Below are positions 1 to 64,000 of a stretch of 64,000 nucleotides of DNA, in pieces (position 1 is the stretch's first letter; every line of letters begins with the position of its first letter). Under the pieces are notes generated by a model. The model did not search any database. It was not told where the DNA came from and worked only from the letters and a program-made list of their open reading frames with translations. Origin of the DNA: Acidobacteriota bacterium. Lineage in GTDB: Bacteria; Acidobacteriota; Terriglobia; Terriglobales; Acidobacteriaceae. Both the position numbers and the translations under genes were made by a program. The stretch is taken from the NCBI GenBank assembly GCA_031296105.1, contig JARLGJ010000012.1:1-64000 (forward strand), written 5' to 3'.

Positions 1-1
1 G

Positions 2-2560
2 GCATCGTCGGCGATTCTGCCCGGCGAGTCCATCTCCAAGTACCGTGACGGCGCTCCGGCCGAAGTCCCGGCCGCGGCGAGCGAGGAAGAAGCACCGTCC
101 GAGCGCCCCGCGCGTGAAGGCCGCGGAGGCCGTGGACGCTTTGAGCGCCGCGGACGCCGTGATGGCCGTGGCCGCCGCGAGCGTGGTGAGCGTGAGCCCC
201 GCGCCGCGCGCGAACCTCGTGGTGGCGATGAGTCAGCGCTGCCCACCAACTACACGCCCATCGTTCTGCCCGGCGAGTCCATCTCGAAGTACCGTGGCGT
301 AGAGCCGCTGCCCGTCGAGAATCTGCGCGAAGTCGGCGCCGAAGCCCCCGAGGTTGAAACGGAGCCGATTGCGCAGACCAACCTGCAGGAAGAGGTTGCC
401 GCGCCCGAAGTAGCGCCTGCCGCAAAGAAGCGCGGCCACAAGAAGAACAATCCCGACGAGCCGCTCTCCAGCGCCAGCTACTCCGGCGTGGACGGTTTGC
501 CGTCGCTGCGTTACACGCCCGAGCACGAGGAGGCTGCGGCCGAGGCTCCCGCGAGCGAAGAGCCGAAGGCAGCAGAACCTATGATGGAAGAGCCTAAGCC
601 GGAAGAGACGGTGAAGGCTGAAGCTCCCGCCGAACCGTTGGAAGCTGCCGTGGTGGAAGAACCCAAGGCCGCCGAGCCGGTGGTGGAAGAGCCGAAGGCT
701 GAAGAGCCCAAAGCCTCGGAGTCTGTTACGGAAGCCGCTCCGGACGAGGAGCGTCCCTCCGCGCGCCGCCGCAGTTGGCGTGATCGCGTCTCCAAGATCT
801 TTGGCACCCATGCCGAGTCCATTCCGGGCCAGCACGCCGAAGCCGAAGAGACGGAAGAGGACGAAGCCGAGGAAGCCGACGAAATTGTGGAAGCTCCCGC
901 GGCCGCCAAGTCCAGCGCCAGCCAGCTCGGCAACTTTGTGCTGGAAGGCGGCAACGTCGAGCACGAAGAACTCGATGAGGAAGAAGAAGACATGCCGGCC
1001 CTGGCCGCGCACCGCGACCGCTACGAGGACGACGAGGAGGAAGCCGACGAACACAACGGCTCCCTGATCGGCGCCACCGTGCGCGAGAGCGGCGAAGAGA
1101 ACGAACTCGAAGACGAAGAGTACGACTTCGGCGGTGAGGAGTTCGAAGAGTCCGAGATGGTGGCCGGTGAGCCCGCCGAGGACGAAGAGGAAGCCGGCGA
1201 AGCCGAGGGCGAAGAGCCCGCGGCCGGCGCAGCCCAGCCCGCGCGTGCGCGCCGCTTTGAGCGCCGTGGCCGCCGTGACGGCCGTGACAGCCGCCGCGGA
1301 GCACCGCCGCAGCGCGGTGGTGGACGCGGACGCCAGCGTCAGCAAACCCGCGCCCTGCCTCTCATCAGCGAACTGCTGAAGGAAGGCCAGGAGATTCTGG
1401 TGCAGATTGCCAAGGAGCCCATCAACCTGAAGGGCGCCCGCATCACCAGTCACATCGCCCTGCCCGGACGCTTCCTGGTCTATATGCCGACGGTCAACCA
1501 CATCGGCGTCTCGCGCAAGATCAATAGCGACGAAGAGCGCCAGCGCCTGAAGCGCATCGTCAGCAGCGAGCGTGAAAACGGTCACGGCGGCTTCATCGTC
1601 CGCACCGCGGCTGCCAACATCAAGGAAGAAGAACTCCGCGCCGACATCCGCTTCCTCAAGCACCTGTGGACCGAGATCCGCACCCGCGCCGAAGGCAGCA
1701 AGAGTCCCGCGCTCATCTACCACGACCTCAACCTGGTGGAGCGCGTGCTGCGCGACCAGGTCAGCAGCGACTTCTCGCAGATCTGGGTGGACAACGAAGC
1801 CGAGTACGAGCGCGTTGTGCGCTTTGCCTCGCGCTTCCAGCCCAACCTGGTGCGTCGCATCAAGCTCTACACCAAGGACACGCCGCTGTTCGAGCAGTTC
1901 GGCATTCAGGACGAGATCAACAAGAGCCTGAAGAGCAAAGTGTGGCTCAAGAGCGGAGGCTCCATCGTCATCAACCAGACCGAGGCCCTGGTGGCCATCG
2001 ACATCAACACCGGCAAGTACGTCGGCAAAACGTCGCGGCTGGAAGACACCATCGTCAAGACCAACATCGACGCCGTCAAGGAGATCGTGCGCCAGGTTCG
2101 CCTGCGCGACCTCGGCGGCATCATCGTGGTGGACTTCATCGACATGGACGAGCGCAAGAATCGCCAAAAGGTGATGCAGGCCCTCGAAGAAGCCATGAAG
2201 TCCGACCGCGCGCCGTCGAAGATCCTCCAGTTCAACGATTTCGGACTGGTGGCCATTACCCGTAAGCGCGTTAAGCAGTCTTTGGAGCGCACGCTGGGCA
2301 CGCCCTGCCCGTATTGCGACGCCACCGGCTTCGTCAAGAGCGTCACCACCATCTGCAACGAGGTGTATGTGGAGATGCGCAAGATCCGCCGCCACGTGGA
2401 AGACAAGGACGTGATGCTGCGGGTGAATCCGGAAGTGGCCCGCGAACTGAAGAGCGGCAACGGCCGCTGGCTCAGCGAGATGGAAGAGATCGTTGGCCAT
2501 TCGGTGATCGTCAAGAGCGATCCGCAGCTCCACCAGGAGAAGTTCGACATCAGCTACTAA
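2..2560 (+). CDS. rne: Ribonuclease E/G family endoribonuclease, 5' end outside window
   Basis: The frame is open from the first bases, so the start lies upstream; 852 residues are visible. The C-terminal ~400 residues match RNase E/G: the last part of the S1 RNA-binding domain (LKEGQEILVQIAKEP, about residue 456), the RNase H-like and DNase I-like catalytic regions with the metal-binding aspartates in AIDINTGK (Asp667 of the visible part) and VVDFIDMD (Asp711), and a zinc-link CPYC (Cys769, Cys772). The enzyme would make single-strand cuts in mRNA decay and rRNA maturation. The first ~450 visible residues are low complexity: Arg/Gly blocks, EEPKA-type repeats and a very acidic stretch. In E. 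coli RNase E only about 25 residues separate the two halves of S1, so this tract appears to sit inside the S1 domain. The peptide ILPGESISKYR/VLPGESISKYR occurs twice. A strong terminator follows. Confidence 0.92.
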   Translation, partial: ASSAILPGESISKYRDGAPAEVPAAASEEEAPSERPAREGRGGRGRFERRGRRDGRGRRERGEREPRAAREPRGGDESALPTNYTPIVLPGESISKYRGVEPLPVENLREVGAEAPEVETEPIAQTNLQEEVAAPEVAPAAKKRGHKKNNPDEPLSSASYSGVDGLPSLRYTPEHEEAAAEAPASEEPKAAEPMMEEPKPEETVKAEAPAEPLEAAVVEEPKAAEPVVEEPKAEEPKASESVTEAAPDEERPSARRRSWRDRVSKIFGTHAESIPGQHAEAEETEEDEAEEADEIVEAPAAAKSSASQLGNFVLEGGNVEHEELDEEEEDMPALAAHRDRYEDDEEEADEHNGSLIGATVRESGEENELEDEEYDFGGEEFEESEMVAGEPAEDEEEAGEAEGEEPAAGAAQPARARRFERRGRRDGRDSRRGAPPQRGGGRGRQRQQTRALPLISELLKEGQEILVQIAKEPINLKGARITSHIALPGRFLVYMPTVNHIGVSRKINSDEERQRLKRIVSSERENGHGGFIVRTAAANIKEEELRADIRFLKHLWTEIRTRAEGSKSPALIYHDLNLVERVLRDQVSSDFSQIWVDNEAEYERVVRFASRFQPNLVRRIKLYTKDTPLFEQFGIQDEINKSLKSKVWLKSGGSIVINQTEALVAIDINTGKYVGKTSRLEDTIVKTNIDAVKEIVRQVRLRDLGGIIVVDFIDMDERKNRQKVMQALEEAMKSDRAPSKILQFNDFGLVAITRKRVKQSLERTLGTPCPYCDATGFVKSVTTICNEVYVEMRKIRRHVEDKDVMLRVNPEVARELKSGNGRWLSEMEEIVGHSVIVKSDPQLHQEKFDISY

Positions 2561-2573
2561 CCCTGTTGTGCAG

Positions 2574-2608
2574 ACTCCCCCGGCTCGTCCGGGGGAGTTT
2601 TCTTTTTC
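2574..2608 (+). terminator. Rho-independent terminator after rne
   Basis: A 10-bp perfect stem (2574-2583 with 2589-2598) closes a 5-base loop and runs into TTTTCTTTTT. It starts 14 bases after the rne stop and separates rne from map. Confidence 0.85.
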
Positions 2609-2649
2609 CGGAAATGGCCACCGCCTGGCGACAGTGGTACGAGCGCGAG

Positions 2650-2678
2650 TTTAACGTTTCGCTCCATGTTGCTGTAAT
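2650..2678 (+). promoter_or_regulatory. Predicted housekeeping promoter of map
   Basis: TTTAAC (2650-2655) and TGTAAT (2673-2678) are spaced by 17 bp. Transcription would start near 2685, giving a leader of under 20 bases that contains the GGGAGA ribosome-binding site of map. The -35 match is weak. Confidence 0.4.
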
Positions 2679-2701
2679 CTTAAGAGATAGGGAGATACAT
2701 C

Positions 2702-3442
2702 ATGTCCATTGAGACACCCGAAGATTTGGAAGGAATGCGGCAGGCGGGCAAAGTCACGCGCGCCGTGCTGGAAGCCATGAAGGCCGCGGCCGTGGCCGGC
2801 ATCTCCACCGCCGAACTCGACGAGGTTGGCGCCGAGGTGATGTGCCGTTGCGGCGCCGTCTCCGGACCGAAGAAGGTCTATGACTTTCCCGGCTACAGTT
2901 GCATCAGCGTCAACGACGAAGTGGTGCACGGCGTTCCCGGCAACCGCAAACTGGGCGATGGCGACCTGGTCAAGCTCGACGTTACGGTGGAGATCGGCGG
3001 CTTCATGGGCGACGCCTGTGAGACGGTCGCCGTGGGCAACGTCCTGCCCGAGCGCCGGAAGCTGATCGACTGCGCGCAGGAGGCCTTCCGCGCCGGACTG
3101 GCCGTGGTGCGTCCCGGCATCCGCGCTTACGAGATCGGCAAGGCCGTGCAGCAGACGGTGCGCCATGCAGGCTTCCACGTGGTGCGCGACCTCGGCGGAC
3201 ACGGCATCGGCCGCACCATCCACGAAGCCCCGTTCATCCCCAACGATTTCGATCCGCGCTGCAGCGATCTGCTGACCGAGGGCTTGGTCTTCACCATTGA
3301 GCCGATCATCGCCATGGGCACTTCGCGCACCTTCACCCGCAAGGACGGATGGACCATCCGCACCCGCGACCGCTCCTTCGCCGCGCACTACGAACACACC
3401 CTCGTGGTGACAAAAGACGGCGCTCAGTTGCTGACGGCGTAA
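2702..3442 (+). CDS. map: Type I methionine aminopeptidase
   Basis: This cytosolic enzyme removes the N-terminal methionine from nascent proteins when the second residue is small. The 246-residue protein has the usual length of a short type Ia enzyme without the N-terminal zinc finger. The catalytic set is complete: His76, metal ligands Asp93 (KLDVT), Asp104 (MGDACE), His167 (GHGIG), Glu200 (FTIEP) and Glu231 (HYEHT), plus His174. The ATG at 2702 follows AGGGAGATACATC. A rho-independent terminator upstream and a predicted promoter at 2650-2678 suggest a single-gene unit. The 3' flank begins within 4 bases with a degenerate 9-bp tandem repeat (3447-3482). Confidence 0.95.
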   Translation: MSIETPEDLEGMRQAGKVTRAVLEAMKAAAVAGISTAELDEVGAEVMCRCGAVSGPKKVYDFPGYSCISVNDEVVHGVPGNRKLGDGDLVKLDVTVEIGGFMGDACETVAVGNVLPERRKLIDCAQEAFRAGLAVVRPGIRAYEIGKAVQQTVRHAGFHVVRDLGGHGIGRTIHEAPFIPNDFDPRCSDLLTEGLVFTIEPIIAMGTSRTFTRKDGWTIRTRDRSFAAHYEHTLVVTKDGAQLLTA

Positions 3443-3446
3443 AGAC

Positions 3447-3482
3447 AGGTTGCGCAGGTTACAAACGTTGCACAGGTTACAC
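3447..3482 (+). repeat. Degenerate 9-bp tandem repeat after map stop
   Basis: Four adjacent 9-mers start 4 bases after the TAA: AGGTTGCGC, AGGTTACAA, ACGTTGCAC, AGGTTACAC. The same family in the same orientation to the gene lies after scpA and after the MFS gene at 47259. Confidence 0.8.
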
Positions 3483-3535
3483 AGTGGTTCCTGCGGTTGC
3501 TCTTGGTGTTGTTCTTCCGGTGTCATCCTGAACAA

Positions 3536-3562
3536 CGTGGCGTGCGAATTTCGCACGCCACG
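3536..3562. repeat. 27-bp palindrome in intergenic repeat
   Basis: Arms CGTGGCGTGCGAA and TTCGCACGCCACG flank a single T. It can form a cruciform or an RNA hairpin but lacks a T-run, so it is not a standard terminator. Confidence 0.75.
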
Positions 3563-3777
3563 GCCGTGAAGGCCCCCTATTCATTGCGAGGAGTCGGCAC
3601 GGCTTGAAGGTCACCTCTACCGAAAACTCCGCTTGAAGTTCTTGGCCGGTGACCTCTCGCACTGTGCCTTCGCCGCAAAATGCGCTGGGGTTCTTCGCTT
3701 CACTCAGGAGGACACGTCAGAGACAAAAACAGAGGCAAAAGCAAAACAAAATCGAATGCAGAAATATTGGCACAAGC

Positions 3778-3817
3778 AAAAGCCCCGTCCTGCAACTGCG
3801 GCAAGGACGGGGCTTTT
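3778..3817 (-). terminator. Terminator of hisC (symmetric stem)
   Basis: A 14-bp stem (3778-3791 with 3804-3817) whose outer A/T pairs give a T-run on either strand. It lies 20 bases past the hisC stop on the minus strand and could also stop readthrough from the map side. Confidence 0.8.
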
Positions 3818-3836
3818 GCATTGCAACCTTGGAACT

Positions 3837-4967
3837 CTACCTCACCGCAGCGCCCTTCGTGGCGTTCTTCAGGGCATCGATGAACTTGCGGTTTTCCGCC
3901 GGCGCGCCGATGGTGACGCGGATGGCCGTGCGCGCGCCCCAGCTTCCGGAGAGCGGACGCACAATCATGCCGTTCATCTCCAGACGCCGCGACAGCGTGG
4001 AGGAATCTTCTCCCGTCTCGATGTACAGGAAGTTCGCCCAGCTCTCCACCGGCGTGTAGCCCATCTCAATCAGTTCGCGCTTCATCCACTCCAGTTGCTG
4101 AGTGTTGTTGCGCATCGACTTTTCGTAGTGCGTGTGGTCGTCCATGGCGGCCAGGGCACCGGCCTCGGCCGGGCCGCTGACGAGGAAGGCCGGCTTGATG
4201 CGTGCCAGGTAGCCAATCAGCTCCGCCGGGCCCATGCCGTAGCCCACTCGCAGTGCGGCCAGTCCGTGCGCCTTGCTGAACGTGCGCAGCACCACCACGC
4301 TGCGCTCCTCGCGCACGTATTGTTCGGCGTGCGAGTAATCCACGCCGCGCTCGCGGGCCATCCACTGGGCGTAGTCGTAGTAGGCCTCGTCGAGGGCCAC
4401 CACCACGTTTTCCGGCAGGCGATTCAGGAAGCGGTCCATCTCCGCCGCCGGAATCATGGTTCCGGTGGGGTTGTTGGGGTTGGCGATATAGACCAGCCGG
4501 GTGTCGCCGTCGATGGCGTCGCTGATTGCATCCAGGTCGAAGCCGTCGTTGCGCATCGGCACCTGGCGGTATTCGGCGCCGGCCGCGCGTGTCACCAGCG
4601 GATATATGATGAACGAGCGCTCGCTGCTGACGGCGTTCAATCCCGGACCCAGCAGCGTGCGCGCCAACAGGTCCAGCAGCGTGGTGGAACCGGCGGTGAC
4701 GATGATCTGGTTGGCGGCCACCTTGTGATGCAGCGCCAGGCGTTCGCGCAGCGCCGTCATCTCCGTGTCGGGATAGAAATTGACGCCGCGCGCCGCGGCC
4801 TCCACGGCCTTGACCGCCAGCGGCGAAGGTCCGAAGGGATTCTCGTTCGAACCCAACTTCGTCATCTTCACGCCGTACTCGGCTTCGGCCTGTTGAATCG
4901 GCTTGCCGGGCACGTACGCGGGCAATGCGCGCACGTGCTCGGGCACAATCTCAGCAAACTTTCCCAT
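3837..4967 (-). CDS. hisC: Histidinol-phosphate aminotransferase
   Basis: This PLP-dependent fold-type I aminotransferase converts imidazole acetol phosphate to histidinol phosphate in histidine synthesis. It has 376 residues, close to the family norm. The sequence shows the N-terminal LGSNENPFGPS motif, the substrate/PLP region NPNNPTG, the PLP aspartate in DEAYYDY and the Schiff-base lysine in TFSKAHGLAALRVGYG. No other his gene is in the window, so this is a stand-alone copy; a related aromatic aminotransferase role cannot be excluded from sequence alone. ATG at 4967 follows an AGGGAG ribosome-binding site. Upstream at 4984-4995 lies AAACCGTTTCAG, identical to part of the operator-like repeat in the beta-glucan locus. 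Confidence 0.88.
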   Translation of the reverse strand: MGKFAEIVPEHVRALPAYVPGKPIQQAEAEYGVKMTKLGSNENPFGPSPLAVKAVEAAARGVNFYPDTEMTALRERLALHHKVAANQIIVTAGSTTLLDLLARTLLGPGLNAVSSERSFIIYPLVTRAAGAEYRQVPMRNDGFDLDAISDAIDGDTRLVYIANPNNPTGTMIPAAEMDRFLNRLPENVVVALDEAYYDYAQWMARERGVDYSHAEQYVREERSVVVLRTFSKAHGLAALRVGYGMGPAELIGYLARIKPAFLVSGPAEAGALAAMDDHTHYEKSMRNNTQQLEWMKRELIEMGYTPVESWANFLYIETGEDSSTLSRRLEMNGMIVRPLSGSWGARTAIRVTIGAPAENRKFIDALKNATKGAAVR

Positions 4968-5144
4968 CGCAGACTCCCTTGAAAAACCGTTTCAGCAGCA
5001 AACTTTTCAGTCTACTCCGCAGGGCTGGTCCTGGAGCAAAACCCGGAATACTGTGCTCTGTTTAAGTTGGCCCAGGGCCGCCGTACTCTAAGTGTCGCGT
5101 CAACTCAACCGCGCGCTTCGGAATACGGCTTCCCTGGTTTCGCT

Positions 5145-7202
5145 TTAGTCGCGGCGTCCGCGCGGTCCGCTGCTGGGACGCTTGCCGCCCTTGCCCGCAG
5201 GCCGAGGCGCGCCAAACTTCGAGGGCCCGCCACGCGGCTTGCCTCCGCCCGGACCGGTGCGGGGTTTAAATCCTCCCCCACTGCGTGGCTTGAATCCGCC
5301 TTCGCTGCGCGGCTTGAATCCGCCTTCGCTGCGCGGCTTGAATCCGCCTTCGCTGCGCGGCTTGAATCCGCCTTCGCTGCGCGGCTTGAATCCGCCTTCG
5401 CTGCGCGGCTTGAATCCGCCTTCGCTACGGGGTTTAAAGCCGCCCTCGCTGCGAGGTTTAAAGCCGCCTTCAGTGCGTGGGGTGAACGAGCCTTCGCCAC
5501 GCGGCGCCGGCTTGCCCGGACCCCTGGAGAAGCGACGGTCCCCAGCCTTGCCAAACTTTGCCGGACCCGCGCCGAAAGGCTTGCGCTCGCCAAAGGCAGG
5601 ACGCTCGCCACGCGGCTTGAACTCGCGTTCGCCGCCATCGAAGCTGGGCTTCTCAAAGCGAGGCTCGTCGAAGCGCGTCTTCTTTTCAAAACGCTTCTCG
5701 CCGAACTCCCGGGGGCTGCTGAATTCCTTTTTCTCGCCGAAAGGCTTCCTGGCTCCGAACTCTTTTCTGGGGCCGAAGCTGCGCTTTTCGCCGGAGTCCT
5801 TGCGCGCGCCAAATCCGGGTTTGGCTCCGAACGCCTTCTTCTCGCCGAAGGGACGGCGCTCGCCCGCGGGACGTTTGAACTCGGGGCCGCGCGGAGAAAT
5901 CTCTTCCCCTTCGCGGCGCGGCTTGAACGGCCGCTCGGCACGCGGTTTGAAATCGCGATCGCCTCGCGGCTTGAAGCCACGTTCTTCGCGCGGGCGGAAG
6001 GTGCTCTCCTCGCGCGGCTCGGCCTTGCCATCGGCATCGGCGCGGAAGACGCGGACGGCGCGCGGATTGTTCTGCTCCGGGCGCTCAGACTCCTGATCGC
6101 GGAACTTGCGCGGGTTGAAGGCTGCGCCGTCGCGGGTCTTGAATTCGTGCAGCTTCGGGGCACGCTCGCCTCGGGGCTCCAATTCGCGCTCGCCTCTCGC
6201 CTTGAAGTCGCGTCCTTCGCGGGGCTTGAACTCGCCCGCTTCGCGCGGCTTGAACTCGCGGCGCGGTGCGGCGGCCCTAGAGGCCTCCTGCTCGGCCGAG
6301 GGTTTGCCGCGGCGTCCCTTCACAAACTTGGCGCTGGCCACGCGCGGCAGCCGCGCGGGTGCGCCCTCGAACTTGCTCTTCACCGTCTTGGGTTTCAGCA
6401 CGCGCGGCTTGAACGGCGTCTCCAGCGACTTGCGCAGTTGGTTCACCTCGCGCGGCGTCAGAGGGCGGAACTCGCCCGGCTCCAGGTCCAGCGACAGAGA
6501 GCCGTAGCGCACGCGCTTGATCTTTTCAATGTGGTGGTCGATCTGTTCGAACATGCGGCGGATCTGGCGATTGCGTCCCTCGGTCAGCGTGACCTCGTAC
6601 CAGGGATTCTCTTGATCGACGGCCAACTGGATGAACGCCGGCTGGGTGCGAATGGCAAACGAGCGGCGCTCCACGCCGGGCTGCTTTTTACCGCGCACGC
6701 CGGCCAGGCCGGGTTCAGGCGGCAGCATAATGCCTTCGCGCAGGCGGTCGATCTCTTCTTCCGTCGGATGTCCTGCGACCTTCACCATGTAGGTCTTGGC
6801 CACGTGCGATCCGGCCTTGGTCAGCTCGGCCATCAGGTCGCCGTCGTTGGTCAGCAGCAAAAGGCCTTCGCTCATGTAGTCCAGGCGTCCCACGGGGAAG
6901 ACGCGCTCATCCACGCTCTTCACCAGGTCCATCACCGTCGGGCGTCCTTCGGGGTCTTTGACCGTGGTGACGTAGCCCTTGGGCTTGTACACCGCCAGAT
7001 AGACATGGCGTTCGGGGCCGCGCAGCAGCTTGCCGTCCACGCGGATTTCGTCCAGCCGCGGATCGGCTTTGCTGCCTGCTTCGGTGATGACGTGGCCGTT
7101 CACGCTGACCAGTCCGGCGGCAATGAGTTCTTCGGCTTTGCGCCGCGAGGCGAGTCCGGCGGCGGCAAGAATTTTCTGCAGGCGCTGAGGGGAGGATTCC
7201 AT
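5145..7202 (-). CDS. rluB: RluB-type pseudouridine synthase with long Arg/Gly-rich repeat tail
   Basis: The N-terminal ~240 residues are an S4 RNA-binding domain (residues ~5-60) followed by a RsuA/RluB/RluE/RluF-type catalytic domain with the catalytic Asp108 in GRLDYMSEG. It would isomerise a uridine in 23S or 16S rRNA. The remaining ~440 residues are low complexity, made of FKPR-, EFKPRE- and FGEKK-type units, ending in nine near-identical octapeptides (EGGFKPRS) encoded by a 24-bp tandem array at 5262-5480. The total of 685 residues is more than twice that of a typical RluB. Such RG/KPR-rich tails usually bind RNA non-specifically; that is inference. It is last in trpS-scpA-scpB-rluB, separated from scpB by a terminator. 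Confidence 0.85.
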   Translation of the reverse strand: MESSPQRLQKILAAAGLASRRKAEELIAAGLVSVNGHVITEAGSKADPRLDEIRVDGKLLRGPERHVYLAVYKPKGYVTTVKDPEGRPTVMDLVKSVDERVFPVGRLDYMSEGLLLLTNDGDLMAELTKAGSHVAKTYMVKVAGHPTEEEIDRLREGIMLPPEPGLAGVRGKKQPGVERRSFAIRTQPAFIQLAVDQENPWYEVTLTEGRNRQIRRMFEQIDHHIEKIKRVRYGSLSLDLEPGEFRPLTPREVNQLRKSLETPFKPRVLKPKTVKSKFEGAPARLPRVASAKFVKGRRGKPSAEQEASRAAAPRREFKPREAGEFKPREGRDFKARGERELEPRGERAPKLHEFKTRDGAAFNPRKFRDQESERPEQNNPRAVRVFRADADGKAEPREESTFRPREERGFKPRGDRDFKPRAERPFKPRREGEEISPRGPEFKRPAGERRPFGEKKAFGAKPGFGARKDSGEKRSFGPRKEFGARKPFGEKKEFSSPREFGEKRFEKKTRFDEPRFEKPSFDGGEREFKPRGERPAFGERKPFGAGPAKFGKAGDRRFSRGPGKPAPRGEGSFTPRTEGGFKPRSEGGFKPRSEGGFKPRSEGGFKPRSEGGFKPRSEGGFKPRSEGGFKPRSEGGFKPRSGGGFKPRTGPGGGKPRGGPSKFGAPRPAGKGGKRPSSGPRGRRD
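5262..5480 (-). repeat. 24-bp tandem repeat array inside rluB (9 units)
   Basis: Nine in-frame units encode the octapeptide EGGFKPRS or close variants. Several central units look identical at the DNA level (CGCGGCTTGAATCCGCCTTC core on the plus strand), while the two outer units at the 5450 end use different codons. Identical codons in the centre point to recent expansion by slippage or recombination. Confidence 0.9.
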
Positions 7203-7253
7203 AGGGGTGTAAACCTTTCAGTACATCCGTTCGCCATCCGGCGATCGTGTGCG

Positions 7254-7283
7254 GAAAAAGGCCGGGCCTATCGTAGCCCGGCC
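7254..7283 (-). terminator. Terminator after scpB
   Basis: On the minus strand, GGCCGGGC (7283-7276) pairs with GCCCGGCC (7267-7260) and runs into CTTTTT (7260-7255). It lies 17 bases past the scpB stop and may reduce rluB expression from the upstream promoter. Confidence 0.75.
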
Positions 7284-7299
7284 GGAGAAAGAAGGGAAG

Positions 7300-8556
7300 C
7301 TATTCGTGGCCGGCAGGTTCCTGCTCGGGCGCGAGCTCAGTTTCGGATTGGGCCACGTCCGCGGACGTGGCTTCGGGGGCGGCGGCCTCGGACTCCGCCG
7401 CGTTTTCAGGAGCAGCGGTGGCTGGCGTTGCTTCCTGTTGGACCGCATCTTCTTCCGCGGCCGCATTTTCCATGGATTCCGGGGCGGCGTTCGCGCCGGT
7501 CTCGCCGTCGTTGCTTCCTTCGTCCTGCGCCGGAAACAGCTCGGGCGCCGCAGGCTCGGAGGGTGCAATCTCCATGGCTGCCATGTCGGAGGCCAGTTGC
7601 GAGAACTCCTCCATGCTGGGCAGCTCGTTGATTTCGTTCAGGCCGAAGCGCAGCAGGAATTCCTTGCTGGTCTTGTACTGCATGGGACGGCCAATCACCT
7701 GCTTGCGGCCCGCAGTGGTAATCAGCTTGCGGTCCAGCAGAGTGCCAATGACGCCCGCCGATTCCACGCCGCGAATGTCGGTGATCTCCGGGCCGGTGAT
7801 GGGCTGCTTGTAGGCCACTACCGCCAAGGTCTCCAGCGCGGCCAGAGACAAACGGATGGGCGGCTTCAGGCTCTTGGCAAAGGCGCGCACCACGTCGTGA
7901 TGCTCGGGCTTAGTGGCCATGCGGAAGCCGCCGGCAATCTGGCGCACTTCAATGCCGCGCTCTTCGCCGGCAAAATCTTTGATCAACTCGACCAGCACTT
8001 CGCGCAGACGCGCGCGCACGGCCTTGTCCTCGGCAATCTCGGCTTCGGTCTTCTTCGGAGCGCGCTTGCGCGAAGTGGTCTCCGGAGCCTGCACCGAGGC
8101 GGACTCAGCGGGCGCTTCAGAGGAAACTTCCGCCGCGGTATCGCTTGCCGCTGCATCGCCGGCCGTTTCCGGTGTTGCCTCGGTGGTGGCTTCTCCGGAC
8201 GCTGCTTCCCCAGGCTCGGCTTCCGCCTGGGCGGCCAGTGCCTCCACTTCCGCGGCGTCTTCAGGAGCAGCTTCCTCCTGTGTCTCCGGCGCGGATTCCG
8301 TGGCTTCCCCGTTGAACTGAAGCAGCGGACCAGCTTCCGGCGCGGGTTCTTCGTCCGCCGCCAGCTCCGGAGAGATCTCTCCCGCGGCACTTGCCGTGGG
8401 TTCGCTTGCGGTTTCAGCGGCTTCCGCTTCGGCGGCGGCCTTGGCCGTGGCCAGATCGGCGAGCACGTCGGCCCGCAAGAGGGAAGCAATCTGCTCCAGT
8501 GTCACCGGCTCTTCGGCCGCGTAAATAATCGCCTCGACTTTTGCTTTCAAACTCAT
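7300..8556 (-). CDS. scpB: Segregation and condensation protein B with inserted acidic tract
   Basis: ScpB partners ScpA and SMC in the bacterial condensin complex that compacts and separates chromosomes. The family signatures are ALETLAVVAYKQPIT, DIRGVES, LLDRKLI and a conserved RKQVIGRPMQY stretch (residues ~225-310). A normal ScpB is about 200 residues; this one has 418. The excess is a ~140-residue Ala/Glu/Pro tract (residues ~35-170) lying between the first helices (VEAIIYAAEEPVT) and the rest of the first winged-helix domain, plus a ~100-residue tail of similar composition. The order scpA then scpB on the minus strand is the conserved one. The ATG at 8556 begins the family's usual N-terminus. 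Confidence 0.88.
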   Translation of the reverse strand: MSLKAKVEAIIYAAEEPVTLEQIASLLRADVLADLATAKAAAEAEAAETASEPTASAAGEISPELAADEEPAPEAGPLLQFNGEATESAPETQEEAAPEDAAEVEALAAQAEAEPGEAASGEATTEATPETAGDAAASDTAAEVSSEAPAESASVQAPETTSRKRAPKKTEAEIAEDKAVRARLREVLVELIKDFAGEERGIEVRQIAGGFRMATKPEHHDVVRAFAKSLKPPIRLSLAALETLAVVAYKQPITGPEITDIRGVESAGVIGTLLDRKLITTAGRKQVIGRPMQYKTSKEFLLRFGLNEINELPSMEEFSQLASDMAAMEIAPSEPAAPELFPAQDEGSNDGETGANAAPESMENAAAEEDAVQQEATPATAAPENAAESEAAAPEATSADVAQSETELAPEQEPAGHE

Positions 8557-8600
8557 CTTGACTCGCTTAGGCCTTCCGCAGTCGGTGCCTTGTTTCCCAT

Positions 8601-8640
8601 CCCACCCTACCGCTCCATAAAGCGGATCGGTAAGGGTGGG
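8601..8640. repeat. Imperfect inverted repeat between scpA and scpB
   Basis: CCCACCCTACCG (from 8601) and CGGTAAGGGTGGG (to 8640) form a 12-bp stem with one bulged base and a 15-base loop. There is no T-run. It resembles the REP-like stems elsewhere in this window. Confidence 0.55.
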
Positions 8641-8659
8641 GCAACCCCTTTAGTGGTTA

Positions 8660-8774
8660 GAACGTCCCTTGAAACCTTGCAACTCTGAAACCTAAAGCCT
8701 ATGGGTTTCGAAACCTCCGAAACGTCCGGAACCTTCAGGCCTCAATCGTTCAACCTGCGCAACCTGTGCAACCT
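8660..8774 (-). repeat. Degenerate 9-bp tandem repeat after scpA stop
   Basis: Read on the minus strand, four bases after the scpA TAA come AGGTTGCAC, AGGTTGCGC, AGGTTGAAC, a 13-base interruption, then AGGTTCCGG, ACGTTTCGG, AGGTTTCGA and further decayed units containing AGGTTTCAG and AGGTTTCAA. The first ten bases after the stop (GACAGGTTGC) equal those after the map stop apart from one extra A there. Confidence 0.8.
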
Positions 8775-8777
8775 GTC

Positions 8778-9731
8778 TTACTGCCAATCGTCGCGCACGG
8801 CGTTCACGTCTTCCACCAGGCTGTCAAAGCCGGAGGACTTCTTGACCATCACTTCGCCAAAGACCGCGTCCTGGCGGCACACAATCGCCTGCAGGCGGAT
8901 CATCTCCAGCAGCGCCAGGAACGAGCAGATCAGCGCCGAGCGCGTGCGCAGCGTGCGCAGCAGTTGCTTCAGGCGGATCGGACGGTCCTCCACCATCAGG
9001 CGGCGGCGCACGTAGTCGATCATCTGCGCCACGGTCACGGCCTCTTCGTTGATGGCCAACTGCGGACGCTGCTTGGCGCGCTCGAGAATCGACTGAAAGG
9101 TCTTCACCAGGTCGATGACGTCGGCCGCCAGCTCCGGCTCCGTGCCTTCGGCGTTGCGGAACTCGCGCAGCGCGGGATTGCTGAGCACGGCTTCTTCGAG
9201 CTGCTGCTTCTGCAACAGCATCTGCGCGGCCTGCTTGTAACGCTCGTGCTCCAGCAGGCGGTTCACCAGCTCGAGGCGCGGGTCCTGTTCTTCTGGCGGC
9301 GCGTCGGGATCGCGCGGCAACAGCATTTTGGACTTGATCTGAATCAGCAGCGAGGCCATGTAGATGAACTCGGCCGCCAGATCGATGTCGAAGTTGCTGA
9401 TGTGCTCGACGTACGCCAGGTACTGCGCGGTGATCTGCGCAATGGGAATGTCGTAAATATCAATGTCCTGCTTGCGGATCAAATCCAGCAGCAGGTCCAG
9501 CGGGCCGTCATAGACGCTGCCCACGCTCACCGAGAAAGGGAAGATGTCGGCCAGTGCGGCCGCCTTCTTGTCCTTCGCATCCTTCTTGGCGTCCTTGTCG
9601 TGCGCTGGCGGAGCGGCAGGCTGTGCGGTTGCGGCAGCAGCAGCTTCCTTGGGCGCGGCGGAGGCTTCCGCGGGCAGTGACTCGTTGGCAGCCTCCACCG
9701 GCACGGGACGGTTGTCGAGAGCGTCGCTCAT
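8778..9731 (-). CDS. scpA: Segregation and condensation protein A
   Basis: ScpA is the kleisin subunit that bridges SMC heads and binds ScpB. The protein has 317 residues: an Ala/Pro/Lys-rich N-terminal extension of ~65 residues, then the kleisin N-terminal region YDGPLDLLLDLIRKQDIDIYDIPIAQIT (split here as YDGPLDLLLDLI and QDIDIYDIPIAQIT) and a helical C-terminus ending with a winged helix (SALICSFLALLEMIRL). The ATG at 9731 lies 2 bases past the trpS stop, so the two genes are co-transcribed. The extension is not part of the conserved family core. Confidence 0.9.
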   Translation of the reverse strand: MSDALDNRPVPVEAANESLPAEASAAPKEAAAAATAQPAAPPAHDKDAKKDAKDKKAAALADIFPFSVSVGSVYDGPLDLLLDLIRKQDIDIYDIPIAQITAQYLAYVEHISNFDIDLAAEFIYMASLLIQIKSKMLLPRDPDAPPEEQDPRLELVNRLLEHERYKQAAQMLLQKQQLEEAVLSNPALREFRNAEGTEPELAADVIDLVKTFQSILERAKQRPQLAINEEAVTVAQMIDYVRRRLMVEDRPIRLKQLLRTLRTRSALICSFLALLEMIRLQAIVCRQDAVFGEVMVKKSSGFDSLVEDVNAVRDDWQ

Positions 9732-9733
9732 CT

Positions 9734-10840
9734 TTACTCCGCCTTCGGCGCCTCGTAGGTCAGCGACATGCGCATGGACTCGCGCACCTCGGCCAGCGTG
9801 TCATCGGCGGCTTTGCGGGCCTTCGCCGAGCCAGCTTCCAGAATGTCCCAGGCCAGCTTGGGATTCTGCTCGTACTGGTGGCGGCGCTCCTGGATCGGGT
9901 TCAGGATTTGAACAATATTTGTCGCTACCCAACTCTTGCAGTCAATACAGCCAATTCCCGCGGTGGTGCACCCTTGATGAACCATCGCCTGAGTTTCCGG
10001 CGAGCTGAAGATCTTGTGCAGGTCGCCAACGGGGCACTTCGCCGGGTCGCCCGGATCGGTGCGGCGCACGCGCGCCGGATCGGTGACCATGGGCTTGAGC
10101 TTGCGGCGTACTTCGGCCTCGGGATCGCTGATGAGGATCGAGTTGCCGTAAGACTTGGACATCTTGCGGCCATCGAGGCCGGGCAGTTTCTTGGCCTCAG
10201 TCAGAAGAGGCTGCGGCTCGGGGAACACTACATTGGTAGATTTAGGCTGCGCCCACCCCTCGTAGCCTTCACAGGCAACCGCCATCAGGCGTGGCTTCGG
10301 AAGCCTGTAAAACGCGTTGAACCGCCGCGCGATCTCGCGCGTAATTTCGACGTGCGCCACCTGGTCTTCGCCCACGGGAACGTAGGCGGCCTGGTACATC
10401 AGAATGTCGGAGGTCATCAGCACCGGGTAGCCGAGGAAGCCGTAGGTGTTGAGGTCTTTCTCCTTGAGATTTTCCTTCTGCTCTTTGTAGGTGGGCACGC
10501 GCTCCAGCCAGCCGAGCGGGGTCATCATGCTGAGCAAGAGGTGCAGTTCGGCGTGCTGCGGCACGTGCGACTGGATGAAGATGGTGGCCTTCTCGGGATC
10601 GAGTCCCGCGGCCAGCCAGTCGAAGGTCATCTCCAGCAGGTTGTCTTTCACCCGCGAGGTGTCGGCGTAATCCGTAGTCAGGGCGTGCCAGTCGGCGACG
10701 AAGAAGAAACAGTCGTATTCGTTCTGCAAACGGACCCAGTTCTGCAACGCTCCCACGTAGTGACCAATGTGGAGCTTGCCGGTGGGTCTCATGCCGCTAA
10801 GTACGCGGCGATTCACAGCCTTGGGTGCTTCTGCCGACAT
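9734..10840 (-). CDS. trpS: Tryptophanyl-tRNA synthetase
   Basis: This class I synthetase charges tRNA-Trp. The class I motifs are HIGHYVG (residues ~17-23) and KMSKS in GRKMSKSYGNS. The chosen start, ATG at 10838-10840, begins MSAEAPKAVNRRVLSGM and gives 368 residues. A longer frame reaches 10930, but its extra 30 residues (rich in Arg/Pro/Cys) are not typical of the family. The Cys-rich segment GCTTAGIGCIDCK is within the C-terminal helical domain region, where many bacterial TrpS proteins have a similar insertion. It heads the unit trpS-scpA-scpB-rluB. No T-box leader was seen. Confidence 0.92.
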   Translation of the reverse strand: MSAEAPKAVNRRVLSGMRPTGKLHIGHYVGALQNWVRLQNEYDCFFFVADWHALTTDYADTSRVKDNLLEMTFDWLAAGLDPEKATIFIQSHVPQHAELHLLLSMMTPLGWLERVPTYKEQKENLKEKDLNTYGFLGYPVLMTSDILMYQAAYVPVGEDQVAHVEITREIARRFNAFYRLPKPRLMAVACEGYEGWAQPKSTNVVFPEPQPLLTEAKKLPGLDGRKMSKSYGNSILISDPEAEVRRKLKPMVTDPARVRRTDPGDPAKCPVGDLHKIFSSPETQAMVHQGCTTAGIGCIDCKSWVATNIVQILNPIQERRHQYEQNPKLAWDILEAGSAKARKAADDTLAEVRESMRMSLTYEAPKAE

Positions 10841-11012
10841 CTGTCTCGCTTTCGGGAAAATCCTTCGCAGGAAAGTGGGCCGGCACACGCCGGGCCTGGG
10901 GCAAGCTCCGGCAAAGGGCCGGAGGCGCACAGCATTCTGCCCCGAAACTTCGATACTAACACGTTAGGGTGAGGAAAGGGCGGGGGAGTGCAAACCCCTG
11001 CGCTGGATTCAC

Positions 11013-11612
11013 TTACCGCTGCACAATCGTTACCCGCTCGTTGCCCGGCAGGGCCGAGACGATGCGGTTCTTCATGGGGAAGGTCGAATCCACGCCGATG
11101 CGGCTGCCGAACTTCGGACGCAGAAAGCGCGCCGCAAAGTACTCCAGGGCGATCTTCGGGATCTGTATGCCGTCGAAGGTCACCGACTCAATCTGCACGT
11201 GAGCCATGCCATGGTCGGCCGAGGCCACGGCCATGCCCACCACATGATGCTGTCCGGTGAAGAACTGCAAAAAAGGATTGCCGCGGGTCCGTCCGTTGGT
11301 GAGTTGGTCAAAGTCCACGTCGGCCTCGCCGCGCACCTCGCCCGGACGCGAGCTGAAGTGCAGGTGAGAAATGCCCGAGGGGAGCCGTCTGCCGTCGTTG
11401 AGATAGGCATTGCATTCCGCGGCTGTCAGCACGGTAGGCGTGGTCGAGGGATGCTCGCTGGCACCGTTCTCGCGCAGGTAGGCGATCGTGCGCGTGGCGT
11501 TTTCCAGTTCGGGAGAGCGGCTGGTGTCCTGTCCGGGCGCAGACGGCAGCAACGCCGCCAGCAGGAGAAGCAGGCTGAGGCTGCGGCGGTGCGTGTACGG
11601 CAAACGATTCAT
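11013..11612 (-). CDS. Small exported protein downstream of AsmA-like gene, function unknown
   Basis: The product has 199 residues with a clear Sec signal peptide (basic MNRLPYTHRR, then SLSLLLLLAALLPSAPGQ). The mature part has no motif I recognise; conserved-looking features are LTAAECNAYLN and alternating beta-type stretches (VRGEADVDFDQL, VVGMAVASADHGMAHVQIESVTFDG). The ATG at 11612 overlaps the TGA of the AsmA-like gene (ATGA), so translation is coupled, which also decides the start over the longer frame reaching 11801. The beta-rich pattern and the pairing suggest a periplasmic lipid- or envelope-related partner of the AsmA-like protein; this is inference. Confidence 0.7.
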   Translation of the reverse strand: MNRLPYTHRRSLSLLLLLAALLPSAPGQDTSRSPELENATRTIAYLRENGASEHPSTTPTVLTAAECNAYLNDGRRLPSGISHLHFSSRPGEVRGEADVDFDQLTNGRTRGNPFLQFFTGQHHVVGMAVASADHGMAHVQIESVTFDGIQIPKIALEYFAARFLRPKFGSRIGVDSTFPMKNRIVSALPGNERVTIVQR

Positions 11613-14122
11613 CGGACGCGGCGGGTGGGAGCGGCCGTCTCCGGAGCCGTCAGCACGGGTTTCTGCAAGGTTCCGCCGATCTTCCACGCCGCACCTCCCG
11701 CTTCGGTAAATACCAGCGCCAGCGCCGAGTCGCGCGAGATGGTGCCGGAAAACTTCAGCTCGCCGCCGGTGGTTTTCCAGGTGGTATCCGTAAAGCTCCA
11801 TCCGTCGCCCGACAGCTTCACCTGTCCCTCGCCGCTGGCCACGCGCATGGGCGCCTTGCCGTCCGGCGCAACCTTCAGCGTGCCGCCGTTCCAGTGGAAC
11901 GACGCCTCGCCTTCGGCCGAGTGCAGCAGTGTGGCGGCGTCGGCGCCGCTCATTGCCAGCTTGTACTTCATGTCCACCGTGCCGCTGCCCAGCGCGCCCT
12001 TCAACAGCGTGGAGAGCTTGTCGGTCTGCACTCGCGTAGCCGTGCCCTCGCCGCTCAGCTTCGGCGCGGCGCCGGAGAAGTCCAGCGTCCAGTCGCCGTC
12101 CACCGTGCCGCCAAAGACCTCCGTTTTGCTGCCGGTCAGGCGCAGCACGCCGTCGGCGACGGCGAAGTTCGTTTCAAAGCCCGCGCCGGTCGAGCCGTCC
12201 AGCACCACGCGGCGCGCGGTGAAGTGCCCCTTGGCGTGCAGGTTGTCCATCACGTTGTTCACCGCGCCGGCCCGCGAGAGCAGTCCCAGCCAGGCTCTCT
12301 TCTTCTGCCCAGGACTCAGCAGGTCATTCCAGCGCTCGGGATTGAATTCGTCGGTGGCCAGGTCGAAGGTCGATTCACAGCCGCCATCAACCACGCAGTG
12401 CCGCGGAAAGTTGGCGCCGCCGGTCAGCGACAGCTTGCCCACCGTGGCCGCGGCGTTGTGCACCGTCATGCGGAAGCCGTCGAACTCGACGTGCGCGGCG
12501 GCAATCTCCACCGGCGCCGCCAATCCGGGAACCTCGACGCGCGCGCCCTTCAGAAATGCCGCGCCAGTCACCGATGGATTGTCAAAGTCCTTCCAGTTGG
12601 CGGATATATGCAGGTCCAGCGCCGCCGGACCGCTCAGCGCCAGCCGTGGCGCGGCAATGCCGGCCGCCTGCGCGAACTGCTGCAAGCGCTCCAGGTGCGC
12701 ATCGCCCTTCAGGTGGAAGTCAAAGCGTTCGTCGTCCAGCAAACCTTCCATCTGCGCCGGAGAAGCTGCTCCCAGAGGCAGGTCGAAGGCCCGCACCAGC
12801 AGTGCGCGCGGCGCGTTGACCGGCATCTGGTTGTGTCCGCGATGGTGCGCCGTGGTGGTTGCCGCAACCGTGCCGGCCGTGGCCGTAATGTGCGGCAGAG
12901 ACAGATCCTTGCCCAGCACGCCGGAGTGCAGCACAAAGTCGCTCACCGACAGTTCGCCGATCCATGACGACGGCGCTTCGCTCGTCTTCTGCCCGTGGAA
13001 GGTTGCCGCAATCGTTCCCTGCGCCGTCAGGTCAGGCGGCAGGGCCTGCTTGGCGTGGCGCACAATGTTCAGCACGGCGTTGGCCGGCAGGCTCTCGGCG
13101 GAGAGGGTCAGGTCGTAGCGCGGACGGCGCACGCCGCGCACCGCGCCGCGCACGGTCAGTACGCCGGCGTCCAGCGGCAGGCGGCATTCCGCGCCGTGGA
13201 TATCCTTGGCGCTGGCGTCGATTTCGCCGGTGCAGGTGGCGTTCAGGTTGGCCGTGTTGCCGGCCTGTATGTCGTAGCGGCGGAAGTCGCGCAGGCGCGA
13301 GGCGGTGGCGATCTTCAAAGCACCGGGTGTTCCGGTCAGTTGCGCGCTGGTATCCAGTTCGCCGCGCCAGCCGCGATCCTCGCCGTAAATCAGGCGCGTC
13401 AGGTTGCCCAGTTGCAGACGCTCCCAGGTGAAGTTGGCCTTCACCGGAGCGTCGCGCAAGGTGGCTGCCCGCTGAATGTTGACCTCGCCCTTCAAGGTGC
13501 CGGTGTCGGTCACGGGCATGTCGGTGCGCACCGGATGAGCCTCAATCCTCATGCGCCACTGGTTTTCCGCGGGACTGAACAGCGAGAAGTCGGCGTCGGT
13601 CAGGCTGAAGACGCTCTTTTCCAATCCGTACTTGAAGTTGATGCGCCCGTTGGTGGCGGCAATGTAAGGAAAGCGCAGCGCTCTTGAAGTGACGGGCGCC
13701 GTCGTGGGCGCGGCCGTCGTCTGCGTGGCGCGCCACAACAGAGACTCCAGGTTCCAGCTCTCGTCGTCGCGCTCCACCAGGTTCAGGCTGGGATAGTTCA
13801 GGTCCAGGCGCGCAATCTCCAGACGCCCGCGCCACAGCGAACTCAGCCGCAGGTAGGCCGTCACTTCGTCGGCGTGCAGAATAGGCTCGGCGCTGTACCT
13901 GGGATCGTCGCCAATGGAGACGTTTTCCATGTAGAAGCCGGGCTGCGGGAGCAAGCGCAGTTCCACCGAATCCACCGTCACCGGGCGGCCCACTGCCTGG
14001 CCAATCGAGGCCGCGATGCGTCCTTTATAGCGGCCGATATTGATGAATGGAGGCAGTACGGCGGCCGCCACGGCCGCCGCCACAATTCCCAGTGCCCACA
14101 GGCGCATTTGTTTGGCTTGCAT
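11609..14122 (-). CDS. AsmA family envelope protein
   Basis: The 837-residue protein starts with one membrane anchor (RLWALGIVAAAVAAAVLPPF) followed by the AsmA signature region: INIGRYKGRIAASIGQAVGR, then VELRLLPQPGFYMENVSIGDDP and the LxxLxxGRLEIARLDL stretch. The rest is a long periplasmic beta-rich region, as in AsmA/TamB-like proteins. Family members are bridge-like proteins linked to lipid movement and outer-membrane assembly. It overlaps lepB by one base (TAATG) and the next gene by four (ATGA), so this is an operon with the signal peptidases. Confidence 0.8.
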   Translation of the reverse strand: MQAKQMRLWALGIVAAAVAAAVLPPFINIGRYKGRIAASIGQAVGRPVTVDSVELRLLPQPGFYMENVSIGDDPRYSAEPILHADEVTAYLRLSSLWRGRLEIARLDLNYPSLNLVERDDESWNLESLLWRATQTTAAPTTAPVTSRALRFPYIAATNGRINFKYGLEKSVFSLTDADFSLFSPAENQWRMRIEAHPVRTDMPVTDTGTLKGEVNIQRAATLRDAPVKANFTWERLQLGNLTRLIYGEDRGWRGELDTSAQLTGTPGALKIATASRLRDFRRYDIQAGNTANLNATCTGEIDASAKDIHGAECRLPLDAGVLTVRGAVRGVRRPRYDLTLSAESLPANAVLNIVRHAKQALPPDLTAQGTIAATFHGQKTSEAPSSWIGELSVSDFVLHSGVLGKDLSLPHITATAGTVAATTTAHHRGHNQMPVNAPRALLVRAFDLPLGAASPAQMEGLLDDERFDFHLKGDAHLERLQQFAQAAGIAAPRLALSGPAALDLHISANWKDFDNPSVTGAAFLKGARVEVPGLAAPVEIAAAHVEFDGFRMTVHNAAATVGKLSLTGGANFPRHCVVDGGCESTFDLATDEFNPERWNDLLSPGQKKRAWLGLLSRAGAVNNVMDNLHAKGHFTARRVVLDGSTGAGFETNFAVADGVLRLTGSKTEVFGGTVDGDWTLDFSGAAPKLSGEGTATRVQTDKLSTLLKGALGSGTVDMKYKLAMSGADAATLLHSAEGEASFHWNGGTLKVAPDGKAPMRVASGEGQVKLSGDGWSFTDTTWKTTGGELKFSGTISRDSALALVFTEAGGAAWKIGGTLQKPVLTAPETAAPTRRVR

Positions 14123-14907
14123 TAGCGCACCACGTGCAACATGCGCGACCAGCGGGTTTCATTGAAGAAGTGAGTGACGATGTGCGCCAGGAAGCCGAGG
14201 CGGTCACCGATGCTGGTCTTTGTCCACTGATCGTCGGGCGTCATGAAGGACCAGTAGTTGAACATGGGCCGGCCCACCACGTTTTCGCGCGGAATGAAGC
14301 CCCAGTAGCGGCTGTCGTAGCTCACGTCGCGGTTGTCGCCCATGCCGAAGTACGCGCCGGGCGGCACCACGATCTCGTCGCCCTCTATGTAGGCGCGCAT
14401 GGTGTTCTCCCACGGCATGTAGAGCTGGTCGTCGGGCGTGGGAGGAATGCTGGGGAAGTAATCCTTGTACTGGGTGCGTTGCGTGGGATCGGTGTGTACC
14501 GCGTAAGGCTCTTTCTGCGCTACGCCATTCAGGTACACCACGCCATTCAACAGGCGGATGTGATCGCCCGGCACGCCGATGACGCGCTTGACCACGAACA
14601 GGCCCGGCTCGGCCGGAGAGACGAACACCACGATGTCGCCGCGCCGGGGATCGCGGTAGGGAATCAGCTTGTCGATGAAGCCCGACTTCGGCGCCAGGCG
14701 GATGCGGTCCACAAAAACGTGATCGCCGATCAGCAGCGTCGAAACCATCGAGGGCGTGGGAATCTCGAACGCCTGCATGCAGAAGGTGATGATGAACAAG
14801 CCGATCACCAGCACCGACGCAATGGAGGCGATGAACTCCGGTGTGGTCTCTTTGGGTTGCTCGGGCTGCTCGGCTGCGTTCTTCTCTTCTTTGATTTCTT
14901 TCGCCAA
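14122..14907 (-). CDS. lepB: Type I signal peptidase (copy 1)
   Basis: This membrane-bound serine protease removes signal peptides from exported proteins. It has 261 residues. A single N-terminal membrane segment (residues ~26-46) is followed by the catalytic Ser53 in PTPSMVSTLL, the catalytic Lys107 in VVKRVIGVPGD and box E GMGDNRDVSYDSRYWG. It differs from copy 2 in the Ser motif (PTPSM against PSGSM). The short acidic/basic cytoplasmic N-terminus (KEIKEEKN) is unlike copy 2. It is followed directly by the AsmA-like gene with a one-base overlap. Confidence 0.92.
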   Translation of the reverse strand: MAKEIKEEKNAAEQPEQPKETTPEFIASIASVLVIGLFIITFCMQAFEIPTPSMVSTLLIGDHVFVDRIRLAPKSGFIDKLIPYRDPRRGDIVVFVSPAEPGLFVVKRVIGVPGDHIRLLNGVVYLNGVAQKEPYAVHTDPTQRTQYKDYFPSIPPTPDDQLYMPWENTMRAYIEGDEIVVPPGAYFGMGDNRDVSYDSRYWGFIPRENVVGRPMFNYWSFMTPDDQWTKTSIGDRLGFLAHIVTHFFNETRWSRMLHVVR

Positions 14908-14934
14908 CTTGGTCCAATCCTGAGGCGCCGGGCC

Positions 14935-15777
14935 TCAGGGGGCCAGGCGCAGAATGCGGTGCCAGCGGATCGCGCCGAAGAGCTGCGAGACGCGGGCACG
15001 CAACGTGAAAAGTCTATCATTGTGCGCGCCGCTTGCCACAGTGTCATCGTCCGCATCTTCGTCGTCCGGCGCGGCGGAGGCGATGCTCAGGTACAGAAAC
15101 ATGGGACGCCCCACAATGTTGGCCCGCGGCACAAAGCCCCAGTAGCGGCTGTCCAGGCTCTCATCGCGGTTATCGCCCAGCATGAAATAACAATCCGGCG
15201 GCACCGTCAACTCACCCTCGCGCACCGCCGTCCGCATCTGTTTGGTCCAGGCCGCGGTCACGTTTTCGTTGTAGCGGTTGCCGTGCGGAAATTCATCGCG
15301 ATACTCATCGGTGGCCGCGTCTTTGAACACCGCATAAGGCTCGTTCAGCGCCTTTCCATTCACAATGGCGCGCCCGTTCGAGAGCCGTATGCGGTCGCCC
15401 GGCAATCCGATCACCCGCTTCACAAAGTGTTGCTCCGGATCCACCGGGTAGCGGAACACCACGATGTCTCCTCGCCGCAGGGGACGGTAGGGAAGCAGCG
15501 GGAGTTTTGCTTCCGGAGCGAAGCGCGTCTTGTCCACCAGCAGGTAGTCGCCCACCAGCAGCGTGTCTTCCATCGAACCCGAAGGGATGCGGAATGCCTG
15601 CATCACAAAGGTGATGATGAACATGGCGATGGTCAGCACCAGCAGTGCGAATTGCAGGTGCGTTGCCGGGCTGGCAATCTCCGGCGTCTCCTGCTCTGGC
15701 CTTGCAGGCGCGGCAATCGGGGCGGCGGCCGCGCCGGAAGCAGTAACCGCCGCGTTCTCGCTCTCCGGGGAAATCAT
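14935..15777 (-). CDS. lepB: Type I signal peptidase (copy 2)
   Basis: This is a second complete type I signal peptidase, 280 residues from the ATG at 15777. After an Ala/Pro/Glu-rich cytoplasmic tail comes one membrane helix (residues ~41-60), then Ser68 in IPSGSMEDTLL, Lys120 in FVKRVIGLPGD and LGDNRDESLDSRYWG. The start at 15777 is 7 bases past the rnc stop; a longer frame upstream would overlap rnc in a basic, unlikely stretch (residues such as KKRPARRRPKKR). Two adjacent lepB genes suggest either divided substrates or simple duplication; both catalytic dyads are intact. Confidence 0.9.
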   Translation of the reverse strand: MISPESENAAVTASGAAAAPIAAPARPEQETPEIASPATHLQFALLVLTIAMFIITFVMQAFRIPSGSMEDTLLVGDYLLVDKTRFAPEAKLPLLPYRPLRRGDIVVFRYPVDPEQHFVKRVIGLPGDRIRLSNGRAIVNGKALNEPYAVFKDAATDEYRDEFPHGNRYNENVTAAWTKQMRTAVREGELTVPPDCYFMLGDNRDESLDSRYWGFVPRANIVGRPMFLYLSIASAAPDDEDADDDTVASGAHNDRLFTLRARVSQLFGAIRWHRILRLAP

Positions 15778-15784
15778 GCGCGGA

Positions 15785-16516
15785 TCATCCACGGGCTGGT
15801 TCCTCGAGGCGCTCCAGCGCTTTTTCGGCCGCCGTCTGGCTGGCCGCTTTTTTCGTGGCGCCGCTGGCCGTGCAGGTGAAGTCTTCGTTGCCCTCGCCGT
15901 CGCACACAATCACCTTCATCACGAAGGTGCGGTCGTGCGCCGGTCCGCGCTCGCTCTCCAACTCGTACGACGGCTCGGGGCGTCCCTGCGCGCGTAGCGT
16001 CTGCTGCAGGCGCGACTTGTGATCGTCCACCAGAACCTGGTCATGCGCGCCCGCCAGCCGCTCCAACTCGGGATCGAGGATGTAGGTCACCACCACGCGC
16101 CGCGCCGTCTCATAGCCGCCGTCCAGGTACAGCGCCGCCAATACGGCCTCCACCGCGTCGGCCAGCAGAGCCGTCTTGCGCCGTCCACCGGTCTTCTCCT
16201 CGCCGTGCCCCAGGCGCAGGTAGCTGCCCAGTGAGAGACTAGTGGCGCACTGCACCAGATGGCGCGCGTTCACCAGATGGGCGCGCAGCTTGCTCAGGTG
16301 GCCCTCCTGCGACTCCGGAAAGCGCAGCACCAGCTCCTGGCTGGCCACCATTTGCAACACGGCATCGCCCAGGAACTCAAGCTGCTCGTTGTCGCCGCCC
16401 GCGGACGCATGTTCGCGCGCATAGGAGCTGTGGGTCAGCGCCCTCTGCAAAAGTTCGCGGCGCTGGAAACGGTATCCCAGCGCCTCTTCCAGGGTGTCGA
16501 GTGATATTTGCTTCAT
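15785..16516 (-). CDS. rnc: Ribonuclease III
   Basis: This double-strand-specific endoribonuclease processes rRNA precursors and regulatory RNA. The 243-residue protein has the RNase III signature NEQLEFLGDAVL (Glu47, Asp51), the second acidic pair in LLADAVEAVLAALY, and a C-terminal dsRNA-binding domain ending ATKKAASQTAAEKALERL. Its place just ahead of lepB is a common bacterial arrangement. ATG at 16516 gives a normal N-terminus. Confidence 0.94.
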   Translation of the reverse strand: MKQISLDTLEEALGYRFQRRELLQRALTHSSYAREHASAGGDNEQLEFLGDAVLQMVASQELVLRFPESQEGHLSKLRAHLVNARHLVQCATSLSLGSYLRLGHGEEKTGGRRKTALLADAVEAVLAALYLDGGYETARRVVVTYILDPELERLAGAHDQVLVDDHKSRLQQTLRAQGRPEPSYELESERGPAHDRTFVMKVIVCDGEGNEDFTCTASGATKKAASQTAAEKALERLEEPARG

Positions 16517-16552
16517 GATGCACTACCCGCAAATGCCGCACACGGGCGCAAA

Positions 16553-17398
16553 CTATTTCTTCTCCGTGGCCGGAGCGGTTTGCGCCACCGTGGCCAGTTT
16601 GCGCAGGCGATCCTTCTCTTGCGCCGCAAGCTGATGCACTTCGCTGTTGGTCTCGGACGTCCCCAAGGCCTTGTCCACGTTGGCCTGGGCGCCGCTCAGG
16701 TCGTTGGTCTTGTCGTTGGCCACGGCCAGACGCAGATACACCACCGCGTCCGTGTGCTCCTTCTCTTCGGCCACCGCGGCGTTGTATTCCTTGATGGCGT
16801 TGAAGTAGTCGGCGCGCTTGAAGAACACCGTGCCCTGCACCTCGTGCGCCGTGCCGCGCAACTGCGCCATCGCCGCCGCGAACTGCTCCGGCGTCATGTT
16901 GGCCGGCATGGGAATGGATGCCGAATACAGCAGAGCGCTCTTGGCGTCCGCCGAGGCCTCTTGCAGGCGGTCGTCGCGGTCCAGGTCGTCGTCATGCGTG
17001 CGCTCGGCCAGAATCTGTCCCGCCGTGGCCAGGGCTACCGCGTTCTCCGGATCGTAGCGCACCACGGCCCGCGCCATCTCCAGCGCCTTGCCGGTGTTGC
17101 CAGCGTTCTGATACGCGCCCATCGCCATCTGGAACAGGTAGGCGCGCAGCTCGCTGCTGGTGAAGCGCTGGGCAAAGTCCGAGGCCGCTGCCTCCAACTG
17201 GCCAGGATCCTGCAGGGCCGCCGCGGTCTTGAAGGCGTCGTACTCTGCCTGCGTCTTGGGCTGCGGCTGCTTCCTGGCCGCCGGGGCTTGCGACGCCGGG
17301 GCGTCCTTGGACGCGGTCTGGGCCAGGGCGTTCGGTGCCGCCGGCAGGGCGGCGCTCAGCAGCAGGGCTGCAACGGTCATCGTGAATTTCTTTTTCAT
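16553..17398 (-). CDS. Exported TPR-like protein
   Basis: The 281-residue product has a signal peptide (MKKKFTMTVAALLLSAALPAAPNALAQ) shown here only as its start MKKKFTMTVAALLLSAAL and cleavage region ALAQ. Degenerate tetratricopeptide-like helix pairs follow (LEAAASDFAQRF, ALEMARAVVRYDPENAVAL, YFNAIKEYNAAVAEEKEH). It is probably a periplasmic or envelope scaffold protein; no partner can be named. The gene starts 10 bases after the stop of the preceding TPR-like gene and lies 37 bases upstream of rnc, so it is probably co-transcribed with both. Confidence 0.75.
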   Translation of the reverse strand: MKKKFTMTVAALLLSAALPAAPNALAQTASKDAPASQAPAARKQPQPKTQAEYDAFKTAAALQDPGQLEAAASDFAQRFTSSELRAYLFQMAMGAYQNAGNTGKALEMARAVVRYDPENAVALATAGQILAERTHDDDLDRDDRLQEASADAKSALLYSASIPMPANMTPEQFAAAMAQLRGTAHEVQGTVFFKRADYFNAIKEYNAAVAEEKEHTDAVVYLRLAVANDKTNDLSGAQANVDKALGTSETNSEVHQLAAQEKDRLRKLATVAQTAPATEKK

Positions 17399-17407
17399 TT
17401 CCGGAAC

Positions 17408-18919
17408 CTATTCCTTTGTGTTGTCGCTGCTGGAATGCCGCGACGGAGCATGATAGGCCTGCTGCAATCCTTTTTCCGCCGCCGCCTTCACCTCGGGCGT
17501 GGCATCGTCGGACAGCGCCGCCTGGTACTGCGCCACTGCTTCCTGCCGCTTTTCCTGCAAGTCCAGCAAACGGCCCAGGTACACGTGCGACCAGCCGCGG
17601 ATCTTCGCGTCCGTGGAGGCCTTGGCCGCGCGCTCGAACGAATCCTGCGCCTCTGCCAGCTTGCCGTCCGCCACCGCGACGCGCGCCAGCACGAAGAAGG
17701 CGCGTCCCTGGTCCTGCTTGTTGTCGATCGCCTGGCGGGCGTAGTTGCGCGCGCCGTCAAAGTTGCCGCTGGCCAGCGCCCGCTCCGCCAGGTCCAGCAG
17801 AATGTCCTTGCGCTGCGCGCGGCGCACCAGTTCGTTGGTGGAGCTTTGCAGGAACGGCACCTTGGCGGCAAACTTCGTCTGCTGCTCCACGTCAATGTCG
17901 TGCAGCCAGTTGGCGTAGGACTGGTCCAGCCCGATCTCATCCGTCTCGAACGTTTGTAGCTCGTGATAGAAGTACATCGTCAAAATGAAGCCCTGCCGCG
18001 TGGCCAGCCAGGCGGCCGCTTCCTTGGCCTGCTCCGGTCCCTTGCGTCCGCCCACCTGCCGCGCTTCAATCGCCTTGATCAGCGATTCCGTGGTCAGCAG
18101 GCCAATGTCGAAGCGGTAGCTCTCATCCAGCGCCGAGGACTTCACCGTCTCCAGCAGCGGATAGAGCCTTTGCAGAGTGGTGCCGCGGCTCATCAGCCTG
18201 GGGTCCAGAAGGTAGTGCAGATAGGTGTGCCGGAGCGGGTCCAGCCGCAGCGGCTCGTTCGACGATGGCGAAAGCACCATGAAGTAGTCCTCGCCGTAAT
18301 TGCGCGAGTTGACCTCGCTGGGCGCCGCCAGCGGCTCCAGGTAAATAAGGAAGTTGTGCTGAAAGTAGCTGCTCAGGTTGCGCTTCAGGTACAGGTCGGT
18401 GCCGAGCAGCATATCGGCCACGGGCTTGTGGGCCTGCTGCACCAGTTGGTCGTAATCGGCGCGGTGGCGCAGCCATATGGAGTCCAGGTTCGCCGCCTGG
18501 CTGAACTTCTGCAGCAGGGGCACAAAGCCCAGCACGAAGATGGCATCCGGCGGCAGGTTCGCCTCGCTTGTTTTAAGCTGCACCCGGGCGTTGTTCTCCA
18601 GGTTCAGTCCCAGGGAAACGTAATTGGAGAGCGTGCGCGAGGCCGTATCCTGCTGGTGATCCTCGTAGTAGCCGCACATGTTGCGCAGCGCGTTCTGCGC
18701 CGCCGCGGATTGCGCCGCCTGCAATACTTCGGCGCGGATCTGCCCGCGCAGCGGCGTGCTCTCACTCAGTCCCGTGTCATAGCCGCAGGCGTTGATGCCG
18801 GCCATCACGCTGAAGAGGCCTTCGCTGGTTTCCACGCTCATGTGCCCTTGCGCCTGTGCCGCGCCGGCCGTCGCCAGCGCCAGCAGGAGCGAGAAAAAAA
18901 TCGGAATTCGGGTGTTCAG
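17408..18919 (-). CDS. Exported repeat protein with C-terminal TPRs, predicted CTG start
   Basis: The product begins with a signal peptide (NTRIPIFFSLLLALATAGAA, cut after AQAQ) and ends in TPR units (ERALASGNFDGARNYARQAI, AFFVLARVAVADGKLAEAQ, LGRLLDLQEKRQEAVAQYQ). The middle ~250 residues are helical with no motif I recognise. The start is unusual. Three ATG codons at 18941-18949 lack a good ribosome-binding site and put ten extra residues in front of the signal peptide, whereas a perfect AGGAGG (18925-18930) sits 5 bases before a CTG at 18917-18919. I place the start there (503 residues); an ATG at 18949 would give 513. Function unknown; likely periplasmic. Confidence 0.7.
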   Translation of the reverse strand: MNTRIPIFFSLLLALATAGAAQAQGHMSVETSEGLFSVMAGINACGYDTGLSESTPLRGQIRAEVLQAAQSAAAQNALRNMCGYYEDHQQDTASRTLSNYVSLGLNLENNARVQLKTSEANLPPDAIFVLGFVPLLQKFSQAANLDSIWLRHRADYDQLVQQAHKPVADMLLGTDLYLKRNLSSYFQHNFLIYLEPLAAPSEVNSRNYGEDYFMVLSPSSNEPLRLDPLRHTYLHYLLDPRLMSRGTTLQRLYPLLETVKSSALDESYRFDIGLLTTESLIKAIEARQVGGRKGPEQAKEAAAWLATRQGFILTMYFYHELQTFETDEIGLDQSYANWLHDIDVEQQTKFAAKVPFLQSSTNELVRRAQRKDILLDLAERALASGNFDGARNYARQAIDNKQDQGRAFFVLARVAVADGKLAEAQDSFERAAKASTDAKIRGWSHVYLGRLLDLQEKRQEAVAQYQAALSDDATPEVKAAAEKGLQQAYHAPSRHSSSDNTKE

Positions 18920-19090
18920 GGAAGCCTCCTGGAAGCTAGTCATCATCATCGTTCCGGCTTTGCTGCCAGTGTAAGAGGGCACGGGCCGGAGACGCAAATC
19001 CTTTGCGGGAAGGGGGTTCAGGCGGGGGAAAAGGAACGATTCAGGATACGTCCGCGGCGGTTCCTGGGGACCGCCGCGCGAAAAGCCGAT

Positions 19091-19747
19091 CTAACCGCCG
19101 ACATTCACGTCGGAGAACGAGAGCACCACCATTCCACTCGTCGGCACGCCAAAGCTGGTGGCCGGGCGGAACTGGGTAAAGATCAGCGCGTTCTTCATCT
19201 GCGGTGTCAGCTCCGTCCCCGGACCGCTCAGCAGACGGTAATCCTGCACCCGCCCCTGGGGATCGATGATTGCTTCCACCATCACGCCGTCGCCGCTGCC
19301 GCTGCTCAGCCCAAAGGGAGCGCTAGTCATCTCCGGCGGCGTGTAGAGCGCGGTGGGAACCACGTCGTTGCTCGTCCGCGCGTGCGCCGGAACCAGCAAT
19401 CCGATCAGCAGCCCGAAGATCAGCACCGCCGAAACCAGTCCGGCCGTGGCCGGGAACATGAACGCGTTCAGCGCGTTCTCCCAGCGCACCAGCAGGCTGT
19501 CCCAGCGCGACATGCGCCGCGCCGCCAGTTGCTGCGAAGCCGCCAGCCGCAGGCGCAACTCCAGGTTCGCCGGTACCGGCTGCGGCGGGATATAGGCCAT
19601 CATGCGGCGCGCCCGCCGCATGATGGCGTAGCGCTCACTACATTCCTCGCATTCATCCAGATGACGGCCCACCTGCTGTTCGCGGCTCTCCTCGAGCATC
19701 GCGTCCAGCAGCGGGGAAAGCAACTTCCTGGCTTCCGAACACCTCAT
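19091..19747 (-). CDS. Anti-sigma factor with C-terminal TonB-C-like domain
   Basis: The 218-residue protein has an N-terminal zinc-binding anti-sigma domain (zf-HC2/ZAS) with the H-x3-C-x2-C motif in HLDECEEC, one membrane helix (LVSAVLIFGLLIGLLV, residues ~104-119), and an extracytoplasmic domain that looks like the TonB C-terminal fold (VMVEAIIDPQGRVQDYRLLSG, then LTPQMKNALIFTQFRPAT). It overlaps the sigma factor gene by four bases (ATGA), the normal arrangement for a membrane anti-sigma factor. The TonB-C-like sensor part is uncommon and may bind an envelope partner; that role is inference. Confidence 0.82.
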   Translation of the reverse strand: MRCSEARKLLSPLLDAMLEESREQQVGRHLDECEECSERYAIMRRARRMMAYIPPQPVPANLELRLRLAASQQLAARRMSRWDSLLVRWENALNAFMFPATAGLVSAVLIFGLLIGLLVPAHARTSNDVVPTALYTPPEMTSAPFGLSSGSGDGVMVEAIIDPQGRVQDYRLLSGPGTELTPQMKNALIFTQFRPATSFGVPTSGMVVLSFSDVNVGG

Positions 19748-20436
19748 GATGTGACCTCAATCTCCCGGTTGCCGGACGCCATCTTGCGCGCGTTCCCAGC
19801 CCCTTCCGGAGCCAACTCCGGGGTAAATTCGCCGGCATAGCGAGCCAGACGGCGGCGCAGGGCTTCGCGCCCGCGCACCAGCCTGGACTTCACCGTGCCC
19901 AGCGAAGTTTCGGTCATCTCTGCGATTTCTTCATACGACAAATCTTCCATGTCCCGCAGGACCACGGCCGTGCGAAACGGCTCCGGTACTTCCTTCAAGG
20001 CCTCTTCCAGGCGCGCCCGGACTTCGCCGCGCGCCACCAGGTCGAACGGCGTGTCGCGCCGGTCCACCAGCGAGTTGCGGACGACCCGCGCGCCGTTCTC
20101 CTCCGCTTCGTGCTCGATCGGAGTCTCCTGCGCTTTATGGCGGAAGAACCAGCGGCGCCGGTTGCTCGCCTCGTGAATGGCAATGCGGTACATCCAGGTC
20201 TTCAGGCTGCTTTCGCCGTTAAAGCTGGCCATGCCACGGAAGACCTTGATGAATACTTCCTGGGTTGTGTCGGGGGCATCCGCCGGGTCGTCCAGAACCC
20301 GGTACACCAGGTTGTAGATGGCCGCGTGATGGAGGGAGATGAGGCGTGAGTAGGCTTCCTCGCTGCCCGCCTTTAATTCGGCGACAAACGCGAGATCGTC
20401 CTGCCGTATTTCCCAGGCGCCAGTAAACCCGCCCAT
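19744..20436 (-). CDS. ECF RNA polymerase sigma factor (RpoE-like)
   Basis: The 230-residue protein carries region 2 (AIYNLVYRVLDDPADAPDTTQEVFIKVF, seen here as YRVLDDPADAPDTTQEVF) and region 4 with a helix-turn-helix (SYEEIAEMTETSLGTVKSRL). It would direct RNA polymerase to stress or envelope promoters and be held by the anti-sigma factor downstream. The start is the ATG at 20434-20436, preceded by TAGGAG 8 bases away; the in-frame ATG at 20472 has no ribosome-binding site. A motif like GGGAAC-N18-GTCTA lies 150 bases upstream (20593-20621), which fits autoregulation. Confidence 0.9.
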   Translation of the reverse strand: MGGFTGAWEIRQDDLAFVAELKAGSEEAYSRLISLHHAAIYNLVYRVLDDPADAPDTTQEVFIKVFRGMASFNGESSLKTWMYRIAIHEASNRRRWFFRHKAQETPIEHEAEENGARVVRNSLVDRRDTPFDLVARGEVRARLEEALKEVPEPFRTAVVLRDMEDLSYEEIAEMTETSLGTVKSRLVRGREALRRRLARYAGEFTPELAPEGAGNARKMASGNREIEVTS

Positions 20437-20591
20437 GGTTGCAACTCCTACGGCACTCACCGCAACCTCCATGATAAATCGATCCGCACAACCCGGACAA
20501 CATTTTCCGCTTGCTACTTCTTCCTGAAAGAGCCATCGCCGCTAGAGACCACGGCATGTTCCGGAGGAGTTTTTCTCCTTCGACATACCTA

Positions 20592-20621
20592 ATAGACTCC
20601 GCGCAGGCAAAAAATGTTCCC
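20592..20621 (-). promoter_or_regulatory. Predicted ECF-type promoter of the sigma factor gene
   Basis: On the minus strand GGGAAC (20621-20616) is followed after 18 bases by GTCTA (20597-20593). This matches the general ECF promoter layout (GGAAC at -35, GTC at -10). The expected start is near 20586. Confidence 0.5.
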
Positions 20622-20686
20622 GGAAAAAAAGTACGGCCCTGGGTAGCACGTCCCCGGGGCCACGTCTGGCCGTCTTACGCCCGGAC

Positions 20687-21319
20687 TCAATGGGTGCTTG
20701 ACGCCGAACTCTTAGCCTTTTTCCCCGACGGCTGGTTGTCATCCACCACAATCCGCTTGGGAGCCTTGGACGGGGCGGCATTGGTCTGCGCCCGCACCTT
20801 GGCCAGCTCCAGGTCGCCATGGAATGAAAGCTGGTCGATACGCTCGGCCAACTGGCGGCGCACGCTGTCGAGCTGTCCCAGATCGGCCTCCAGAGCCCCG
20901 TAAGACTCGCGTCCGGCAAAGGCCGCGGCCCCCGGCGCCAGCAGGGAAAAGGCGTCCGTCAGCGCATTTAAATTCCTGTAAAGACGAAAGTTGGCATTCA
21001 TCGAGCCGGGCGCCGAGCGCGCCTTCTGGATCAGTTCCGGCACCGCGTAAGCCAGGTTGCGGCGTATCGAGTCGCTGGTGCTCAGAGACTGCTCGCGGTC
21101 CGCCGAGCTGGTCTTCCAGCGGTCGATCTGCAAGCGGGAGACGTCGCCGTCCAGCCGCTGCGCCGTGTCGCGAAGCTGGTCCAAAAGCCCGTAAAGAGCG
21201 GCATCGGCCGGCATCGCGGCGTTTTCCGGCGGGCGGGCCGCGCTCGTTTGCGCCACCGTCGTCAGGGGCATTGCCAAAGCCAGGGTCAAACAGACCGTGG
21301 CGCGAATCATTTTGGTCAC
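20687..21319 (-). CDS. Exported helical protein, function unknown
   Basis: The 210-residue product has a signal peptide (MIRATVCLTLALAMPLTTVAQ core) and a largely helical mature part (YGLLDQLRDTAQRLDGDVS, LGQLDSVRRQLAERIDQL), ending in a basic, Ser-rich tail (PSKAPKRIVVDD, KKAKSSASSTH). I do not recognise the family. The GTG at 21317-21319 lies 5 bases after AGGTGG (21325-21330) and is preferred over the ATG at 21310, which would be 14 bases away. It is followed by the sigma factor gene on the same strand, with a predicted internal promoter between. Confidence 0.65.
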   Translation of the reverse strand: MTKMIRATVCLTLALAMPLTTVAQTSAARPPENAAMPADAALYGLLDQLRDTAQRLDGDVSRLQIDRWKTSSADREQSLSTSDSIRRNLAYAVPELIQKARSAPGSMNANFRLYRNLNALTDAFSLLAPGAAAFAGRESYGALEADLGQLDSVRRQLAERIDQLSFHGDLELAKVRAQTNAAPSKAPKRIVVDDNQPSGKKAKSSASSTH

Positions 21320-21852
21320 AGATACCACCTCACTTCGTTGGATTCCCGTTGGACCGCCTGGGATGTCGCTCCCGGCCACGCACCTCGATATGTACCACAC
21401 CGATACCCTGAATGAGTGCTCATCGACCATCTCAATCCCCTTTGATCCTTATTGCTCAATGGTATCCGTCGAATTTACCAGGGGTTCATACCATTTCCCT
21501 TTCGACACAAAACACTGCCAAGTTCCAGATCGGGATTACGTTGGGATGAAGTTCGGCCATGCCTGTCTTTGACAGGAAAAAATCTAATTAGACTGGAAAT
21601 ACCCCCAAGGCGGTAGCCGTAAATCCGGCTCCGCCTTCTTTAACCCCTGGATGCGGTACCCGCAAGTTCGTCCCTTCGTCGATGCGGGAATGAGGCAGAG
21701 CACGCGCGGCAGTAGATCGCAGCAGCCCCTTTAGTAGCAGTCTGGGTCCCGGAAGTCAGTGTGCAGTGAGTAAGGTTGGGTTTGTCTGCGTGCAGTATGC
21801 GGCTCTGCGTTTTTCAACTTCTTCGACGTGAACTTTGTGTGAAGGGTGGGAA
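21320..21852. other. Divergent intergenic region upstream of the exopolysaccharide locus
   Basis: 533 bases without a credible gene and visibly lower in GC than the flanks. It must hold the promoters for the exported helical protein (minus) and the wbaP-like gene (plus). Visible structures are a TTGACA at 21569-21574 without a convincing -10 partner, a 6-bp hairpin CCTGTC-TTT-GACAGG (21562-21576), and a 10-bp stem with one bulged base (21609-21619 with 21626-21635) followed by TTCTTT. The last could be a leader terminator or structured RNA; no known riboswitch consensus was matched. Confidence 0.4.
21609..21641 (+). other. Strong hairpin in leader of the EPS locus
   Basis: GGCGG-T-AGCCG pairs with CGGCT-CCGCC around the loop TAAATC and is followed by TTCTTT. 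It lies about 210 bases upstream of the wbaP-like start. It may be an attenuator or the terminator of a short transcript. Confidence 0.4.
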
Positions 21853-23232
21853 ATGATCAGAAGGTTGCAGTTGTACCAGTTTTTCTTTCGGTCCTGCTGT
21901 TTCGTTTTGCCTCTAGCGTCTTTTGCCGCGGCGGCCTTCGTGCTGCGTGGCGAAATCATGACGCAGGGAATGGAGCGTGACTACTTCTTCCTCGCCGTCC
22001 TCCTGACCCTGGTCTGGATCGTCGCCTGCGAGCATTTTGAAGTCACTTACCTCCCGGTTCTATTGCAGGACACCGCCGGGGTGCGTAACTGCACCAAGGC
22101 CCTGCTGTGGACGTACATGTCCGGCTTCACCGCGCTGTTTTTCTACCGTGGCGCCAGCTATTCGCGCCTGTTGTTTGCCACCAGCGCCATCCTGATGCTC
22201 TCGGGCAATCTTCTGCTGCGCGCTCTCTTCCGCCAGCGGCTGCTGCACATGTCGCGCGGCCGCGAGCGCACCCGCGTGGCCATTGTCGGCACCGACGCCT
22301 TTGCCCTGCGCACGGCGCAGCGCCTGGCCAGCAGCAAGATCGCTCCCTGTGAGCCGGTGGCCTTTGTCCGCGTCCCCGGCCAGCCGCGGGTAGAGGTGCC
22401 TGGGGTGCCGGTGTACGAGCTTGAGGAGCTGCTCAACCGCAACCTGCATAACTTCGCCGACGACGTGGTTATTGCCGTCTCGCCGGAGACCTTGCCGGTG
22501 CTCTCCACCCTGGTCCGGGAGCTGAAGTCTCTGGCCGTGCCGATCCGTCTGATCCTCGACTTCGGCGGCGACTTCGAGGTGCGCGACCGCCTCTTCCGCG
22601 TCGGTGGCACCAGCCTGCTGGACGTGCGCATTGCGCCCACCGAGACCATCGGCTACGTGATCCTCAAGCGCGGTTTTGACGTGGTCTTCGCCCTCTTTGC
22701 CCTGGCCATTGCCGCCTTGCCCATGCTGCTGATTGCGGCGGCCGTCAAGCTCACCTCGCCGGGGCCGGTGCTGTTTGCCCAGGAACGCGTGGGTCTTAAC
22801 GGACAGGTCTTCCGCATGTTGAAGTTTCGCACCATGAAGGTCGCTCCCCCTTCGGTTAGCGACACGCAGTGGACCACGCCCAACGCGGCCCGTCTGACGC
22901 CCATTGGCGCTTTTCTGCGCAAGAGCAGCCTCGACGAACTGCCGCAGTTCCTCAATGTCCTGCGCGGGGAGATGAGCGTGGTTGGTCCGCGGCCGGAGCG
23001 TCCGCACTTCGTGGAGAAGTTCAACGGCGAGATCGAAGCCTACAACACGCGCCATCATCTCAAGGCCGGCATCACCGGCTGGGCGCAGGTCTGCGGCTTG
23101 CGCGGCGATACCGACATCGCCAAGCGCGTCGAAGCCGATCTCTATTACATGCGGAACTGGAGCTTCATCTTCGATCTGCGCATCATCCTGCTTACCCTGG
23201 TGGCCGGAATGTTCGCCAAGAACGCCTACTAA
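21853..23232 (+). CDS. Undecaprenyl-phosphate sugar phosphotransferase (polyisoprenyl phosphoglycosyltransferase)
   Basis: This integral membrane enzyme starts exopolysaccharide repeat-unit synthesis by moving a sugar-1-phosphate onto undecaprenyl phosphate. The 459-residue protein has four N-terminal membrane segments, a central nucleotide-binding-like domain (RVAIVGTDAFALRTAQRLA), then the WbaP/CpsE-type catalytic domain: a membrane re-entrant helix (FDVVFALFALAIAALPMLL), FKMRTM-like LKFRTMK, SSLDELPQ with the Asp-Glu pair, and VGPRPERP. The ATG at 21853 (MIRRLQ) follows AAGGGTGGGAA. A terminator follows the gene. The transferred sugar (Glc, Gal or other) cannot be told from sequence. Confidence 0.9.
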   Translation: MIRRLQLYQFFFRSCCFVLPLASFAAAAFVLRGEIMTQGMERDYFFLAVLLTLVWIVACEHFEVTYLPVLLQDTAGVRNCTKALLWTYMSGFTALFFYRGASYSRLLFATSAILMLSGNLLLRALFRQRLLHMSRGRERTRVAIVGTDAFALRTAQRLASSKIAPCEPVAFVRVPGQPRVEVPGVPVYELEELLNRNLHNFADDVVIAVSPETLPVLSTLVRELKSLAVPIRLILDFGGDFEVRDRLFRVGGTSLLDVRIAPTETIGYVILKRGFDVVFALFALAIAALPMLLIAAAVKLTSPGPVLFAQERVGLNGQVFRMLKFRTMKVAPPSVSDTQWTTPNAARLTPIGAFLRKSSLDELPQFLNVLRGEMSVVGPRPERPHFVEKFNGEIEAYNTRHHLKAGITGWAQVCGLRGDTDIAKRVEADLYYMRNWSFIFDLRIILLTLVAGMFAKNAY

Positions 23233-23245
23233 GACAGATTCCCGC

Positions 23246-23287
23246 GGGTGGAAGCGCGGAGCCGTGCTTCCGCCCGTGTTTTCTTCC
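23246..23287 (+). terminator. Terminator after the phosphoglycosyltransferase gene
   Basis: GGGTGGAAGC (23246-23255) pairs with GCTTCCGCCC (23266-23275), one G-U pair, then GTGTTTTCTTCC. It suggests that the initiating enzyme is transcribed apart from the downstream genes, at least partly. Confidence 0.6.
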
Positions 23288-23400
23288 GTTTGGGCGATTT
23301 CGCAAATCGCGCGTTGTCCGTCATAATGGACTCACAACATCTGTTCCATCTTTGTCTTCTGGATACGCCAGAGATTTGCGGCGGGCCTTAAGGGAGATCA

Positions 23401-25908
23401 GTGCGAACGATCCGTTGCATCGTGATTCTTTGCAGTTTGCTGGCGGCCTCTCTGGCGCAGGCGCAGACGGCTGCGCCCGCTGCGGAGCCGCCTGCGGCCG
23501 CTCAGGCCGGCAACCCGTCTCCCGTGCCACGCGAGGAAATGGAGTTGTCGCCGCAGGCGCGCGGCGTCCGCGTGGGCAGGCTGCCGCGCGACATCTTCGA
23601 GGATCAGCGGGCGTTCTTCACCATGCCCTTCCGCATGAGTGAGCGCCAGTTCCGTCTCAGCATTCCGCTCATCGCCGCCGGCATCGCCCTGGGCGCCACC
23701 GACACGGCCTTCGAGCGCAAATACGTCACCAGCAATTCCTCCACCGCCAGCCATTTCAAGACCCTTTCCGACGCCGGACTTTATTCCATGCTTGGCGTGG
23801 GCGGCGGCATGTACCTGTGGGGACGCGCGGTGAAGGACGAACACATGCGCGAGACCGGTCTGCTCAGCGGCGAGGCGGCGGCCGATGCGTTTCTCGATGT
23901 CACCCTGATCAAGGCCATCGCCGGCCGCAGCCGTCCCTTCACCGGCAACGGCCGCGGCGGATTCTTCAACGGCGGCAACTCGTTTCCCTCGGATCACGCG
24001 GCCATCAGCTTTGCCTTGGCCTCGGTCATCGCCCACGAGTATCCCGGCCCACTGACGCAGATCTTCGCTTATGGCAGCGCTTCGGCCATCAGCATGGCCC
24101 GCGTCGAGGGCCATCAGCACTTTCTGAGCGATGTGGCCGTCGGCGGCCTGATGGGCTGGTACCTGGGCCGGCAGGTGTACCGCGCACGCTCGGAAGATGC
24201 GGAGATCAACCCGCGCAACTGGGGGCTGTTCCTGCGCACCCCGGAGGACGAGGTGGAACACGCCGCGCCCGACGCGGCCTCTACCTACGTACCCATCGGA
24301 AGCTGGATCTACGACGCCTTCGAGCGTTTGCAGGGCATGGGCTATGTCACCGGCGCGCCACGCCTGGTGCGCCCATGGACGCGCCTGGAGTGCGCCCGGA
24401 TGCTGGAGGCCGGCATCGCCACGGGAGCGGCTGACGATCCCGCGGTGGCCCCGATGGTGGCCAGCCTGCGCCAGGAGCTTACCGGCGAAGACCGCGTGCT
24501 CAACGGGGCAGAGAATCGCGGCGCTCGGGTCGATGACGTGTACGCGCGCTTCACCGGCATCGCCGGCGATGCCCTGCGCGACGGCTATCACTTCGGGCAG
24601 ACGATTTATAACGACGATGGACGGCCTTATGGCGAGGGCGCCAACGCCTACACCGGCCTCACGGCGCGCGCCGAGTATCACTCGCTGGCCTTTTACCTGC
24701 GCGGCGAATATCAGTATGCCTCGTCCATGCCGGAATATAGCTCCGCGGTGAACGCCGCCCTCTACACCGATGACGGCCTGCCCAGCGGATGGAACCTGCG
24801 CCGCGGCACTACCAGCCGCTTCCGCCCCATCGAGGTCTATACGGCGCTCAATATTCCCGGCTGGCAGTTCAGCTTTGGCCAGCAGGCGCTGTGGCAGGGG
24901 CCGGACCGCCTCAGTTCCATGATTTTGTCCAACAACGCCGAGGCCATGCCGATGCTGCGCATCGCCCGCACCACGCCGTTGGAGCCGCAGGGCATTCTGC
25001 ATTTTCTGGGCAAGCTTTCCGGCGACTTCTTCCTCGCCCGCCAGGGCGGCATTCATTACCTGCGGCTGGGACCGAACTACGTTTTTACCGGCACGGCGGA
25101 CAAGCCGATGGATCCGCCGCCTTATGTCTGGGGCGCCACGTTCTCCATGAAGCCGACCGAGAACCTCGAACTCGGCATCGCGCACACGGCGATCTTTGCC
25201 GGCTACGGCCGCCCGCTCAACCTGAAGACCTTCCTGCACACGTTCTCCTCCACCGGCGGGAACCAGGCCCTGGAGCCGGGCAAGCGCACGCTGGAGTGGA
25301 ATATGTCCTACCGCTTGCCGGGCCTGCGGCAGTGGCTCACCTTGTACACCGAGGCCTTCGCCTTCGACAGTCCTCTGGACCGCATCTCCTTTGGACGCTA
25401 TGCTTTCACGCCGGGCTTGTATCTTTCGCACGTCCCCGGCCTCCCCCGGCTCGACGTGCGAGTGGAGGGCGTGGAGTCGAATTTGCCGGGACAAAGCGGC
25501 GTGGGTTATTTCTATGCGAACTACCACTACGCCCAGGGTTATACCAACTGGGGCCAGATCTTTGGCAGTTGGGTGGGGCGCATGGGCAGCGGCGGAGCCG
25601 CCGAGAGCAATTACTGGTTCAGCGGCCGCAACCGTCTGACGCTTGGTTTCCGCCGCATGACGGCCGATACGCGCCTCAACAAGGGCGGCCAGATGACCGA
25701 CGTTTCCGCCAGGATGACGTGGATGCTGCCGAAGTCTCTGGAACTCTCCGGCAAGGTACAGTATGAGACGTGGAAGTATCCGCTGCTGTCTCCGCTGGCC
25801 AAGTCCAACGTGGCCACTACCGTGGAATTACGCTTTTTCCCGGGGCGGAAGCGGGCGGACAAGGCTCTGAATGGAAAGGATCGAACCGCGGGGGCGGAGA
25901 TGCAATGA
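23401..25908 (+). CDS. PAP2 phosphatase fused to SLH-like segment and Wzi-like beta-barrel
   Basis: The 835-residue exported protein starts at GTG 23401 (GGGAGATCA precedes) with a signal peptide cut near AQAQ. Residues ~80-270 form a PAP2 acid phosphatase domain with all three motifs: GRSRP, PSDHA and ARVEGHQHFLSD. Residues ~297-340 (WIYDAFERLQGMGYVTG, RPWTRLECARMLEAG) resemble an S-layer-homology repeat. The rest is a Wzi-like outer-membrane beta-barrel of alternating Tyr/Phe strands. Wzi anchors capsule at the surface; PAP2 enzymes dephosphorylate lipid pyrophosphates. Having both in one chain implies a periplasm-facing phosphatase tethered to the barrel. It overlaps rfbC by four bases. 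Confidence 0.8.
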   Translation: MRTIRCIVILCSLLAASLAQAQTAAPAAEPPAAAQAGNPSPVPREEMELSPQARGVRVGRLPRDIFEDQRAFFTMPFRMSERQFRLSIPLIAAGIALGATDTAFERKYVTSNSSTASHFKTLSDAGLYSMLGVGGGMYLWGRAVKDEHMRETGLLSGEAAADAFLDVTLIKAIAGRSRPFTGNGRGGFFNGGNSFPSDHAAISFALASVIAHEYPGPLTQIFAYGSASAISMARVEGHQHFLSDVAVGGLMGWYLGRQVYRARSEDAEINPRNWGLFLRTPEDEVEHAAPDAASTYVPIGSWIYDAFERLQGMGYVTGAPRLVRPWTRLECARMLEAGIATGAADDPAVAPMVASLRQELTGEDRVLNGAENRGARVDDVYARFTGIAGDALRDGYHFGQTIYNDDGRPYGEGANAYTGLTARAEYHSLAFYLRGEYQYASSMPEYSSAVNAALYTDDGLPSGWNLRRGTTSRFRPIEVYTALNIPGWQFSFGQQALWQGPDRLSSMILSNNAEAMPMLRIARTTPLEPQGILHFLGKLSGDFFLARQGGIHYLRLGPNYVFTGTADKPMDPPPYVWGATFSMKPTENLELGIAHTAIFAGYGRPLNLKTFLHTFSSTGGNQALEPGKRTLEWNMSYRLPGLRQWLTLYTEAFAFDSPLDRISFGRYAFTPGLYLSHVPGLPRLDVRVEGVESNLPGQSGVGYFYANYHYAQGYTNWGQIFGSWVGRMGSGGAAESNYWFSGRNRLTLGFRRMTADTRLNKGGQMTDVSARMTWMLPKSLELSGKVQYETWKYPLLSPLAKSNVATTVELRFFPGRKRADKALNGKDRTAGAEMQ

Positions 25909-26447
25909 AGGTGATTGAAACAGAGATTCCCGCGGTGAAACTGCTGGAGCCGAAGGTCTTCGGCGACGACCGCGGATTCTTTCTGGAGAGCTACAATAGC
26001 AGGACGTTTGCCGAGTTGGGGTTGCCCGTCCATTTTGTGCAGGATAACCACTCGCGCTCGAGCCGTAACGTGCTGCGCGGGTTGCATTATCAGTTGGGCC
26101 GTCCGCAGGGCAAGCTGGTGCGGGCCGTCAGCGGGGCCATCTGGGACGTAGCGGTGGACGCGCGCCGCGGTTCGCCGACCTTTGGCCGCTGGGTGGCCGC
26201 CGAGCTTTCGGCGGAGAACAAGCGCATGTTATGGATTCCCGAGGGCTTTGCCCATGGCTTCGTGGTGCTCTCCGAAGCCACCGATGTGTTGTACAAGGCG
26301 ACGGACTACTACGCGCCCGAGTGTGAGCGCACCATCGCCTGGAACGATCCCGAACTGGCCATCGCCTGGCCGCATAGCGGCGAGCCGTTGCTCTCGGCCA
26401 AGGACCGTTTGGGCGTACCGTTGCGCAGTGCCGAAGTATTTCCGTAA
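25905..26447 (+). CDS. rfbC: dTDP-4-dehydrorhamnose 3,5-epimerase
   Basis: This cupin-fold enzyme catalyses the third step of dTDP-L-rhamnose synthesis. The 180-residue protein has the usual length and the motifs GDDRGFFLESYN, QDNHSRSSRNVLRGLHYQ (catalytic His), WDVAVDARRGSPTFG and LYKATDYYAPE. ATG 25905 overlaps the TGA of the upstream PAP2-Wzi gene. rfbD follows after 58 bases, while rfbB and rfbA are about 18.6 kb downstream. Confidence 0.95.
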   Translation: MKVIETEIPAVKLLEPKVFGDDRGFFLESYNSRTFAELGLPVHFVQDNHSRSSRNVLRGLHYQLGRPQGKLVRAVSGAIWDVAVDARRGSPTFGRWVAAELSAENKRMLWIPEGFAHGFVVLSEATDVLYKATDYYAPECERTIAWNDPELAIAWPHSGEPLLSAKDRLGVPLRSAEVFP

Positions 26448-26505
26448 GTTGTCGTCGTAGACTGTACGGCGTTTCCGTCGCCGTGAGCATTTTCAAGGAG
26501 CAATT

Positions 26506-27414
26506 TTGAGGATTCTGCTAACCGGAGCATTGGGGCAGTTGGGAAGCGATCTGCTGCCGCTTTTGCAGCGGCAGGGCGAGACCGTGGCCGTGGATCGCAC
26601 CGAGTGCGACCTGTCGTCGCCCGCGGCGATCCGCCGCCTGGTGGCCGAGTCCGCCCCGGATGTCATCGTCAATCCCGCGGCCTACACGGCGGTGAATGAG
26701 GCCGAGGCGCAGCCCGCGCTGGCCCACGCCATCAACGCCACGGCAGCCGGGGTGCTGGCCGAAGAAGCCTGTAAGCGCGGTGCCATGTTCGTGCACTACT
26801 CCACCGATTACGTCTTTGACGGGCGCAAGACGGGCGAGTACGTGGAGGCAGATCAGCCCAACCCCTTGAATGTGTACGGAGCCAGCAAGCTGGCTGGCGA
26901 GCAGGCGGTGGCCGCGGCCGGTGGGCGCTACCTGATTCTGCGCACAAGCTGGGTCTATGGCGCCAACGGCAATAATTTTCTGCTGACCATGCGGCGGCTG
27001 GCGCGCGAGCGCGAAGAGTTGAAGATCGTGGATGACCAGGTGGGCGGGCCGACCAGCTCTATCCAACTGGCGCAGGCCACGGACCGCCTGGTGCGCGAGC
27101 AGGCGGGCAAGGCTCCGTCGGAGTTTCCCGCCGGGCTGTATCACACCACGGCCGCCGGAAGGGTTTCCTGGTGCGGCTTCGCCCGGGCCATCGTGGAGTC
27201 TTTCCGCGGCAGCCGGGTTTTGCCCGACTCCGGCCTGATGAAGGTGCGCAACATCGCGGGCATTTCTTCCCGTGAATATCCCACGCCGGCCGCGCGGCCG
27301 CACAATTCGGTTTTGAGCAACAGGAAGTTTGAATCTGCTTTTGGCTTTTGCTTGCACGACTGGCAGGACGCGCTGGCCGAGGTTATGCGCGAAATTGAGC
27401 GGAGAGAATCGTGA
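26506..27414 (+). CDS. rfbD: dTDP-4-dehydrorhamnose reductase
   Basis: An NAD(P)H-dependent short-chain dehydrogenase that completes dTDP-L-rhamnose. The 302-residue protein shows the Rossmann motif LLTGALGQLGSDL, NPAAYTAVNEAE, STDYVFDG and the catalytic YGASKLAGE. The start is TTG 26506, 5 bases after AAGGAG (26495-26500). Its TGA overlaps a possible GTG start of the next gene, so the cluster is tightly packed. Confidence 0.94.
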   Translation: MRILLTGALGQLGSDLLPLLQRQGETVAVDRTECDLSSPAAIRRLVAESAPDVIVNPAAYTAVNEAEAQPALAHAINATAAGVLAEEACKRGAMFVHYSTDYVFDGRKTGEYVEADQPNPLNVYGASKLAGEQAVAAAGGRYLILRTSWVYGANGNNFLLTMRRLAREREELKIVDDQVGGPTSSIQLAQATDRLVREQAGKAPSEFPAGLYHTTAAGRVSWCGFARAIVESFRGSRVLPDSGLMKVRNIAGISSREYPTPAARPHNSVLSNRKFESAFGFCLHDWQDALAEVMREIERRES

Positions 27415-27455
27415 ACGGGGGATTGAATTTGCATCGCACAAACGACGGGAAGAGC

Positions 27456-30260
27456 ATGATCTTCCATCGCCGCGCAAGTGTTTTAGTGGCGCTGATTCTT
27501 GGATTCATTTTAGGGTTGCCGGGCGCCACGCTGCTGCAGGCCCAGTCGCTTAAAAATTTGGCAGGTTCAGACTCGTCGTCTTCCCCGGCGGGGAGCGGCT
27601 CGCAGACCACTCCGCTTGCGGGGCCCAATACAGGCGCCGCGGTCGCTGCCGGGACTGCCGCCGGGACTACGGCCGGCGAGGACGATTCGCAGGCCGACCT
27701 CCCCACGCCAGGTCTTCCCGGGTCGCCGCAGGCCGCCAATTCCACCGACGATTTAGCGCCTCTCTCCGACTCGGCTCCGGCCATGTCGGCCACGCAGATC
27801 ATCCGTCGTTTGAAGAAAAATCCGGAGCTGATGCTCTCGGTGCGGCAGAGCCTGGCGGTGCAGTTGGGGGTGTCGCCGGTGACATTGAGTGACGACGATG
27901 TCTTCAGTCATCTCAAAAGTGATGTTGCCGCCCGCACCTTGGCTACCCGCGCCATCCGGGCCGCTCTGCTCGCCAACTCCAACGCCGGGAAGACGAACGT
28001 GCCGGCCGCGGGCGCCCAGGCGCCGGTAGAACCCGACTTGCAGGTCCAGCCCATTCCCCATTATTTGCCCTATCCGAACCTTCCGGCCATGCAGGACTTG
28101 TACACGCAGTTGGCCACCCCTACGGCTTTGCGACGCTTCGGCAGCGATGTGTTGAGCAACGGATCGGGCAATCCCGACGAGTTGCCCGAGGATGTCCCCG
28201 CTGGTCCGGATTACGTGCTGGGGTCGGGTGACATGCTCACCCTGAACCTGTGGGGCGGGCTGACCGTTCGCCTGGCCCGCCTGGTTGATCGACAGGGACA
28301 GGTCACCGTGCCGGAAGCCGGTGCGGTCCGCGTAACCGGGCTGACCATTGCCCAGGCGCAGGAAGCGCTGCAGAAGGCTCTGTCCGGGCAGTACCGCAAC
28401 TCGCATGTGGAGATCTCCCTGGCCCGGGTGCGGACCATCCGCGTGTATGTGGTTGGCGATGTGCAACGCCCCGGCGCTTACGATGTCAGCGCGTTGTCCA
28501 CGCCGCTGAACGCTCTGTTCTCCGCCGGCGGTCCCACCAGCCACGGTTCGCTGCGCATCCTGCGGCTGATGCGCGATGGCAAGCTGGTCCGCGACGTGGA
28601 TCTCTACCAGTTCTTGCTGAAGGGCGTACATGACACCTCGGACCGTATGCAGGCCGGCGACACCCTGGTGGTGCCTCCCGTCGGCCCGCAGGTCACCGTC
28701 TCCGGCATGGTCCGCCGCCCGGCGATTTACGAAATCAAGGGCGAGAGCAGCCTCAAGGATGTGCTCGAAATGGCAGGCGGAGTGGAAACCACCGCCGAGC
28801 TCAAGCGCATCGAGATTGAGCGCGTGGAGCCGCACCAGAGCCGCACCATGGCCTCCGTCGAGTACGACCCCGCCAAGCCCTCCCGGCTCGACGGCTACAC
28901 CGTGCGCGACGGCGACTCGGTGAAGGTTTCACAGATCCAGCCCTACAACTCCCAGGCGGTCAGCCTCAGCGGCCACGTCTATCATCCCGGAACCTTTGCC
29001 TGGCACGAAGGCATAACCCTGGCGGACCTCATCCCCTCCTACCAGGTGCTGATGCCCGAACCCAACGACCACGCGGAGATTGTGCGTCTTCTGCCGCCCG
29101 ACTACCGCCCGCGCACCCTCGAGGTGAACCTGGCCGACGTTCTGGCCGGCAACATACAGGTCAACCTGGAGCCCATGGACCAGGTACGCGTCTTTGGCCG
29201 CTACGAGGTCGATACTCCCACGGTCGCCATCCGCGGCGATGTTCTGCGTCCCAATGACTATCCCATGTCCAAGGGCATGACCGTTTCCGCCCTGGTGGAG
29301 ATGGCCGGCGGCCTCACGCGCAGTGCTTATCGCCCCCAGGCCGACCTTACCAGCTACACCGTCGTCGAGGGCCGCACGGTCATCACCCGCAATGTCGTGG
29401 TCGATCTGGAGAAGGCTCTGCGCGGTGACCGCGCCAGCGATATCCTCCTGCAGCCGGGCGACGTGCTCGGCGTCCGGGAGATTACCGGGTGGCATGACAT
29501 TGGTTCCTCGGTGACGATCAGCGGCGAAGTGGGCCACGCCGGAACCTACGGCATCACGGCCGGTGAGCGTCTCAGCTCGGTCCTGAAGCGCGCCGGAGAC
29601 TTCCGCGAGCGCGCCTTTCCCGAGGGCGCCATCCTCACCCGGGTGCAGGTGCGCGAACTGGAGTCGCGCAACCGCGATGACATGATTCGCCGCATGCAGG
29701 AGGCCGTGCCTACCATCGACACCACCGCCAGCGGCACCCAGGAACAGGCCTCCAGCACGATGCAAGCCATGCAGGCACAGCGGGAGCAGGTGCTGGCCGC
29801 ACTGCGCGCTCACCCGGTGGACGGACGCCAGGTCATCCACATTACGGCCAACATACAGGAGTGGGAAAACACGGCGGCTGACATTGAACTGCGCGCCGGG
29901 GACCAGTTGACCATCCCCAAGCGCCCGAACTTCGTCATGGTTGGCGGCCAGGTTTACAACTCGGCGGCCATTACCTACGTTCCCGGCAAGACCGCGGGCT
30001 GGTACCTCAGCCGCGCCGGCGGAGCCACGCAGTCGGCCAACAAGAAGGCGATCTATGTGGTTCGCGCCGACGGTTCAGTGGCCGGACACGGTACCGGACT
30101 CTTCCAGGGAGGCGTTCTCAGCGTGCGCCTGCGCCCCGGCGATACGGTCCTGGTGCCGGAGAAGATCCTCGGCGGCAATGTGGTGTGGCGCAACCTGATC
30201 TCTCTGGGACAGGTGCTGGCGACCACTTCCATTGCGGCGGCCGCGGCGGGCGTGTTTTAA
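27456..30260 (+). CDS. Large polysaccharide export protein with multiple SLBB domains (Wza-like), copy 1
   Basis: The protein of 934 residues (ATG 27456 after GGGAAGAG; a GTG at 27411 would add 15) has a signal peptide ending LLQAQ. A Ser/Thr/Ala-rich linker follows, then a polysaccharide-export (Poly_export) domain (YVLGSGDMLTLNLWG, RQGQVTVPEAGAVRVTGLT) and several SLBB beta-grasp repeats, each with a phrase like VYVVGDVQRPGAYDV, VSGMVRRPAIYEIKG, LSGHVYHPGTFAWHEG, IRGDVLRPNDYPMSKG and ISGEVGHAGTYGIT. It would form the periplasmic/outer-membrane export channel for the exopolysaccharide. There is no lipobox cysteine, unlike E. coli Wza. Confidence 0.88.
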   Translation: MIFHRRASVLVALILGFILGLPGATLLQAQSLKNLAGSDSSSSPAGSGSQTTPLAGPNTGAAVAAGTAAGTTAGEDDSQADLPTPGLPGSPQAANSTDDLAPLSDSAPAMSATQIIRRLKKNPELMLSVRQSLAVQLGVSPVTLSDDDVFSHLKSDVAARTLATRAIRAALLANSNAGKTNVPAAGAQAPVEPDLQVQPIPHYLPYPNLPAMQDLYTQLATPTALRRFGSDVLSNGSGNPDELPEDVPAGPDYVLGSGDMLTLNLWGGLTVRLARLVDRQGQVTVPEAGAVRVTGLTIAQAQEALQKALSGQYRNSHVEISLARVRTIRVYVVGDVQRPGAYDVSALSTPLNALFSAGGPTSHGSLRILRLMRDGKLVRDVDLYQFLLKGVHDTSDRMQAGDTLVVPPVGPQVTVSGMVRRPAIYEIKGESSLKDVLEMAGGVETTAELKRIEIERVEPHQSRTMASVEYDPAKPSRLDGYTVRDGDSVKVSQIQPYNSQAVSLSGHVYHPGTFAWHEGITLADLIPSYQVLMPEPNDHAEIVRLLPPDYRPRTLEVNLADVLAGNIQVNLEPMDQVRVFGRYEVDTPTVAIRGDVLRPNDYPMSKGMTVSALVEMAGGLTRSAYRPQADLTSYTVVEGRTVITRNVVVDLEKALRGDRASDILLQPGDVLGVREITGWHDIGSSVTISGEVGHAGTYGITAGERLSSVLKRAGDFRERAFPEGAILTRVQVRELESRNRDDMIRRMQEAVPTIDTTASGTQEQASSTMQAMQAQREQVLAALRAHPVDGRQVIHITANIQEWENTAADIELRAGDQLTIPKRPNFVMVGGQVYNSAAITYVPGKTAGWYLSRAGGATQSANKKAIYVVRADGSVAGHGTGLFQGGVLSVRLRPGDTVLVPEKILGGNVVWRNLISLGQVLATTSIAAAAAGVF

Positions 30261-30551
30261 GCGCGCGGCGAGCGCCGCAAGTCATGCGTCGCCGGCCCCC
30301 GCAAATCCCGGGGCGGCAGATAGACTTCCCGGAGGCGAACGCCGTAAGGTGCTCGCACTCCGGGGAGTATTTTCGCAGCCGGATTCGGGATAAGAGTTTC
30401 GGGCCGGGCAGGCCGGGACCGAGATAAACAAGGTGGTCGGCGCAGCATGGGCCGGGAGAAATGAATCGTTACGCCGCGGGAGAGGATCGCACCGCGGTAA
30501 CAGGGCCAGGTTTTTCGGGCACAGCAAAAATTGAATGTTCCGGGTGAGACG

Positions 30552-33122
30552 ATGAATCCTCTTTTGTACGGGGCCAACCGTCGCGGAAGCATGCTGCCGT
30601 TCCTGGGTTTGTTTATCCTTCTGTCCGCATCGCTTCTGCTGGTCCAGTCCGCCGCCGCGCAGGCGCAGAATTCTAATTCCGCAGCGTATTCCGGCTGCGA
30701 CCTCGACGCCTATGCCAACCTTCCGCCAGGCTGCGCCGCCACGGACTCTTCTGCCCCGGGCAGCCGCTCCGGCTCCGCGGCGGCCGAGGCTGCGTCTCCG
30801 TCTGCTCCGCAGTTGACCAGTCCGCGCACCGACCAGGCAGAGCCCATGCCGGCCACGCCGCGTCCGGTCTCCGCGGCAAGGACCATGCCATACGCCGAGC
30901 CGGTGCTGCGTCCACGAACCGAGTTCGAGCAGCTTGTGGCCGACACCGTAGGCCGTCCGCTGCCGCTCTTCGGGCAGTCTCTCTTTGCCCAGACGCCTGC
31001 CGGCTTCGCGCCGCTCGCCCGCGTCGCCGTGCCGGACGATTACGTCCTCGGCCCGGACGACGAACTCCTCATCCGCATCTGGGGACAGTTGAACGCCGAC
31101 CTGCGCGTCACGGTCGATCGCGGCGGACAGGTGTACCTGCCGAAGATTGGCGAGGTCAGCGTCGCCGGGCTGCCGTATCGTAAGCTCGAGGCTCATCTGC
31201 AATCCGAGGTGCAGAAGTACTACCGCAACTTCCAGCTCAGCGCGAGCCTCGGCCGCCTGCGCTCCATACAGGTCTATGTGGTGGGACAGGCGCAGCACCC
31301 CGGCGCTTACACCATCAGCTCGCTCAGCACCCTGGTCAACGCCATCTTCGCCGCCGGAGGCCCCAACCCGCACGGCTCCCTGCGCGACGTGCAGGTGCAG
31401 CGCGCCGGCGCGACCATCGCCCACCTCGACTTCTACGACCTGCTCGTCAAGGGCGACAAGTCGCACGACGTCCGCCTGCAATCCGGCGACGTCCTCTTCT
31501 TTCCGCCGGTAGGCCCCTTGGTGGCCGCTGCCGGATCGGTGAACACCGCCGCCATTTACGAGATGCGTCCTGACGCCACCCTGGGCGATCTGCTCACTGC
31601 CGCCGGGGGGCTCAGCAACCTGGCCGACGCCAACCGCGTCGTGGTGGAGCACCTGGGCAGCGCCCAGGAACACAGCGTCCACGAGTTTCCCCTCGACGAT
31701 GCGTCGCGCGCCCTGCCCGTGGCCGATGGCGACATCGTCCGCGTGCTCTCGCAGGTTCCGCGCTACGGCAACGCCGTCACCCTGCGCGGCAACGTCGCCA
31801 ATCCCGGGCGCTATGCCTGGCATCCCGGCATGAGGGTGCGCGACCTCATCCCCGGCGTGCAGTCGCTGCTGCCGCGTGCTTACTGGATGGATCGCGCCAG
31901 CCTCACCGACGCGCGCCGCACCGAGTATCCTCTGGCCAAGGGACAGCCGGTGCCGCAGCCGGGGCAGTCCACGATGGATTCCATTACCGGCAAGCCTTTG
32001 GAGCCGAAGACGCTCATCGCCCGCGGCGCGGAGATGGATTACACCAACCGCAAGATCGAGCCGCCCGCGGAGGAGCCGCAGGATGGCAACAGCCCGCAGC
32101 CTGCCACCGTCACCCATCAAGGCCCCACCGCCGAGACCCTCACCCTCGACCTGCACCGCGCCGCGCCGGAAATCAACTGGCACTACGCCATTGTGCAAAG
32201 GGTCAATCCCGTCGATCTCTCCACCCGCCTTATCGCCTTCGACCTGGCCGGAGCGCTGCTGGAAAACCGCCCCGAAGACAACCTCGAGTTGCAGCCCGAC
32301 GACATTGTCACCGTCTTCTCGCAGGCGGACGTGGCCGTGCCGGAGAAGGAGCGCACCCGCTTTGTGCGCGTCGAAGGCGAGGTTCTGCGTCCCGGCGTGT
32401 ATAAGATCGAGCAGGGCGAGCAACTGCCCGCGGTGCTGCTGCGTGCCGGGGGACTTACGCCGCAGGCTTACGTCTATGGCACCGAACTCACCCGCGACTC
32501 CGCCCGCCAGCAGCAGCAGAAGAGCCTGGACGAGCTGACCCGCAACCTGGAGGTGGAGATTCGCCAGGCGGCCGTGGCCAACGCCGCGCGCGGCACCACC
32601 GAGGATGCGCAGACCGCGGCGGCGCAGCAGACCGCGCAGGAGGCCCTGATCACCCAGCTCCGCGCCGCGCGTGCCACCGGACGCGTGGTGCTCATGTTGC
32701 CGGCGGCCGACAACACCCTTGCCGCCTATCCCGCCATCGCCCTGGAAGACAACGACCGCATCGTGGTGCCGCATCTGCCCTCCACGGTCAGCGTCATGGG
32801 GCTGGTTTATAACCCGGGGTCGTTCGTCTTTGAGACGCGCCGCAACGTGGGAGGGTATCTCAAGCTGGCCGGCCGCGGACGCCCCAACGCCGACATGAAG
32901 CACGCCTACGTGTTGCGCGCCGACGGCTCCGTGGTGGCCAGCCGCAGCGTCAACGGCACCTTTGCCGGAGACCGCTTTGACAAGCTGCGTCTGCATCCCG
33001 GCGATCAGGTGATTGTGCCCAGCAAGGTGCAAACGGGGAGCTGGATCCGCGGTCTGCGCGATTGGACGCAGATCTCTTCGCAACTGGCCCTGACCGGCGC
33101 GGCCATTTCCGTGCTTCACTAA
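30552..33122 (+). CDS. Large polysaccharide export protein with multiple SLBB domains (Wza-like), copy 2
   Basis: This 856-residue paralogue of the preceding gene has a signal peptide (hydrophobic LLLVQSAAAQAQ), a short Cys-containing linker (YSGCDLDAYANLPPGCAATD), a Poly_export domain (YVLGPDDELLIRIWGQLNA, RGGQVYLPKIGEVSVAGL) and SLBB repeats (VYVVGQAQHPGAYTISSL, LRGNVANPGRYAWHPG, VEGEVLRPGVYKIEQGEQ, VMGLVYNPGSFVFE). The linker cysteines could pair. Two such proteins in tandem suggest a hetero-oligomeric channel or separate chain classes. A 291-base spacer precedes it; it ends where the Wzz-like gene's ribosome-binding site begins. Confidence 0.88.
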   Translation: MNPLLYGANRRGSMLPFLGLFILLSASLLLVQSAAAQAQNSNSAAYSGCDLDAYANLPPGCAATDSSAPGSRSGSAAAEAASPSAPQLTSPRTDQAEPMPATPRPVSAARTMPYAEPVLRPRTEFEQLVADTVGRPLPLFGQSLFAQTPAGFAPLARVAVPDDYVLGPDDELLIRIWGQLNADLRVTVDRGGQVYLPKIGEVSVAGLPYRKLEAHLQSEVQKYYRNFQLSASLGRLRSIQVYVVGQAQHPGAYTISSLSTLVNAIFAAGGPNPHGSLRDVQVQRAGATIAHLDFYDLLVKGDKSHDVRLQSGDVLFFPPVGPLVAAAGSVNTAAIYEMRPDATLGDLLTAAGGLSNLADANRVVVEHLGSAQEHSVHEFPLDDASRALPVADGDIVRVLSQVPRYGNAVTLRGNVANPGRYAWHPGMRVRDLIPGVQSLLPRAYWMDRASLTDARRTEYPLAKGQPVPQPGQSTMDSITGKPLEPKTLIARGAEMDYTNRKIEPPAEEPQDGNSPQPATVTHQGPTAETLTLDLHRAAPEINWHYAIVQRVNPVDLSTRLIAFDLAGALLENRPEDNLELQPDDIVTVFSQADVAVPEKERTRFVRVEGEVLRPGVYKIEQGEQLPAVLLRAGGLTPQAYVYGTELTRDSARQQQQKSLDELTRNLEVEIRQAAVANAARGTTEDAQTAAAQQTAQEALITQLRAARATGRVVLMLPAADNTLAAYPAIALEDNDRIVVPHLPSTVSVMGLVYNPGSFVFETRRNVGGYLKLAGRGRPNADMKHAYVLRADGSVVASRSVNGTFAGDRFDKLRLHPGDQVIVPSKVQTGSWIRGLRDWTQISSQLALTGAAISVLH

Positions 33123-33133
33123 GGAGCGGCAAC

Positions 33134-34333
33134 GTGAACGACTCTCCTGTTGTTGTGCATGACGCGGCGGACGCATCCGGAATGCCGGACGCCCCGGCGC
33201 GCGAGCTGCCGCTCTTCGAACTGCTCGGCGTCCTCTCGCGCCGCCGCCGGTTCATTCTGCGCGTCACCGTGGCCATCACCGTTGTGGCGGCCATCATCGT
33301 CTTCCTGCTGCCCGCGCAGTACATGGCGGAGACCGTGCTGCTGCCGCCGGCGCAGAACTCTCCCGTGGCCGGAGCCTTGATGACCCAGCTTGGCGGCGGT
33401 GCCCTGGCCTCCATGGCCGGAGCCAGCCTCGGCGTCAAAAATCCCGGTGAGATGGTGGCCGCGCTCTTCCGCTCGCGCACCGTGGAGGACGCGGTGGTGG
33501 ACCGCTTCCACCTGATGGACCGCTACCGCGAAACGCACCGGAGCGGCGCCCGCCTGGACCTGGAAAAGCACGCGGCCGTCACCCTGGGCCTGAAGGACGG
33601 ACTGCTTCGCATCGAGGTGCGCGACACCGATCCGCAGATGGCCGCCGCCATCGCCAACGGCTACGTCGAGGAGTTCCGCAAGCTCAACGCCAGCCTGGCC
33701 ATCGGCGAGGCCGCGCAGCGCCGCCTCTTCTTCGAGCAGCAACTGGCCGATGCCCGCGACAAACTGGCCGCCGCCGAAGATGCCTTCAAGCAGACCGAAC
33801 AGCAGACCGGCGTGCTGCAACTCGACAGCCAGGCGAAGTCTCTCATTGAGGCCGCCTCCGCTCTGCGCGCGCAGGTCGTGGCCAAAGAGGTTCAGATACA
33901 GGGCATGAAGTCCTTTGCCACCGAGGACAATCCCGAGCTGGTCACCGCCCGCGAGCAGCTCGCGGCCCTGCGCGCGCAGTTGGCGCGCCTGGGCGGCAGC
34001 GACGCCGAGGCCGATTCGTTTGTCCTGCCCAAGGGCAAGGTGCCGGAGGCGGGCCTGGAATACGCGCGGCGCTATCGCGACGTCAAGTATCACGAGGCAA
34101 TCTACGAGCTTTTGGCCCGCCAGTTTGAAATGGCCAAGCTCGACGAAGCACGCCAGGGCGCGCCCGTACAGGTGGTGGACGCGGCCGTTCCTCCCGACCG
34201 CAAATCGTCGCCGCACCGCGCGGCCGTCACCCTGGCGGCGGCCGTGCTTGCGCTGCTTGCCTCGGCCGCCTGGTGCGTGTTGCAGCACGCGTTCGAGAAA
34301 CTGCTGCGCGCCCATTCCGCGGGCGCCCGTTGA
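33134..34333 (+). CDS. Wzz/GumC-like chain-length determinant without kinase domain
   Basis: This inner-membrane protein of 399 residues would set polymer length and link the polymerase to the export channel. It has an N-terminal membrane segment (VAITVVAAIIVFLLP), a periplasmic Wzz domain, a long coiled coil (residues ~200-290, QLADARDKLAAAEDAFKQTE and LVTAREQLAALRAQLARL) and a C-terminal membrane segment (AVTLAAAVLALLASAAW). No Walker-motif tyrosine kinase is attached or nearby. The start is GTG 33134, 7 bases after AAGGAG, which overlaps the preceding stop codon. Confidence 0.85.
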   Translation: MNDSPVVVHDAADASGMPDAPARELPLFELLGVLSRRRRFILRVTVAITVVAAIIVFLLPAQYMAETVLLPPAQNSPVAGALMTQLGGGALASMAGASLGVKNPGEMVAALFRSRTVEDAVVDRFHLMDRYRETHRSGARLDLEKHAAVTLGLKDGLLRIEVRDTDPQMAAAIANGYVEEFRKLNASLAIGEAAQRRLFFEQQLADARDKLAAAEDAFKQTEQQTGVLQLDSQAKSLIEAASALRAQVVAKEVQIQGMKSFATEDNPELVTAREQLAALRAQLARLGGSDAEADSFVLPKGKVPEAGLEYARRYRDVKYHEAIYELLARQFEMAKLDEARQGAPVQVVDAAVPPDRKSSPHRAAVTLAAAVLALLASAAWCVLQHAFEKLLRAHSAGAR

Positions 34334-34359
34334 AGCGGCTCGCGGAGGCGGAAGAAAAG

Positions 34360-35640
34360 ATGCCCCAGTTGCACGGCAAAGGGCGCGGGCGCCTGCTGGA
34401 GAACGCGGCGGCGCTCTATTCGCTGCAGGGACTCAATTACCTGATCCCCATGGCGGTGCTGCCGTTTCTGGTCCGCGTGCTAGGCATGGAGGTCTATGGT
34501 CTGGTGGCTTTCAGCCAGGCTTTCGCGCAGTATTTCAACATCCTTACCGACTACGGCTTCAATCTTTCGGCGACGCGTTACATCGCCCATCATCGCGAAG
34601 ACCTGGAGCGCGTGGAGAGCATGTTCTGGCAGGTGCTGATCCTCAAGGTGTTGCTGATGTTCTTCGGGCTGCTGATTCTGGCGGGCATTCTGCTGGGCGT
34701 GCCGCGCTTCCGCCGCGACGCGCTCTTCTTTCTGGTGGCTTACACGGCGGTGGCGGGAGGCGTGCTCATGCCGCAGTGGTACTTCCAGGGCATGGAGCGC
34801 ATGCGCTCGATCTCGGTGGTCACCGGGGCGGCCAAGCTGCTGGCGGCGGCACTGCTGTTTGCCTTGGTGCGCCGCCCCTCCGATGGGCTGCTGGCGGTGG
34901 CCATACAGTCCGGCGGAGTTCTGTTGGCCGGCGTGCTCGGCCTGTTTGTGGCGCTGCGCCACCTGGGTTCGCGCGGTGTGATTCCCAGCCGCGGCGAGTT
35001 GTGGGCCACGGCCCGCGACGGATGGCATCTGTTCGTCTCCGCCGCGGCCGTCAGCCTGTACACCAACACCAACCTGGTGCTGGTGGGTTTGCTGGCAGGC
35101 AACGTCGAGGCGGGATACTTCAGCGCCGCGGAAAAAATCATCCGCGCCATGCAGGGACTGATCTCTCCGCTGATGCAGGCGTTCTTCCCGCATGTGAACG
35201 CCGTGGCCGCGCGCTCGCGCGAGGCGGCCGTGCGCCTGATCTCGCGGGCCCTGCGCTGGACGGCCGCCCTGTCGTTTGCCGCCTCGGCGGCCATGTTTGT
35301 GCTGGCGGGTAGCGTGGCGTTCCTCTGCTTTGGACGCGCCGCCGCCGGTAGCGTGCCGGTCATGCGCTGGATCGCCTTTCTGCCGTTTCTCATCGCCGTC
35401 AGCAACGTGCTGGGCATCCAGACCATGCTGACCTTTCGCTATGACCGCCAGTTCAGCCGCATCCTGGTTGCCTCCGGCCTGCTGAACCTGGCGCTAGGCG
35501 TGCCGCTGGTGATGTTGTACGGGGCGCGCGGAGCAGGCGCATCGGTGCTGGTGACCGAGACGGCAGTCACCGCCAGCATGATGATCTTCCTGCATCAAAA
35601 AGGAATGCATGTATGGCTGCCGCGGAGCACGGAAGAATGA
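34360..35640 (+). CDS. Wzx-like lipid-linked oligosaccharide flippase
   Basis: The polytopic protein of 426 residues has about 12 hydrophobic segments, typical of the MATE-like PST/RfbX family that flips undecaprenyl-linked repeat units to the periplasm. The N-terminus LYSLQGLNYLIPMAVLPFL and the region YGLVAFSQAFAQYFNILTDYG are characteristic. The ATG at 34360 is preceded by GGAAG; a TTG directly overlapping the upstream stop is possible. It overlaps glf by four bases. Confidence 0.88.
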   Translation: MPQLHGKGRGRLLENAAALYSLQGLNYLIPMAVLPFLVRVLGMEVYGLVAFSQAFAQYFNILTDYGFNLSATRYIAHHREDLERVESMFWQVLILKVLLMFFGLLILAGILLGVPRFRRDALFFLVAYTAVAGGVLMPQWYFQGMERMRSISVVTGAAKLLAAALLFALVRRPSDGLLAVAIQSGGVLLAGVLGLFVALRHLGSRGVIPSRGELWATARDGWHLFVSAAAVSLYTNTNLVLVGLLAGNVEAGYFSAAEKIIRAMQGLISPLMQAFFPHVNAVAARSREAAVRLISRALRWTAALSFAASAAMFVLAGSVAFLCFGRAAAGSVPVMRWIAFLPFLIAVSNVLGIQTMLTFRYDRQFSRILVASGLLNLALGVPLVMLYGARGAGASVLVTETAVTASMMIFLHQKGMHVWLPRSTEE

Positions 35641-36764
35641 AGACTGATGTCCTGATCGTGGGTGCCGGCTTTGCCGGTTGCACCATCGCCGAACGTTGCG
35701 CCGCTGCCGGACGACAGGTGCTCGTCCTCGACCGCCGCGAACATATTGGCGGCAACGCCTTCGACGAACGCGACGCTCACGGCGTGCTGGTGCATCGCTA
35801 CGGGCCGCACATCTTTCACACCAACGCCAACCATGTGGCGGAGTATCTTTCGCGCTTCACCCAGTGGCGCGCCTACGAGCACCGCGTGCTCTCTTCGGTG
35901 GAGGGGCGTCTCTACCCCATGCCCATCAACCGCACCACCATCAATCTGCTGTACGGACTCGCTCTTGACGAAGCTGGCGTGGCCGCCTTTCTGGAGCGAG
36001 TGCGCCTGCCAAAGGAGCGCATTGAGAACAGCGAGGATCTGGTGTTGGGCAGCGTGGGACGCGACCTCTGCGACCGCTTCTTCCGCAACTACACGCGCAA
36101 ACAGTGGGGCCTGGATCTCTCCCAGCTAAGCTCCGCCGTCGCCGGACGCATCCCGGTGCGCACCAACGACGACGATCGCTACTTCACCGATAACTTCCAG
36201 AAGATGCCCGCCGAGGGGTACACCGCCATGTTTGCGCGCATGTTGGACCATCCCAACATCCGCGTCGAGTTGGGCACAACCTACCGCCGCGATACAACGA
36301 TTCTGCAAGCCACTGACATCTTCTACAGCGGACCCATCGACGAGTTTTATGACTTCCGCTTCGGACACCTGCCGTACCGCTCGCTGCGCTTTGCGCACGA
36401 GCACCTTGCCGCCGTGGAGCGCTATCAGCCGGTGGGGACCGTGAACTATCCGAACGATTTCGACTTCACCCGCATCACCGAGTTCAAGCATCTCACCGGA
36501 CAGACGCACTCCGGCACCTCGATTGTGCGCGAGTATCCGCAGGCGCATGGCGACCCCTACTATCCGGTGCCCACCGAGGAGAATCAACAGCTCTACCGTC
36601 GATATGCCGCGCTGGCCCAGGCCGAAGAGCACGTGCACTTCCTTGGACGCCTGGCGGAGTACCGCTACTACAACATGGATCAGGTGGTGGCTGCCGCCTT
36701 GAAGATGGCCGCGCAGTTTACCGGAGAAGCGCCGGGGAGTGCCGCGCAAGGCGCGGCCATCTAG
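35637..36764 (+). CDS. glf: UDP-galactopyranose mutase
   Basis: This FAD enzyme converts UDP-galactopyranose to UDP-galactofuranose, so the polymer probably contains galactofuranose. The 375-residue protein shows the FAD motif IVGAGFAGCTIAER, DRREHIGGNAFDE, YGPHIFHTN, the conserved ENSEDLVLGSVGRDL...YTRKQWGLDLSQL region, and C-terminal YPQAHGDPYYPVPTEEN and YYNMDQVVAAAL. ATG 35637 overlaps the flippase stop (ATGA). Confidence 0.95.
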   Translation: MKTDVLIVGAGFAGCTIAERCAAAGRQVLVLDRREHIGGNAFDERDAHGVLVHRYGPHIFHTNANHVAEYLSRFTQWRAYEHRVLSSVEGRLYPMPINRTTINLLYGLALDEAGVAAFLERVRLPKERIENSEDLVLGSVGRDLCDRFFRNYTRKQWGLDLSQLSSAVAGRIPVRTNDDDRYFTDNFQKMPAEGYTAMFARMLDHPNIRVELGTTYRRDTTILQATDIFYSGPIDEFYDFRFGHLPYRSLRFAHEHLAAVERYQPVGTVNYPNDFDFTRITEFKHLTGQTHSGTSIVREYPQAHGDPYYPVPTEENQQLYRRYAALAQAEEHVHFLGRLAEYRYYNMDQVVAAALKMAAQFTGEAPGSAAQGAAI

Positions 36765-36863
36765 CGCGGCGGCCCGTTTTTGTTGCACGCTGAACGCGGG
36801 GCGGCGGAGAAACAGCCGCCTGGTTCACTGGTTCGACTTTGCATTCAAGAGGAGAGGGAACGC

Positions 36864-37517
36864 TTGGGAGCCTATCGCGAGTTTCTCCGGATCAACGGGA
36901 TGTACCTGTTGCTGTGCGACGTTCTTGAACGCATCGCTGGCCGCGCGCGCAGCGCCATGATCGCCCGCAAGCTGAAGGTGAAGAAGCTCAGCCTGGGTCC
37001 GCGCTGCCAACTGCGCGGACTCGCCTGCATCGAGATGGGCGAGGACTTCCAGTGCAACGAAGGGCTGTGGCTGGAGGCCGTCTCCCGCTACTATGGGCAG
37101 CGCTTCACGCCGCGCATCAAGATCGGCGACCGCGTGCGCATCAGCCACCACGTACACATTGCCGCCACTACCCTGGTGGAGATTGGCGACGACGTTCTGC
37201 TTGGCAGCAAGGTTGTCATCCTCGATCACAACCACGGACTTTATGGCGGCGCGCTGCCGGAGCAGAACACCAGCCCGGAGATTGCGCCCTCTCTGCGCCC
37301 GCTGGACAGCGGCAAAAAAGTTTTCATCGGCCGCAATGCCTGGCTCTGCGACGCCGTTGTCGTGACCGCCGGCAGCACCATCGGCGAGGGTTCGGTCATC
37401 GGCGCCAACTCGGTGGTCAAGGGAGAGATTCCGCCCTACTGCATCGCCGTCGGTTCTCCGGCCGTGGTGGTGAAGCGCTATAACCCGCAGACCGAGCGCT
37501 GGGAAGGCGTGCGCTGA
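36864..37517 (+). CDS. Left-handed beta-helix (hexapeptide) acyltransferase
   Basis: The 217-residue protein resembles WcaF/LacA-type O-acetyltransferases: hexapeptide repeats (IKIGDRVRISHHVHIAATT, IGDDVLLGSKVVILDHNHG, VFIGRNAWLCDAVVVTAG, STIGEGSVIGANSVVKGEI) and the active-site histidine region DHNHG. It probably acetylates a sugar of the exopolysaccharide. The start is placed at TTG 36864, 6 bases after the AGGAGAGGG ribosome-binding site; an ATG at 36900 would cut off a conserved-looking N-terminal segment. Confidence 0.8.
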   Translation: MGAYREFLRINGMYLLLCDVLERIAGRARSAMIARKLKVKKLSLGPRCQLRGLACIEMGEDFQCNEGLWLEAVSRYYGQRFTPRIKIGDRVRISHHVHIAATTLVEIGDDVLLGSKVVILDHNHGLYGGALPEQNTSPEIAPSLRPLDSGKKVFIGRNAWLCDAVVVTAGSTIGEGSVIGANSVVKGEIPPYCIAVGSPAVVVKRYNPQTERWEGVR

Positions 37518-37549
37518 TCCCGCGGGTAACGCATTTGCAAGGAGGAGCC

Positions 37550-38860
37550 ATGCAGGATCGGGCCGTGGTGATTGTGCTGCCGGAGTGGCCGTCCAAGGGG
37601 ACGGGCGGACCCCTGGGGTTTGCCAGCCTGCTGCTGCGCGCGCTGCTGGAGCAGCCCGCGCGCGCCTGGGAAATCTACGTTGTGGCCACCGTCGCCAACC
37701 AGGCGCTGCGCCTGGACGCGCCCGGCGATCTGCAGGAACTGCTCCGCACAGGAGCCGAGGCTCGGCGCGGTCTGCGCTCGCGCATCACCCAATATCTTTT
37801 TGCCAAGCTGCCGTATTCTCCCGTGCCCGCCGTGCGCAGCGGCTTTGCCCGCCTGCGTCAGAGGCGGCGCCGCGCGCAACAGCGCCGGTTGCAGGAACTG
37901 CTGGCGGCGATTGCCGCCCGTCACTCCCGCGTGCTGGTGCACGTGCATGACGTGGAGACCGGCGCCAAGTCCGTGCCCGCCTGTCAGGCTTTGCCCAACG
38001 TCTTCCTCGTCCATACCGAACACGGCAAGGGAGGCCTGCTCAGCGAGTACAGCAAAATGCTGCGCCAGGAATCTCCCGAGCCCGCCGTCGAATGGGTGCG
38101 CGAGCAGTATGAGACTCTCTTCCGGCAGGCGCGGGCCATCACCTTTCCCAGCTTTGGCGCGCTGCGCCTCTTCGCCGAGGCCATGCCGCAGATGCACTCT
38201 GTCCTGCGGCAGAAGGCAGCCGTCATTCTCACCGGCATCCCGCAGGAAGCGCCTGATGCCGCGCCCATCCGCGAGCCGCGCCCGGGGCATCGCCTCTTCG
38301 CCATTGCGCAGCATGTGCCGGAGAAGGGCATCGACCGCATGATCGAGGCCCTGGCCGCCTGCAAGCAGCAGGGATTGGCGCTGCATCTTCGCGTTGCCGG
38401 AGCCGAAACCGTAAAGACTCCCGAACTCCATGCCCTGCGCGACCGGCTGGGATTGCAGGAGAACATCGAGTTTCTTGGCGCGGTAAGCCATGCCCGCGTG
38501 CTGGAGGAACTGCGCCAATGCGATCTCTACCTGGCCTGTCCGCGCGTGGTCGTCTTCGACCTGTCGCTGCTGGAGGCGATGTCTGCCGGCGTGCCCATCG
38601 TCACCGCCCGGCTGCCCGGAAACGTCGAAGCCCTGGGCGAAGACTACGAAGGCTACTTCGATGGCGAACGGGAACTCCCTTCGGTCCTCGCCGGCGTCCT
38701 CGCCGATGCAGAGAAAGCCCGGCGCATGGGAGAGGGGAATCGCGCCCGCTGCCGCGCGCAGTTCACCCTGCATCACATGGTGGAACAATACCTCGGCCTC
38801 TATGGGCAGGTCGTGGATGGCGCATTCCATGCACACGAACTGCCGCGGGATTTGGCGTAA
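37550..38860 (+). CDS. Glycosyltransferase family 4 (GT-B)
   Basis: The 436-residue protein has a GT-B fold: N-terminal acceptor domain beginning VIVLPEWPSKGTGGPLGFA and C-terminal nucleotide-sugar domain with IAQHVPEKGIDRMIEAL and the E-x7-E type element LLEAMSAGVPIVTARLPGNVE. It would add a sugar to the lipid-linked repeat unit at the cytoplasmic membrane. ATG 37550 follows AAGGAGGAGCC. Donor and acceptor cannot be inferred. Confidence 0.83.
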   Translation: MQDRAVVIVLPEWPSKGTGGPLGFASLLLRALLEQPARAWEIYVVATVANQALRLDAPGDLQELLRTGAEARRGLRSRITQYLFAKLPYSPVPAVRSGFARLRQRRRRAQQRRLQELLAAIAARHSRVLVHVHDVETGAKSVPACQALPNVFLVHTEHGKGGLLSEYSKMLRQESPEPAVEWVREQYETLFRQARAITFPSFGALRLFAEAMPQMHSVLRQKAAVILTGIPQEAPDAAPIREPRPGHRLFAIAQHVPEKGIDRMIEALAACKQQGLALHLRVAGAETVKTPELHALRDRLGLQENIEFLGAVSHARVLEELRQCDLYLACPRVVVFDLSLLEAMSAGVPIVTARLPGNVEALGEDYEGYFDGERELPSVLAGVLADAEKARRMGEGNRARCRAQFTLHHMVEQYLGLYGQVVDGAFHAHELPRDLA

Positions 38861-38895
38861 GTATTCTTTGCGTGGTGGAAGGAGAGCAGGGTGGA

Positions 38896-40017
38896 ATGAG
38901 GATCTTGCATCTGGTCAGCGTGTGGGACGGCGGCGTAAGAGGGCAGGTGCTCGCCGTCTCGCAGCGCCTTGCCGCCCAGGGCCACACCGTGCGCGTGCTG
39001 GCCCTGCGTTGCAAAGCGTCCGCCGAGGATGACCCATCCGTCGCGGTGATCGAGCTTCTGCGGCAAAAATCTCTCATGGAACTTCTGCGCGCCGTCTTCC
39101 GCGCGCGCCGGGAGATTCGCGCCTTCGCGCCCGATGTCGTGCACGGACACTCTTTCCACGCCATTCTGCTGGCGCGCCTGCTGCGCCTGGTGGCGCCCAT
39201 TCCGTATCTCGTCTCCACCTTTCACACTTCGGCCGGCGCGCGCAACACGCTGGACGGCGGCCCGCGCTACACCATCCCCTATCGCCTCACCGATCCGCTC
39301 GGCGACATCAGCACCAACGTCTGCCGCGAGGCCGCGGAGAGTTTTGTGCGCGCCGGGGCCGTGCCGCGCCGCCGTATCGTCACCGTCTATGACGGCATCG
39401 ACACCGCGAAGTTCGCGCCCAACCCCGCGCCGCGCGCAGCGGAGCGCCAGCAACTTGCGCTGCGCGCCGATCAATTTCTCTGGCTCGCCGTCGGGCGTCT
39501 TTGCCAAGCCAAGGACTATCCCACACTGCTGCGGGCCTTCGCGCAACTTGCCTCGCAGAGTCCGTCCAGTGTGCTGGCCATTGCCGGCGATGGCCCACTG
39601 GAAGCCGGGTTGCGCGCCTATGCCGTGAGCCTTGACCTCGGTCCTCGCGTGCGCTTCCTGGGCCGCTGCGAGGATGTCCCGCGTCTCTTGCAGGCCGCCG
39701 ATGCCTATGTGCTCTCCTCGGCCTGGGAGGGTTTTCCCAACGGACTGGCGGAGGCGATGTCCACCGCGCTTCCCGTGGTCTCAACCGCCTGCTGCGGCGC
39801 GGACGAACTGCTGGGCACGGATGCCGCGCCGGTTCCCGTGGGCGATGCCGCCGCCCTGGCCGCGAGGATGCTCGATGTCGAGCGCATGACTCCCACCGCG
39901 CGCCGCGATCTCGGCTTCCTGTCGCGCCAGCGCGTCGTCGAGCGCTTCTCCCTGGAGCACTGCTGCCAGAGCTGGCTCGCGCTTTATGCCAGCCGCATCC
40001 GGAGGGCCGGCGCATGA
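38896..40017 (+). CDS. Glycosyltransferase family 4 (GT-B)
   Basis: The 373-residue protein opens MRILHLVSVWDGGVRGQVLA and carries GT4 motifs YDGIDTAKFAP, VGRLCQAKDYPTLLRAFA, IAGDGPLEAGLR and SSAWEGFPNGLAEAMSTALP with the E-x7-E pair. It is a second GT-B transferase of the repeat-unit assembly. ATG 38896 is preceded by GGAGAGCAGGGTGGA; the gene ends in ATGA overlap with the polymerase gene. Confidence 0.86.
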   Translation: MRILHLVSVWDGGVRGQVLAVSQRLAAQGHTVRVLALRCKASAEDDPSVAVIELLRQKSLMELLRAVFRARREIRAFAPDVVHGHSFHAILLARLLRLVAPIPYLVSTFHTSAGARNTLDGGPRYTIPYRLTDPLGDISTNVCREAAESFVRAGAVPRRRIVTVYDGIDTAKFAPNPAPRAAERQQLALRADQFLWLAVGRLCQAKDYPTLLRAFAQLASQSPSSVLAIAGDGPLEAGLRAYAVSLDLGPRVRFLGRCEDVPRLLQAADAYVLSSAWEGFPNGLAEAMSTALPVVSTACCGADELLGTDAAPVPVGDAAALAARMLDVERMTPTARRDLGFLSRQRVVERFSLEHCCQSWLALYASRIRRAGA

Positions 40018-41246
40018 GTGCCCCCGTCCAGTCCGCGCTCACCGTGCAGGTGCCGCGCCGCAGTTGGCTCTGTCATCCTCTGGCGCTGTTCCTCGTCATG
40101 TGGGGAGCGGTGGTGCTGCTTTACGCCATGCACCTCAGCGCGTTGCTCATCTTTGACACCTCCATGGTGTGGCGCGTGGCGCTGTGGGTGGGCGTGCCGT
40201 TCACGATCGTCATGCTGCTCTGGAGCGCCACGAGCCTGCTGCTGGCCGCTCCCGATTGCGCGGCTCCGGAGACGGTCGTTCTCTCCGCCGAATCCATCCA
40301 GGCCATCGACCGTCTGCTGCGTTGGGCCATCCGTGGCTGGGTGGGGATGACCCTTGTGGAGATTGCCGTCAGCGGTGGCATTCCACTGCTGTGGCTGCTG
40401 CAGGGCAGCGCCAAGACCTACTTCGCCTTCGGCATCCCTTCGCTGCATGGGCTTCTCAATTCGCTGCTGCTGGCCATCGGCCTCGCGCAGATCGCGCTCT
40501 TCGCCTGCGACGGCCGCCGCCGCCGTCTGCTGCTGCCGGGCTTCATCCTGCTGTGGTCGGTGATGGTGGTCACGCGCAACATGATGACCGTCATGCTGAT
40601 CGAGAGCGCCGTTTTGTGGGGCCTGCTGCGCGGCGTCTCCGGGAAGACGCTGCTCAAATCCGTGGCCGCCCTGCTGGTGCTGGTGCTCGTCTTCGGCTAC
40701 ATCGGAGACATGCGCTCCGGCGCCGAGGCCTTCCGCCTGTTGGCGCAGCCCGCGCCGGAGTATCCCGCGTGGCTGCCCTCGGGCGTTCTGTGGGTGTACA
40801 TCTACCTCACCACGCCCATCGGCAACCTGGTCAACACCACCGTGTACGTCGTGCCGCTCAACGATCCTCTGTTCCCCAACTCAACCTCTCTGCTCTTTCC
40901 CAGCGTGCTGCGCCAGGTCATCTACGGGCGCTCCGGGGCCAGCGAGGCTTTCGGCGGCAACCTGGTCTCCGAGGCCTTCAACGTCAGCACCGCCTACGCC
41001 GGAGCCTTTCAGGACTTCGGGCGCTTCGGCATCGTCTGCTTCAGCCTTTTACTGGGGGCGGCCGCGCGCTACGCCTGGGGACGCCGCGGCCTGCTGGGAC
41101 TCTGTGTCTATGCCGTCGTGGCGCAGTGCGTCGTGCTCAGCATCTTCTTCAACCACCTTTTCTACCTGCCGGTCATCGCCCAGGTTCCGTGGCTGTGTCT
41201 GCTCCTCTATCCCGCGCACCGGGCCGCGGAAGGGAAGTCCTCATGA
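40014..41246 (+). CDS. Wzy-like oligosaccharide repeat-unit polymerase
   Basis: The polytopic protein of 410 residues has ~10 hydrophobic segments and a larger periplasmic loop (residues ~240-300, including LTTPIGNLVNTTVYVV and SEAFGGNLVSEAFNVSTAY). This pattern, the ARG-poor loops and the setting between glycosyltransferases fit the O-antigen/exopolysaccharide polymerase family that joins repeat units in the periplasm. Sequence identity in this family is low, so the call relies on topology and context. It overlaps its neighbours on both sides by four bases. Confidence 0.75.
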   Translation: MSAPVQSALTVQVPRRSWLCHPLALFLVMWGAVVLLYAMHLSALLIFDTSMVWRVALWVGVPFTIVMLLWSATSLLLAAPDCAAPETVVLSAESIQAIDRLLRWAIRGWVGMTLVEIAVSGGIPLLWLLQGSAKTYFAFGIPSLHGLLNSLLLAIGLAQIALFACDGRRRRLLLPGFILLWSVMVVTRNMMTVMLIESAVLWGLLRGVSGKTLLKSVAALLVLVLVFGYIGDMRSGAEAFRLLAQPAPEYPAWLPSGVLWVYIYLTTPIGNLVNTTVYVVPLNDPLFPNSTSLLFPSVLRQVIYGRSGASEAFGGNLVSEAFNVSTAYAGAFQDFGRFGIVCFSLLLGAAARYAWGRRGLLGLCVYAVVAQCVVLSIFFNHLFYLPVIAQVPWLCLLLYPAHRAAEGKSS

Positions 41247-42121
41247 GCGCCCGCGTGGAATGTGTGCAGGTTCATCGCGCCGCGCCGCCGCGTCTGGCGG
41301 TGCTGGTGCGGGTCAAGAACGAGATGGCGCAGCTCCCCGAATTCTGGCGTCGCCTGCAACGCCAAACCGCCTTTTCGCAGCTTGAGGTTGTCTTCCTCGA
41401 CAGCGGCAGTCAGGACGGCACGCTTGAATTTCTCCGCGCCTTGCCTGTCTCTCTCTATCGCATTCCGCCGGCCGATTTTCAATTCGGCAGCAGTTGCAAC
41501 CTCATCGCCTCGCTCTCCACGGCACCCAATCTCGCCTACTTTTCCGGGCACGTTCTTCTGGAGCAGGAGGACGCCCTGGCGAAGGTTCTAGATGTACTGG
41601 CGCGCGATGAGTATGCCGCGCTCTATCTGCGGCAGGTGCCGAACACCCTCACCGGGTCCAGCGCCTACGAGCGTGCGCACCTGGCTCGCCGCTTTCCTCC
41701 CGCGTCCGAACCGCTGGTGGAACTACTTGCTCCCCAGGCGTTTTCCAACGCTGCTTCGGCCCTGACGCGCCCATCCTGGGAAAGAAGCCGCTTTCCCGAA
41801 GTGGCCGCCAGCGAGGATTTTCTTTGGGCGCGAACTCATCTCGATCTCGGCGGACGGCTGTACTATCTGCCTGCGGTCACCGCGATGCACTCGCATAACG
41901 AGGAGGCGGAGGCCGTATTCCGCCGGGTGCTGTTGAACGTGCGCGCCCGCCGTTTGCGGCCCTCGCCCTTGCGCGCGGCCGTTTATTTTGCCGGGGTTTT
42001 TGCCAGCCTGCTCCGTCACGGAGCTTCCTGGCCGGAAGCTTTCCGTTATGCGTGCAGTCACGCCCAGGCGCATCGCCAGCCCGCGGAGCCATCCTCCGCC
42101 GGGCAGCCGCGCCGGGGTTAG
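41243..42121 (+). CDS. Glycosyltransferase family 2 (GT-A)
   Basis: The 292-residue protein has a GT-A N-terminus (LAVLVRVKNEMAQLPEFW), the donor-binding acidic stretch LDSGSQDGT, and FSGHVLLEQEDAL, typical of a rhamnosyltransferase-like GT2, although the usual DxD is not clear (FSGHVLLEQ replaces it). ATG 41243 overlaps the polymerase stop. The C-terminal ~60 residues are basic and may contact the membrane. Confidence 0.8.
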   Translation: MSARVECVQVHRAAPPRLAVLVRVKNEMAQLPEFWRRLQRQTAFSQLEVVFLDSGSQDGTLEFLRALPVSLYRIPPADFQFGSSCNLIASLSTAPNLAYFSGHVLLEQEDALAKVLDVLARDEYAALYLRQVPNTLTGSSAYERAHLARRFPPASEPLVELLAPQAFSNAASALTRPSWERSRFPEVAASEDFLWARTHLDLGGRLYYLPAVTAMHSHNEEAEAVFRRVLLNVRARRLRPSPLRAAVYFAGVFASLLRHGASWPEAFRYACSHAQAHRQPAEPSSAGQPRRG

Positions 42122-42151
42122 ATTGCGACCCTTGTGACTTCAGGAGGTGTG

Positions 42152-43093
42152 GTGGGTAGCAGCCGTATTAGTTTTTCCATCTGCGTTCCAACCTTGAACG
42201 CCGCACGCGAGTGGCCGGCGTTCTCCGCCGCTCTGCGCGAGCAGACCGCCGAGCCCGACATGGTGCTCATCATCGATTCCTCTTCCGACGATGGCACCGC
42301 CGAACTTGCCGAAGACGATGGCTACAAGGTGCTGCGCATCGCGCGTTCGGACTTCCGCCACGGCGCCACCCGCCAGATCGCCGTCGATCAGACGCGCAGC
42401 GATCTGTTGGTCTTCCTCACGCAGGATGCCGTGCTGGCCTCGCCGCATTCCATCGAGCATCTGCTGCGCGCCTTCGACGATCCGGCGGTGGCCGCCGCCT
42501 ACGGACGCCAGCTTCCGCGCGCCGGCGCCGGAGCCATCGAGGCTCACGCGCGCCTCTTTAACTACCCGGACGAGTCCCATGTCTCGTCCCTCGAAGACGT
42601 CACCCAGAGGGGCTTCAAGACCATCTTCATTTCCAATTCGTTTGCCGCCTATCGCGTCAATCTGCTGCGCGCCGCCGGGGGCTTTCCCGCGGACGTCAAC
42701 TTTGGCGAGGACACCGTGGTAGCCGCCCTGCTCGTCCTCAGCCGCCTCAAGATCGCTTACGTCGCCGAGGCCCCGGTCTTCCATTCGCACCATTACAGTT
42801 GGCGCGACGAGTATCGCCGCTACCGCGACATTGGCGCCTTGCACACGCTGCACTCCTGGATGCTGGACCGCTTTGGCGGCGCTTCCGGCGAGGGAATGCG
42901 CTTTCTGCTGTCGCAGCTCCGCTTCCTCGCCCGTAGCGCTCCGGGGCAGATTCCCGCGGCGCTGCTCTCCACCGTCTGCAAGTATGCTGGCTACCAGGTG
43001 GGCCGCCGCCGCGAACTTCCTCCCGGCGCCGCCCGCGCCGAGTACATTCCTTTCGAGGTGCGCCAGCCAGAGGAAAAGACTCTGCGGCGCTAG
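42152..43093 (+). CDS. Glycosyltransferase family 2, rhamnosyltransferase-like
   Basis: The 313-residue protein has ISFSICVPTLNAAREW, IIDSSSDDGTAELA, FLTQDAVLASPHSIE (the DxD-equivalent region) and FGEDTVVAALLV. This set resembles rhamnosyltransferases of GT2, which fits the dTDP-rhamnose genes in the locus. The start at GTG 42152 lies 4 bases after a perfect AGGAGG (42142-42147); other in-frame GTG codons at 42134 and 42149 are less well placed. It is the last gene before a 362-base gap. Confidence 0.82.
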   Translation: MGSSRISFSICVPTLNAAREWPAFSAALREQTAEPDMVLIIDSSSDDGTAELAEDDGYKVLRIARSDFRHGATRQIAVDQTRSDLLVFLTQDAVLASPHSIEHLLRAFDDPAVAAAYGRQLPRAGAGAIEAHARLFNYPDESHVSSLEDVTQRGFKTIFISNSFAAYRVNLLRAAGGFPADVNFGEDTVVAALLVLSRLKIAYVAEAPVFHSHHYSWRDEYRRYRDIGALHTLHSWMLDRFGGASGEGMRFLLSQLRFLARSAPGQIPAALLSTVCKYAGYQVGRRRELPPGAARAEYIPFEVRQPEEKTLRR

Positions 43094-43281
43094 AGCGGTT
43101 CCCGAGTAACTATATCCGGTGTAAATCGTGCACAGCCATTGCTCCCTGATGGTCGCAACGGCCAATGGCCGGTGGCTTCGGGACACAGCAACTCGGGAAC
43201 CGCGCTGAGGCTGCCCAGGCAGGGCAAAGTGGCGCGGCGGCCTAAAAAATCTTGCGTTTTCACGATAGAAATCGCCTCCGT

Positions 43282-43311
43282 TTCACCGCGGACCATGAAG
43301 ACGGGTATAAT
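43282..43311 (+). promoter_or_regulatory. Predicted promoter of tatA
   Basis: TATAAT (43306-43311) is a perfect -10 box. TTCACC (43282-43287) is 18 bp upstream and matches four positions of TTGACA. The start would be near 43318, leaving a leader of about 138 bases. Confidence 0.6.
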
Positions 43312-43357
43312 GCTACGAGGGTTCGTGGAGTCTTCCTGTCGAAAGATAGGGTAGGCT

Positions 43358-43373
43358 TGTGAACAGTGTCACA
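43358..43373. promoter_or_regulatory. CRP/FNR-type palindrome TGTGA-N6-TCACA
   Basis: TGTGA (43358-43362) and TCACA (43369-43373) are separated by six bases; the inverted repeat extends to CTTGTGA/TCACAAG. It equals the E. coli CRP core. It lies about 40-55 bases downstream of the predicted tatA start site, where a bound protein would block transcription. Confidence 0.45.
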
Positions 43374-43455
43374 AGTGAGTGGTACGCGCTCCAGTTACCC
43401 TCATTAGCGTTACGCAAACGGAAGGGGCGTCGTGCGCGGCGCCGTTGGAGGTTTC

Positions 43456-43695
43456 ATGTTCGAAGGTCTTATGCAGCCGATGCACCTGCTCGTTATTCTC
43501 TTCATTGCACTGCTCGTGTTTGGCCCGAGCAAGCTCAGTGACCTGGGTAAGGGTCTGGGGCAGGGGATCAAGAATTTCAAGGACGCGGTGAACGACAAGG
43601 GCAACCAGCAGCAGGCTGCTGCGGCGCCTGCTCCGGCACCTGCGCCCGCGCCGGTCGTTGAGCCGGTGAAGAAGGACAACGCTCCGACCGCCTAA
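43456..43695 (+). CDS. tatA: Sec-independent protein translocase subunit TatA
   Basis: The 79-residue protein is the pore-forming component of the twin-arginine system. It has a short N-terminal membrane helix (MHLLVILFIALLVFGPSKL), the FGPSKLSDLGKGLGQGI hinge and amphipathic helix, and an Ala/Pro-rich C-terminus (APAPAPAPAPVV). The ATG at 43456 follows GGAGG; a GTG/ATG further upstream would prepend residues untypical of TatA. tatC is not in the window. A terminator follows at 43806. Confidence 0.92.
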   Translation: MFEGLMQPMHLLVILFIALLVFGPSKLSDLGKGLGQGIKNFKDAVNDKGNQQQAAAAPAPAPAPAPVVEPVKKDNAPTA

Positions 43696-43805
43696 GCTGT
43701 CGCCGCGGCCCAGGCCGCGTTCCGCGGGCAGTTTTATGTGGAAGCGCTCCGGGTGAGGTGCGCGGCCAGCCCGTAGAGCGTCCTGTAAAGCGAAAGATGA
43801 TGAAT

Positions 43806-43840
43806 GGCAGAAGGCCTTGTGCTTTCTGCCATTTTGTTTT
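43806..43840 (+). terminator. Terminator after tatA
   Basis: GGCAGAAGGC (43806-43815) pairs with GCTTTCTGCC (43821-43830) with one G-U pair, loop CTTGT, then ATTTTGTTTT. It lies 110 bases after the tatA stop and also just beyond the 3' end of the SGNH pseudogene on the other strand. Confidence 0.75.
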
Positions 43841-43884
43841 GCGCCGTCTCGCCTTCCGCGCGCTCCGCGTAGGCCTCTTGCCGT

Positions 43885-44853
43885 TTACCGCGCAAGCTCC
43901 GCCGCTTGCCCTTCGCGTAGGGATGGCGCGGCGGACGGTTTGCTCTCCCCGGCCAGCAGTGCCTCCAGGTGCCCGGCCAGCGCCGCTCCCACATGGCGCT
44001 CCCCGCATTCATTCAGGTGCACGATGTTCCAGTGCAGCGCTTGACGCCGCCGGGAGCATGGTCCTCCAAACACCGGATCGAGATCGAGGTAGGGGAATCC
44101 CGCGCGCGCAGCTTCCTCGCGCAGAACCCTGCCCACGTTGCGCCGGTAGCGGTTGGTCACCGCCTGCAACGTCAGAAAAGGGCTGAGGATGACGATGTGC
44201 GGGATGGGTTCTCCGCGCAGCCGTGTAAACAACTCCTACGCCTGACGGCGCACCTCGTTGAGGTTCACCACCGGCAGGCCGGCCGCGCACAGCAGCAAAT
44301 CCGTCCAGTACTTGGCAATCCGGCGGGGAGTGGGCCAGCGGCTGCGTCCTCCCTCCGGATGGTCGATCTCCGTGCTCACCCGGGTGCTCGACGTTGCGGC
44401 AAACGACGGCGCTGCTGATGAAAATGACGCGGCGTGTCGTGTCCAGGGTGAGCTGCTCGCGGCAGAACTGCTCAATGATGAGCTGCTCGATGCAGATTCT
44501 CTGGCCGGGCGGCGCCTGCTTATCAGGGCCCACAGACGGGACTTCAGGACGGCTTCGGTTTCATAGTGACCCAGTTGCAGCACCAGAATGTCCGGCCGCA
44601 CCGCGCGGCACTTCTCCAGGATCACATCGGCCCGGCGCAGAGAAACGTAGGGAAGAACCTCGCACTCGATCGCCGTCCGCGCGTGTTGTCGCTGTAACTC
44701 CTCGCAGGCGAGCCGCGGAAAGCCATGCTCAGGGCCGAAGGGATAGCCAACCGTGTGGCATCCGCCCACGAAGAGAAGACGGACGATCCGGGCCTCCCGG
44801 TAGCCCGGATTGGACTGGCCTGCGGCTTCGGAACTGGCGCGCGGAGAGATCAT
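43885..44853 (-). pseudogene. SGNH/GDSL-type hydrolase, inactivated
   Basis: Read on the minus strand the frame starts with RIVRLLFVGGCHTVGYPFGP (block I, Cys-His in place of the usual Asp-Ser), then DILVLQLGHYETEAVLKSRL (block II/III region). An in-frame TAG at 44238-44236 interrupts RRQA-stop-ELFTRLRGEP, after which HIVILSPFLTLQAVTNRYRR and a C-terminal LHWNIVHLNECGERHVG (the His of block V) continue in the same frame. Between about 44540 and 44360 the main frame turns into a Ser-only run while another frame reads ICIEQLIIEQFCREQLTL and RRVIFISSAVVCRNVEHPG, which points to two compensating frameshifts. A normal gene would be ~320 residues. It may have been an esterase acting on the exopolysaccharide. 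Confidence 0.7.
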
Positions 44854-44975
44854 GGGATGGAGGAAGTTTCGAGCAGATCAATCTTCTCTCCGGATCCGTG
44901 CGCGGGGAAGGGAATGTTGGCCTGGCGTGCCCGCGCGTGTCTCAGACTGATGCAGGAGCCTCCCGCAGATTCAAA

Positions 44976-45004
44976 TTGGAACGCTTTCCGCCTCCTGCTA
45001 GAAT
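44976..45004 (+). promoter_or_regulatory. Predicted promoter of rfbB-rfbA
   Basis: TTGGAA (44976-44981) and TAGAAT (44999-45004) are separated by exactly 17 bp. The start would be near 45011, leaving a ~55-base leader with AGGAGG at 45052-45057. This supports separate transcription of rfbB-rfbA. Confidence 0.6.
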
Positions 45005-45064
45005 GGCCCCATCGTTTCCTACCTTATGCCTGCGTTGCGCAGTTCCGGCTCAGGAGGCCACAAC

Positions 45065-46129
45065 TTGTCACGAACGATTCTGGTGACCGGCGGCGCTGGT
45101 TTCATCGGCTCCAACTTTGTCCTGCAGCGCGTCGCCGCCGGCGACCGCATCCTTAACCTGGACAAACTCACCTATGCCGGCAATCCCGGGAACCTCGCTG
45201 CGCTCAAGGACAACCCAGGCTACGTCTTCGTCCACGGCGGCATTGAGGATGAGGCGCTGCTCACCCGCCTGTTTGCCCAGCACAAGCCGGATGCGGTGGT
45301 GAACTTTGCCGCCGAAAGCCACGTGGACCGCTCCATCGTCAGCCCCGAGGAGTTCATCACGACCAACGTGGTGGGCACCTTCCGCCTGCTGCACGCGGCC
45401 CTGGCCTACTATCGCGGACTGGACGCCGCGGCACAGGCCCGTTTCCGCATCCATCACGTATCCACCGACGAGGTCTATGGCTCGCTGGGTCCGGATGATG
45501 CGGCCTTCACCGAGAGCAAGGCCTACGAGCCGAATAGTCCCTACTCGGCCAGCAAGGCGTCCAGCGATCACCTGGTCCGCGCTTATCAGCACACCTACGG
45601 CATGCCCACTCTGACCACGAATTGCTCTAACAACTACGGGCCGTACCAGTTTCCGGAGAAGCTGATTCCACTGGTCATCCTCAACGCGCTCAACGGCCGC
45701 CCCTTGCCCATCTACGGCGACGGCATGAACGTGCGCGACTGGCTCTACGTGGGCGATCACTGCGACGCCATTGCCCTGGTGCTGGAGAAGGGCGTGGTGG
45801 GCGAGACCTACAACATCGGCGGCGACAGCGAAATGGCCAACCTCGACGTGGTGCGCACCATCTGCTCCATCATGGACGAGCTGCACCCCGCGGGCGCGCC
45901 GCACACGCAGCTCATCACCTACGTGAAGGATCGCCCCGGCCACGACCGCCGCTACGCCGTGGATACCGCGCGCATCAAGCGCGAACTGGGCTGGCGGCCG
46001 CGCGAGAGCTTCGCCAGCGGCATCCGCCGCACCGTCGAGTGGTATCTTGGCAATCCCGCCTGGGTCGCCGAGGTCACCAGCGGCGAGTACCGCAAATGGA
46101 TCAGCACCAATTACGAGACGAGGGGATAG
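45065..46129 (+). CDS. rfbB: dTDP-glucose 4,6-dehydratase
   Basis: The second enzyme of dTDP-L-rhamnose synthesis, an NAD-dependent extended short-chain dehydrogenase. The 354-residue protein shows [39 protein letters not shown] (catalytic Thr-Asp-Glu), [10 protein letters not shown] (Tyr-x3-Lys) and [17 protein letters not shown]. The start is TTG 45065, 7 bases after AGGAGG; an ATG at 45026 would start only ~15 bases into the predicted transcript without a ribosome-binding site. rfbA follows after 2 bases. Confidence 0.95.
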
Positions 46130-46131
46130 CG

Positions 46132-46998
46132 ATGAAAGGCATCATTCTCGCAGGAGGCTCCGGCACCCGTCTGTATCCGGCCACCCTGGCCATCAGCAAA
46201 CAGTTGATCCCGGTGTACGACAAGCCGATGATCTACTATCCGCTGACCACTCTGATGTTGTCCGGCATTCGCGACATCCTCATCATCTCCACTCCCACCG
46301 AGCTGCCGCGCTTTGAGCAACTGCTGGGCACGGGCTCGCAGTGGGGCATCCATCTGAGCTATGCCGCGCAGCCCAAGCCCGAAGGACTGGCGCAGGCCTT
46401 CCTCATCGGGGAAAAGTTCATCGCCGGTGCGCCTTGCGCCCTGGTGCTGGGTGACAACATCTTCTACGGCCAGGACATGTCGCGCCTGTTGCAAAGCGCG
46501 GCCCAGCAGGAGAAGGGCGCCACCGTCTTCGCCTATCGCGTCACCAACCCCAGCGACTACGGCGTGGTCGAATTCGATGCCGCCGGCAAGGCGATCAGCG
46601 TCGAGGAGAAGCCCTCCGCGCCGCGCTCCAACTTCGCCGTCACCGGACTCTACTACTACGATTCGCAGGTCGTCGCCCTGGCGCGCGCCCTCAAGCCTTC
46701 CAAGCGCGGCGAACTCGAGATCACCGACCTCAACCGCCTTTATCTCGAAAAGGGCCAGCTCAACGTGATCACCTTCAGCCGCGGCACCGCTTGGCTGGAC
46801 ACAGGCACGCACGACTCCATGCTGGAGGCGTCGAGCTTCATCGCAACTTTGGAAAAGCGCCAGGGACTCAAGATCGCGGCTCCGGAAGAAGTGGCCTTCC
46901 GCATGAAATTTATCGGCCGCGAGCAACTGGAGAAACTCGCGCAGCCCCTTGTCAAAAGCGGCTACGGCACGTATCTGCTGCGCCTGCTCGACGAGTAA
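46132..46998 (+). CDS. rfbA: Glucose-1-phosphate thymidylyltransferase
   Basis: The first enzyme of the dTDP-L-rhamnose pathway, joining glucose-1-phosphate and dTTP. The 288-residue protein has [38 protein letters not shown] (short-form: [14 protein letters not shown]), [27 protein letters not shown] and [17 protein letters not shown] 46132 lies two bases after the rfbB stop. With rfbB it forms a two-gene unit apart from rfbC-rfbD. Confidence 0.95.
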
Positions 46999-47105
46999 AC
47001 CGCGGGGCTCCAGAGGCGCGAATTACGAAGTACGATTGACGAAGCAACAGGTGAGTCTCACAGGGCATTTGTTGTAAGGATGGTGGAGGTGAAAAGGCTC
47101 GGTGC

Positions 47106-47138
47106 CCCATTCAAGTCCCTCTGTTGGACTTGAGTGGG
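47106..47138. repeat. REP-like 13-bp inverted repeat
   Basis: CCCATTCAAGTCC (47106-47118) pairs with GGACTTGAGTGGG (47126-47138), one G-U pair, loop CTCTGTT. There is no T-run. It lies between the ends of the convergent rfbA and MFS genes. Confidence 0.65.
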
Positions 47139-47210
47139 AAAGCTGGGTGCTTCATTCTGGCCGTTTTTGCCAGGGTGGGGAAGTGGACTTGGTTCGTGTT
47201 CTTGATCTTT

Positions 47211-47248
47211 CCTCCGAAACGTCCGAAACCTCCAGACCTCCGAAATCA
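47211..47248 (-). repeat. Degenerate 9-bp tandem repeat after MFS stop
   Basis: On the minus strand, about 10 bases after the MFS TAG, come GATTTCGG, AGGTCTGG, AGGTTTCGG, ACGTTTCGG and AGG. AGGTTTCGG and ACGTTTCGG match units in the repeat after scpA, in the same orientation relative to the gene. Confidence 0.75.
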
Positions 47249-47258
47249 TCTGCCTCCC

Positions 47259-48488
47259 CTACAGTGCGCTTACCTTGCGTTGTGCCAGCAAAAAGTACAC
47301 CGCCACCAGCACCAGCGCCGCGCCGTTGCCGGCCAGCACCAGAGGTGCGCCGAGCATGGGCACCAGCCAGCCCGTGGCCAGGTTGCCCATTGGCGCTCCG
47401 CCGCGGAAGGCGAAGTTGTAAATGCTCATCACCCGGCCGCGCATCTCGTCGGTGGTGGTCATCTGCACTACCGAGGTCACGTTGGCGAAGGCCGCCATCA
47501 TGAACGTGCCCACCAGCAGCAGCATGAATCCGCTCAGGTGAGGCCGCCGCGCCAGGGCAAAGCCCGCTATCGCCAGTCCCAGGAAGATCAGCATCAGCAG
47601 CGCGGTGCGTCCGCGGCGGTGAATGTTGCCCAGGGCCGCCACAATCAAAGAGCCGCAGATTGAGCCCACGCCCATCATCGCCAGCAGGAAGCCATACGTC
47701 TCCGGTCCGCGATGGAAGATGTCCTTCACGTACACCGGCAGGTAAGTGCGCAGCGGCATGGAGAGGAACGTCATGGCGAAGGCCAGCGCCACCAACGCGC
47801 CCATGGCCGATTGCCGACGCACAAAGCTCAAGCCTTCCTTCAGGCTATGCAGAATCGATGTGGGCGCGGATGAGGGCAGGAAGACGGTGGAAACTCCAGA
47901 GAGCGCCACCACGGGACCGAGGAACGACAGGGCGTTCAGCCCGAAGCACCAGGTCTCACCAAGGTGGGCCAGCGCCTGCCCGGCCAGTGCCGGACCAATG
48001 GTCACCGCCAGGTTGAACTGGATGGAGTTCAGCGCGATGGCGTTGGGAATGTCCTCGCGGTCCACCAGAGTGGGCACCAGCGCCTGGTAGGCCGGTCCGC
48101 CAAACGCCTGCGCCAGCCCGGAGACGAACGAAAGGCACAGAATTTCCCACACCTGCACCCGCCCGGTGGCCACCAGAATGGTGAGCAGGACGGCGTCGGC
48201 CATTTGCACGTATTGCGAAACCAGCAGAACGCGCTGCCGCTGCGCGCGGTCCGCCACCACGCCGCCGATCAGGGTAAACAGAAAGATGGGCAGTCCGCCC
48301 AGGAACTGATCGAGCGCCAGCAGTGTCGCCGAGTGGCTCAGACGGTAGATCAGCCATCCCTGCGCGACGATCTGCATCCAGGTGCCGATGCTGGACGTGC
48401 AGGCGCCAAACCACACGCGCCGGAAGTCGCGAGATTCAAATGCTTTGAAAACTTTGCGAAAGGTTTGCATCCGCTCCGGCCGGTCCAT
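47259..48488 (-). CDS. MFS efflux transporter (EntS/DHA3-like)
   Basis: The 409-residue protein has twelve predicted membrane segments. The N-terminal SRDFRRVWFGACTSSIGTWMQ, the loop GGVVADRAQRQRVLLVSQ (motif A-like DRxxRRxxL) and PTLVDREDIPNAIALNSIQFNLA are typical of the MFS group that includes EntS and other proton-driven exporters. Substrate unknown. ATG 48488 is used; an ATG at 48470 (MQTFRKVFKAFESRDF) is equally possible. It is divergent from asnA. Confidence 0.85.
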   Translation of the reverse strand: MDRPERMQTFRKVFKAFESRDFRRVWFGACTSSIGTWMQIVAQGWLIYRLSHSATLLALDQFLGGLPIFLFTLIGGVVADRAQRQRVLLVSQYVQMADAVLLTILVATGRVQVWEILCLSFVSGLAQAFGGPAYQALVPTLVDREDIPNAIALNSIQFNLAVTIGPALAGQALAHLGETWCFGLNALSFLGPVVALSGVSTVFLPSSAPTSILHSLKEGLSFVRRQSAMGALVALAFAMTFLSMPLRTYLPVYVKDIFHRGPETYGFLLAMMGVGSICGSLIVAALGNIHRRGRTALLMLIFLGLAIAGFALARRPHLSGFMLLLVGTFMMAAFANVTSVVQMTTTDEMRGRVMSIYNFAFRGGAPMGNLATGWLVPMLGAPLVLAGNGAALVLVAVYFLLAQRKVSAL

Positions 48489-48683
48489 TGCCCCGGCTTG
48501 GTTCCTCTATCTTCGCATGGCCGGGGGCGGGAGGGCGAAACCGCATCCCTGGCCCACCCGGCACACGCTCCCGTGACCGCCGATACAGACAGCTTTCCCG
48601 GCGCCGTGTTCTTGTGTCTGCCGCGAAACATATCGCGTCAACCGTGATTTGCGCCTCTGACGGCATTCCACAAGGAGAACGTT

Positions 48684-49826
48684 ATGGCGACAACACTTGC
48701 GGACAAGCGTGCGGATCTTGCCGGACCCGGAATTGGCAATTACACCGACATCGATCGCATCCTGCCCAACGATTACCACCCTTTGCTCAATCCCCGCGAC
48801 ACCCAGAAGGCTCTCTTCGCCGTCAAGCGTTACATCGAGGAGAACCTCTGCCGCGAGCTCAACCTCATCATGACCGCCGTCCCGCTCATCGTGGACTGCG
48901 CCAGCGGCGTCAATGATTTCCTCGACCGCGACGGCTCGCGCACGCCCATCCAGTTCCACATCGCCAACGACCGCGGCGAGCACCCCATCGATGCCCAGAT
49001 CGTGCAGGCCGCCACCAAGTGGAAGAGGATGGCCCTCAAACAGTTCGACTGCCATCCCGACGAGGGCATCTGCACTGACATGCGCGCCGTCCGCAAGGAC
49101 TACTTCCTCGACCACGACCACAGTTGCTACGTCGATCAGTGGGACTGGGAGCGCGTCATCCGTCCCCGTGAGCGCAACCTCGACTTCCTCAAGATGATCG
49201 TGCACGGCATCTGGAAGGTCATCGTCGGCGCCGAACGCTTTGCCCAGGAGCGCTTTCCCGCCTTGCGCGACGCGCGCTACCCAAACCTGCCGGAAAACAT
49301 TCACTTCCTCCACGCCGAAGAACTTTTAGAGATGTATCCCGACCTGCCGCGCAAGCAGCGCGAGACGGCCATCCTGCAAAAGTATCCCGCGGTCTTTATC
49401 GCCGGCATCGGCTGGCCGCTCAAGGACGGCTACCCGCACGAGATGCGCGCCGCCGACTACGACGACTGGGTCACGCCCACGCGCCTGCCCAGTGGCGAGG
49501 AAGGCCACGGCCTCAACGGAGACATCCTTGTCTGGAATCCCGTCACCCACCGCCGTCATGAGCTGTCTTCCATGGGCATCCGCGTCACTGCCGATACCCT
49601 CCGCCAGCAACTCGCCATGTCGCACCAGCTCGACTTCCTCGAATTCCCCTACCACAAGGCCATCGTCAACGGAGAGATTCCGCTATCCATCGGCGGCGGC
49701 ATCGGGCAGTCGCGGACGATGATGCTGCTGCTGCGCAAGGCGCACCTCGGCGAGGTGACGGTCAGCGTCTGGCCGCAGATACTCAAAGAGATCGGTGCCC
49801 GCCACAACATACACGTGCTGGAATAA
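48684..49826 (+). CDS. asnA: Aspartate-ammonia ligase (asparagine synthetase A)
   Basis: This class II synthetase-like enzyme makes asparagine from aspartate, ammonia and ATP. The 380-residue protein is about 50 residues longer than the E. coli enzyme. Conserved features are LNLIMTAVPLIVDCASGVND, VQAATKWKRMAL, GICTDMRAVRKD, DHSCYVDQWDWE and C-terminal SIGGGIGQSRTMMLLLRKAHLGE. ATG 48684 follows AAGGAGAACGTT. It stands alone, with a terminator at 49879. Confidence 0.93.
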   Translation: MATTLADKRADLAGPGIGNYTDIDRILPNDYHPLLNPRDTQKALFAVKRYIEENLCRELNLIMTAVPLIVDCASGVNDFLDRDGSRTPIQFHIANDRGEHPIDAQIVQAATKWKRMALKQFDCHPDEGICTDMRAVRKDYFLDHDHSCYVDQWDWERVIRPRERNLDFLKMIVHGIWKVIVGAERFAQERFPALRDARYPNLPENIHFLHAEELLEMYPDLPRKQRETAILQKYPAVFIAGIGWPLKDGYPHEMRAADYDDWVTPTRLPSGEEGHGLNGDILVWNPVTHRRHELSSMGIRVTADTLRQQLAMSHQLDFLEFPYHKAIVNGEIPLSIGGGIGQSRTMMLLLRKAHLGEVTVSVWPQILKEIGARHNIHVLE

Positions 49827-49878
49827 AACGCGCCGGATGCGGAGGCATCCGCAAACGTCCTCATGTTGCTCCAGCACT

Positions 49879-49911
49879 GGGCGGAACCCAATCCTGGGCT
49901 CCGCCCTTTTT
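49879..49911 (+). terminator. Terminator after asnA
   Basis: GGGCGGAACCCA (49879-49890) pairs with TGGGCTCCGCCC (49895-49906) with one mismatch, loop ATCC, then TTTTTG. It lies 52 bases past the asnA stop. Confidence 0.7.
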
Positions 49912-49986
49912 GCGGCTCTACGTGCCTCGCCGCTCTGACGCGTCTTTGCTGTATGCTCAAAAGAAGGCCGTAAAGGGGGCCGCGCC

Positions 49987-50784
49987 ATGAGCGTTCGCAT
50001 GATCTCGACCACCGGCGTCCATGAATGGGTGGATGGCCAGGTGCGTCCCGTCGATGACTTTCTGGTGCGCGAGGAGCCGCTGGAGATTCGCATTGGCATG
50101 CGTCCCATCTCGGTCACCATGCGCACTCCCGGACACGACCGCGAGCTTGCAGCCGGCTTCCTCTTCACCGAAGGCATCCTCTCCTGCGGCGCGCAAATCG
50201 CCGCCATCGAGGAGGTCGCCAAGGGCAATCGCGTCACCGTCACCCTGTCCGAGGGCGAAACGGTGGACGAAGAATCCACGCAGCGCAACTTCTACACCAC
50301 GTCGAGCTGCGGCGTCTGCGGCAAGGCCACGCTCAACGCGGTGCACGTGCGCGGCATCAAGCGCGTCGCCGAGGGACAGCGGCTCGCATCGCCCCTGCTC
50401 TTTGACTTTGCCGATCGTCTGCGCCAGGGACAGGCGGTCTTCGAGCGCACCGGCGCATTGCACGGCGCGGCGCTCTTCCGCGCCAACGGCGAACTGCTCG
50501 TTCTGCGCGAGGACGTGGGCCGCCACAACGCGGTGGACAAGGTCATCGGCTGGGCACTGCTCAACAACCTCACTCCGCTCTCCGATTGCGTACTCATGGT
50601 CAGCGGCCGCGGCGGCTTTGAGATTGTGCAGAAGGCCGTGGTCGCCGGCATTCCCATCCTCGCCTCGGTCTCCGCTCCCTCGGATCTCGCCGTCAAACTC
50701 GCGCGCGAGTTCGGCATGACCCTGGCGGGCTTTGTCCGCGGCCAGCGCTTCGTCATCTACTCCGGCGCCGAGCGCCTGCAATAG
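49987..50784 (+). CDS. fdhD: Formate dehydrogenase accessory sulfurtransferase FdhD
   Basis: FdhD moves sulfur from a cysteine desulfurase to the molybdenum cofactor of formate dehydrogenase. The 265-residue protein has the persulfide-carrying SSCGVCG (Cys108, Cys111), GHDRELAAGFLFTEGIL, TGALHGAALF and REDVGRHNAVDKVIGWAL. No formate dehydrogenase gene is in the window, so its client lies elsewhere. ATG 49987 begins SVRMISTTGVHEW. It converges with the lacI-type gene 20 bases downstream. Confidence 0.93.
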   Translation: MSVRMISTTGVHEWVDGQVRPVDDFLVREEPLEIRIGMRPISVTMRTPGHDRELAAGFLFTEGILSCGAQIAAIEEVAKGNRVTVTLSEGETVDEESTQRNFYTTSSCGVCGKATLNAVHVRGIKRVAEGQRLASPLLFDFADRLRQGQAVFERTGALHGAALFRANGELLVLREDVGRHNAVDKVIGWALLNNLTPLSDCVLMVSGRGGFEIVQKAVVAGIPILASVSAPSDLAVKLAREFGMTLAGFVRGQRFVIYSGAERLQ

Positions 50785-50804
50785 TTTTTTGAATTGATTT
50801 TTTC

Positions 50805-51875
50805 TTAGTTGCCTTGCGGGCGTCGTGCGCGCACCGGGGTGCGCTTGCGCAGCGCCGCGGTGGACTTGCGGATTACAAGCTGCGGCGTAAACACGATTTG
50901 CTGCGTCTTGGGGCCGTTGGTAATGGCCGCAACAATTTCTTCCGCCGCCGTCTCGCCCATCTGCCGCAGCGGCTGCTGCACCGTGGTCAGCGGCGGAAAG
51001 ATCATGCTCGCCTCGGCCACGTCGTCAAAGCCAATCACCGAGATGTCGCCCGGCACGTTTTTGTCCGCCTCGCGGAAGCAGTTGATGGCGCCGATGGCCG
51101 AGATGTCGTTGAAGGCCATCAGCGCGGTAAAATCTCCGCCCTGCGCCAACAGCCGTTGCGCGCAGCGCGCGCCTTCTTCCAGGTGGCCCATCGGCCGCAG
51201 TCCAAGCTGCTCCAGTTGCACCACCCGCGTTGGCTCAATCACCACGGAGAGTTCCTGCGCCGCCGTCACCATGGCCTTCCAGCGGTCTTCGGTGTCGGCG
51301 CTGCCCTCGTGCCCCTTGATGAACGCGATCTTGCGGTGTCCCAGGGACACCAGGTACTCCAGCGCCTGATGAATCCCCGCGTGGTTATCCAGGATCAGCG
51401 ATGTTCCCTTGCGCGCTCCGGCCGAGCGCCCAATGCGCACCAGCGGCAGGTTGATCTCGGGGAAGAAGTCGCTGTTCACCACGATCACGCCTTCGGCGCC
51501 GCGCTCCTGGAAGAGTTGCGCCGTGCGCTTGATGCGCTCCTCCGACCACTGGTGGCTGGCCACGAAAAAGTGATATTCGCTGCCCACCAGGAACTCCTCG
51601 ATCCCGGCCAGCAGCGTGGCATCGTAGCCTTCAGCCAGGTCCGGTGAAAGCACCCCGATCAGGTAGCTTCGCCCCTGGTTCAAATAGCGCGCAAAAAAGT
51701 TCGGCTTGTAGTTGAACTCCTTGGCGGCCTGAAAGATACGCTCCCGGGTGTGGGGCGCAATGGTGCTGGCAATGGGGGAGTTGTTGAGCACCACGGAAAT
51801 CGTCGTGCGCGACAGGCCCAAATGCTCGGAGAGGAACTTCAGCGTGACTTTCTTAGCACCGAAGTTGGGGGCCAT
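50805..51875 (-). CDS. LacI-family transcriptional regulator of the beta-glucan locus
   Basis: The protein of 356 residues has an N-terminal LacI helix-turn-helix (VTLKFLSEHLGLSRTTISVV) and a hinge helix, followed by a periplasmic-binding-protein-like effector domain (YLIGVLSPDLAEGYD, EGVIVVNSDFFPEINLPLVRIG, FTALMAFNDISAIGAI, ISVIGFDDVAEASMIFPPLTTV). It probably senses a glucan oligosaccharide. The start at ATG 51875 places the HTH at the usual distance; a longer frame reaches 51965 across the control region. Predicted operators and two facing promoters lie just upstream. Confidence 0.88.
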   Translation of the reverse strand: MAPNFGAKKVTLKFLSEHLGLSRTTISVVLNNSPIASTIAPHTRERIFQAAKEFNYKPNFFARYLNQGRSYLIGVLSPDLAEGYDATLLAGIEEFLVGSEYHFFVASHQWSEERIKRTAQLFQERGAEGVIVVNSDFFPEINLPLVRIGRSAGARKGTSLILDNHAGIHQALEYLVSLGHRKIAFIKGHEGSADTEDRWKAMVTAAQELSVVIEPTRVVQLEQLGLRPMGHLEEGARCAQRLLAQGGDFTALMAFNDISAIGAINCFREADKNVPGDISVIGFDDVAEASMIFPPLTTVQQPLRQMGETAAEEIVAAITNGPKTQQIVFTPQLVIRKSTAALRKRTPVRARRPQGN

Positions 51876-51896
51876 GTGTCCAAGCCTAGCACAGAA

Positions 51897-51916
51897 TTTC
51901 TGAACCGATTCAGAAA
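51897..51916. promoter_or_regulatory. LacI-type operator 1
   Basis: A perfect inverted repeat, TTTCTGAA-CCGA-TTCAGAAA, whose core CTGAACCGATTCAG (51900-51913) differs from operator 3 at two positions. It covers the predicted transcription start region of the regulator gene and ends 22 bases before its ATG, which fits autoregulation. Confidence 0.65.
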
Positions 51917-51921
51917 AGATG

Positions 51922-51951
51922 TTGACAAGAATAATGTACCTAGGGTTAAAT
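51922..51951 (+). promoter_or_regulatory. Predicted promoter of the TonB receptor gene
   Basis: TTGACA (51922-51927) is a perfect -35 box; TTAAAT (51946-51951) is 18 bp downstream. The expected start (near 51957) falls inside operator 2. Confidence 0.65.
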
Positions 51952-51956
51952 CTCAA
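51928..51956 (-). promoter_or_regulatory. Predicted promoter of the regulator gene, facing the receptor promoter
   Basis: On the minus strand TTGAGA (51956-51951) and TATTCT (51933-51928) are separated by 17 bp. The box pair interleaves with the plus-strand promoter, so only one polymerase can sit here at a time. Confidence 0.5.
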
Positions 51957-51978
51957 CCGTTTCACTAAACCGTTTCAG
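51952..51978. promoter_or_regulatory. LacI-type operators 2 and 3 (tandem)
   Basis: CTCAACCGTTTCAC (51952-51965) and CTAAACCGTTTCAG (51965-51978) are two copies of the 14-bp element, spaced 13 bp start to start. They cover the receptor start site and the -35 box of the regulator promoter. Confidence 0.65.
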
Positions 51979-52123
51979 TTTTTCGATTCACAAATGCGTA
52001 TTCCCCCCCCGCCAGACCGGGGTGACGCCAAAAGGCACAACGATGCTGGCGCGGAACAGAGCAGTTTGGAACGGCTGAAACTGTATGACTGATTGGTTCT
52101 CGCTTCGAGGACAGGAGGAAAAC

Positions 52124-55100
52124 ATGAAGCAACGAGTCCAAGCGCTTGCTTGCTTGCTGGTGCTGCTGCTGTGTTGCGGAACATTGCTGGCACAGTCGGA
52201 CCGCGCTACCATCACGGGCACGGTTAAGGACGCCACTTCCGCGGTGCTGCCTGGCGTTCAGGTCCGGATCACAAACACGGGCACCAATGACACCCAAATC
52301 ACCACCACAGACAGTCTAGGTAACTATCGCGCCGGCAACCTGCCGATCGGCGATTACATGGTCACCTTCAGCCGCGACGGCTTCAAGAGCTTCGAGCGCA
52401 AGGGCCTCAGGCTGTTGACCAGTCAGGTTGCGGAAATCGATGCCACCCTGCAGGTCGGCTCCGCCGCCCAGGTCGTGGAAGTCACCGCCGCCACTCCGGT
52501 GCTGCAAACCGAAGATGCCGTGGTCTCCACCAACCTTACCAACGAAGCCGTGGCCGAGCTGCCGATGAACGTGCAGGGCAGCCGTAACCTGTCGAACTTC
52601 ATGTTCAACTACGTCCCCGGCGTCGAAGGCAGTGACTACAGTTCCCACATTAACGGCTCCATGGCCATGACCAAGGAAGTCATGATCGACGGCGTCTCCG
52701 CCGTCTCCCAGTTGGGCGGCTATATCAGCGAGTCGCAGCCGCCGATGGAAGCCATTCAGGAATTCGAAGTCGATACGGCGGGCATCAGCGCCGATGCTGG
52801 CCACAGCGGCGGCGGCGTCTTCCGTTATGAAATGAAGTCCGGCACCAACAAATATCACGGTTCGCTCTTCGGCTTCCTGCACTCCACCGCACTGGATGCC
52901 CTCAGCGCGGAGAGCCGTCTGCTCGCCTCTACCACCGCGTATCCGGATTACCGTGCGGCGTATCTCAAGAAGAGCGATTCCATGTCCGATTGGGGCGGCA
53001 GCTTCGGCGGCGCGCTCATCAAGGACAAGTTGTTCTACTACGTCTCCTTCGAGCGCTACATGCAGTCCATGTGGAGCACCGGCGCGCCTTCGCGCACCGT
53101 CCCCACCGACGCCATGCTCGGCCTCGATGCCAGCGGCAACACTGTCGCCTACGCCGACCTCAGCGCCCTGCTGACCACCAGCGCCGTGCTCGGCACCGAT
53201 AGCTGCTCCAACACCGTCTACCAGGGATCGGTCTTCAATCCCTCGACCGGTTGCGTGTACGTCAACAACCAGATCCCGACCACCAGCATGAGCTCGGTGT
53301 CGCAGAAGATCGCGCAGCTCTATCACAAGTACTACACGCCGCAGAACAATCTGCCTACCAACGATCCGGGTCCGGCCAACCAGCCTGATCCCTGGTTCCA
53401 CAACACGCAGACTGCTTTCAAGATCGACTACAACATCAACAGCCGCCACCGTCTGTACGGTTCCTTCTACTACGACAACTATCCGCGCGTGAATGCCGAC
53501 CAGGGCGGCGTGTGGAGCGTGACCGCTGCTTACGGCGGCCCCATGGCCAACTCTTACTGGCACAACACCACCGCGCCCTCCCTGCGTATTGGTGAAACCT
53601 GGACCATCAACAGCCACATGCTCAACGTTGTGCATGCCGCCTTCAACCGCTTCCGCAATCCCAGCATCGCGGTTTCGCAAAAGGACAAGTGGGACAGCGA
53701 ACTGGGCCTCTTCAACGGCGCCGGCAACTTCCCGCTCATCACCTTCAGCACCGGCTGGTACACCAACGGTGGCAGCTATCAGCGCGGCTGGAGCTTCTCC
53801 AATCTCGGCAGCCAGTTCAACGACTTCTATGCCGGCAATACCTTCATCTACAACGACGAACTCGATTACACGCACGGACGCCACAGTTGGAAGTTCGGCG
53901 CCGAGTTCCGCGCCCAGCAGATGAACGAGCATCCTGACAACCAGACCTTCAACAACATCACCTTCGACCCCACCAGCACCTCGGGCTACTACTCTTACAA
54001 CAACACCGGCAGCGCCTTCGCTTCCTTCCTGCTGGGCGATGTGTACCTGGCCACCAAGACCGCCGTCGATCCCGAATACGGCCGCCGCAAGACGTTCAGC
54101 GCCTTCGCCACCGACGACATCAAGGTCAGCCAGCGCCTCACCGTGGACGTCAGCCTGCGTTGGGACGTCAACGGCGCCTTCCATGAGAAGTACGGTCACT
54201 GGTCCAGCTTCGTACTGGAAGACACCAACACCCTCACTGGCCAGCCTGGCCAGTACGAGTACCTCAGCAAGGGCAGCCAGACGTTTGAAAAGAAGCAGTA
54301 CTGGGGCAATGTCTCACCGCACATCGGCGCCGCCTACAAGATCAACGACAAGACGGTGGCGCGCGGCAACTATGGCGTCTTCTTCGTGCCGCTGAACATG
54401 AACCAGTGGGGCGGCGTGCCCTACCAGCAGACCGGCAACCCCGGCTATTACGATGCCAGCACCGAGTCCGGTTTTAACTGGGACAAAGGTTACAACGGCG
54501 TCATCTCGCACTCGCAGTCGCCCAGCTACACCCAGTGGGGCGTCGTCAGCGTCGATCCGCACTCCCGCATGCTGGGTAACACGCAGCAGTGGAATATTGG
54601 CGTGCAGCGCGAGCTGGCCAAAAACACCAAGGTGGACGTGAGCTGGATTCAGAGCAACAGCTACCACCTGCACACCGGTGCCCTGCGCACCAACCAGCCC
54701 ACGGTGGCCAACATGCAGTCCTACTTCGCCAGCGGTTGCAGCGCGGCAGAGGCTGCCCGTCCGTTCGCTCTTAGTGGCAGCGGTTGGGGTGGCAACTGCA
54801 TGACGCCTTATCCGCAGGCTGGCGCTGGCTGGGGCAACATCTTCTCCGTCAACTCTCCGCTTGGCAACTCGGACTACAAGAGCTTCCAGGTCAGCTTTAC
54901 CCGCCGCACCAGCAATGGATTGAACTTCCAGGGCAGCTATAACTGGTCGCGCACCCACGGTGACGTCGATCAGGACTTTGGCGAGCCCTGGGGCGTGGGC
55001 AGCATCCAGAACATTTACGACAAGGCCGCGGAGCGCAAGGGCATCAGCGACTTCGACGTGACCCACATCGTAAAGGGTTATGTGATGTACGATCTGCCCT

Positions 55101-55630
55101 TCGGTCACGGCAAGCGCTTTGGTTCCGGCACCGGTCCGGTCACCAACGCGGTCATCAGTGGCTGGAGCCTCAACGGCAACTTCCACTACAGCACGGGCAG
55201 CCCGCTGCAGGTTCACTCCACCAACAGCTATCCGGGCTTCGCCTCGGTGTACGTCAACCTGGCCAAGAACTGTAGTCTGCATCGCGGCAGCTATAAGCTC
55301 AACGGCTACTACCTGAACAGCGCTTGCTTTGAGAATCCCACCACCGGTCAGCTCGGCACCGCGGGCAACTATCTTTCTGGTGCTCGCAACCCGGGTTTGG
55401 CCACGGAAGATGTCGGCGTGCACAAGGCCTTCAGCTTCGGTCCCGAAGCGCAATACAGGCTGGCCCTGCGCATGGAGTTCTTCAACGTCTTCAACCGTCA
55501 TCAGATGGGGTCGCCCGATACGGGGCTCTCCGACTATGACTCCAACGGTAACCCGCTGTTTGGCAAAGTCACTGCTTACGGTAGCCAGGGTGGCCGCATC
55601 GGCCAGTTTGGTGCTCGCTTTACCTTCTAA
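52124..55630 (+). CDS. TonB-dependent outer-membrane receptor, acidobacterial carboxypeptidase-regulatory-like type
   Basis: The 1,168-residue protein has a signal peptide (ALACLLVLLLCCGTLLAQ), a CarboxypepD_reg-like domain (residues ~25-105: ATITGTVKDATSAVLPGVQV, DSLGNYRAGNLPIGDYMV), a plug (VVEVTAATPVLQTEDAVVST; GGYISESQPPMEAIQEFEVD) and a long barrel of Tyr/Asn/Phe-rich strands ending in GGRIGQFGARFTF, with the terminal Phe needed for Bam-dependent insertion. This type is multiplied in Acidobacteriota for uptake of oligosaccharides. Its substrate is predicted to be beta-glucan from its neighbours. ATG 52124 lies 5 bases after AGGAGG. A strong terminator at 55648 follows, so receptor mRNA may exceed that of the downstream enzymes. 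Confidence 0.9.
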   Translation: MKQRVQALACLLVLLLCCGTLLAQSDRATITGTVKDATSAVLPGVQVRITNTGTNDTQITTTDSLGNYRAGNLPIGDYMVTFSRDGFKSFERKGLRLLTSQVAEIDATLQVGSAAQVVEVTAATPVLQTEDAVVSTNLTNEAVAELPMNVQGSRNLSNFMFNYVPGVEGSDYSSHINGSMAMTKEVMIDGVSAVSQLGGYISESQPPMEAIQEFEVDTAGISADAGHSGGGVFRYEMKSGTNKYHGSLFGFLHSTALDALSAESRLLASTTAYPDYRAAYLKKSDSMSDWGGSFGGALIKDKLFYYVSFERYMQSMWSTGAPSRTVPTDAMLGLDASGNTVAYADLSALLTTSAVLGTDSCSNTVYQGSVFNPSTGCVYVNNQIPTTSMSSVSQKIAQLYHKYYTPQNNLPTNDPGPANQPDPWFHNTQTAFKIDYNINSRHRLYGSFYYDNYPRVNADQGGVWSVTAAYGGPMANSYWHNTTAPSLRIGETWTINSHMLNVVHAAFNRFRNPSIAVSQKDKWDSELGLFNGAGNFPLITFSTGWYTNGGSYQRGWSFSNLGSQFNDFYAGNTFIYNDELDYTHGRHSWKFGAEFRAQQMNEHPDNQTFNNITFDPTSTSGYYSYNNTGSAFASFLLGDVYLATKTAVDPEYGRRKTFSAFATDDIKVSQRLTVDVSLRWDVNGAFHEKYGHWSSFVLEDTNTLTGQPGQYEYLSKGSQTFEKKQYWGNVSPHIGAAYKINDKTVARGNYGVFFVPLNMNQWGGVPYQQTGNPGYYDASTESGFNWDKGYNGVISHSQSPSYTQWGVVSVDPHSRMLGNTQQWNIGVQRELAKNTKVDVSWIQSNSYHLHTGALRTNQPTVANMQSYFASGCSAAEAARPFALSGSGWGGNCMTPYPQAGAGWGNIFSVNSPLGNSDYKSFQVSFTRRTSNGLNFQGSYNWSRTHGDVDQDFGEPWGVGSIQNIYDKAAERKGISDFDVTHIVKGYVMYDLPFGHGKRFGSGTGPVTNAVISGWSLNGNFHYSTGSPLQVHSTNSYPGFASVYVNLAKNCSLHRGSYKLNGYYLNSACFENPTTGQLGTAGNYLSGARNPGLATEDVGVHKAFSFGPEAQYRLALRMEFFNVFNRHQMGSPDTGLSDYDSNGNPLFGKVTAYGSQGGRIGQFGARFTF

Positions 55631-55647
55631 CTCGTTCCTCCCTGAGT

Positions 55648-55684
55648 CTCTGGGCAGTCTTGCCGGGCTGCCCAGAGTTTTTTC
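55648..55684 (+). terminator. Terminator between receptor and symporter genes
   Basis: CTCTGGGCAG (55648-55657) pairs perfectly with CTGCCCAGAG (55668-55677) and runs into seven Ts. It lies within the presumed operon, so it may act as an attenuator that sets the receptor-to-enzyme ratio. Confidence 0.85.
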
Positions 55685-55782
55685 CCTTGGCCGGCCGCGG
55701 GAGCACGGGCCAGGTCCCCGGATGTTATCGTGTGCTCTGGCTCCGCAAGGCGCTTACGCGGACGGGTAGAGAGGATGCAACA

Positions 55783-57225
55783 ATGACGACGGCGAGCGGG
55801 CGTCTTTCCTTTTTCGAAAAAGTCGGTTACGGCCTCGGCGACACTGCCTCCAACTTTTACTGGCAGATGTTCCTCAACTTTCTGGCATTCTTTTACACGG
55901 ATATCTTCGGTCTCTCCGCCGCCGCCGCGGCCACCATGTTCCTCGTGGTCCGCATCCCGGATACACTTATCGACCCCGTCATGGGCGTCATCGCCGACCG
56001 CACCCAGACGCGCTGGGGACACTACCGTCCGTATCTTCTCTGGGGATGCCTGCCCATGGCCGTCATCGGCGTCCTCACCTTCACCACCCCCGGTTTTAGT
56101 CCGCATGGCAAGCTCCTCTACGCCTACGTTACTTACAGCCTCATCATGCTTTGCTACACGTTCATTAACATTCCCTACGGAGCGTTGATGGGTGTTATCT
56201 CGCCCAACTCCCTGGAGCGCACTTCGGTTTCCAGCTATCGCTTTGTGCTGGCTTACATCGGACTATTCATGGTTCAGGGCCTCACCATTCCCATGGTCAA
56301 GCACTTCGGACATGGCAACGATCAGGTGGGTTTCCAGTGGGCCATGGCGGTCTTCGGCGTGCTGGCCGTCGCGCTCTTCCTGGTCACCTTCGCCACCACG
56401 CGCGAGCGGGTGCAGCCCGCGCGCAACGCCTCCAGCAGCCTCGCCAAGGACCTCTGCGACCTCTCGCATAACATGCCATGGGTCATGGTCTGCTTCATCG
56501 GTGTCTTTGCTGTCTTCTACATTTCGCTCCGCATGGGAGCCATCCTGTATTACTTCAAGTACTGCGTGGTAAGGCCAGGCGAGCTGATGCACATCAATCT
56601 CACTCTGCTGGGTTACCCGCTGCGCGCCAATCTCTCCGGAGAAGCTCTGGCCTCTTGGTTCATGGCCACGGGCACCGCCGGAGTTATTCTTGGCGCCTCG
56701 CTGGCCAAGCCGCTCTGCCTGCTCTTCGGCGGCAAGCGCCGCGCCTACATCATCCTCATGTCGGCCGCCAGCGTGCTCACTGCGGCTTTTTACTTTGTGC
56801 CGCTCAGCAACATTCCTCTTATCTTCGCCACCCACATCGCCATCTCGACGCTCTTTGCGCCGACCTCGCCGCTGCTGTGGGCCTTCTACGCCGATACCGC
56901 CGATTACTCCGAGTGGACCAACGGCCGCCGCGCCACGGGACTTGTCTTCAGCGCCGCCTCCTTCTCGCAGAAAATCGGATGGGCCATCGGCAGTTCACTC
57001 TTCCTCTGGCTCATCGGCGCCGTCGGCTTCCACGCCAACGTGGCACAGTCCGCCGCGGTGCAGCAAGGCATTCGTTCCATGATGAGCTTTTTCCCTGCGG
57101 TACTCGGCTTCCTGTCCGCCGGTTCGGTGCTCCTCTACAAGCTGGACGACAAGCTCATGGAGCAGATCGAACGCGACTTGAAACAGCGCAAGGAGCAGCC
57201 GGAAGCGCTGCCCGCTCAGGCTTGA
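55783..57225 (+). CDS. GPH-family sugar:cation symporter
   Basis: The 480-residue inner-membrane protein has 12 membrane segments and the glycoside-pentoside-hexuronide family signature: KVGYGLGDTASNFYWQMF, RIPDTLIDPVMGVIADRT-x-TRWGHYRPY (DPxxGxxxDRTxxRWGxxRP), NIPYGALMGVIS and YADTADYSEWTNGRRATGLV. It would bring di- or oligosaccharides into the cytoplasm. ATG 55783 follows AGAGAGG. Its stop overlaps a possible GH17 start (TGATG). Confidence 0.92.
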   Translation: MTTASGRLSFFEKVGYGLGDTASNFYWQMFLNFLAFFYTDIFGLSAAAAATMFLVVRIPDTLIDPVMGVIADRTQTRWGHYRPYLLWGCLPMAVIGVLTFTTPGFSPHGKLLYAYVTYSLIMLCYTFINIPYGALMGVISPNSLERTSVSSYRFVLAYIGLFMVQGLTIPMVKHFGHGNDQVGFQWAMAVFGVLAVALFLVTFATTRERVQPARNASSSLAKDLCDLSHNMPWVMVCFIGVFAVFYISLRMGAILYYFKYCVVRPGELMHINLTLLGYPLRANLSGEALASWFMATGTAGVILGASLAKPLCLLFGGKRRAYIILMSAASVLTAAFYFVPLSNIPLIFATHIAISTLFAPTSPLLWAFYADTADYSEWTNGRRATGLVFSAASFSQKIGWAIGSSLFLWLIGAVGFHANVAQSAAVQQGIRSMMSFFPAVLGFLSAGSVLLYKLDDKLMEQIERDLKQRKEQPEALPAQA

Positions 57226-57239
57226 TGGAGATTGTACTT

Positions 57240-58253
57240 ATGCGCAAATTTGCCGTGTTTGCAGTTTTGTTTATCCTGATCGCAGCCGCTCAGAGCTTTG
57301 CCGAAGGCCCTTCCATCGCGCCCAAGGTCATCGACCTCGCGCGCCAGCAGTGGAATGGCGACGCCGTTTGTTACTCCGGCTTCCGCGCCGGACAGAATCC
57401 CGACCTGCAACAGTATCCCAGTGAGCGCGATGTGCTGGAGGATTTGCAAATCCTCTCGCGTCACTGGCGCGTCATCCGCATGTATGGCGCGGACCCGCAC
57501 ACGGCCACCGCCCTGCGCGTCATCCAACGGCATCACCTGCCGCTCAAGGTGCAGCTCGGCATCTGGCTCACTGGCAAAAAGGGAAGTGAAGCCGCCAACC
57601 AGCAACAACTCGACGATGGCATCGCTCTCGCCAAAAAGTATCGCCGAGAAGTTGCCGCCGTCAGCGTTGGCAATGAGGCGCTCGTCTCCTGGAGCGATCA
57701 CGCCATGACCGAGGACGCCATGATCGAGGCCGTCGAGCGTGTCCGCCGCGCCGTCCATCTTCCCATCACTGTCGATGACGACTTTCTCTATTGGATGAAG
57801 CCGGACGCCAAGCTCGTCGCCCACGTGGACTACATCGCCCTGCACATCTATCCCGTCTGGGGCAATGAAGACATCGACACCGCCATGGCCACTACCGATA
57901 AGCTCTACCGCCAGGTGCATGCGGCGCATCCGGAAAAGACCATCGTCATCGGTGAAGCCGGCTGGCCTACTTATACCATCGGCGAAAAGCACGCACCGCG
58001 CGCCGGCAGCGAGGCCAAGCAAAAACGTTACTTTCAGGAGATCAGTCAGTGGGCGCGCGACCAACACGTCACCGTCATGGTCTTCGAGGCCTTTGACGAG
58101 CCCTGGAAGGGAACGGGCACCGAAGGCCACTGGGGCTTGTTCTCCGCGGATCGCAAGGCCAAGCCCTCTGTGCTCGACTGGTATCCCGAGTTGAAGCCCG
58201 ATCATCCTACCTCGCCTTCCTACGACGTGGCGCCCGCGCCGGTGACGAAATGA
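57240..58253 (+). CDS. Glycoside hydrolase family 17, probable beta-1,3-glucan-active enzyme
   Basis: The 337-residue exported protein has a signal peptide (MRKFAVFAVLFILIAAAQSF, then AEG) and a TIM-barrel typical of GH17. The acid/base Glu146 is in AAVSVGNEALVSW and the nucleophile Glu239 in IVIGEAGWPTY. GH17 enzymes cut or transfer beta-1,3-glucan chains with retention. The start at ATG 57240 has GGAG 9 bases before it and begins the signal peptide; an ATG at 57225 would couple more tightly to the symporter stop. It overlaps the next gene by four bases. Confidence 0.88.
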   Translation: MRKFAVFAVLFILIAAAQSFAEGPSIAPKVIDLARQQWNGDAVCYSGFRAGQNPDLQQYPSERDVLEDLQILSRHWRVIRMYGADPHTATALRVIQRHHLPLKVQLGIWLTGKKGSEAANQQQLDDGIALAKKYRREVAAVSVGNEALVSWSDHAMTEDAMIEAVERVRRAVHLPITVDDDFLYWMKPDAKLVAHVDYIALHIYPVWGNEDIDTAMATTDKLYRQVHAAHPEKTIVIGEAGWPTYTIGEKHAPRAGSEAKQKRYFQEISQWARDQHVTVMVFEAFDEPWKGTGTEGHWGLFSADRKAKPSVLDWYPELKPDHPTSPSYDVAPAPVTK

Positions 58254-61200
58254 CCGCCGCGCCGGTGTTCACTCCCCACGCGCGCCAGGACGCACAAGGC
58301 GGCTTCGTCGAGCTCGATGGCCAGCTCTTTTATCGCATCGCGCATTACGACCGCATGGATGCCTTCTTTATGAGCATCGTCAGCGCGTCCGATCATTACC
58401 TGTTTATTTCCAGCACCGGCGGCCTCACCGCCGGCCGCCGCGGTCCCGACAACGCTCTCTTTCCGTACTACACCGACGACCGCATTCACGAGAGCTACGA
58501 ACACACTGGCAGCAAAACGCTGCTGCGCGTCGGCCGCGGCCCGGAGAGCATCACCTGGGAGCCGTTCAGCATTCGCGGCGCCGCCGAACTCGCCTCTGGC
58601 GTGTGCTCGCGCACCCTGTATAAGAGCACCTGCGGCAATCGCGTCGTCTTTGAAGAAGTGCACCACGGCCTGGAACTCTCGTTCCGTTACGAGTGGGCCA
58701 CCAGTCAGCGCTTCGGCTTTGTCCGCACCGCGCGCCTCGAAAACCTCGGCCCGTCTCCCCGCGCCATCGAAGTGCTCGACGGCCTGCAGAACCTGCTTCC
58801 CGCCGGCATCTCGCGCCGCTTCCAGTTGGAATACAGCACGCTCGTCGATGGCTACAAGCGCACCGAACTCGACCTGGCCAGCGGCGTCGCCATGTTGCAA
58901 CTCACATGTGTGCCCATCGACCGCGCCGAACCCAGCGAGTCTCTGCGCGCCAACGTCGCCTGGTCGGCGGGCATTCAGCCCGCCGCGCGCCTCATCAGCA
59001 GCACGCAGCTCGATGCCTTCCGCGCCGGCGAAGAACTCGTCACCGAGCCCGAGATGCACGGCCGCCGGGGCGCTTACTTCATCAACGCGGCCTTCGCGCT
59101 GGGCTCGCGCGAGTCGCGCAGTTGGAAGCTTGTCGCCGACGTCCATCTCGATACCGCTGCCGTCCGCGATCTCATTCACACCGTCCGCACCACCGCGGAC
59201 ATCGTTTCCGCCATCGACGCCGACGTGGCGCAGGGCACGGAAAATCTGCGCGCCATTGTTGCCGCCGCCGACGGCTTGCAGCAGACCGGCGATGCCGCCA
59301 ACGTCTGGCATCACTTCGCCAGCACCATGTTCAACGTCATGCGCGGCGGCCTGCCCGCCGAGGGTTACAACGTCGAGCGCGAGGACTTCTCCCGCTTCGT
59401 CGCCGAAATGAATCGCGACGTCGCCCGGCGGCAAAAGAGTTTTCTCGCCATTCTGCCGCAGCAACTCACGCATCAGGAGTTGCTGCGCCGCGCCAGCCTC
59501 AGCGGCGACGCCGATCTTGAGCGCATCGCGCACGAGTACCTTCCGCTCACCTTCAGCCGCCGCCACGGCGACCCCAGCCGTCCCTGGAACATCTTCGACA
59601 TTCACCTGCGCGACGAGCGCCGCCGCCGCATCCTGAACTATCAGGGCAACTGGCGCGACATCTTTCAAAACTGGGAGGCGCTCAGCGTCTCGTATCCCGC
59701 CCTTGCGCCCAGCATGATCTTCAAGTTTCTCGACTGCTCCACCGCCGATGGCTACAACCCCTATCGCGTTACTCGCGATGGCTGCGACTGGGAGGTGCTG
59801 GAGCCGCACGACTCCTGGTCTTTCATCGGCTACTGGGGAGATCATCAAGTCATCTACCTGTTGCGTCTGTTGGAGCAGGCCGAGCGCTGCGACCCGCAAT
59901 CTCTCGAGCGCCTGCTCGACCACCCTTGCTTCAGCTACGTCAACGTCCCGTATCGCATCAAGCCCTACGCGGAGATTCTGCGCGACCCGCAGAGCACCAT
60001 CGTCTTCGATCGTCCGCTGCACAATAAGCTGCTCGCGCGCGCCGCGCGCCTCGGTGCCGATGGCAAGCTGCTCTGCGCCGCCAGCGGCGAACCGGTTCGC
60101 GCCACGCTGGCGGAAAAGCTCCTGCTCGTGCTGCTCACCAAGCTCTCCAACTTTGTGCCCGGCGCCGGCATCTGGCTCAACACGCAGCGCCCGGAGTGGA
60201 ACGACGCCAACAACGCGCTGGTCGGCCACGGTGCCTCCATGGTCACCGTGTACTACCTGCATCGTTATCTGCGCTTTGTGCGCGCGCTTTTCGCCCGCAG
60301 CCCGCAAAAATCTTTCTCGCTTCCGCTGGAGATTGCCACGTGGCTCGACAGCACCTCCGCGGCTCTGTCGGCCAATCGTCCGGCGGCCGATGTTCCCGTT
60401 ACCGATGCCGCGCGCAAGCACCTGCTCGATCTCCTCGGCCTCGTCGGCAGCGACTATCGCGAGCAGCTCTATGCCAGCGGCTTCCAAGGGCAGCGCCGCG
60501 CGGTGGAGAAGGCCGCGCTGCTGCAACTTTTAGACGAGGCACTCGGCCATGTCGTCCACACCATCCGCGCCAGCCGCCGCGCCGACGGTCTCTACGATTC
60601 CTATAACCGCATCGAACTGCACGGCGGCGAAGTCCGCGTGCATGGCCTGGCCGCCATGTTGGAAGGCCAGGTCGCCGCGCTCAGTGCCGGTGTCTTGCCC
60701 GCGTCCGAGGCCTTGCAACTTCTCGATGCCTTGCGCCGCAGTCCGCTCTATCGCGCCGATCAGAATAGTTACATCCTTTATCCCGCCAAGCCCGTGCGTT
60801 CGTTCCTCGCCAAGAACAACCTGCCGATGGAAAAGGTGCAGCAGTCGAAGCTGCTCGTGAAAATGCTGGCCGCGGGAGACACGCGCATCGTCGGCCACGA
60901 CTTCGAGGGCGGCATTCACTTCCACGGTTCGTTCCAGAACGCCAGTTATCTGCGCGCCACGCTTAACGGCATCCGCGAGCGCGGCCTACGCAAGCTCGCC
61001 GTGGAAGAGCGCGAACTCATCTGTGCCATTTACGAGGATTGCTTTGTGCATCGCGCCTTCTCCGGCCGCTCCGAGGCCATGTACAAATACGAAGGCATCG
61101 GCTGCATCTACTGGCACATGGTCAGCAAGCTGCTCGTCGCCGCACAGGAGGTTCTCGCCCAGGCCATTGCCGCCGGAGATGCGCCCGCCACCATCGCCGC

Positions 61201-61729
61201 GTTGCAGGCGCATTATCGTGACATCCGCTCCGGCCTCGGCACGCACAAGCCGCCGCGCCAATACGGCGCCGTGCCCATCGATCCCTATTCGCACACGCCC
61301 GACTTCACCGGCGCACAGCAACCCGGCATGACCGGCCAGGCCAAGGAGGATTTTCTCGCCCGCATCGGCGAGATGGGCGTCATCGTCAGCGAGGGCCGCC
61401 TGCGCTTTGTGCCGCAGCTCATCACCGGCAACGAATTCCTCGCCGCGCCTACTGCATTTCATTTCCTCGACGTCGCGGGCCGCCCGCGCACTCTGCAACT
61501 TGAGCCGGGCAGCATGGCCTTTACCTACTGCCAGCTCCCCATCGTGCTGCACCAAGGCGGTCCGGCGCGGATTCGCGTTACTCAGGATGGTGCGGAGAAA
61601 AGTTTCGACGGTCTGGTTCTCGATGAAGAATGCACGCGCGGCATTCATGCGCGTGAAGGAAGAATTTCGCAACTCGACGTGTTCCTCGCTCTCGACGGAG
61701 ACTCCGTGAGCGAGCCGCCGGTTGCTTAG
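58250..61729 (+). CDS. Large clan GH-Q glycoside phosphorylase, probable beta-1,3-glucan phosphorylase
   Basis: The 1,159-residue cytosolic protein (no signal peptide) has the cellobiose-phosphorylase layout: N-terminal beta-sandwich (residues ~20-290), a helical linker, an alpha/alpha-barrel containing GDPSRPWNIFDIHLRDE, YQGNWRDIFQNWEALSVS and the catalytic-type motif RPEWNDANNALVG (Asp652), then a C-terminal jelly roll. GH94 enzymes are ~800 residues; the extra length and the setting with GH17 and GH16 point to the beta-1,3-glucan phosphorylase families GH149 or GH161. It would release alpha-glucose-1-phosphate from glucan oligosaccharides. Family assignment needs a search. Its ATG overlaps the GH17 stop. 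Confidence 0.85.
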   Translation: MTAAPVFTPHARQDAQGGFVELDGQLFYRIAHYDRMDAFFMSIVSASDHYLFISSTGGLTAGRRGPDNALFPYYTDDRIHESYEHTGSKTLLRVGRGPESITWEPFSIRGAAELASGVCSRTLYKSTCGNRVVFEEVHHGLELSFRYEWATSQRFGFVRTARLENLGPSPRAIEVLDGLQNLLPAGISRRFQLEYSTLVDGYKRTELDLASGVAMLQLTCVPIDRAEPSESLRANVAWSAGIQPAARLISSTQLDAFRAGEELVTEPEMHGRRGAYFINAAFALGSRESRSWKLVADVHLDTAAVRDLIHTVRTTADIVSAIDADVAQGTENLRAIVAAADGLQQTGDAANVWHHFASTMFNVMRGGLPAEGYNVEREDFSRFVAEMNRDVARRQKSFLAILPQQLTHQELLRRASLSGDADLERIAHEYLPLTFSRRHGDPSRPWNIFDIHLRDERRRRILNYQGNWRDIFQNWEALSVSYPALAPSMIFKFLDCSTADGYNPYRVTRDGCDWEVLEPHDSWSFIGYWGDHQVIYLLRLLEQAERCDPQSLERLLDHPCFSYVNVPYRIKPYAEILRDPQSTIVFDRPLHNKLLARAARLGADGKLLCAASGEPVRATLAEKLLLVLLTKLSNFVPGAGIWLNTQRPEWNDANNALVGHGASMVTVYYLHRYLRFVRALFARSPQKSFSLPLEIATWLDSTSAALSANRPAADVPVTDAARKHLLDLLGLVGSDYREQLYASGFQGQRRAVEKAALLQLLDEALGHVVHTIRASRRADGLYDSYNRIELHGGEVRVHGLAAMLEGQVAALSAGVLPASEALQLLDALRRSPLYRADQNSYILYPAKPVRSFLAKNNLPMEKVQQSKLLVKMLAAGDTRIVGHDFEGGIHFHGSFQNASYLRATLNGIRERGLRKLAVEERELICAIYEDCFVHRAFSGRSEAMYKYEGIGCIYWHMVSKLLVAAQEVLAQAIAAGDAPATIAALQAHYRDIRSGLGTHKPPRQYGAVPIDPYSHTPDFTGAQQPGMTGQAKEDFLARIGEMGVIVSEGRLRFVPQLITGNEFLAAPTAFHFLDVAGRPRTLQLEPGSMAFTYCQLPIVLHQGGPARIRVTQDGAEKSFDGLVLDEECTRGIHAREGRISQLDVFLALDGDSVSEPPVA

Positions 61730-61754
61730 CCATAACTCTTATTGGGGGAATGCC

Positions 61755-62918
61755 ATGCGCGAACTATCCATCAACGTCAATTTCCGGCGGAGCCTCGTGC
61801 GCCGCGTTGTCTCGTCATGCGCCCTCGCGGTGCTCTTCTGCTCCGTGCCCGTCATGAGTTCCTGCGGCGGAGGCGGTTCGTCGTCCACCTCCGGCGGCGG
61901 TGGCACCACCTCGCAAGCCGCCACGCCCGTCATTGCCACCGCGGCCGCGCTCAACGGAGCCGTGATCGTCACGCTCTCCGACTCCACATCCGGCGCCGCT
62001 ATCTACTACACCGTGGATGGCGCCACGCCCACCACCAGTTCGCCGCGCTACATCGCACCCTTCCTGCTCTCGTCTGACGCCACCGTCAAGGCGCTGGCCG
62101 TTGCCTCCGGTGACACCAACAGCTCCGTCGCCTCGCAGGCCTTCACGCTCGGCATCGCCTCCGGCACGCTCGTCTGGTCCGATGAGTTCGCCAACTCCAC
62201 CACCGCCAACGCCGCGCCCAGCACCACCACCTGGACCTACGACACCGGCGCCGGCGGCTGGGGCAACAGCGAGCTTGAAACCTACTGCGCCTACGGCTCC
62301 ACTACTTCGCCCTGCGATGCCAGCAATCCCAACGTCTATGTCGGCACCGACGGTTATCTGCACATCCTCGCGCGCAATCCGTCCTCCAGCGTGTACACCT
62401 CTGCGCGCATGAAGACCCAGGGCCTTTTCAGCACCAGCTACGGACGCATCGAGGCGCGCATCAAAATGCCCGAAGGCCAGGGCCTCTGGCCTGCCTTCTG
62501 GACGCTCGGCAACAGCGAATCCACCGTCGGCTGGCCCGCCTGCGGCGAGCAGGACATCATGGAGCACATCAACGCTCCCTCGCCCGATTGGATCGCCGGA
62601 TCCCTGCACGGCACCAACATGGATCTCTCTACTCAGTACTCGCCCAGCAGTTTTTCCGCCGCCGACTGGCACACCTACGGCATCCTCTGGACCACGCAGT
62701 CCATCAAGTTTTACGTGGATGACCCGGCAAACATTTACGCCACTTACACGCCCAGCAGCATGACGGAGTCCGGCGCCGTCTGGCCCTTCGACACCAAGGG
62801 CGGAGCGTTCATTATCCTCAACATGGCGGTCGGAGGCTCCTGGCCCGGCTCGCCCAATACGTCCACTACGTTCCCCTCGGAGATGCTCGTCGATTACGTC
62901 CGCGTGTATAGCAACTAA
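61755..62918 (+). CDS. Glycoside hydrolase family 16 lipoprotein (laminarinase-like)
   Basis: The 387-residue protein has a signal peptide with a lipobox-like VMSSC (Cys37) and a Gly/Ser linker, then a chitobiase-C-like beta-sandwich (residues ~57-130, IYYTVDGATPTTSSPRY) and a GH16 jelly-roll with the catalytic GEQDIMEH (Glu265, Glu270, E-x-D-x2-E). Other GH16 marks are GYLHILARN, GRIEARIKMPEGQGLWPAFW and DYVRVYSN. It is predicted to be a cell-surface endo-beta-1,3(4)-glucanase. ATG 61755 is preceded by GGGGGAA. It ends the glucan gene set. Confidence 0.9.
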   Translation: MRELSINVNFRRSLVRRVVSSCALAVLFCSVPVMSSCGGGGSSSTSGGGGTTSQAATPVIATAAALNGAVIVTLSDSTSGAAIYYTVDGATPTTSSPRYIAPFLLSSDATVKALAVASGDTNSSVASQAFTLGIASGTLVWSDEFANSTTANAAPSTTTWTYDTGAGGWGNSELETYCAYGSTTSPCDASNPNVYVGTDGYLHILARNPSSSVYTSARMKTQGLFSTSYGRIEARIKMPEGQGLWPAFWTLGNSESTVGWPACGEQDIMEHINAPSPDWIAGSLHGTNMDLSTQYSPSSFSAADWHTYGILWTTQSIKFYVDDPANIYATYTPSSMTESGAVWPFDTKGGAFIILNMAVGGSWPGSPNTSTTFPSEMLVDYVRVYSN

Positions 62919-62928
62919 TTAGAATCAG

Positions 62929-62968
62929 GCGGGAGCGGGATGCCGTCTTCAACGGCGTCCGCTCCCGC
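62929..62968. other. Long hairpin after the GH16 gene
   Basis: GCGGGAGCGG (62929-62938) pairs with CCGCTCCCGC (62959-62968); an inner CCGT/ACGG pair closes the loop. There is no clear T-run, so it may be a processing-type 3' end of the glucan operon. Confidence 0.5.
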
Positions 62969-63152
62969 AGCAATTCAATAACTGACGAAGCCTCCTCAAT
63001 CCCTTCTAACTTCGCGTTGCCCGCTCTGCGGAACGTGTTACTGTGAAGTCGTGCGTGGCGAGTGCATTGCCGTCGCGCGGATTGCTTCCGCTGGGTCAGG
63101 CGCGGGTGGAAGCCTTGACTTGGCCAGGGATTTGCATAGGGAAGAGTAACGT

Positions 63153-63947
63153 ATGGCTGGCGAACGTTATTTTCAGTTGATGGGTACTGCCGCTGGACCC
63201 GGGGTTCCGGCTTTCTTTTGCGAGTGCGCGGGCTGCGCCGAGGCCCGGCGTGACCCGCAACTCAGCCGGGCGCGTTGCAGCGCGCGCGTGCACCTCGACG
63301 GCGCCAACCTCCTGATCGATCCAGGCCCCGATCTGCGGCAGCAACTTGTGCGCTTCGAGGTCGGTGAAATCCAGGAGGTCTTCCTCACCCACTGGCATCA
63401 CGACCATTGCGGCGGCCTCGGGGAACTCGAATATTACATTCAGTTGCATCGCCGCGCGCCGCTGCGGCTGCATCTTCCCTCCGGCGCCATGCAGCCGTTC
63501 CTCAACGCCTACCCGCACCTCGGCGAAATCTTTGAGCTGGTGCCATGGGCCTGGGGAGAGCCCATGGCTTGCGGCAATGTCACCATCACCGGCCTCGAGG
63601 CCAACCATGGCATTGAGACCGCGGGAGTTCTGGTGCGCGGCGACGGCGTTTCCATCGCTTATTTTCCTGACACCGCGGGCCTTCCCGAAGCGACGCTCCG
63701 CCGGGTCGAAGGCGTGGACTGGCTGATCTGCGATGCCACCTTTACCGGCGAAAACTGGTTCCCCGCCAGTCATATGACGCTCAGCGAAACAATCGCCCTG
63801 GGCAAGGCCGTGCACGCGCGGCACACCGTGCCGACGCACTTCGCGGTTCACTTCTCCGATCCAGTGACCCATGCGGAGCTTGCCGCTCTTGTCGTGGATG
63901 AGCCGGATGTACGTCTGGCTCACGATGGAATGAAGATCGCTCTTTAA
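63153..63947 (+). CDS. PhnP-like metallo-beta-lactamase-fold hydrolase
   Basis: The 264-residue protein has the metal-binding H-x-H-x-D-H motif in LTHWHHDHCGG (His80, His82, Asp84, His85) and an N-terminal cysteine cluster CECAGC (Cys23, Cys25, Cys28) of the kind that holds a structural zinc in PhnP. Downstream metal ligands are in LEANHGIE, YFPDTAG and VPTHFAVHF. PhnP hydrolyses cyclic phosphodiesters such as 5-phosphoribosyl-1,2-cyclic phosphate; no other phn gene is present, so the substrate here is open. ATG 63153 is preceded by a GGGAAGAG site. Confidence 0.82.
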   Translation: MAGERYFQLMGTAAGPGVPAFFCECAGCAEARRDPQLSRARCSARVHLDGANLLIDPGPDLRQQLVRFEVGEIQEVFLTHWHHDHCGGLGELEYYIQLHRRAPLRLHLPSGAMQPFLNAYPHLGEIFELVPWAWGEPMACGNVTITGLEANHGIETAGVLVRGDGVSIAYFPDTAGLPEATLRRVEGVDWLICDATFTGENWFPASHMTLSETIALGKAVHARHTVPTHFAVHFSDPVTHAELAALVVDEPDVRLAHDGMKIAL

Positions 63948-64000
63948 GCGCTAAGAACGCCGCTCTATTGCCTGCGGGTGATGTTCGGCGGGAATGGAAA

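Follow-up and report, generated by a model that had tools for sequence, protein, structure and literature searches.

The DNA analysed here (the window) comprises 64,000 nucleotides of contig JARLGJ010000012.1 from a member of the Acidobacteriaceae (phylum Acidobacteriota, class Terriglobia). On its minus strand, a gene for an ECF sigma factor (19744-20472; Sigma70_r2 and Sigma70_r4_2 domains) and a gene for an anti-sigma factor of 218 amino acids (19091-19747) share 4 nucleotides. The anti-sigma factor unites several parts in one chain, all encoded on the same strand: a zinc anti-sigma (ZAS, zf-HC2) domain (residues 1-72; 19532-19747) with the ligands C3, H29, C33 and C36; a single transmembrane helix (residues ~101-120; 19388-19447), placed by the hydropathy maximum and by a helix at residues 100-123 of a structural model; a juxtamembrane segment (residues 120-125; 19373-19390), marked out by column conservation and a shuffle test; and a TonB-C-like, predicted periplasmic domain (residues 135-218; 19094-19345), recognized by profile comparisons and structure matches. 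A predicted autoregulatory ECF promoter, GGAAC-N18-GTCTA, precedes the sigma factor gene (20593-20620, minus strand) and was identified by its conservation across loci.

The pair heads a conserved block, for which neighbours were counted in the best 80 of 103 loci from named genomes, restricted in each case to loci with enough sequence. Downstream on the minus strand are genes for a secreted TPR protein (17408-18997; 52 of 74 loci) and a second TPR protein (16553-17398; 51 of 70); rnc, encoding ribonuclease III (15785-16516; TIGR02191, 220.6 bits; 47 of 67); two copies of lepB, encoding signal peptidase I (14935-15909, TIGR02227, 160.9 bits, 40 of 60; and 14122-14907, TIGR02227, 141 bits); and, at the end of the block, an AsmA-family protein gene (11609-14122; PF05170, 85 bits; 33 of 53). 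The conserved order in the best 80 of 103 loci is sigma, anti-sigma, TPR, TPR, rnc, lepB, AsmA-like; in the window the signal peptidase I genes stand in tandem 3' of rnc (14122-15909). Upstream of the sigma factor gene, a 247-residue protein (20687-21430) that is kept beside the sigma factor in 40 of 65 eligible loci had no match at cut-off in a family search.

An initial annotation of the window, made from its letters alone, had described an HC2-type zinc domain and one membrane helix in this chain, and both are borne out, the first by a zf-HC2 match above cut-off (E 3.7e-6, 27.3 bits; cut-off 22.2) and the second by the agreement of hydropathy and model. The zf-HC2 domain is present in all 38 full-length relatives, and all 40 of the 40 sequences aligned retain C3, H29, C33 and C36, giving the Hx3Cx2C motif with an upstream ligand that characterizes class I ZAS proteins; the adjoining ECF sigma factor gene is likewise as expected of that class. 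TIGR03988 (RsrA) matches the anti-sigma factor with E 5.3e-9, under its cut-off, and the N-terminal half of the model resembles RsiW (Z 7.9), MucA (7.1-7.2) and RslA (7.0) in VIA, whose results speak only for the structure families that it lists. These matches assign the zinc domain, on the cytoplasmic side, to the RsrA/RsiW kind, and the domain together with the gene pairing predicts that the protein holds the adjoining sigma factor in check. It belongs neither to the FecR type, FecR and STN domains being without a Pfam match in it at E<=10, nor to the RseA/RseB system: RseA_N was matched at E<=1 by only 4 of 38 relatives (best E 0.0011, 20 bits, cut-off 24), and a search of the window's own genome found no RseB homologue.

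The C-terminal part required several lines of comparison. With the window protein alone, the Pfam profile TonB_C gave a sub-threshold match (E 0.039, 14.8 bits, gathering cut-off 24.6) of residues 155-203 to profile positions 18-67 of 79, which does not place the protein in PF03544, and TIGR01352 scored 14.3 bits against a cut-off of 27.1. Among 38 full-length relatives (alignment A1, without L047, which has undetermined bases, and L048, at a contig end), 17 matched TonB_C at E<=1; of the 10 listed singly, L025 clears the gathering cut-off with 26.5 bits, and 4 have no TonB_C match or match other family names only. Profile-profile comparison of the family with eight TonB_C domains of the window's own genome gave E 6.8e-6 (probability 84.6), and comparison with 49 tonB-operon domains gave a score of 39.8, as against a mean of 11.4 (sd 2.6, maximum 24.3) in 200 column shuffles and 11.1 for the reversed profile. 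The HMM search that the initial annotation had proposed as a check of the resemblance stays below the cut-off for the window protein alone; one relative passes it, and the comparison of profiles gives a significant match.

Predicted structures agree with the profiles. An AlphaFold model of the complete chain (pLDDT 76.3, pTM 0.35) retrieved with Foldseek TonB-family C-terminal domains as all of its first 13 matches (best E 4e-4), and a model of the TonB-like domain alone (pLDDT 80.1, pTM 0.68) retrieved TonB-family chains as 12 of its top 12. The best solved match in VIA is the TonB of the FoxA-TonB complex (6i97_D; Z 8.5, rmsd 2.6 over 82 residues, model residues 135-217), although a Z near 8 is by itself weak evidence for the TonB fold; the assignment stands because all top structure matches agree and the profile evidence is independent of them. 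The sequence match leaves out the first 12-17 columns of TonB_C, so the opening helix is either absent or altered. At the level of the superfamily, profiles and models confirm a TonB C-terminal fold, and the initial annotation was right to place a transducer-type fold in the anti-sigma factor and to set it apart from the FecR type.

Of 41 related Terriglobia genomes, 39 gave a match to this architecture, the two others being one in which the sigma factor gene is cut by a contig end (G013) and one that is 54% complete (G038); the sigma factor gene lies beside the anti-sigma factor gene in 40 of 40 loci. A search of named GTDB genomes matched 103 stretches; the 80 best were analysed, and all of these have titles of Acidobacteriota groups. 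In these best 80 of 103 loci every protein ends in V-x-G. A sigma factor gene is present in 78 of the 80 and stands at its usual place in 77 of them; the best sigma match of L074 lies elsewhere, and the two loci where none was found (L091, L120) begin <200 bases from a contig end. Five proteins from relatives in family f5 and genus g35 (L166-L170) have lost the Cys/His ligands, although helix, TonB-like domain and adjacent sigma factor gene are all retained, which makes the C-terminal domain the more durable part there. Across the phylum, the model has matches at 1e-10 in 226 of 396 genomes; outside Terriglobia most of the model matches listed span only the generic zinc and membrane part, and whole-model matches come from four genomes (G089, G411, G397, G169). 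Nine outgroup proteins (L157-L165) appear by eye to have, in most cases, a divergent TonB-like C-terminal part. By these matches, the fusion is also present in some other acidobacterial families, so that a survey for such fusions, proposed with the initial annotation, gives a positive answer within Acidobacteriota.

The sequence upstream of the sigma factor gene is conserved in a manner that suggests autoregulation. GGAAC-N18-GTCT was found there in 73 of 75 loci drawn from the best 80 of 103, with a diverged spacer (it is missing in L051 and L074), and the motif occurs 80 times in total on both strands of the 80 loci, ~2.07 million bases; a relaxed form is present in 16 of 16 loci of the sister family and outgroups. 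ECF factors that regulate themselves typically have such a conserved promoter before their own gene. Transcription of the operon by the sigma factor that it encodes is accordingly a well-supported prediction. Among 19 sigma-70-family genes compared in the window's genome, this one alone has a GTCTA-type motif upstream.

A broad regulon in the window's genome was considered and is not supported by the motif: the looser pattern GGAAC-N18-GTCTA gives 5 matches against 14 for the reversed control and so carries no genome-wide signal. One site lies ~60 nt ahead of a gene for an HtrA-type (Trypsin-PDZ) protease (L185 1501-2709, contig C43). HtrA was rejected as a regulon member, the strict motif being present in 1 of 30 orthologues and GGAAC-N17-19-GTCT in 2 of 30; two copies from the same genus keep a variant with a changed -35. 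Six further motif matches (L182, L257, L258, L259, L183, L186) have no recognized link, and a further form of the pattern, with CGGTGTCTA, has 24 listed matches.

The same signature stands before the genes of the TonB system. GGA[A/G]C-N17-19-GTCTA was found upstream of tonB(-exbB-exbD) or secF-tonB in 41 of 49 genomes (27/30 in the window's own family, 12/13 in the sister family and 2/6 in other families, by strict count), where 0.05 are expected from a background of 1 match in 376,700 bases; the 49 exclude G010 and G038, which among the 51 genomes have no secF match. A TonB_C gene follows secF on the same strand in 30 of 30 loci of one comparison and in 49 of 49 of another. The promoter, mostly reading GGAGC-N18-GTCTA, separates secF from tonB in the window's family; the sister family has it ahead of secF, with secF and tonB usually a short gap apart. 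The eight loci without the strict motif include four near misses (GTCA at the end in G021 and G025, GGATC in G022, GTCT without the final A in G435) and one with a copy further upstream (G040); nothing clear was seen in G004, G039 and G437. The gene order in the window's genome is secD-secF-tonB-exbB-exbD-exbD (L296:2478-8212, contig C66), protein export genes and the TonB system lying side by side.

Searches of all sequence in the 51 genomes lead to the same genes. The strict form GGAAC-N15-GGRGTCTA has 41 matches against 15 for the reversed control, and 34 of the 41 are at the sigma factor gene (21), secF-tonB (10) or a second tonB (3), a count made without G040:C113, G429:C58 and G431:C190; L182 has no recognized link. 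The 21 are 17 placed at the sigma locus by position and 4 further sigma factor genes from 20 other sites inspected, of which 10 stand before secF, 3 before a second tonB, 4 before a sigma factor gene and 3 before nothing recognizable. In three genomes of one genus (L254, L255, L256), a strict promoter of the sigma type immediately precedes a second TonB-like gene. For the GGAGC form there are 26 matches, compared with 6 for the control, and 19 of the 26 are before tonB by position; the window's genome has a single such site, at tonB. There the -35 is GGAGC, not GGAAC (an A to G change), so another ECF factor could read this promoter, and the genome has 17 sigma-70-family matches over cut-off. 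Genome comparison found no natural loss of the sigma factor with the tonB promoter retained, or the reverse. We predict, with good support, that the sigma factor transcribes tonB-exbB-exbD (in the sister family from the promoter before secF-tonB), a probable link that comes from promoter sequence only; the shared signature ties the sigma factor to the TonB system independently of the domain evidence.

The length of the chain limits where the TonB-like domain can act. The domain starts ~15 residues past the membrane helix and its first strand ~35 residues past it, whereas in operon TonB well over 100 residues separate helix and domain. Neither the long periplasm-spanning linker of a TonB energy transducer nor linkage to exbB/exbD is found, the linker being ~15-35 residues and the neighbours sigma, TPR, rnc and lepB genes. 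Judging from these lengths, the domain is expected to remain close to the inner membrane. A partner located there is more plausible than outer-membrane receptors; examples are TonB, ExbD and peptides that emerge from the Sec machinery.

We consider it somewhat probable, on the promoter and domain evidence combined, that an autoregulated ECF sigma factor controls the TonB system with the TonB-like domain of its anti-sigma factor as a sensor at the inner membrane. In such a circuit, the sigma factor would transcribe its own operon and tonB-exbB-exbD; the TonB-like domain would read the state of the TonB system near the inner membrane, for example by strand pairing with TonB, ExbD or a TonB-box-like peptide; overload of the system or a shortage of TonB would change the bound state of the domain; the anti-sigma factor would then be cut by a site-1 protease followed by an RseP-type site-2 protease; and the released sigma factor would raise the production of TonB-ExbB-ExbD. 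The more specific proposal of a sigma factor dedicated to TonB homeostasis, in which the domain gauges free TonB, ExbD or TonB clients and the feedback loop is conserved across Terriglobia, is advanced more tentatively.

The window's genome has site-2 protease candidates, with five matches to the M50 family. Directly after the helix the family has the consensus P-x-x-[LVA]-x-A (residues 120-125 in the window protein), and P..[AVLI]xA occurs at this juxtamembrane position in 71 of 110 sequences, compared with a mean of 30.8 and a maximum of 44 in shuffles; it is a possible signal-peptidase-type cleavage site. In combination with lepB in the conserved block, it suggests, speculatively, signal peptidase as the site-1 protease, the role that signal peptidase is reported to have for RsiP of Bacillus thuringiensis (PMC8844934).

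The same features could belong to a general envelope-stress system of the RpoE/RseA-like kind, in which the TonB-like fold is a lid that senses misfolded envelope proteins, signal peptidase I makes the cut and tonB is one target among many. Consistent with such a system are the conserved neighbours rnc, two lepB and the AsmA-family gene, in an arrangement that may parallel the rpoE/lepB/rnc neighbourhood of Escherichia coli; TIGR02939 (RpoE) among the best matches of the sigma factor; the placement of secF, in the sister family, behind this promoter; the enrichment of the juxtamembrane motif over shuffles, together with the reported precedent of RsiP for cutting by signal peptidase (PMC8844934); and the HtrA gene with the motif in the window's genome. 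However, that motif is strict in just 1 of the 30 HtrA orthologues, genome-wide motif matches are few and are concentrated on sigma, secF-tonB and tonB, and the RseB homologue sought in the window's genome was not found, and we regard a general stress response as unlikely, if still the strongest competitor of a TonB-sensing circuit.

It is improbable that the TonB-like domain is a dimerization or stability module, one that sets dimers of the anti-sigma factor and has no part in sensing the TonB system: self-pairing occurs among TonB C-terminal domains, and the short linker and the fixed V-x-G C-terminus fit a compact structural module, but the promoter signature before tonB is then left unexplained. 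Competition with TonB for the TonB boxes of outer-membrane receptors, as the initial annotation had envisaged, is more improbable still because, although the closest solved match is a TonB in complex with a receptor, a linker of ~15-35 residues, in place of the >100 of operon TonB, is by its length too short for crossing the periplasm.

The protein is a membrane anti-sigma factor of a new variant architecture with a probable role in TonB feedback. If the TonB-sensing circuit is true, a sigma factor is dedicated to the TonB system and is governed by a sensor that uses the TonB fold. The field has yet to settle how cells adjust TonB supply to the many receptors that compete for it. The Acidobacteriota, abundant in soil, have many proteins linked to TonB; the window's genome has 11 TonB_C matches. 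Two further TonB_C proteins are encoded on the window's contig outside the window (C37:100037 and C37:106973). The promoter sites make the circuit directly testable. A search of openly accessible journal papers found neither a published description of a fusion of the zf-HC2/TonB_C type nor a published tonB-controlling sigma factor of similar kind.

Each of the known systems shares part of this arrangement. The anti-sigma factor has the C-terminal domain fold in common with TonB energy transducers (PF03544), from which it differs in having no long linker, in its N-terminal anti-sigma domain and in adjoining a sigma factor gene rather than exbB/exbD. With the class I zinc anti-sigma factors RsiW, RsrA and MucA it shares the cytoplasmic zinc domain, and to our knowledge these have other periplasmic domains or none; the main text of the anti-sigma classification paper (PMC7406223) makes no mention of TonB. 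Cell-surface signalling of the FecR/FoxR type likewise joins an ECF sigma factor and a membrane anti-sigma factor to the world of TonB, but the periplasmic part of FoxR, as described in PMC11637429, is beta-solenoid-like and STN-like and meets the signalling domain of the receptor. The nearest known system is PUMA3 (VreA-VreR-VreI) of Pseudomonas aeruginosa, described in PMC2729926 as an ECF chain with a TolA/TonB-C-like domain whose regulon includes exbB2 and exbD2 and in which the tonB homologue PA0695 is among the genes treated as PUMA3-regulated. In PUMA3, according to the same source, the domain follows an STN domain in VreA, a periplasmic protein of its own that is mostly soluble, and VreR serves as anti-sigma factor; in the Terriglobia system, by contrast, the zinc anti-sigma factor carries the TonB-C-like domain within its own chain.

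Follow-up and report, generated by a model that had tools for sequence, protein, structure and literature searches.

The window, the whole stretch of 64,000 nucleotides analysed here, very probably carries a LacI-controlled, SusCD-less β-1,3-glucan utilisation locus of the Type II GH149 kind, a reading that covers the enzymes, the receptor and their regulation together. Six genes in 50805-62918 make up the locus: a LacI gene at 50805-51875 and, divergent from it on the plus strand at 52124-62918, genes for a receptor, a GPH symporter, GH17, GH149 and GH16, all of them intact. The original prediction had read these genes as a system for phosphorolytic use of β-1,3-glucan without SusCD, and this is still the best reading, since the GH149, the laminarinase-type GH16, the GH17, the GPH symporter and the co-conserved receptor agree on it. 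The features are as follows.

50805-51875, minus strand: LacI-family regulator, 356 aa; Pfam LacI and Peripla_BP_3; 51% ortholog, also divergent, in genome G719
51897-51916, no strand: operator-like palindrome TTTCTGAACCGATTCAGAAA with 8-bp perfect arms
51952-51978, no strand: two tandem operator-like sites, CTCAACCGTTTCA and CTAAACCGTTTCAG, with AAnCGnTT cores
52124-55630, plus strand: predicted SusD-less outer-membrane receptor of TonB type, 1168 aa; has a signal peptide, CarboxypepD_reg and an OMP_b-brl_4 barrel, with a weak Plug match
55648-55683, plus strand: terminator- or attenuator-like hairpin between receptor and symporter, 13 pairs (55648-55677) then TTTTTT
55783-57225, plus strand: GPH-family (MFS_2) inner-membrane symporter, 480 aa; TIGR00792, PF13347
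57225-58253, plus strand: GH17 β-1,3-glucanase, predicted, with Sec-type signal peptide; PF00332
58250-61729, plus strand: GH149 β-1,3-oligoglucan phosphorylase, predicted, 1159 aa, without signal peptide; NF058639, 6hq6
61755-62918, plus strand: GH16 laminarinase-type lipoprotein, 387 aa; CHB_HEX_C_1/Fn3_assoc domain; ExDxxE site at 265-270
62929-62969, plus strand: strong hairpin 3' of GH16 (z -6.67), likely the end of the transcription unit

Gene layout and the enzymes of the locus

Gene starts were re-set from the sequence for LacI (GTG 51965 to ATG 51875), GPH (ATG 55783) and GH16 (ATG 61755); GH17 starts at ATG 57225 or 57240. The genes are consecutive and co-directional as predicted, but the ATGA-type overlaps claimed for them were found at only two of the four junctions. 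GPH and GH17 share one base (TGATG, 57223-57227; with the GH17 start at 57240 they would instead lie 14 nt apart), and GH17 and GH149 share ATGA at 58250-58253, whereas 152 nt (55631-55782) separate the receptor from GPH and 25 nt separate GH149 from the ATG of GH16. The operon is not one tight chain of overlaps, and in this respect it had been over-read. The GC content of the genes, 60-64%, is near that of the window, 64%.

The 1159-residue protein, put forward as a GH-Q phosphorylase, is predicted to be a GH149 β-1,3-oligoglucan phosphorylase. It scored 1505 bits over residues 13-1146 with the GH149 equivalog of NCBIfam, NF058639 (cut-off 1150 bits), a Pfam-A search gave no match to it, and GH161 enzymes match it weakly. 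Its sole full-length solved relative is Pro_7066 (6hq6; 1062 bits), a distant homolog of metagenomic, flavobacterial-like source. The active-site residues named for Pro_7066, i.e., the WND loop, RD, and the donor/phosphate-site Glu and His (PMC6771811), are all kept in the alignment (WND 650-652, RD 469-470, Glu948 and His956). Because characterised GH149 enzymes phosphorolyse β-1,3-oligoglucans of DP 2 or more down to glucose (PMC6484121), a laminaribiase would strictly be unneeded. For the other enzymes the original family calls proved sound. The best matches of GH16 are β-1,3-glucanases, and its lipobox is weak here (MSSC) but canonical (LAGC) in the ortholog of G719, which is 63% identical. 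The GPH symporter scored 386 bits with TIGR00792, above the cut-off, and GH17 retains both catalytic glutamates.

Two other readings of these enzymes were weighed. SOGP-type GH94 enzymes are similar in size to the window phosphorylase, and characterised GH149 and GH161 enzymes tolerate other β-linked acceptors, both of which would favour a GH94-type enzyme of the GH-Q clan that phosphorolyses β-1,2-oligoglucans or cellodextrins. Such an enzyme is extremely unlikely here: the equivalog score is far above its cut-off, the neighbours are β-1,3-glucanases, and GH94 has no match anywhere in the genome, by which a GH94 taken wrongly for GH149 is excluded. A GH94/SOGP identity was rejected on that score and that genomic absence. 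For GH17, the alternative is a β-1,3-glucanosyltransferase that remodels imported glucan for branching or storage, with GH149 working in synthesis. In a comparison of 136 GH17 sequences, i.e., that of the window and those from GH149 loci, the window protein belongs to a set whose β3-α3 segment has 28 residues; endo-laminarinases have about 38-40 there and MlGH17B-type enzymes 25. The long loop of the endo-laminarinases FbGH17A and MlGH17A is not found in it, and the short loop, like that of MlGH17B, FbGH17B and RmBgt17A, speaks for a transferase, as does the long alignment with RmBgt17A (4wtp; 6fcg is another PDB match). However, of the transglycosylation residues Tyr136, Trp191 and Glu192 (MlGH17B numbering; PMC11005184), only the Trp is kept in the window protein, with Val for Tyr136 and Gly for Glu192 in the alignment at GNE-x-x-Y and PYWE, and in RmBgt17A a single Ala change at either the Tyr136 or the Glu192 position abolishes transfer (PMC11005184). 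The window protein also has a signal peptide, unlike the cytoplasmic MlGH17B. With two of the three required residues replaced, we rejected GH17 as a transglycosylase and regard the remodelling reading as very unlikely. The best call for GH17 is a predicted periplasmic hydrolase, because its N-terminus, judged by eye, is signal-peptide-like.

The outer-membrane receptor and the regulatory region

Set against the plug and 22-strand barrel of TonB-dependent receptors, the receptor combines CarboxypepD_reg with an OMP_b-brl_4 barrel (489 bits); its Plug match, 18.3 bits, is below the Pfam cut-off of 23.9, and a PDB sequence search with it gave no match. As had been claimed, no SusD is present: SusD_RagB (PF07980) has no match in the locus or in the whole genome, which is 99% complete, while a Bacteroides control was positive. 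Thus, by the PF07980 search, the locus lacks the SusD-like lipoprotein paired with SusC of a Bacteroidota-type PUL.

Could the receptor be a chance neighbour, a separate unit with another ligand upstream of a β-1,3-glucan operon made up of GPH, GH17, GH149 and GH16? The 152-bp gap before GPH with its terminator-like hairpin would fit this, and so would the abundance of OMP_b-brl_4 (PF25183) barrels, with 20 matched stretches in the genome, and the LacI-GPH-GH149 unit of another genome, G475, which has no such receptor alongside. Against it, the ortholog at the G719 GH149 locus is 59% identical, relative to about 22-32% for own-genome paralogs, and likewise lies between a divergent LacI and the enzyme genes (GH16-GPH-GH17-GH149); in the window the operator-like sites are placed before the receptor. 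A chance neighbour is therefore unlikely, and this co-conservation argues that the receptor serves the β-1,3-glucan system, as originally proposed. A narrower reading, in which the OMP_b-brl_4/CarboxypepD_reg receptor is a dedicated β-1,3-glucan importer, surface GH16 replaces SusD, and the conserved hairpin sets the receptor:enzyme ratio, is tentative, and we put its chances somewhat below even. In the literature searched, no sugar ligand was found assigned to the OMP_b-brl_4 receptor family. The likely substrate assigned here to an acidobacterial member is new, and it gives one protein of a large receptor family a specific, testable ligand.

The LacI regulator named in the original prediction is borne out by its HTH and its periplasmic-binding-like domain, with CpG-centred palindromic operator-like sites nearby. 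The 248-bp divergent region between LacI and the receptor holds three CpG-centred AAnCGnTT cores, a count reached in 0 of 5000 dinucleotide-preserving shuffles; the pattern was derived from the same region that was scored, and therefore the independent support for it is its repetition, the perfect arms of the palindrome and the G719 copies. There, AAACCGGTT copies are found at the same place, two cores and a near-copy, as reached in 37 of 5000 shuffles. A search at the related G475 locus (L002) found no such operators. Across the genome the exact pattern occurs only at this locus, and one-mismatch sites are in no excess over a reversed-pattern control, by which we rejected a wider LacI regulon. 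The restriction of the exact pattern to the locus suggests that LacI is a regulator dedicated to it, with putative operators, and pairing a LacI with a visible operator array makes the regulon simple to test.

The region holds 10 terminator-like sites where 9.0 are expected, so the class as a whole shows no enrichment. Of these ten stems, that of the hairpin between receptor and GPH is the longest; on its own this hairpin scored z -1.76; the hairpin at the matching position in G719 (L123) scored z -4.05 and has no T-run. Because of the z-score of the window hairpin and the lack of a T-run in the G719 copy, we infer rather than assign its role.

A second SusD-less receptor (OMP_b-brl_4, CarboxypepD_reg, Plug) is encoded elsewhere in the same genome (L168, G000:C39:60000-76000; 5362-13115, minus strand), followed by GH30 and a PA14-GH3 β-glucosidase. 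This set is possibly a β-glucan debranching locus, and no AAnCGnTT array was found upstream.

Conservation, distribution and history

G719, from a second genus of the same family, has the same six genes at 44-63% identity, in another order and with LacI divergent. The set thus recurs re-ordered, and among 80 loci of other bacteria the majority have GH149 adjoining GH16, GH17 or both, which is more than chance would give. The locus is rare: GH149 above the cut-off was found in 14 of 396 sampled genomes of the phylum, and in four of 398 genomes of the family. On the G719 contig (C31, L123/L125), GH16 lies directly behind the receptor and GH149 comes from another subclade than that of the window. 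In loci L116, L120 and L121 (family f27), GH149 occurs with GH17 and a more diverged MFS_2-like transporter; in L116 the GH17 has a C-terminal extension and an SSF symporter is also present.

In the GH149 tree, the window protein pairs with that of G674, of the same family, with support 100. Its clade is mainly acidobacterial with one Actinomycetota sequence, and a wider set adds Alphaproteobacteria and an archaeal MAG, while the G719 GH149 groups with Alphaproteobacteria. The window GPH is closest to the GPH of G475 (729 bits, relative to 399 for G719). Because the GH149 subclades differ and GPH is nearest to a third genome, the locus looks like a mosaic with exchange between lineages, not one vertically inherited unit. 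Single outsiders in the tree could reflect MAG binning errors. A GH149 on a contig labelled Candidatus Brockarchaeota (L003, JAFNIX010000008.1) is 52% identical to that of the window and nests by an acidobacterial sequence; either archaea acquired the gene by transfer or the contig was binned wrongly.

An empty-site test in congeners could demonstrate no insertion point, because neither FdhD nor the metallo-β-lactamase on the right flank is syntenic there. The latter, a metallo-β-lactamase-fold protein at 63153-63947, has no close relative in the congeners, where the best reaches about 32%, and the right flank therefore lacks synteny. A plasmid origin was considered and rejected, with no match found.

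Proposed pathway and comparison with published systems

These assignments suggest the following route, in which localisation and the direction of flux are those that the predicted signals and families would imply. Surface lipoprotein GH16 would cut β-1,3-glucan to oligosaccharides, which the TonB-type receptor would bring into the periplasm, where GH17 would trim them to short pieces for uptake into the cytoplasm by the GPH symporter. There GH149 would release glucose-1-phosphate by stepwise phosphorolysis, with a final glucose, and phosphoglucomutase would pass the glucose-1-phosphate to glycolysis, saving one ATP per bond; phosphoglucomutase-type proteins are encoded in the genome. Through the three tandem operators LacI would act as repressor both of its own gene and of the receptor promoter until a substrate-derived sugar releases it, and the hairpin 3' of the receptor gene would probably give an excess of receptor over the downstream enzymes.

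The best-supported substrate is linear β-1,3-glucan or its oligosaccharides. Curdlan, callose, fungal glucan and laminarin cannot be separated by sequence, nor can a soil origin be decided in this way. A GH30 debranching enzyme is absent from the locus, and two GH30 genes lie elsewhere in the genome. Growth on laminarin or its hydrolysis is documented for Terriglobus saanensis (PMC3570800).

Marine Bacteroidota laminarin PULs of Formosa (PMC6246565) and Muricauda (PMC13188888) resemble the locus in having GH16, GH149 and an MFS transporter beside GH17. They differ in carrying GH30 and several GH17 enzymes, whereas the locus has a single GH17 and no GH30, and the Formosa PULs carry SusCD, whereas the locus has no SusD. 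In Formosa one fusion protein joins a short-loop GH17 with an MFS transporter (PMC6246565); here the two are separate adjacent genes with a one-base overlap, an adjacency that by analogy is consistent with trimming being coupled to uptake in the same way.

The original prediction of a SusCD-free PUL analogue holds as to the lack of SusCD. The architecture is not new, since SusCD-less Type II GH149 clusters of Alteromonadales, with TonB receptor, GH16, GH17, MFS_2 and regulators, were published in 2018 (Kuhaudomlarp 2018; PMC5827456), and the pathway itself is known too. The locus has the makeup of such a cluster, with a TonB-type receptor and an extracellular GH16, both predicted, and with GH17, MFS_2 (pfam13347), GH149, a regulator and no SusCD pair. 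The regulator class differs, with LacI in place of a histidine kinase/response regulator; the GH17 of the Alteromonadales clusters is called cytoplasmic, whereas that of the window has a signal peptide; and the receptor differs as well, being an acidobacterial OMP_b-brl_4 protein with CarboxypepD_reg. In the open-access literature searched, the link of Acidobacteriota to GH149 may be undescribed. The locus extends the published Type II GH149 cluster to subdivision-1-type Acidobacteriota, in a LacI variant.
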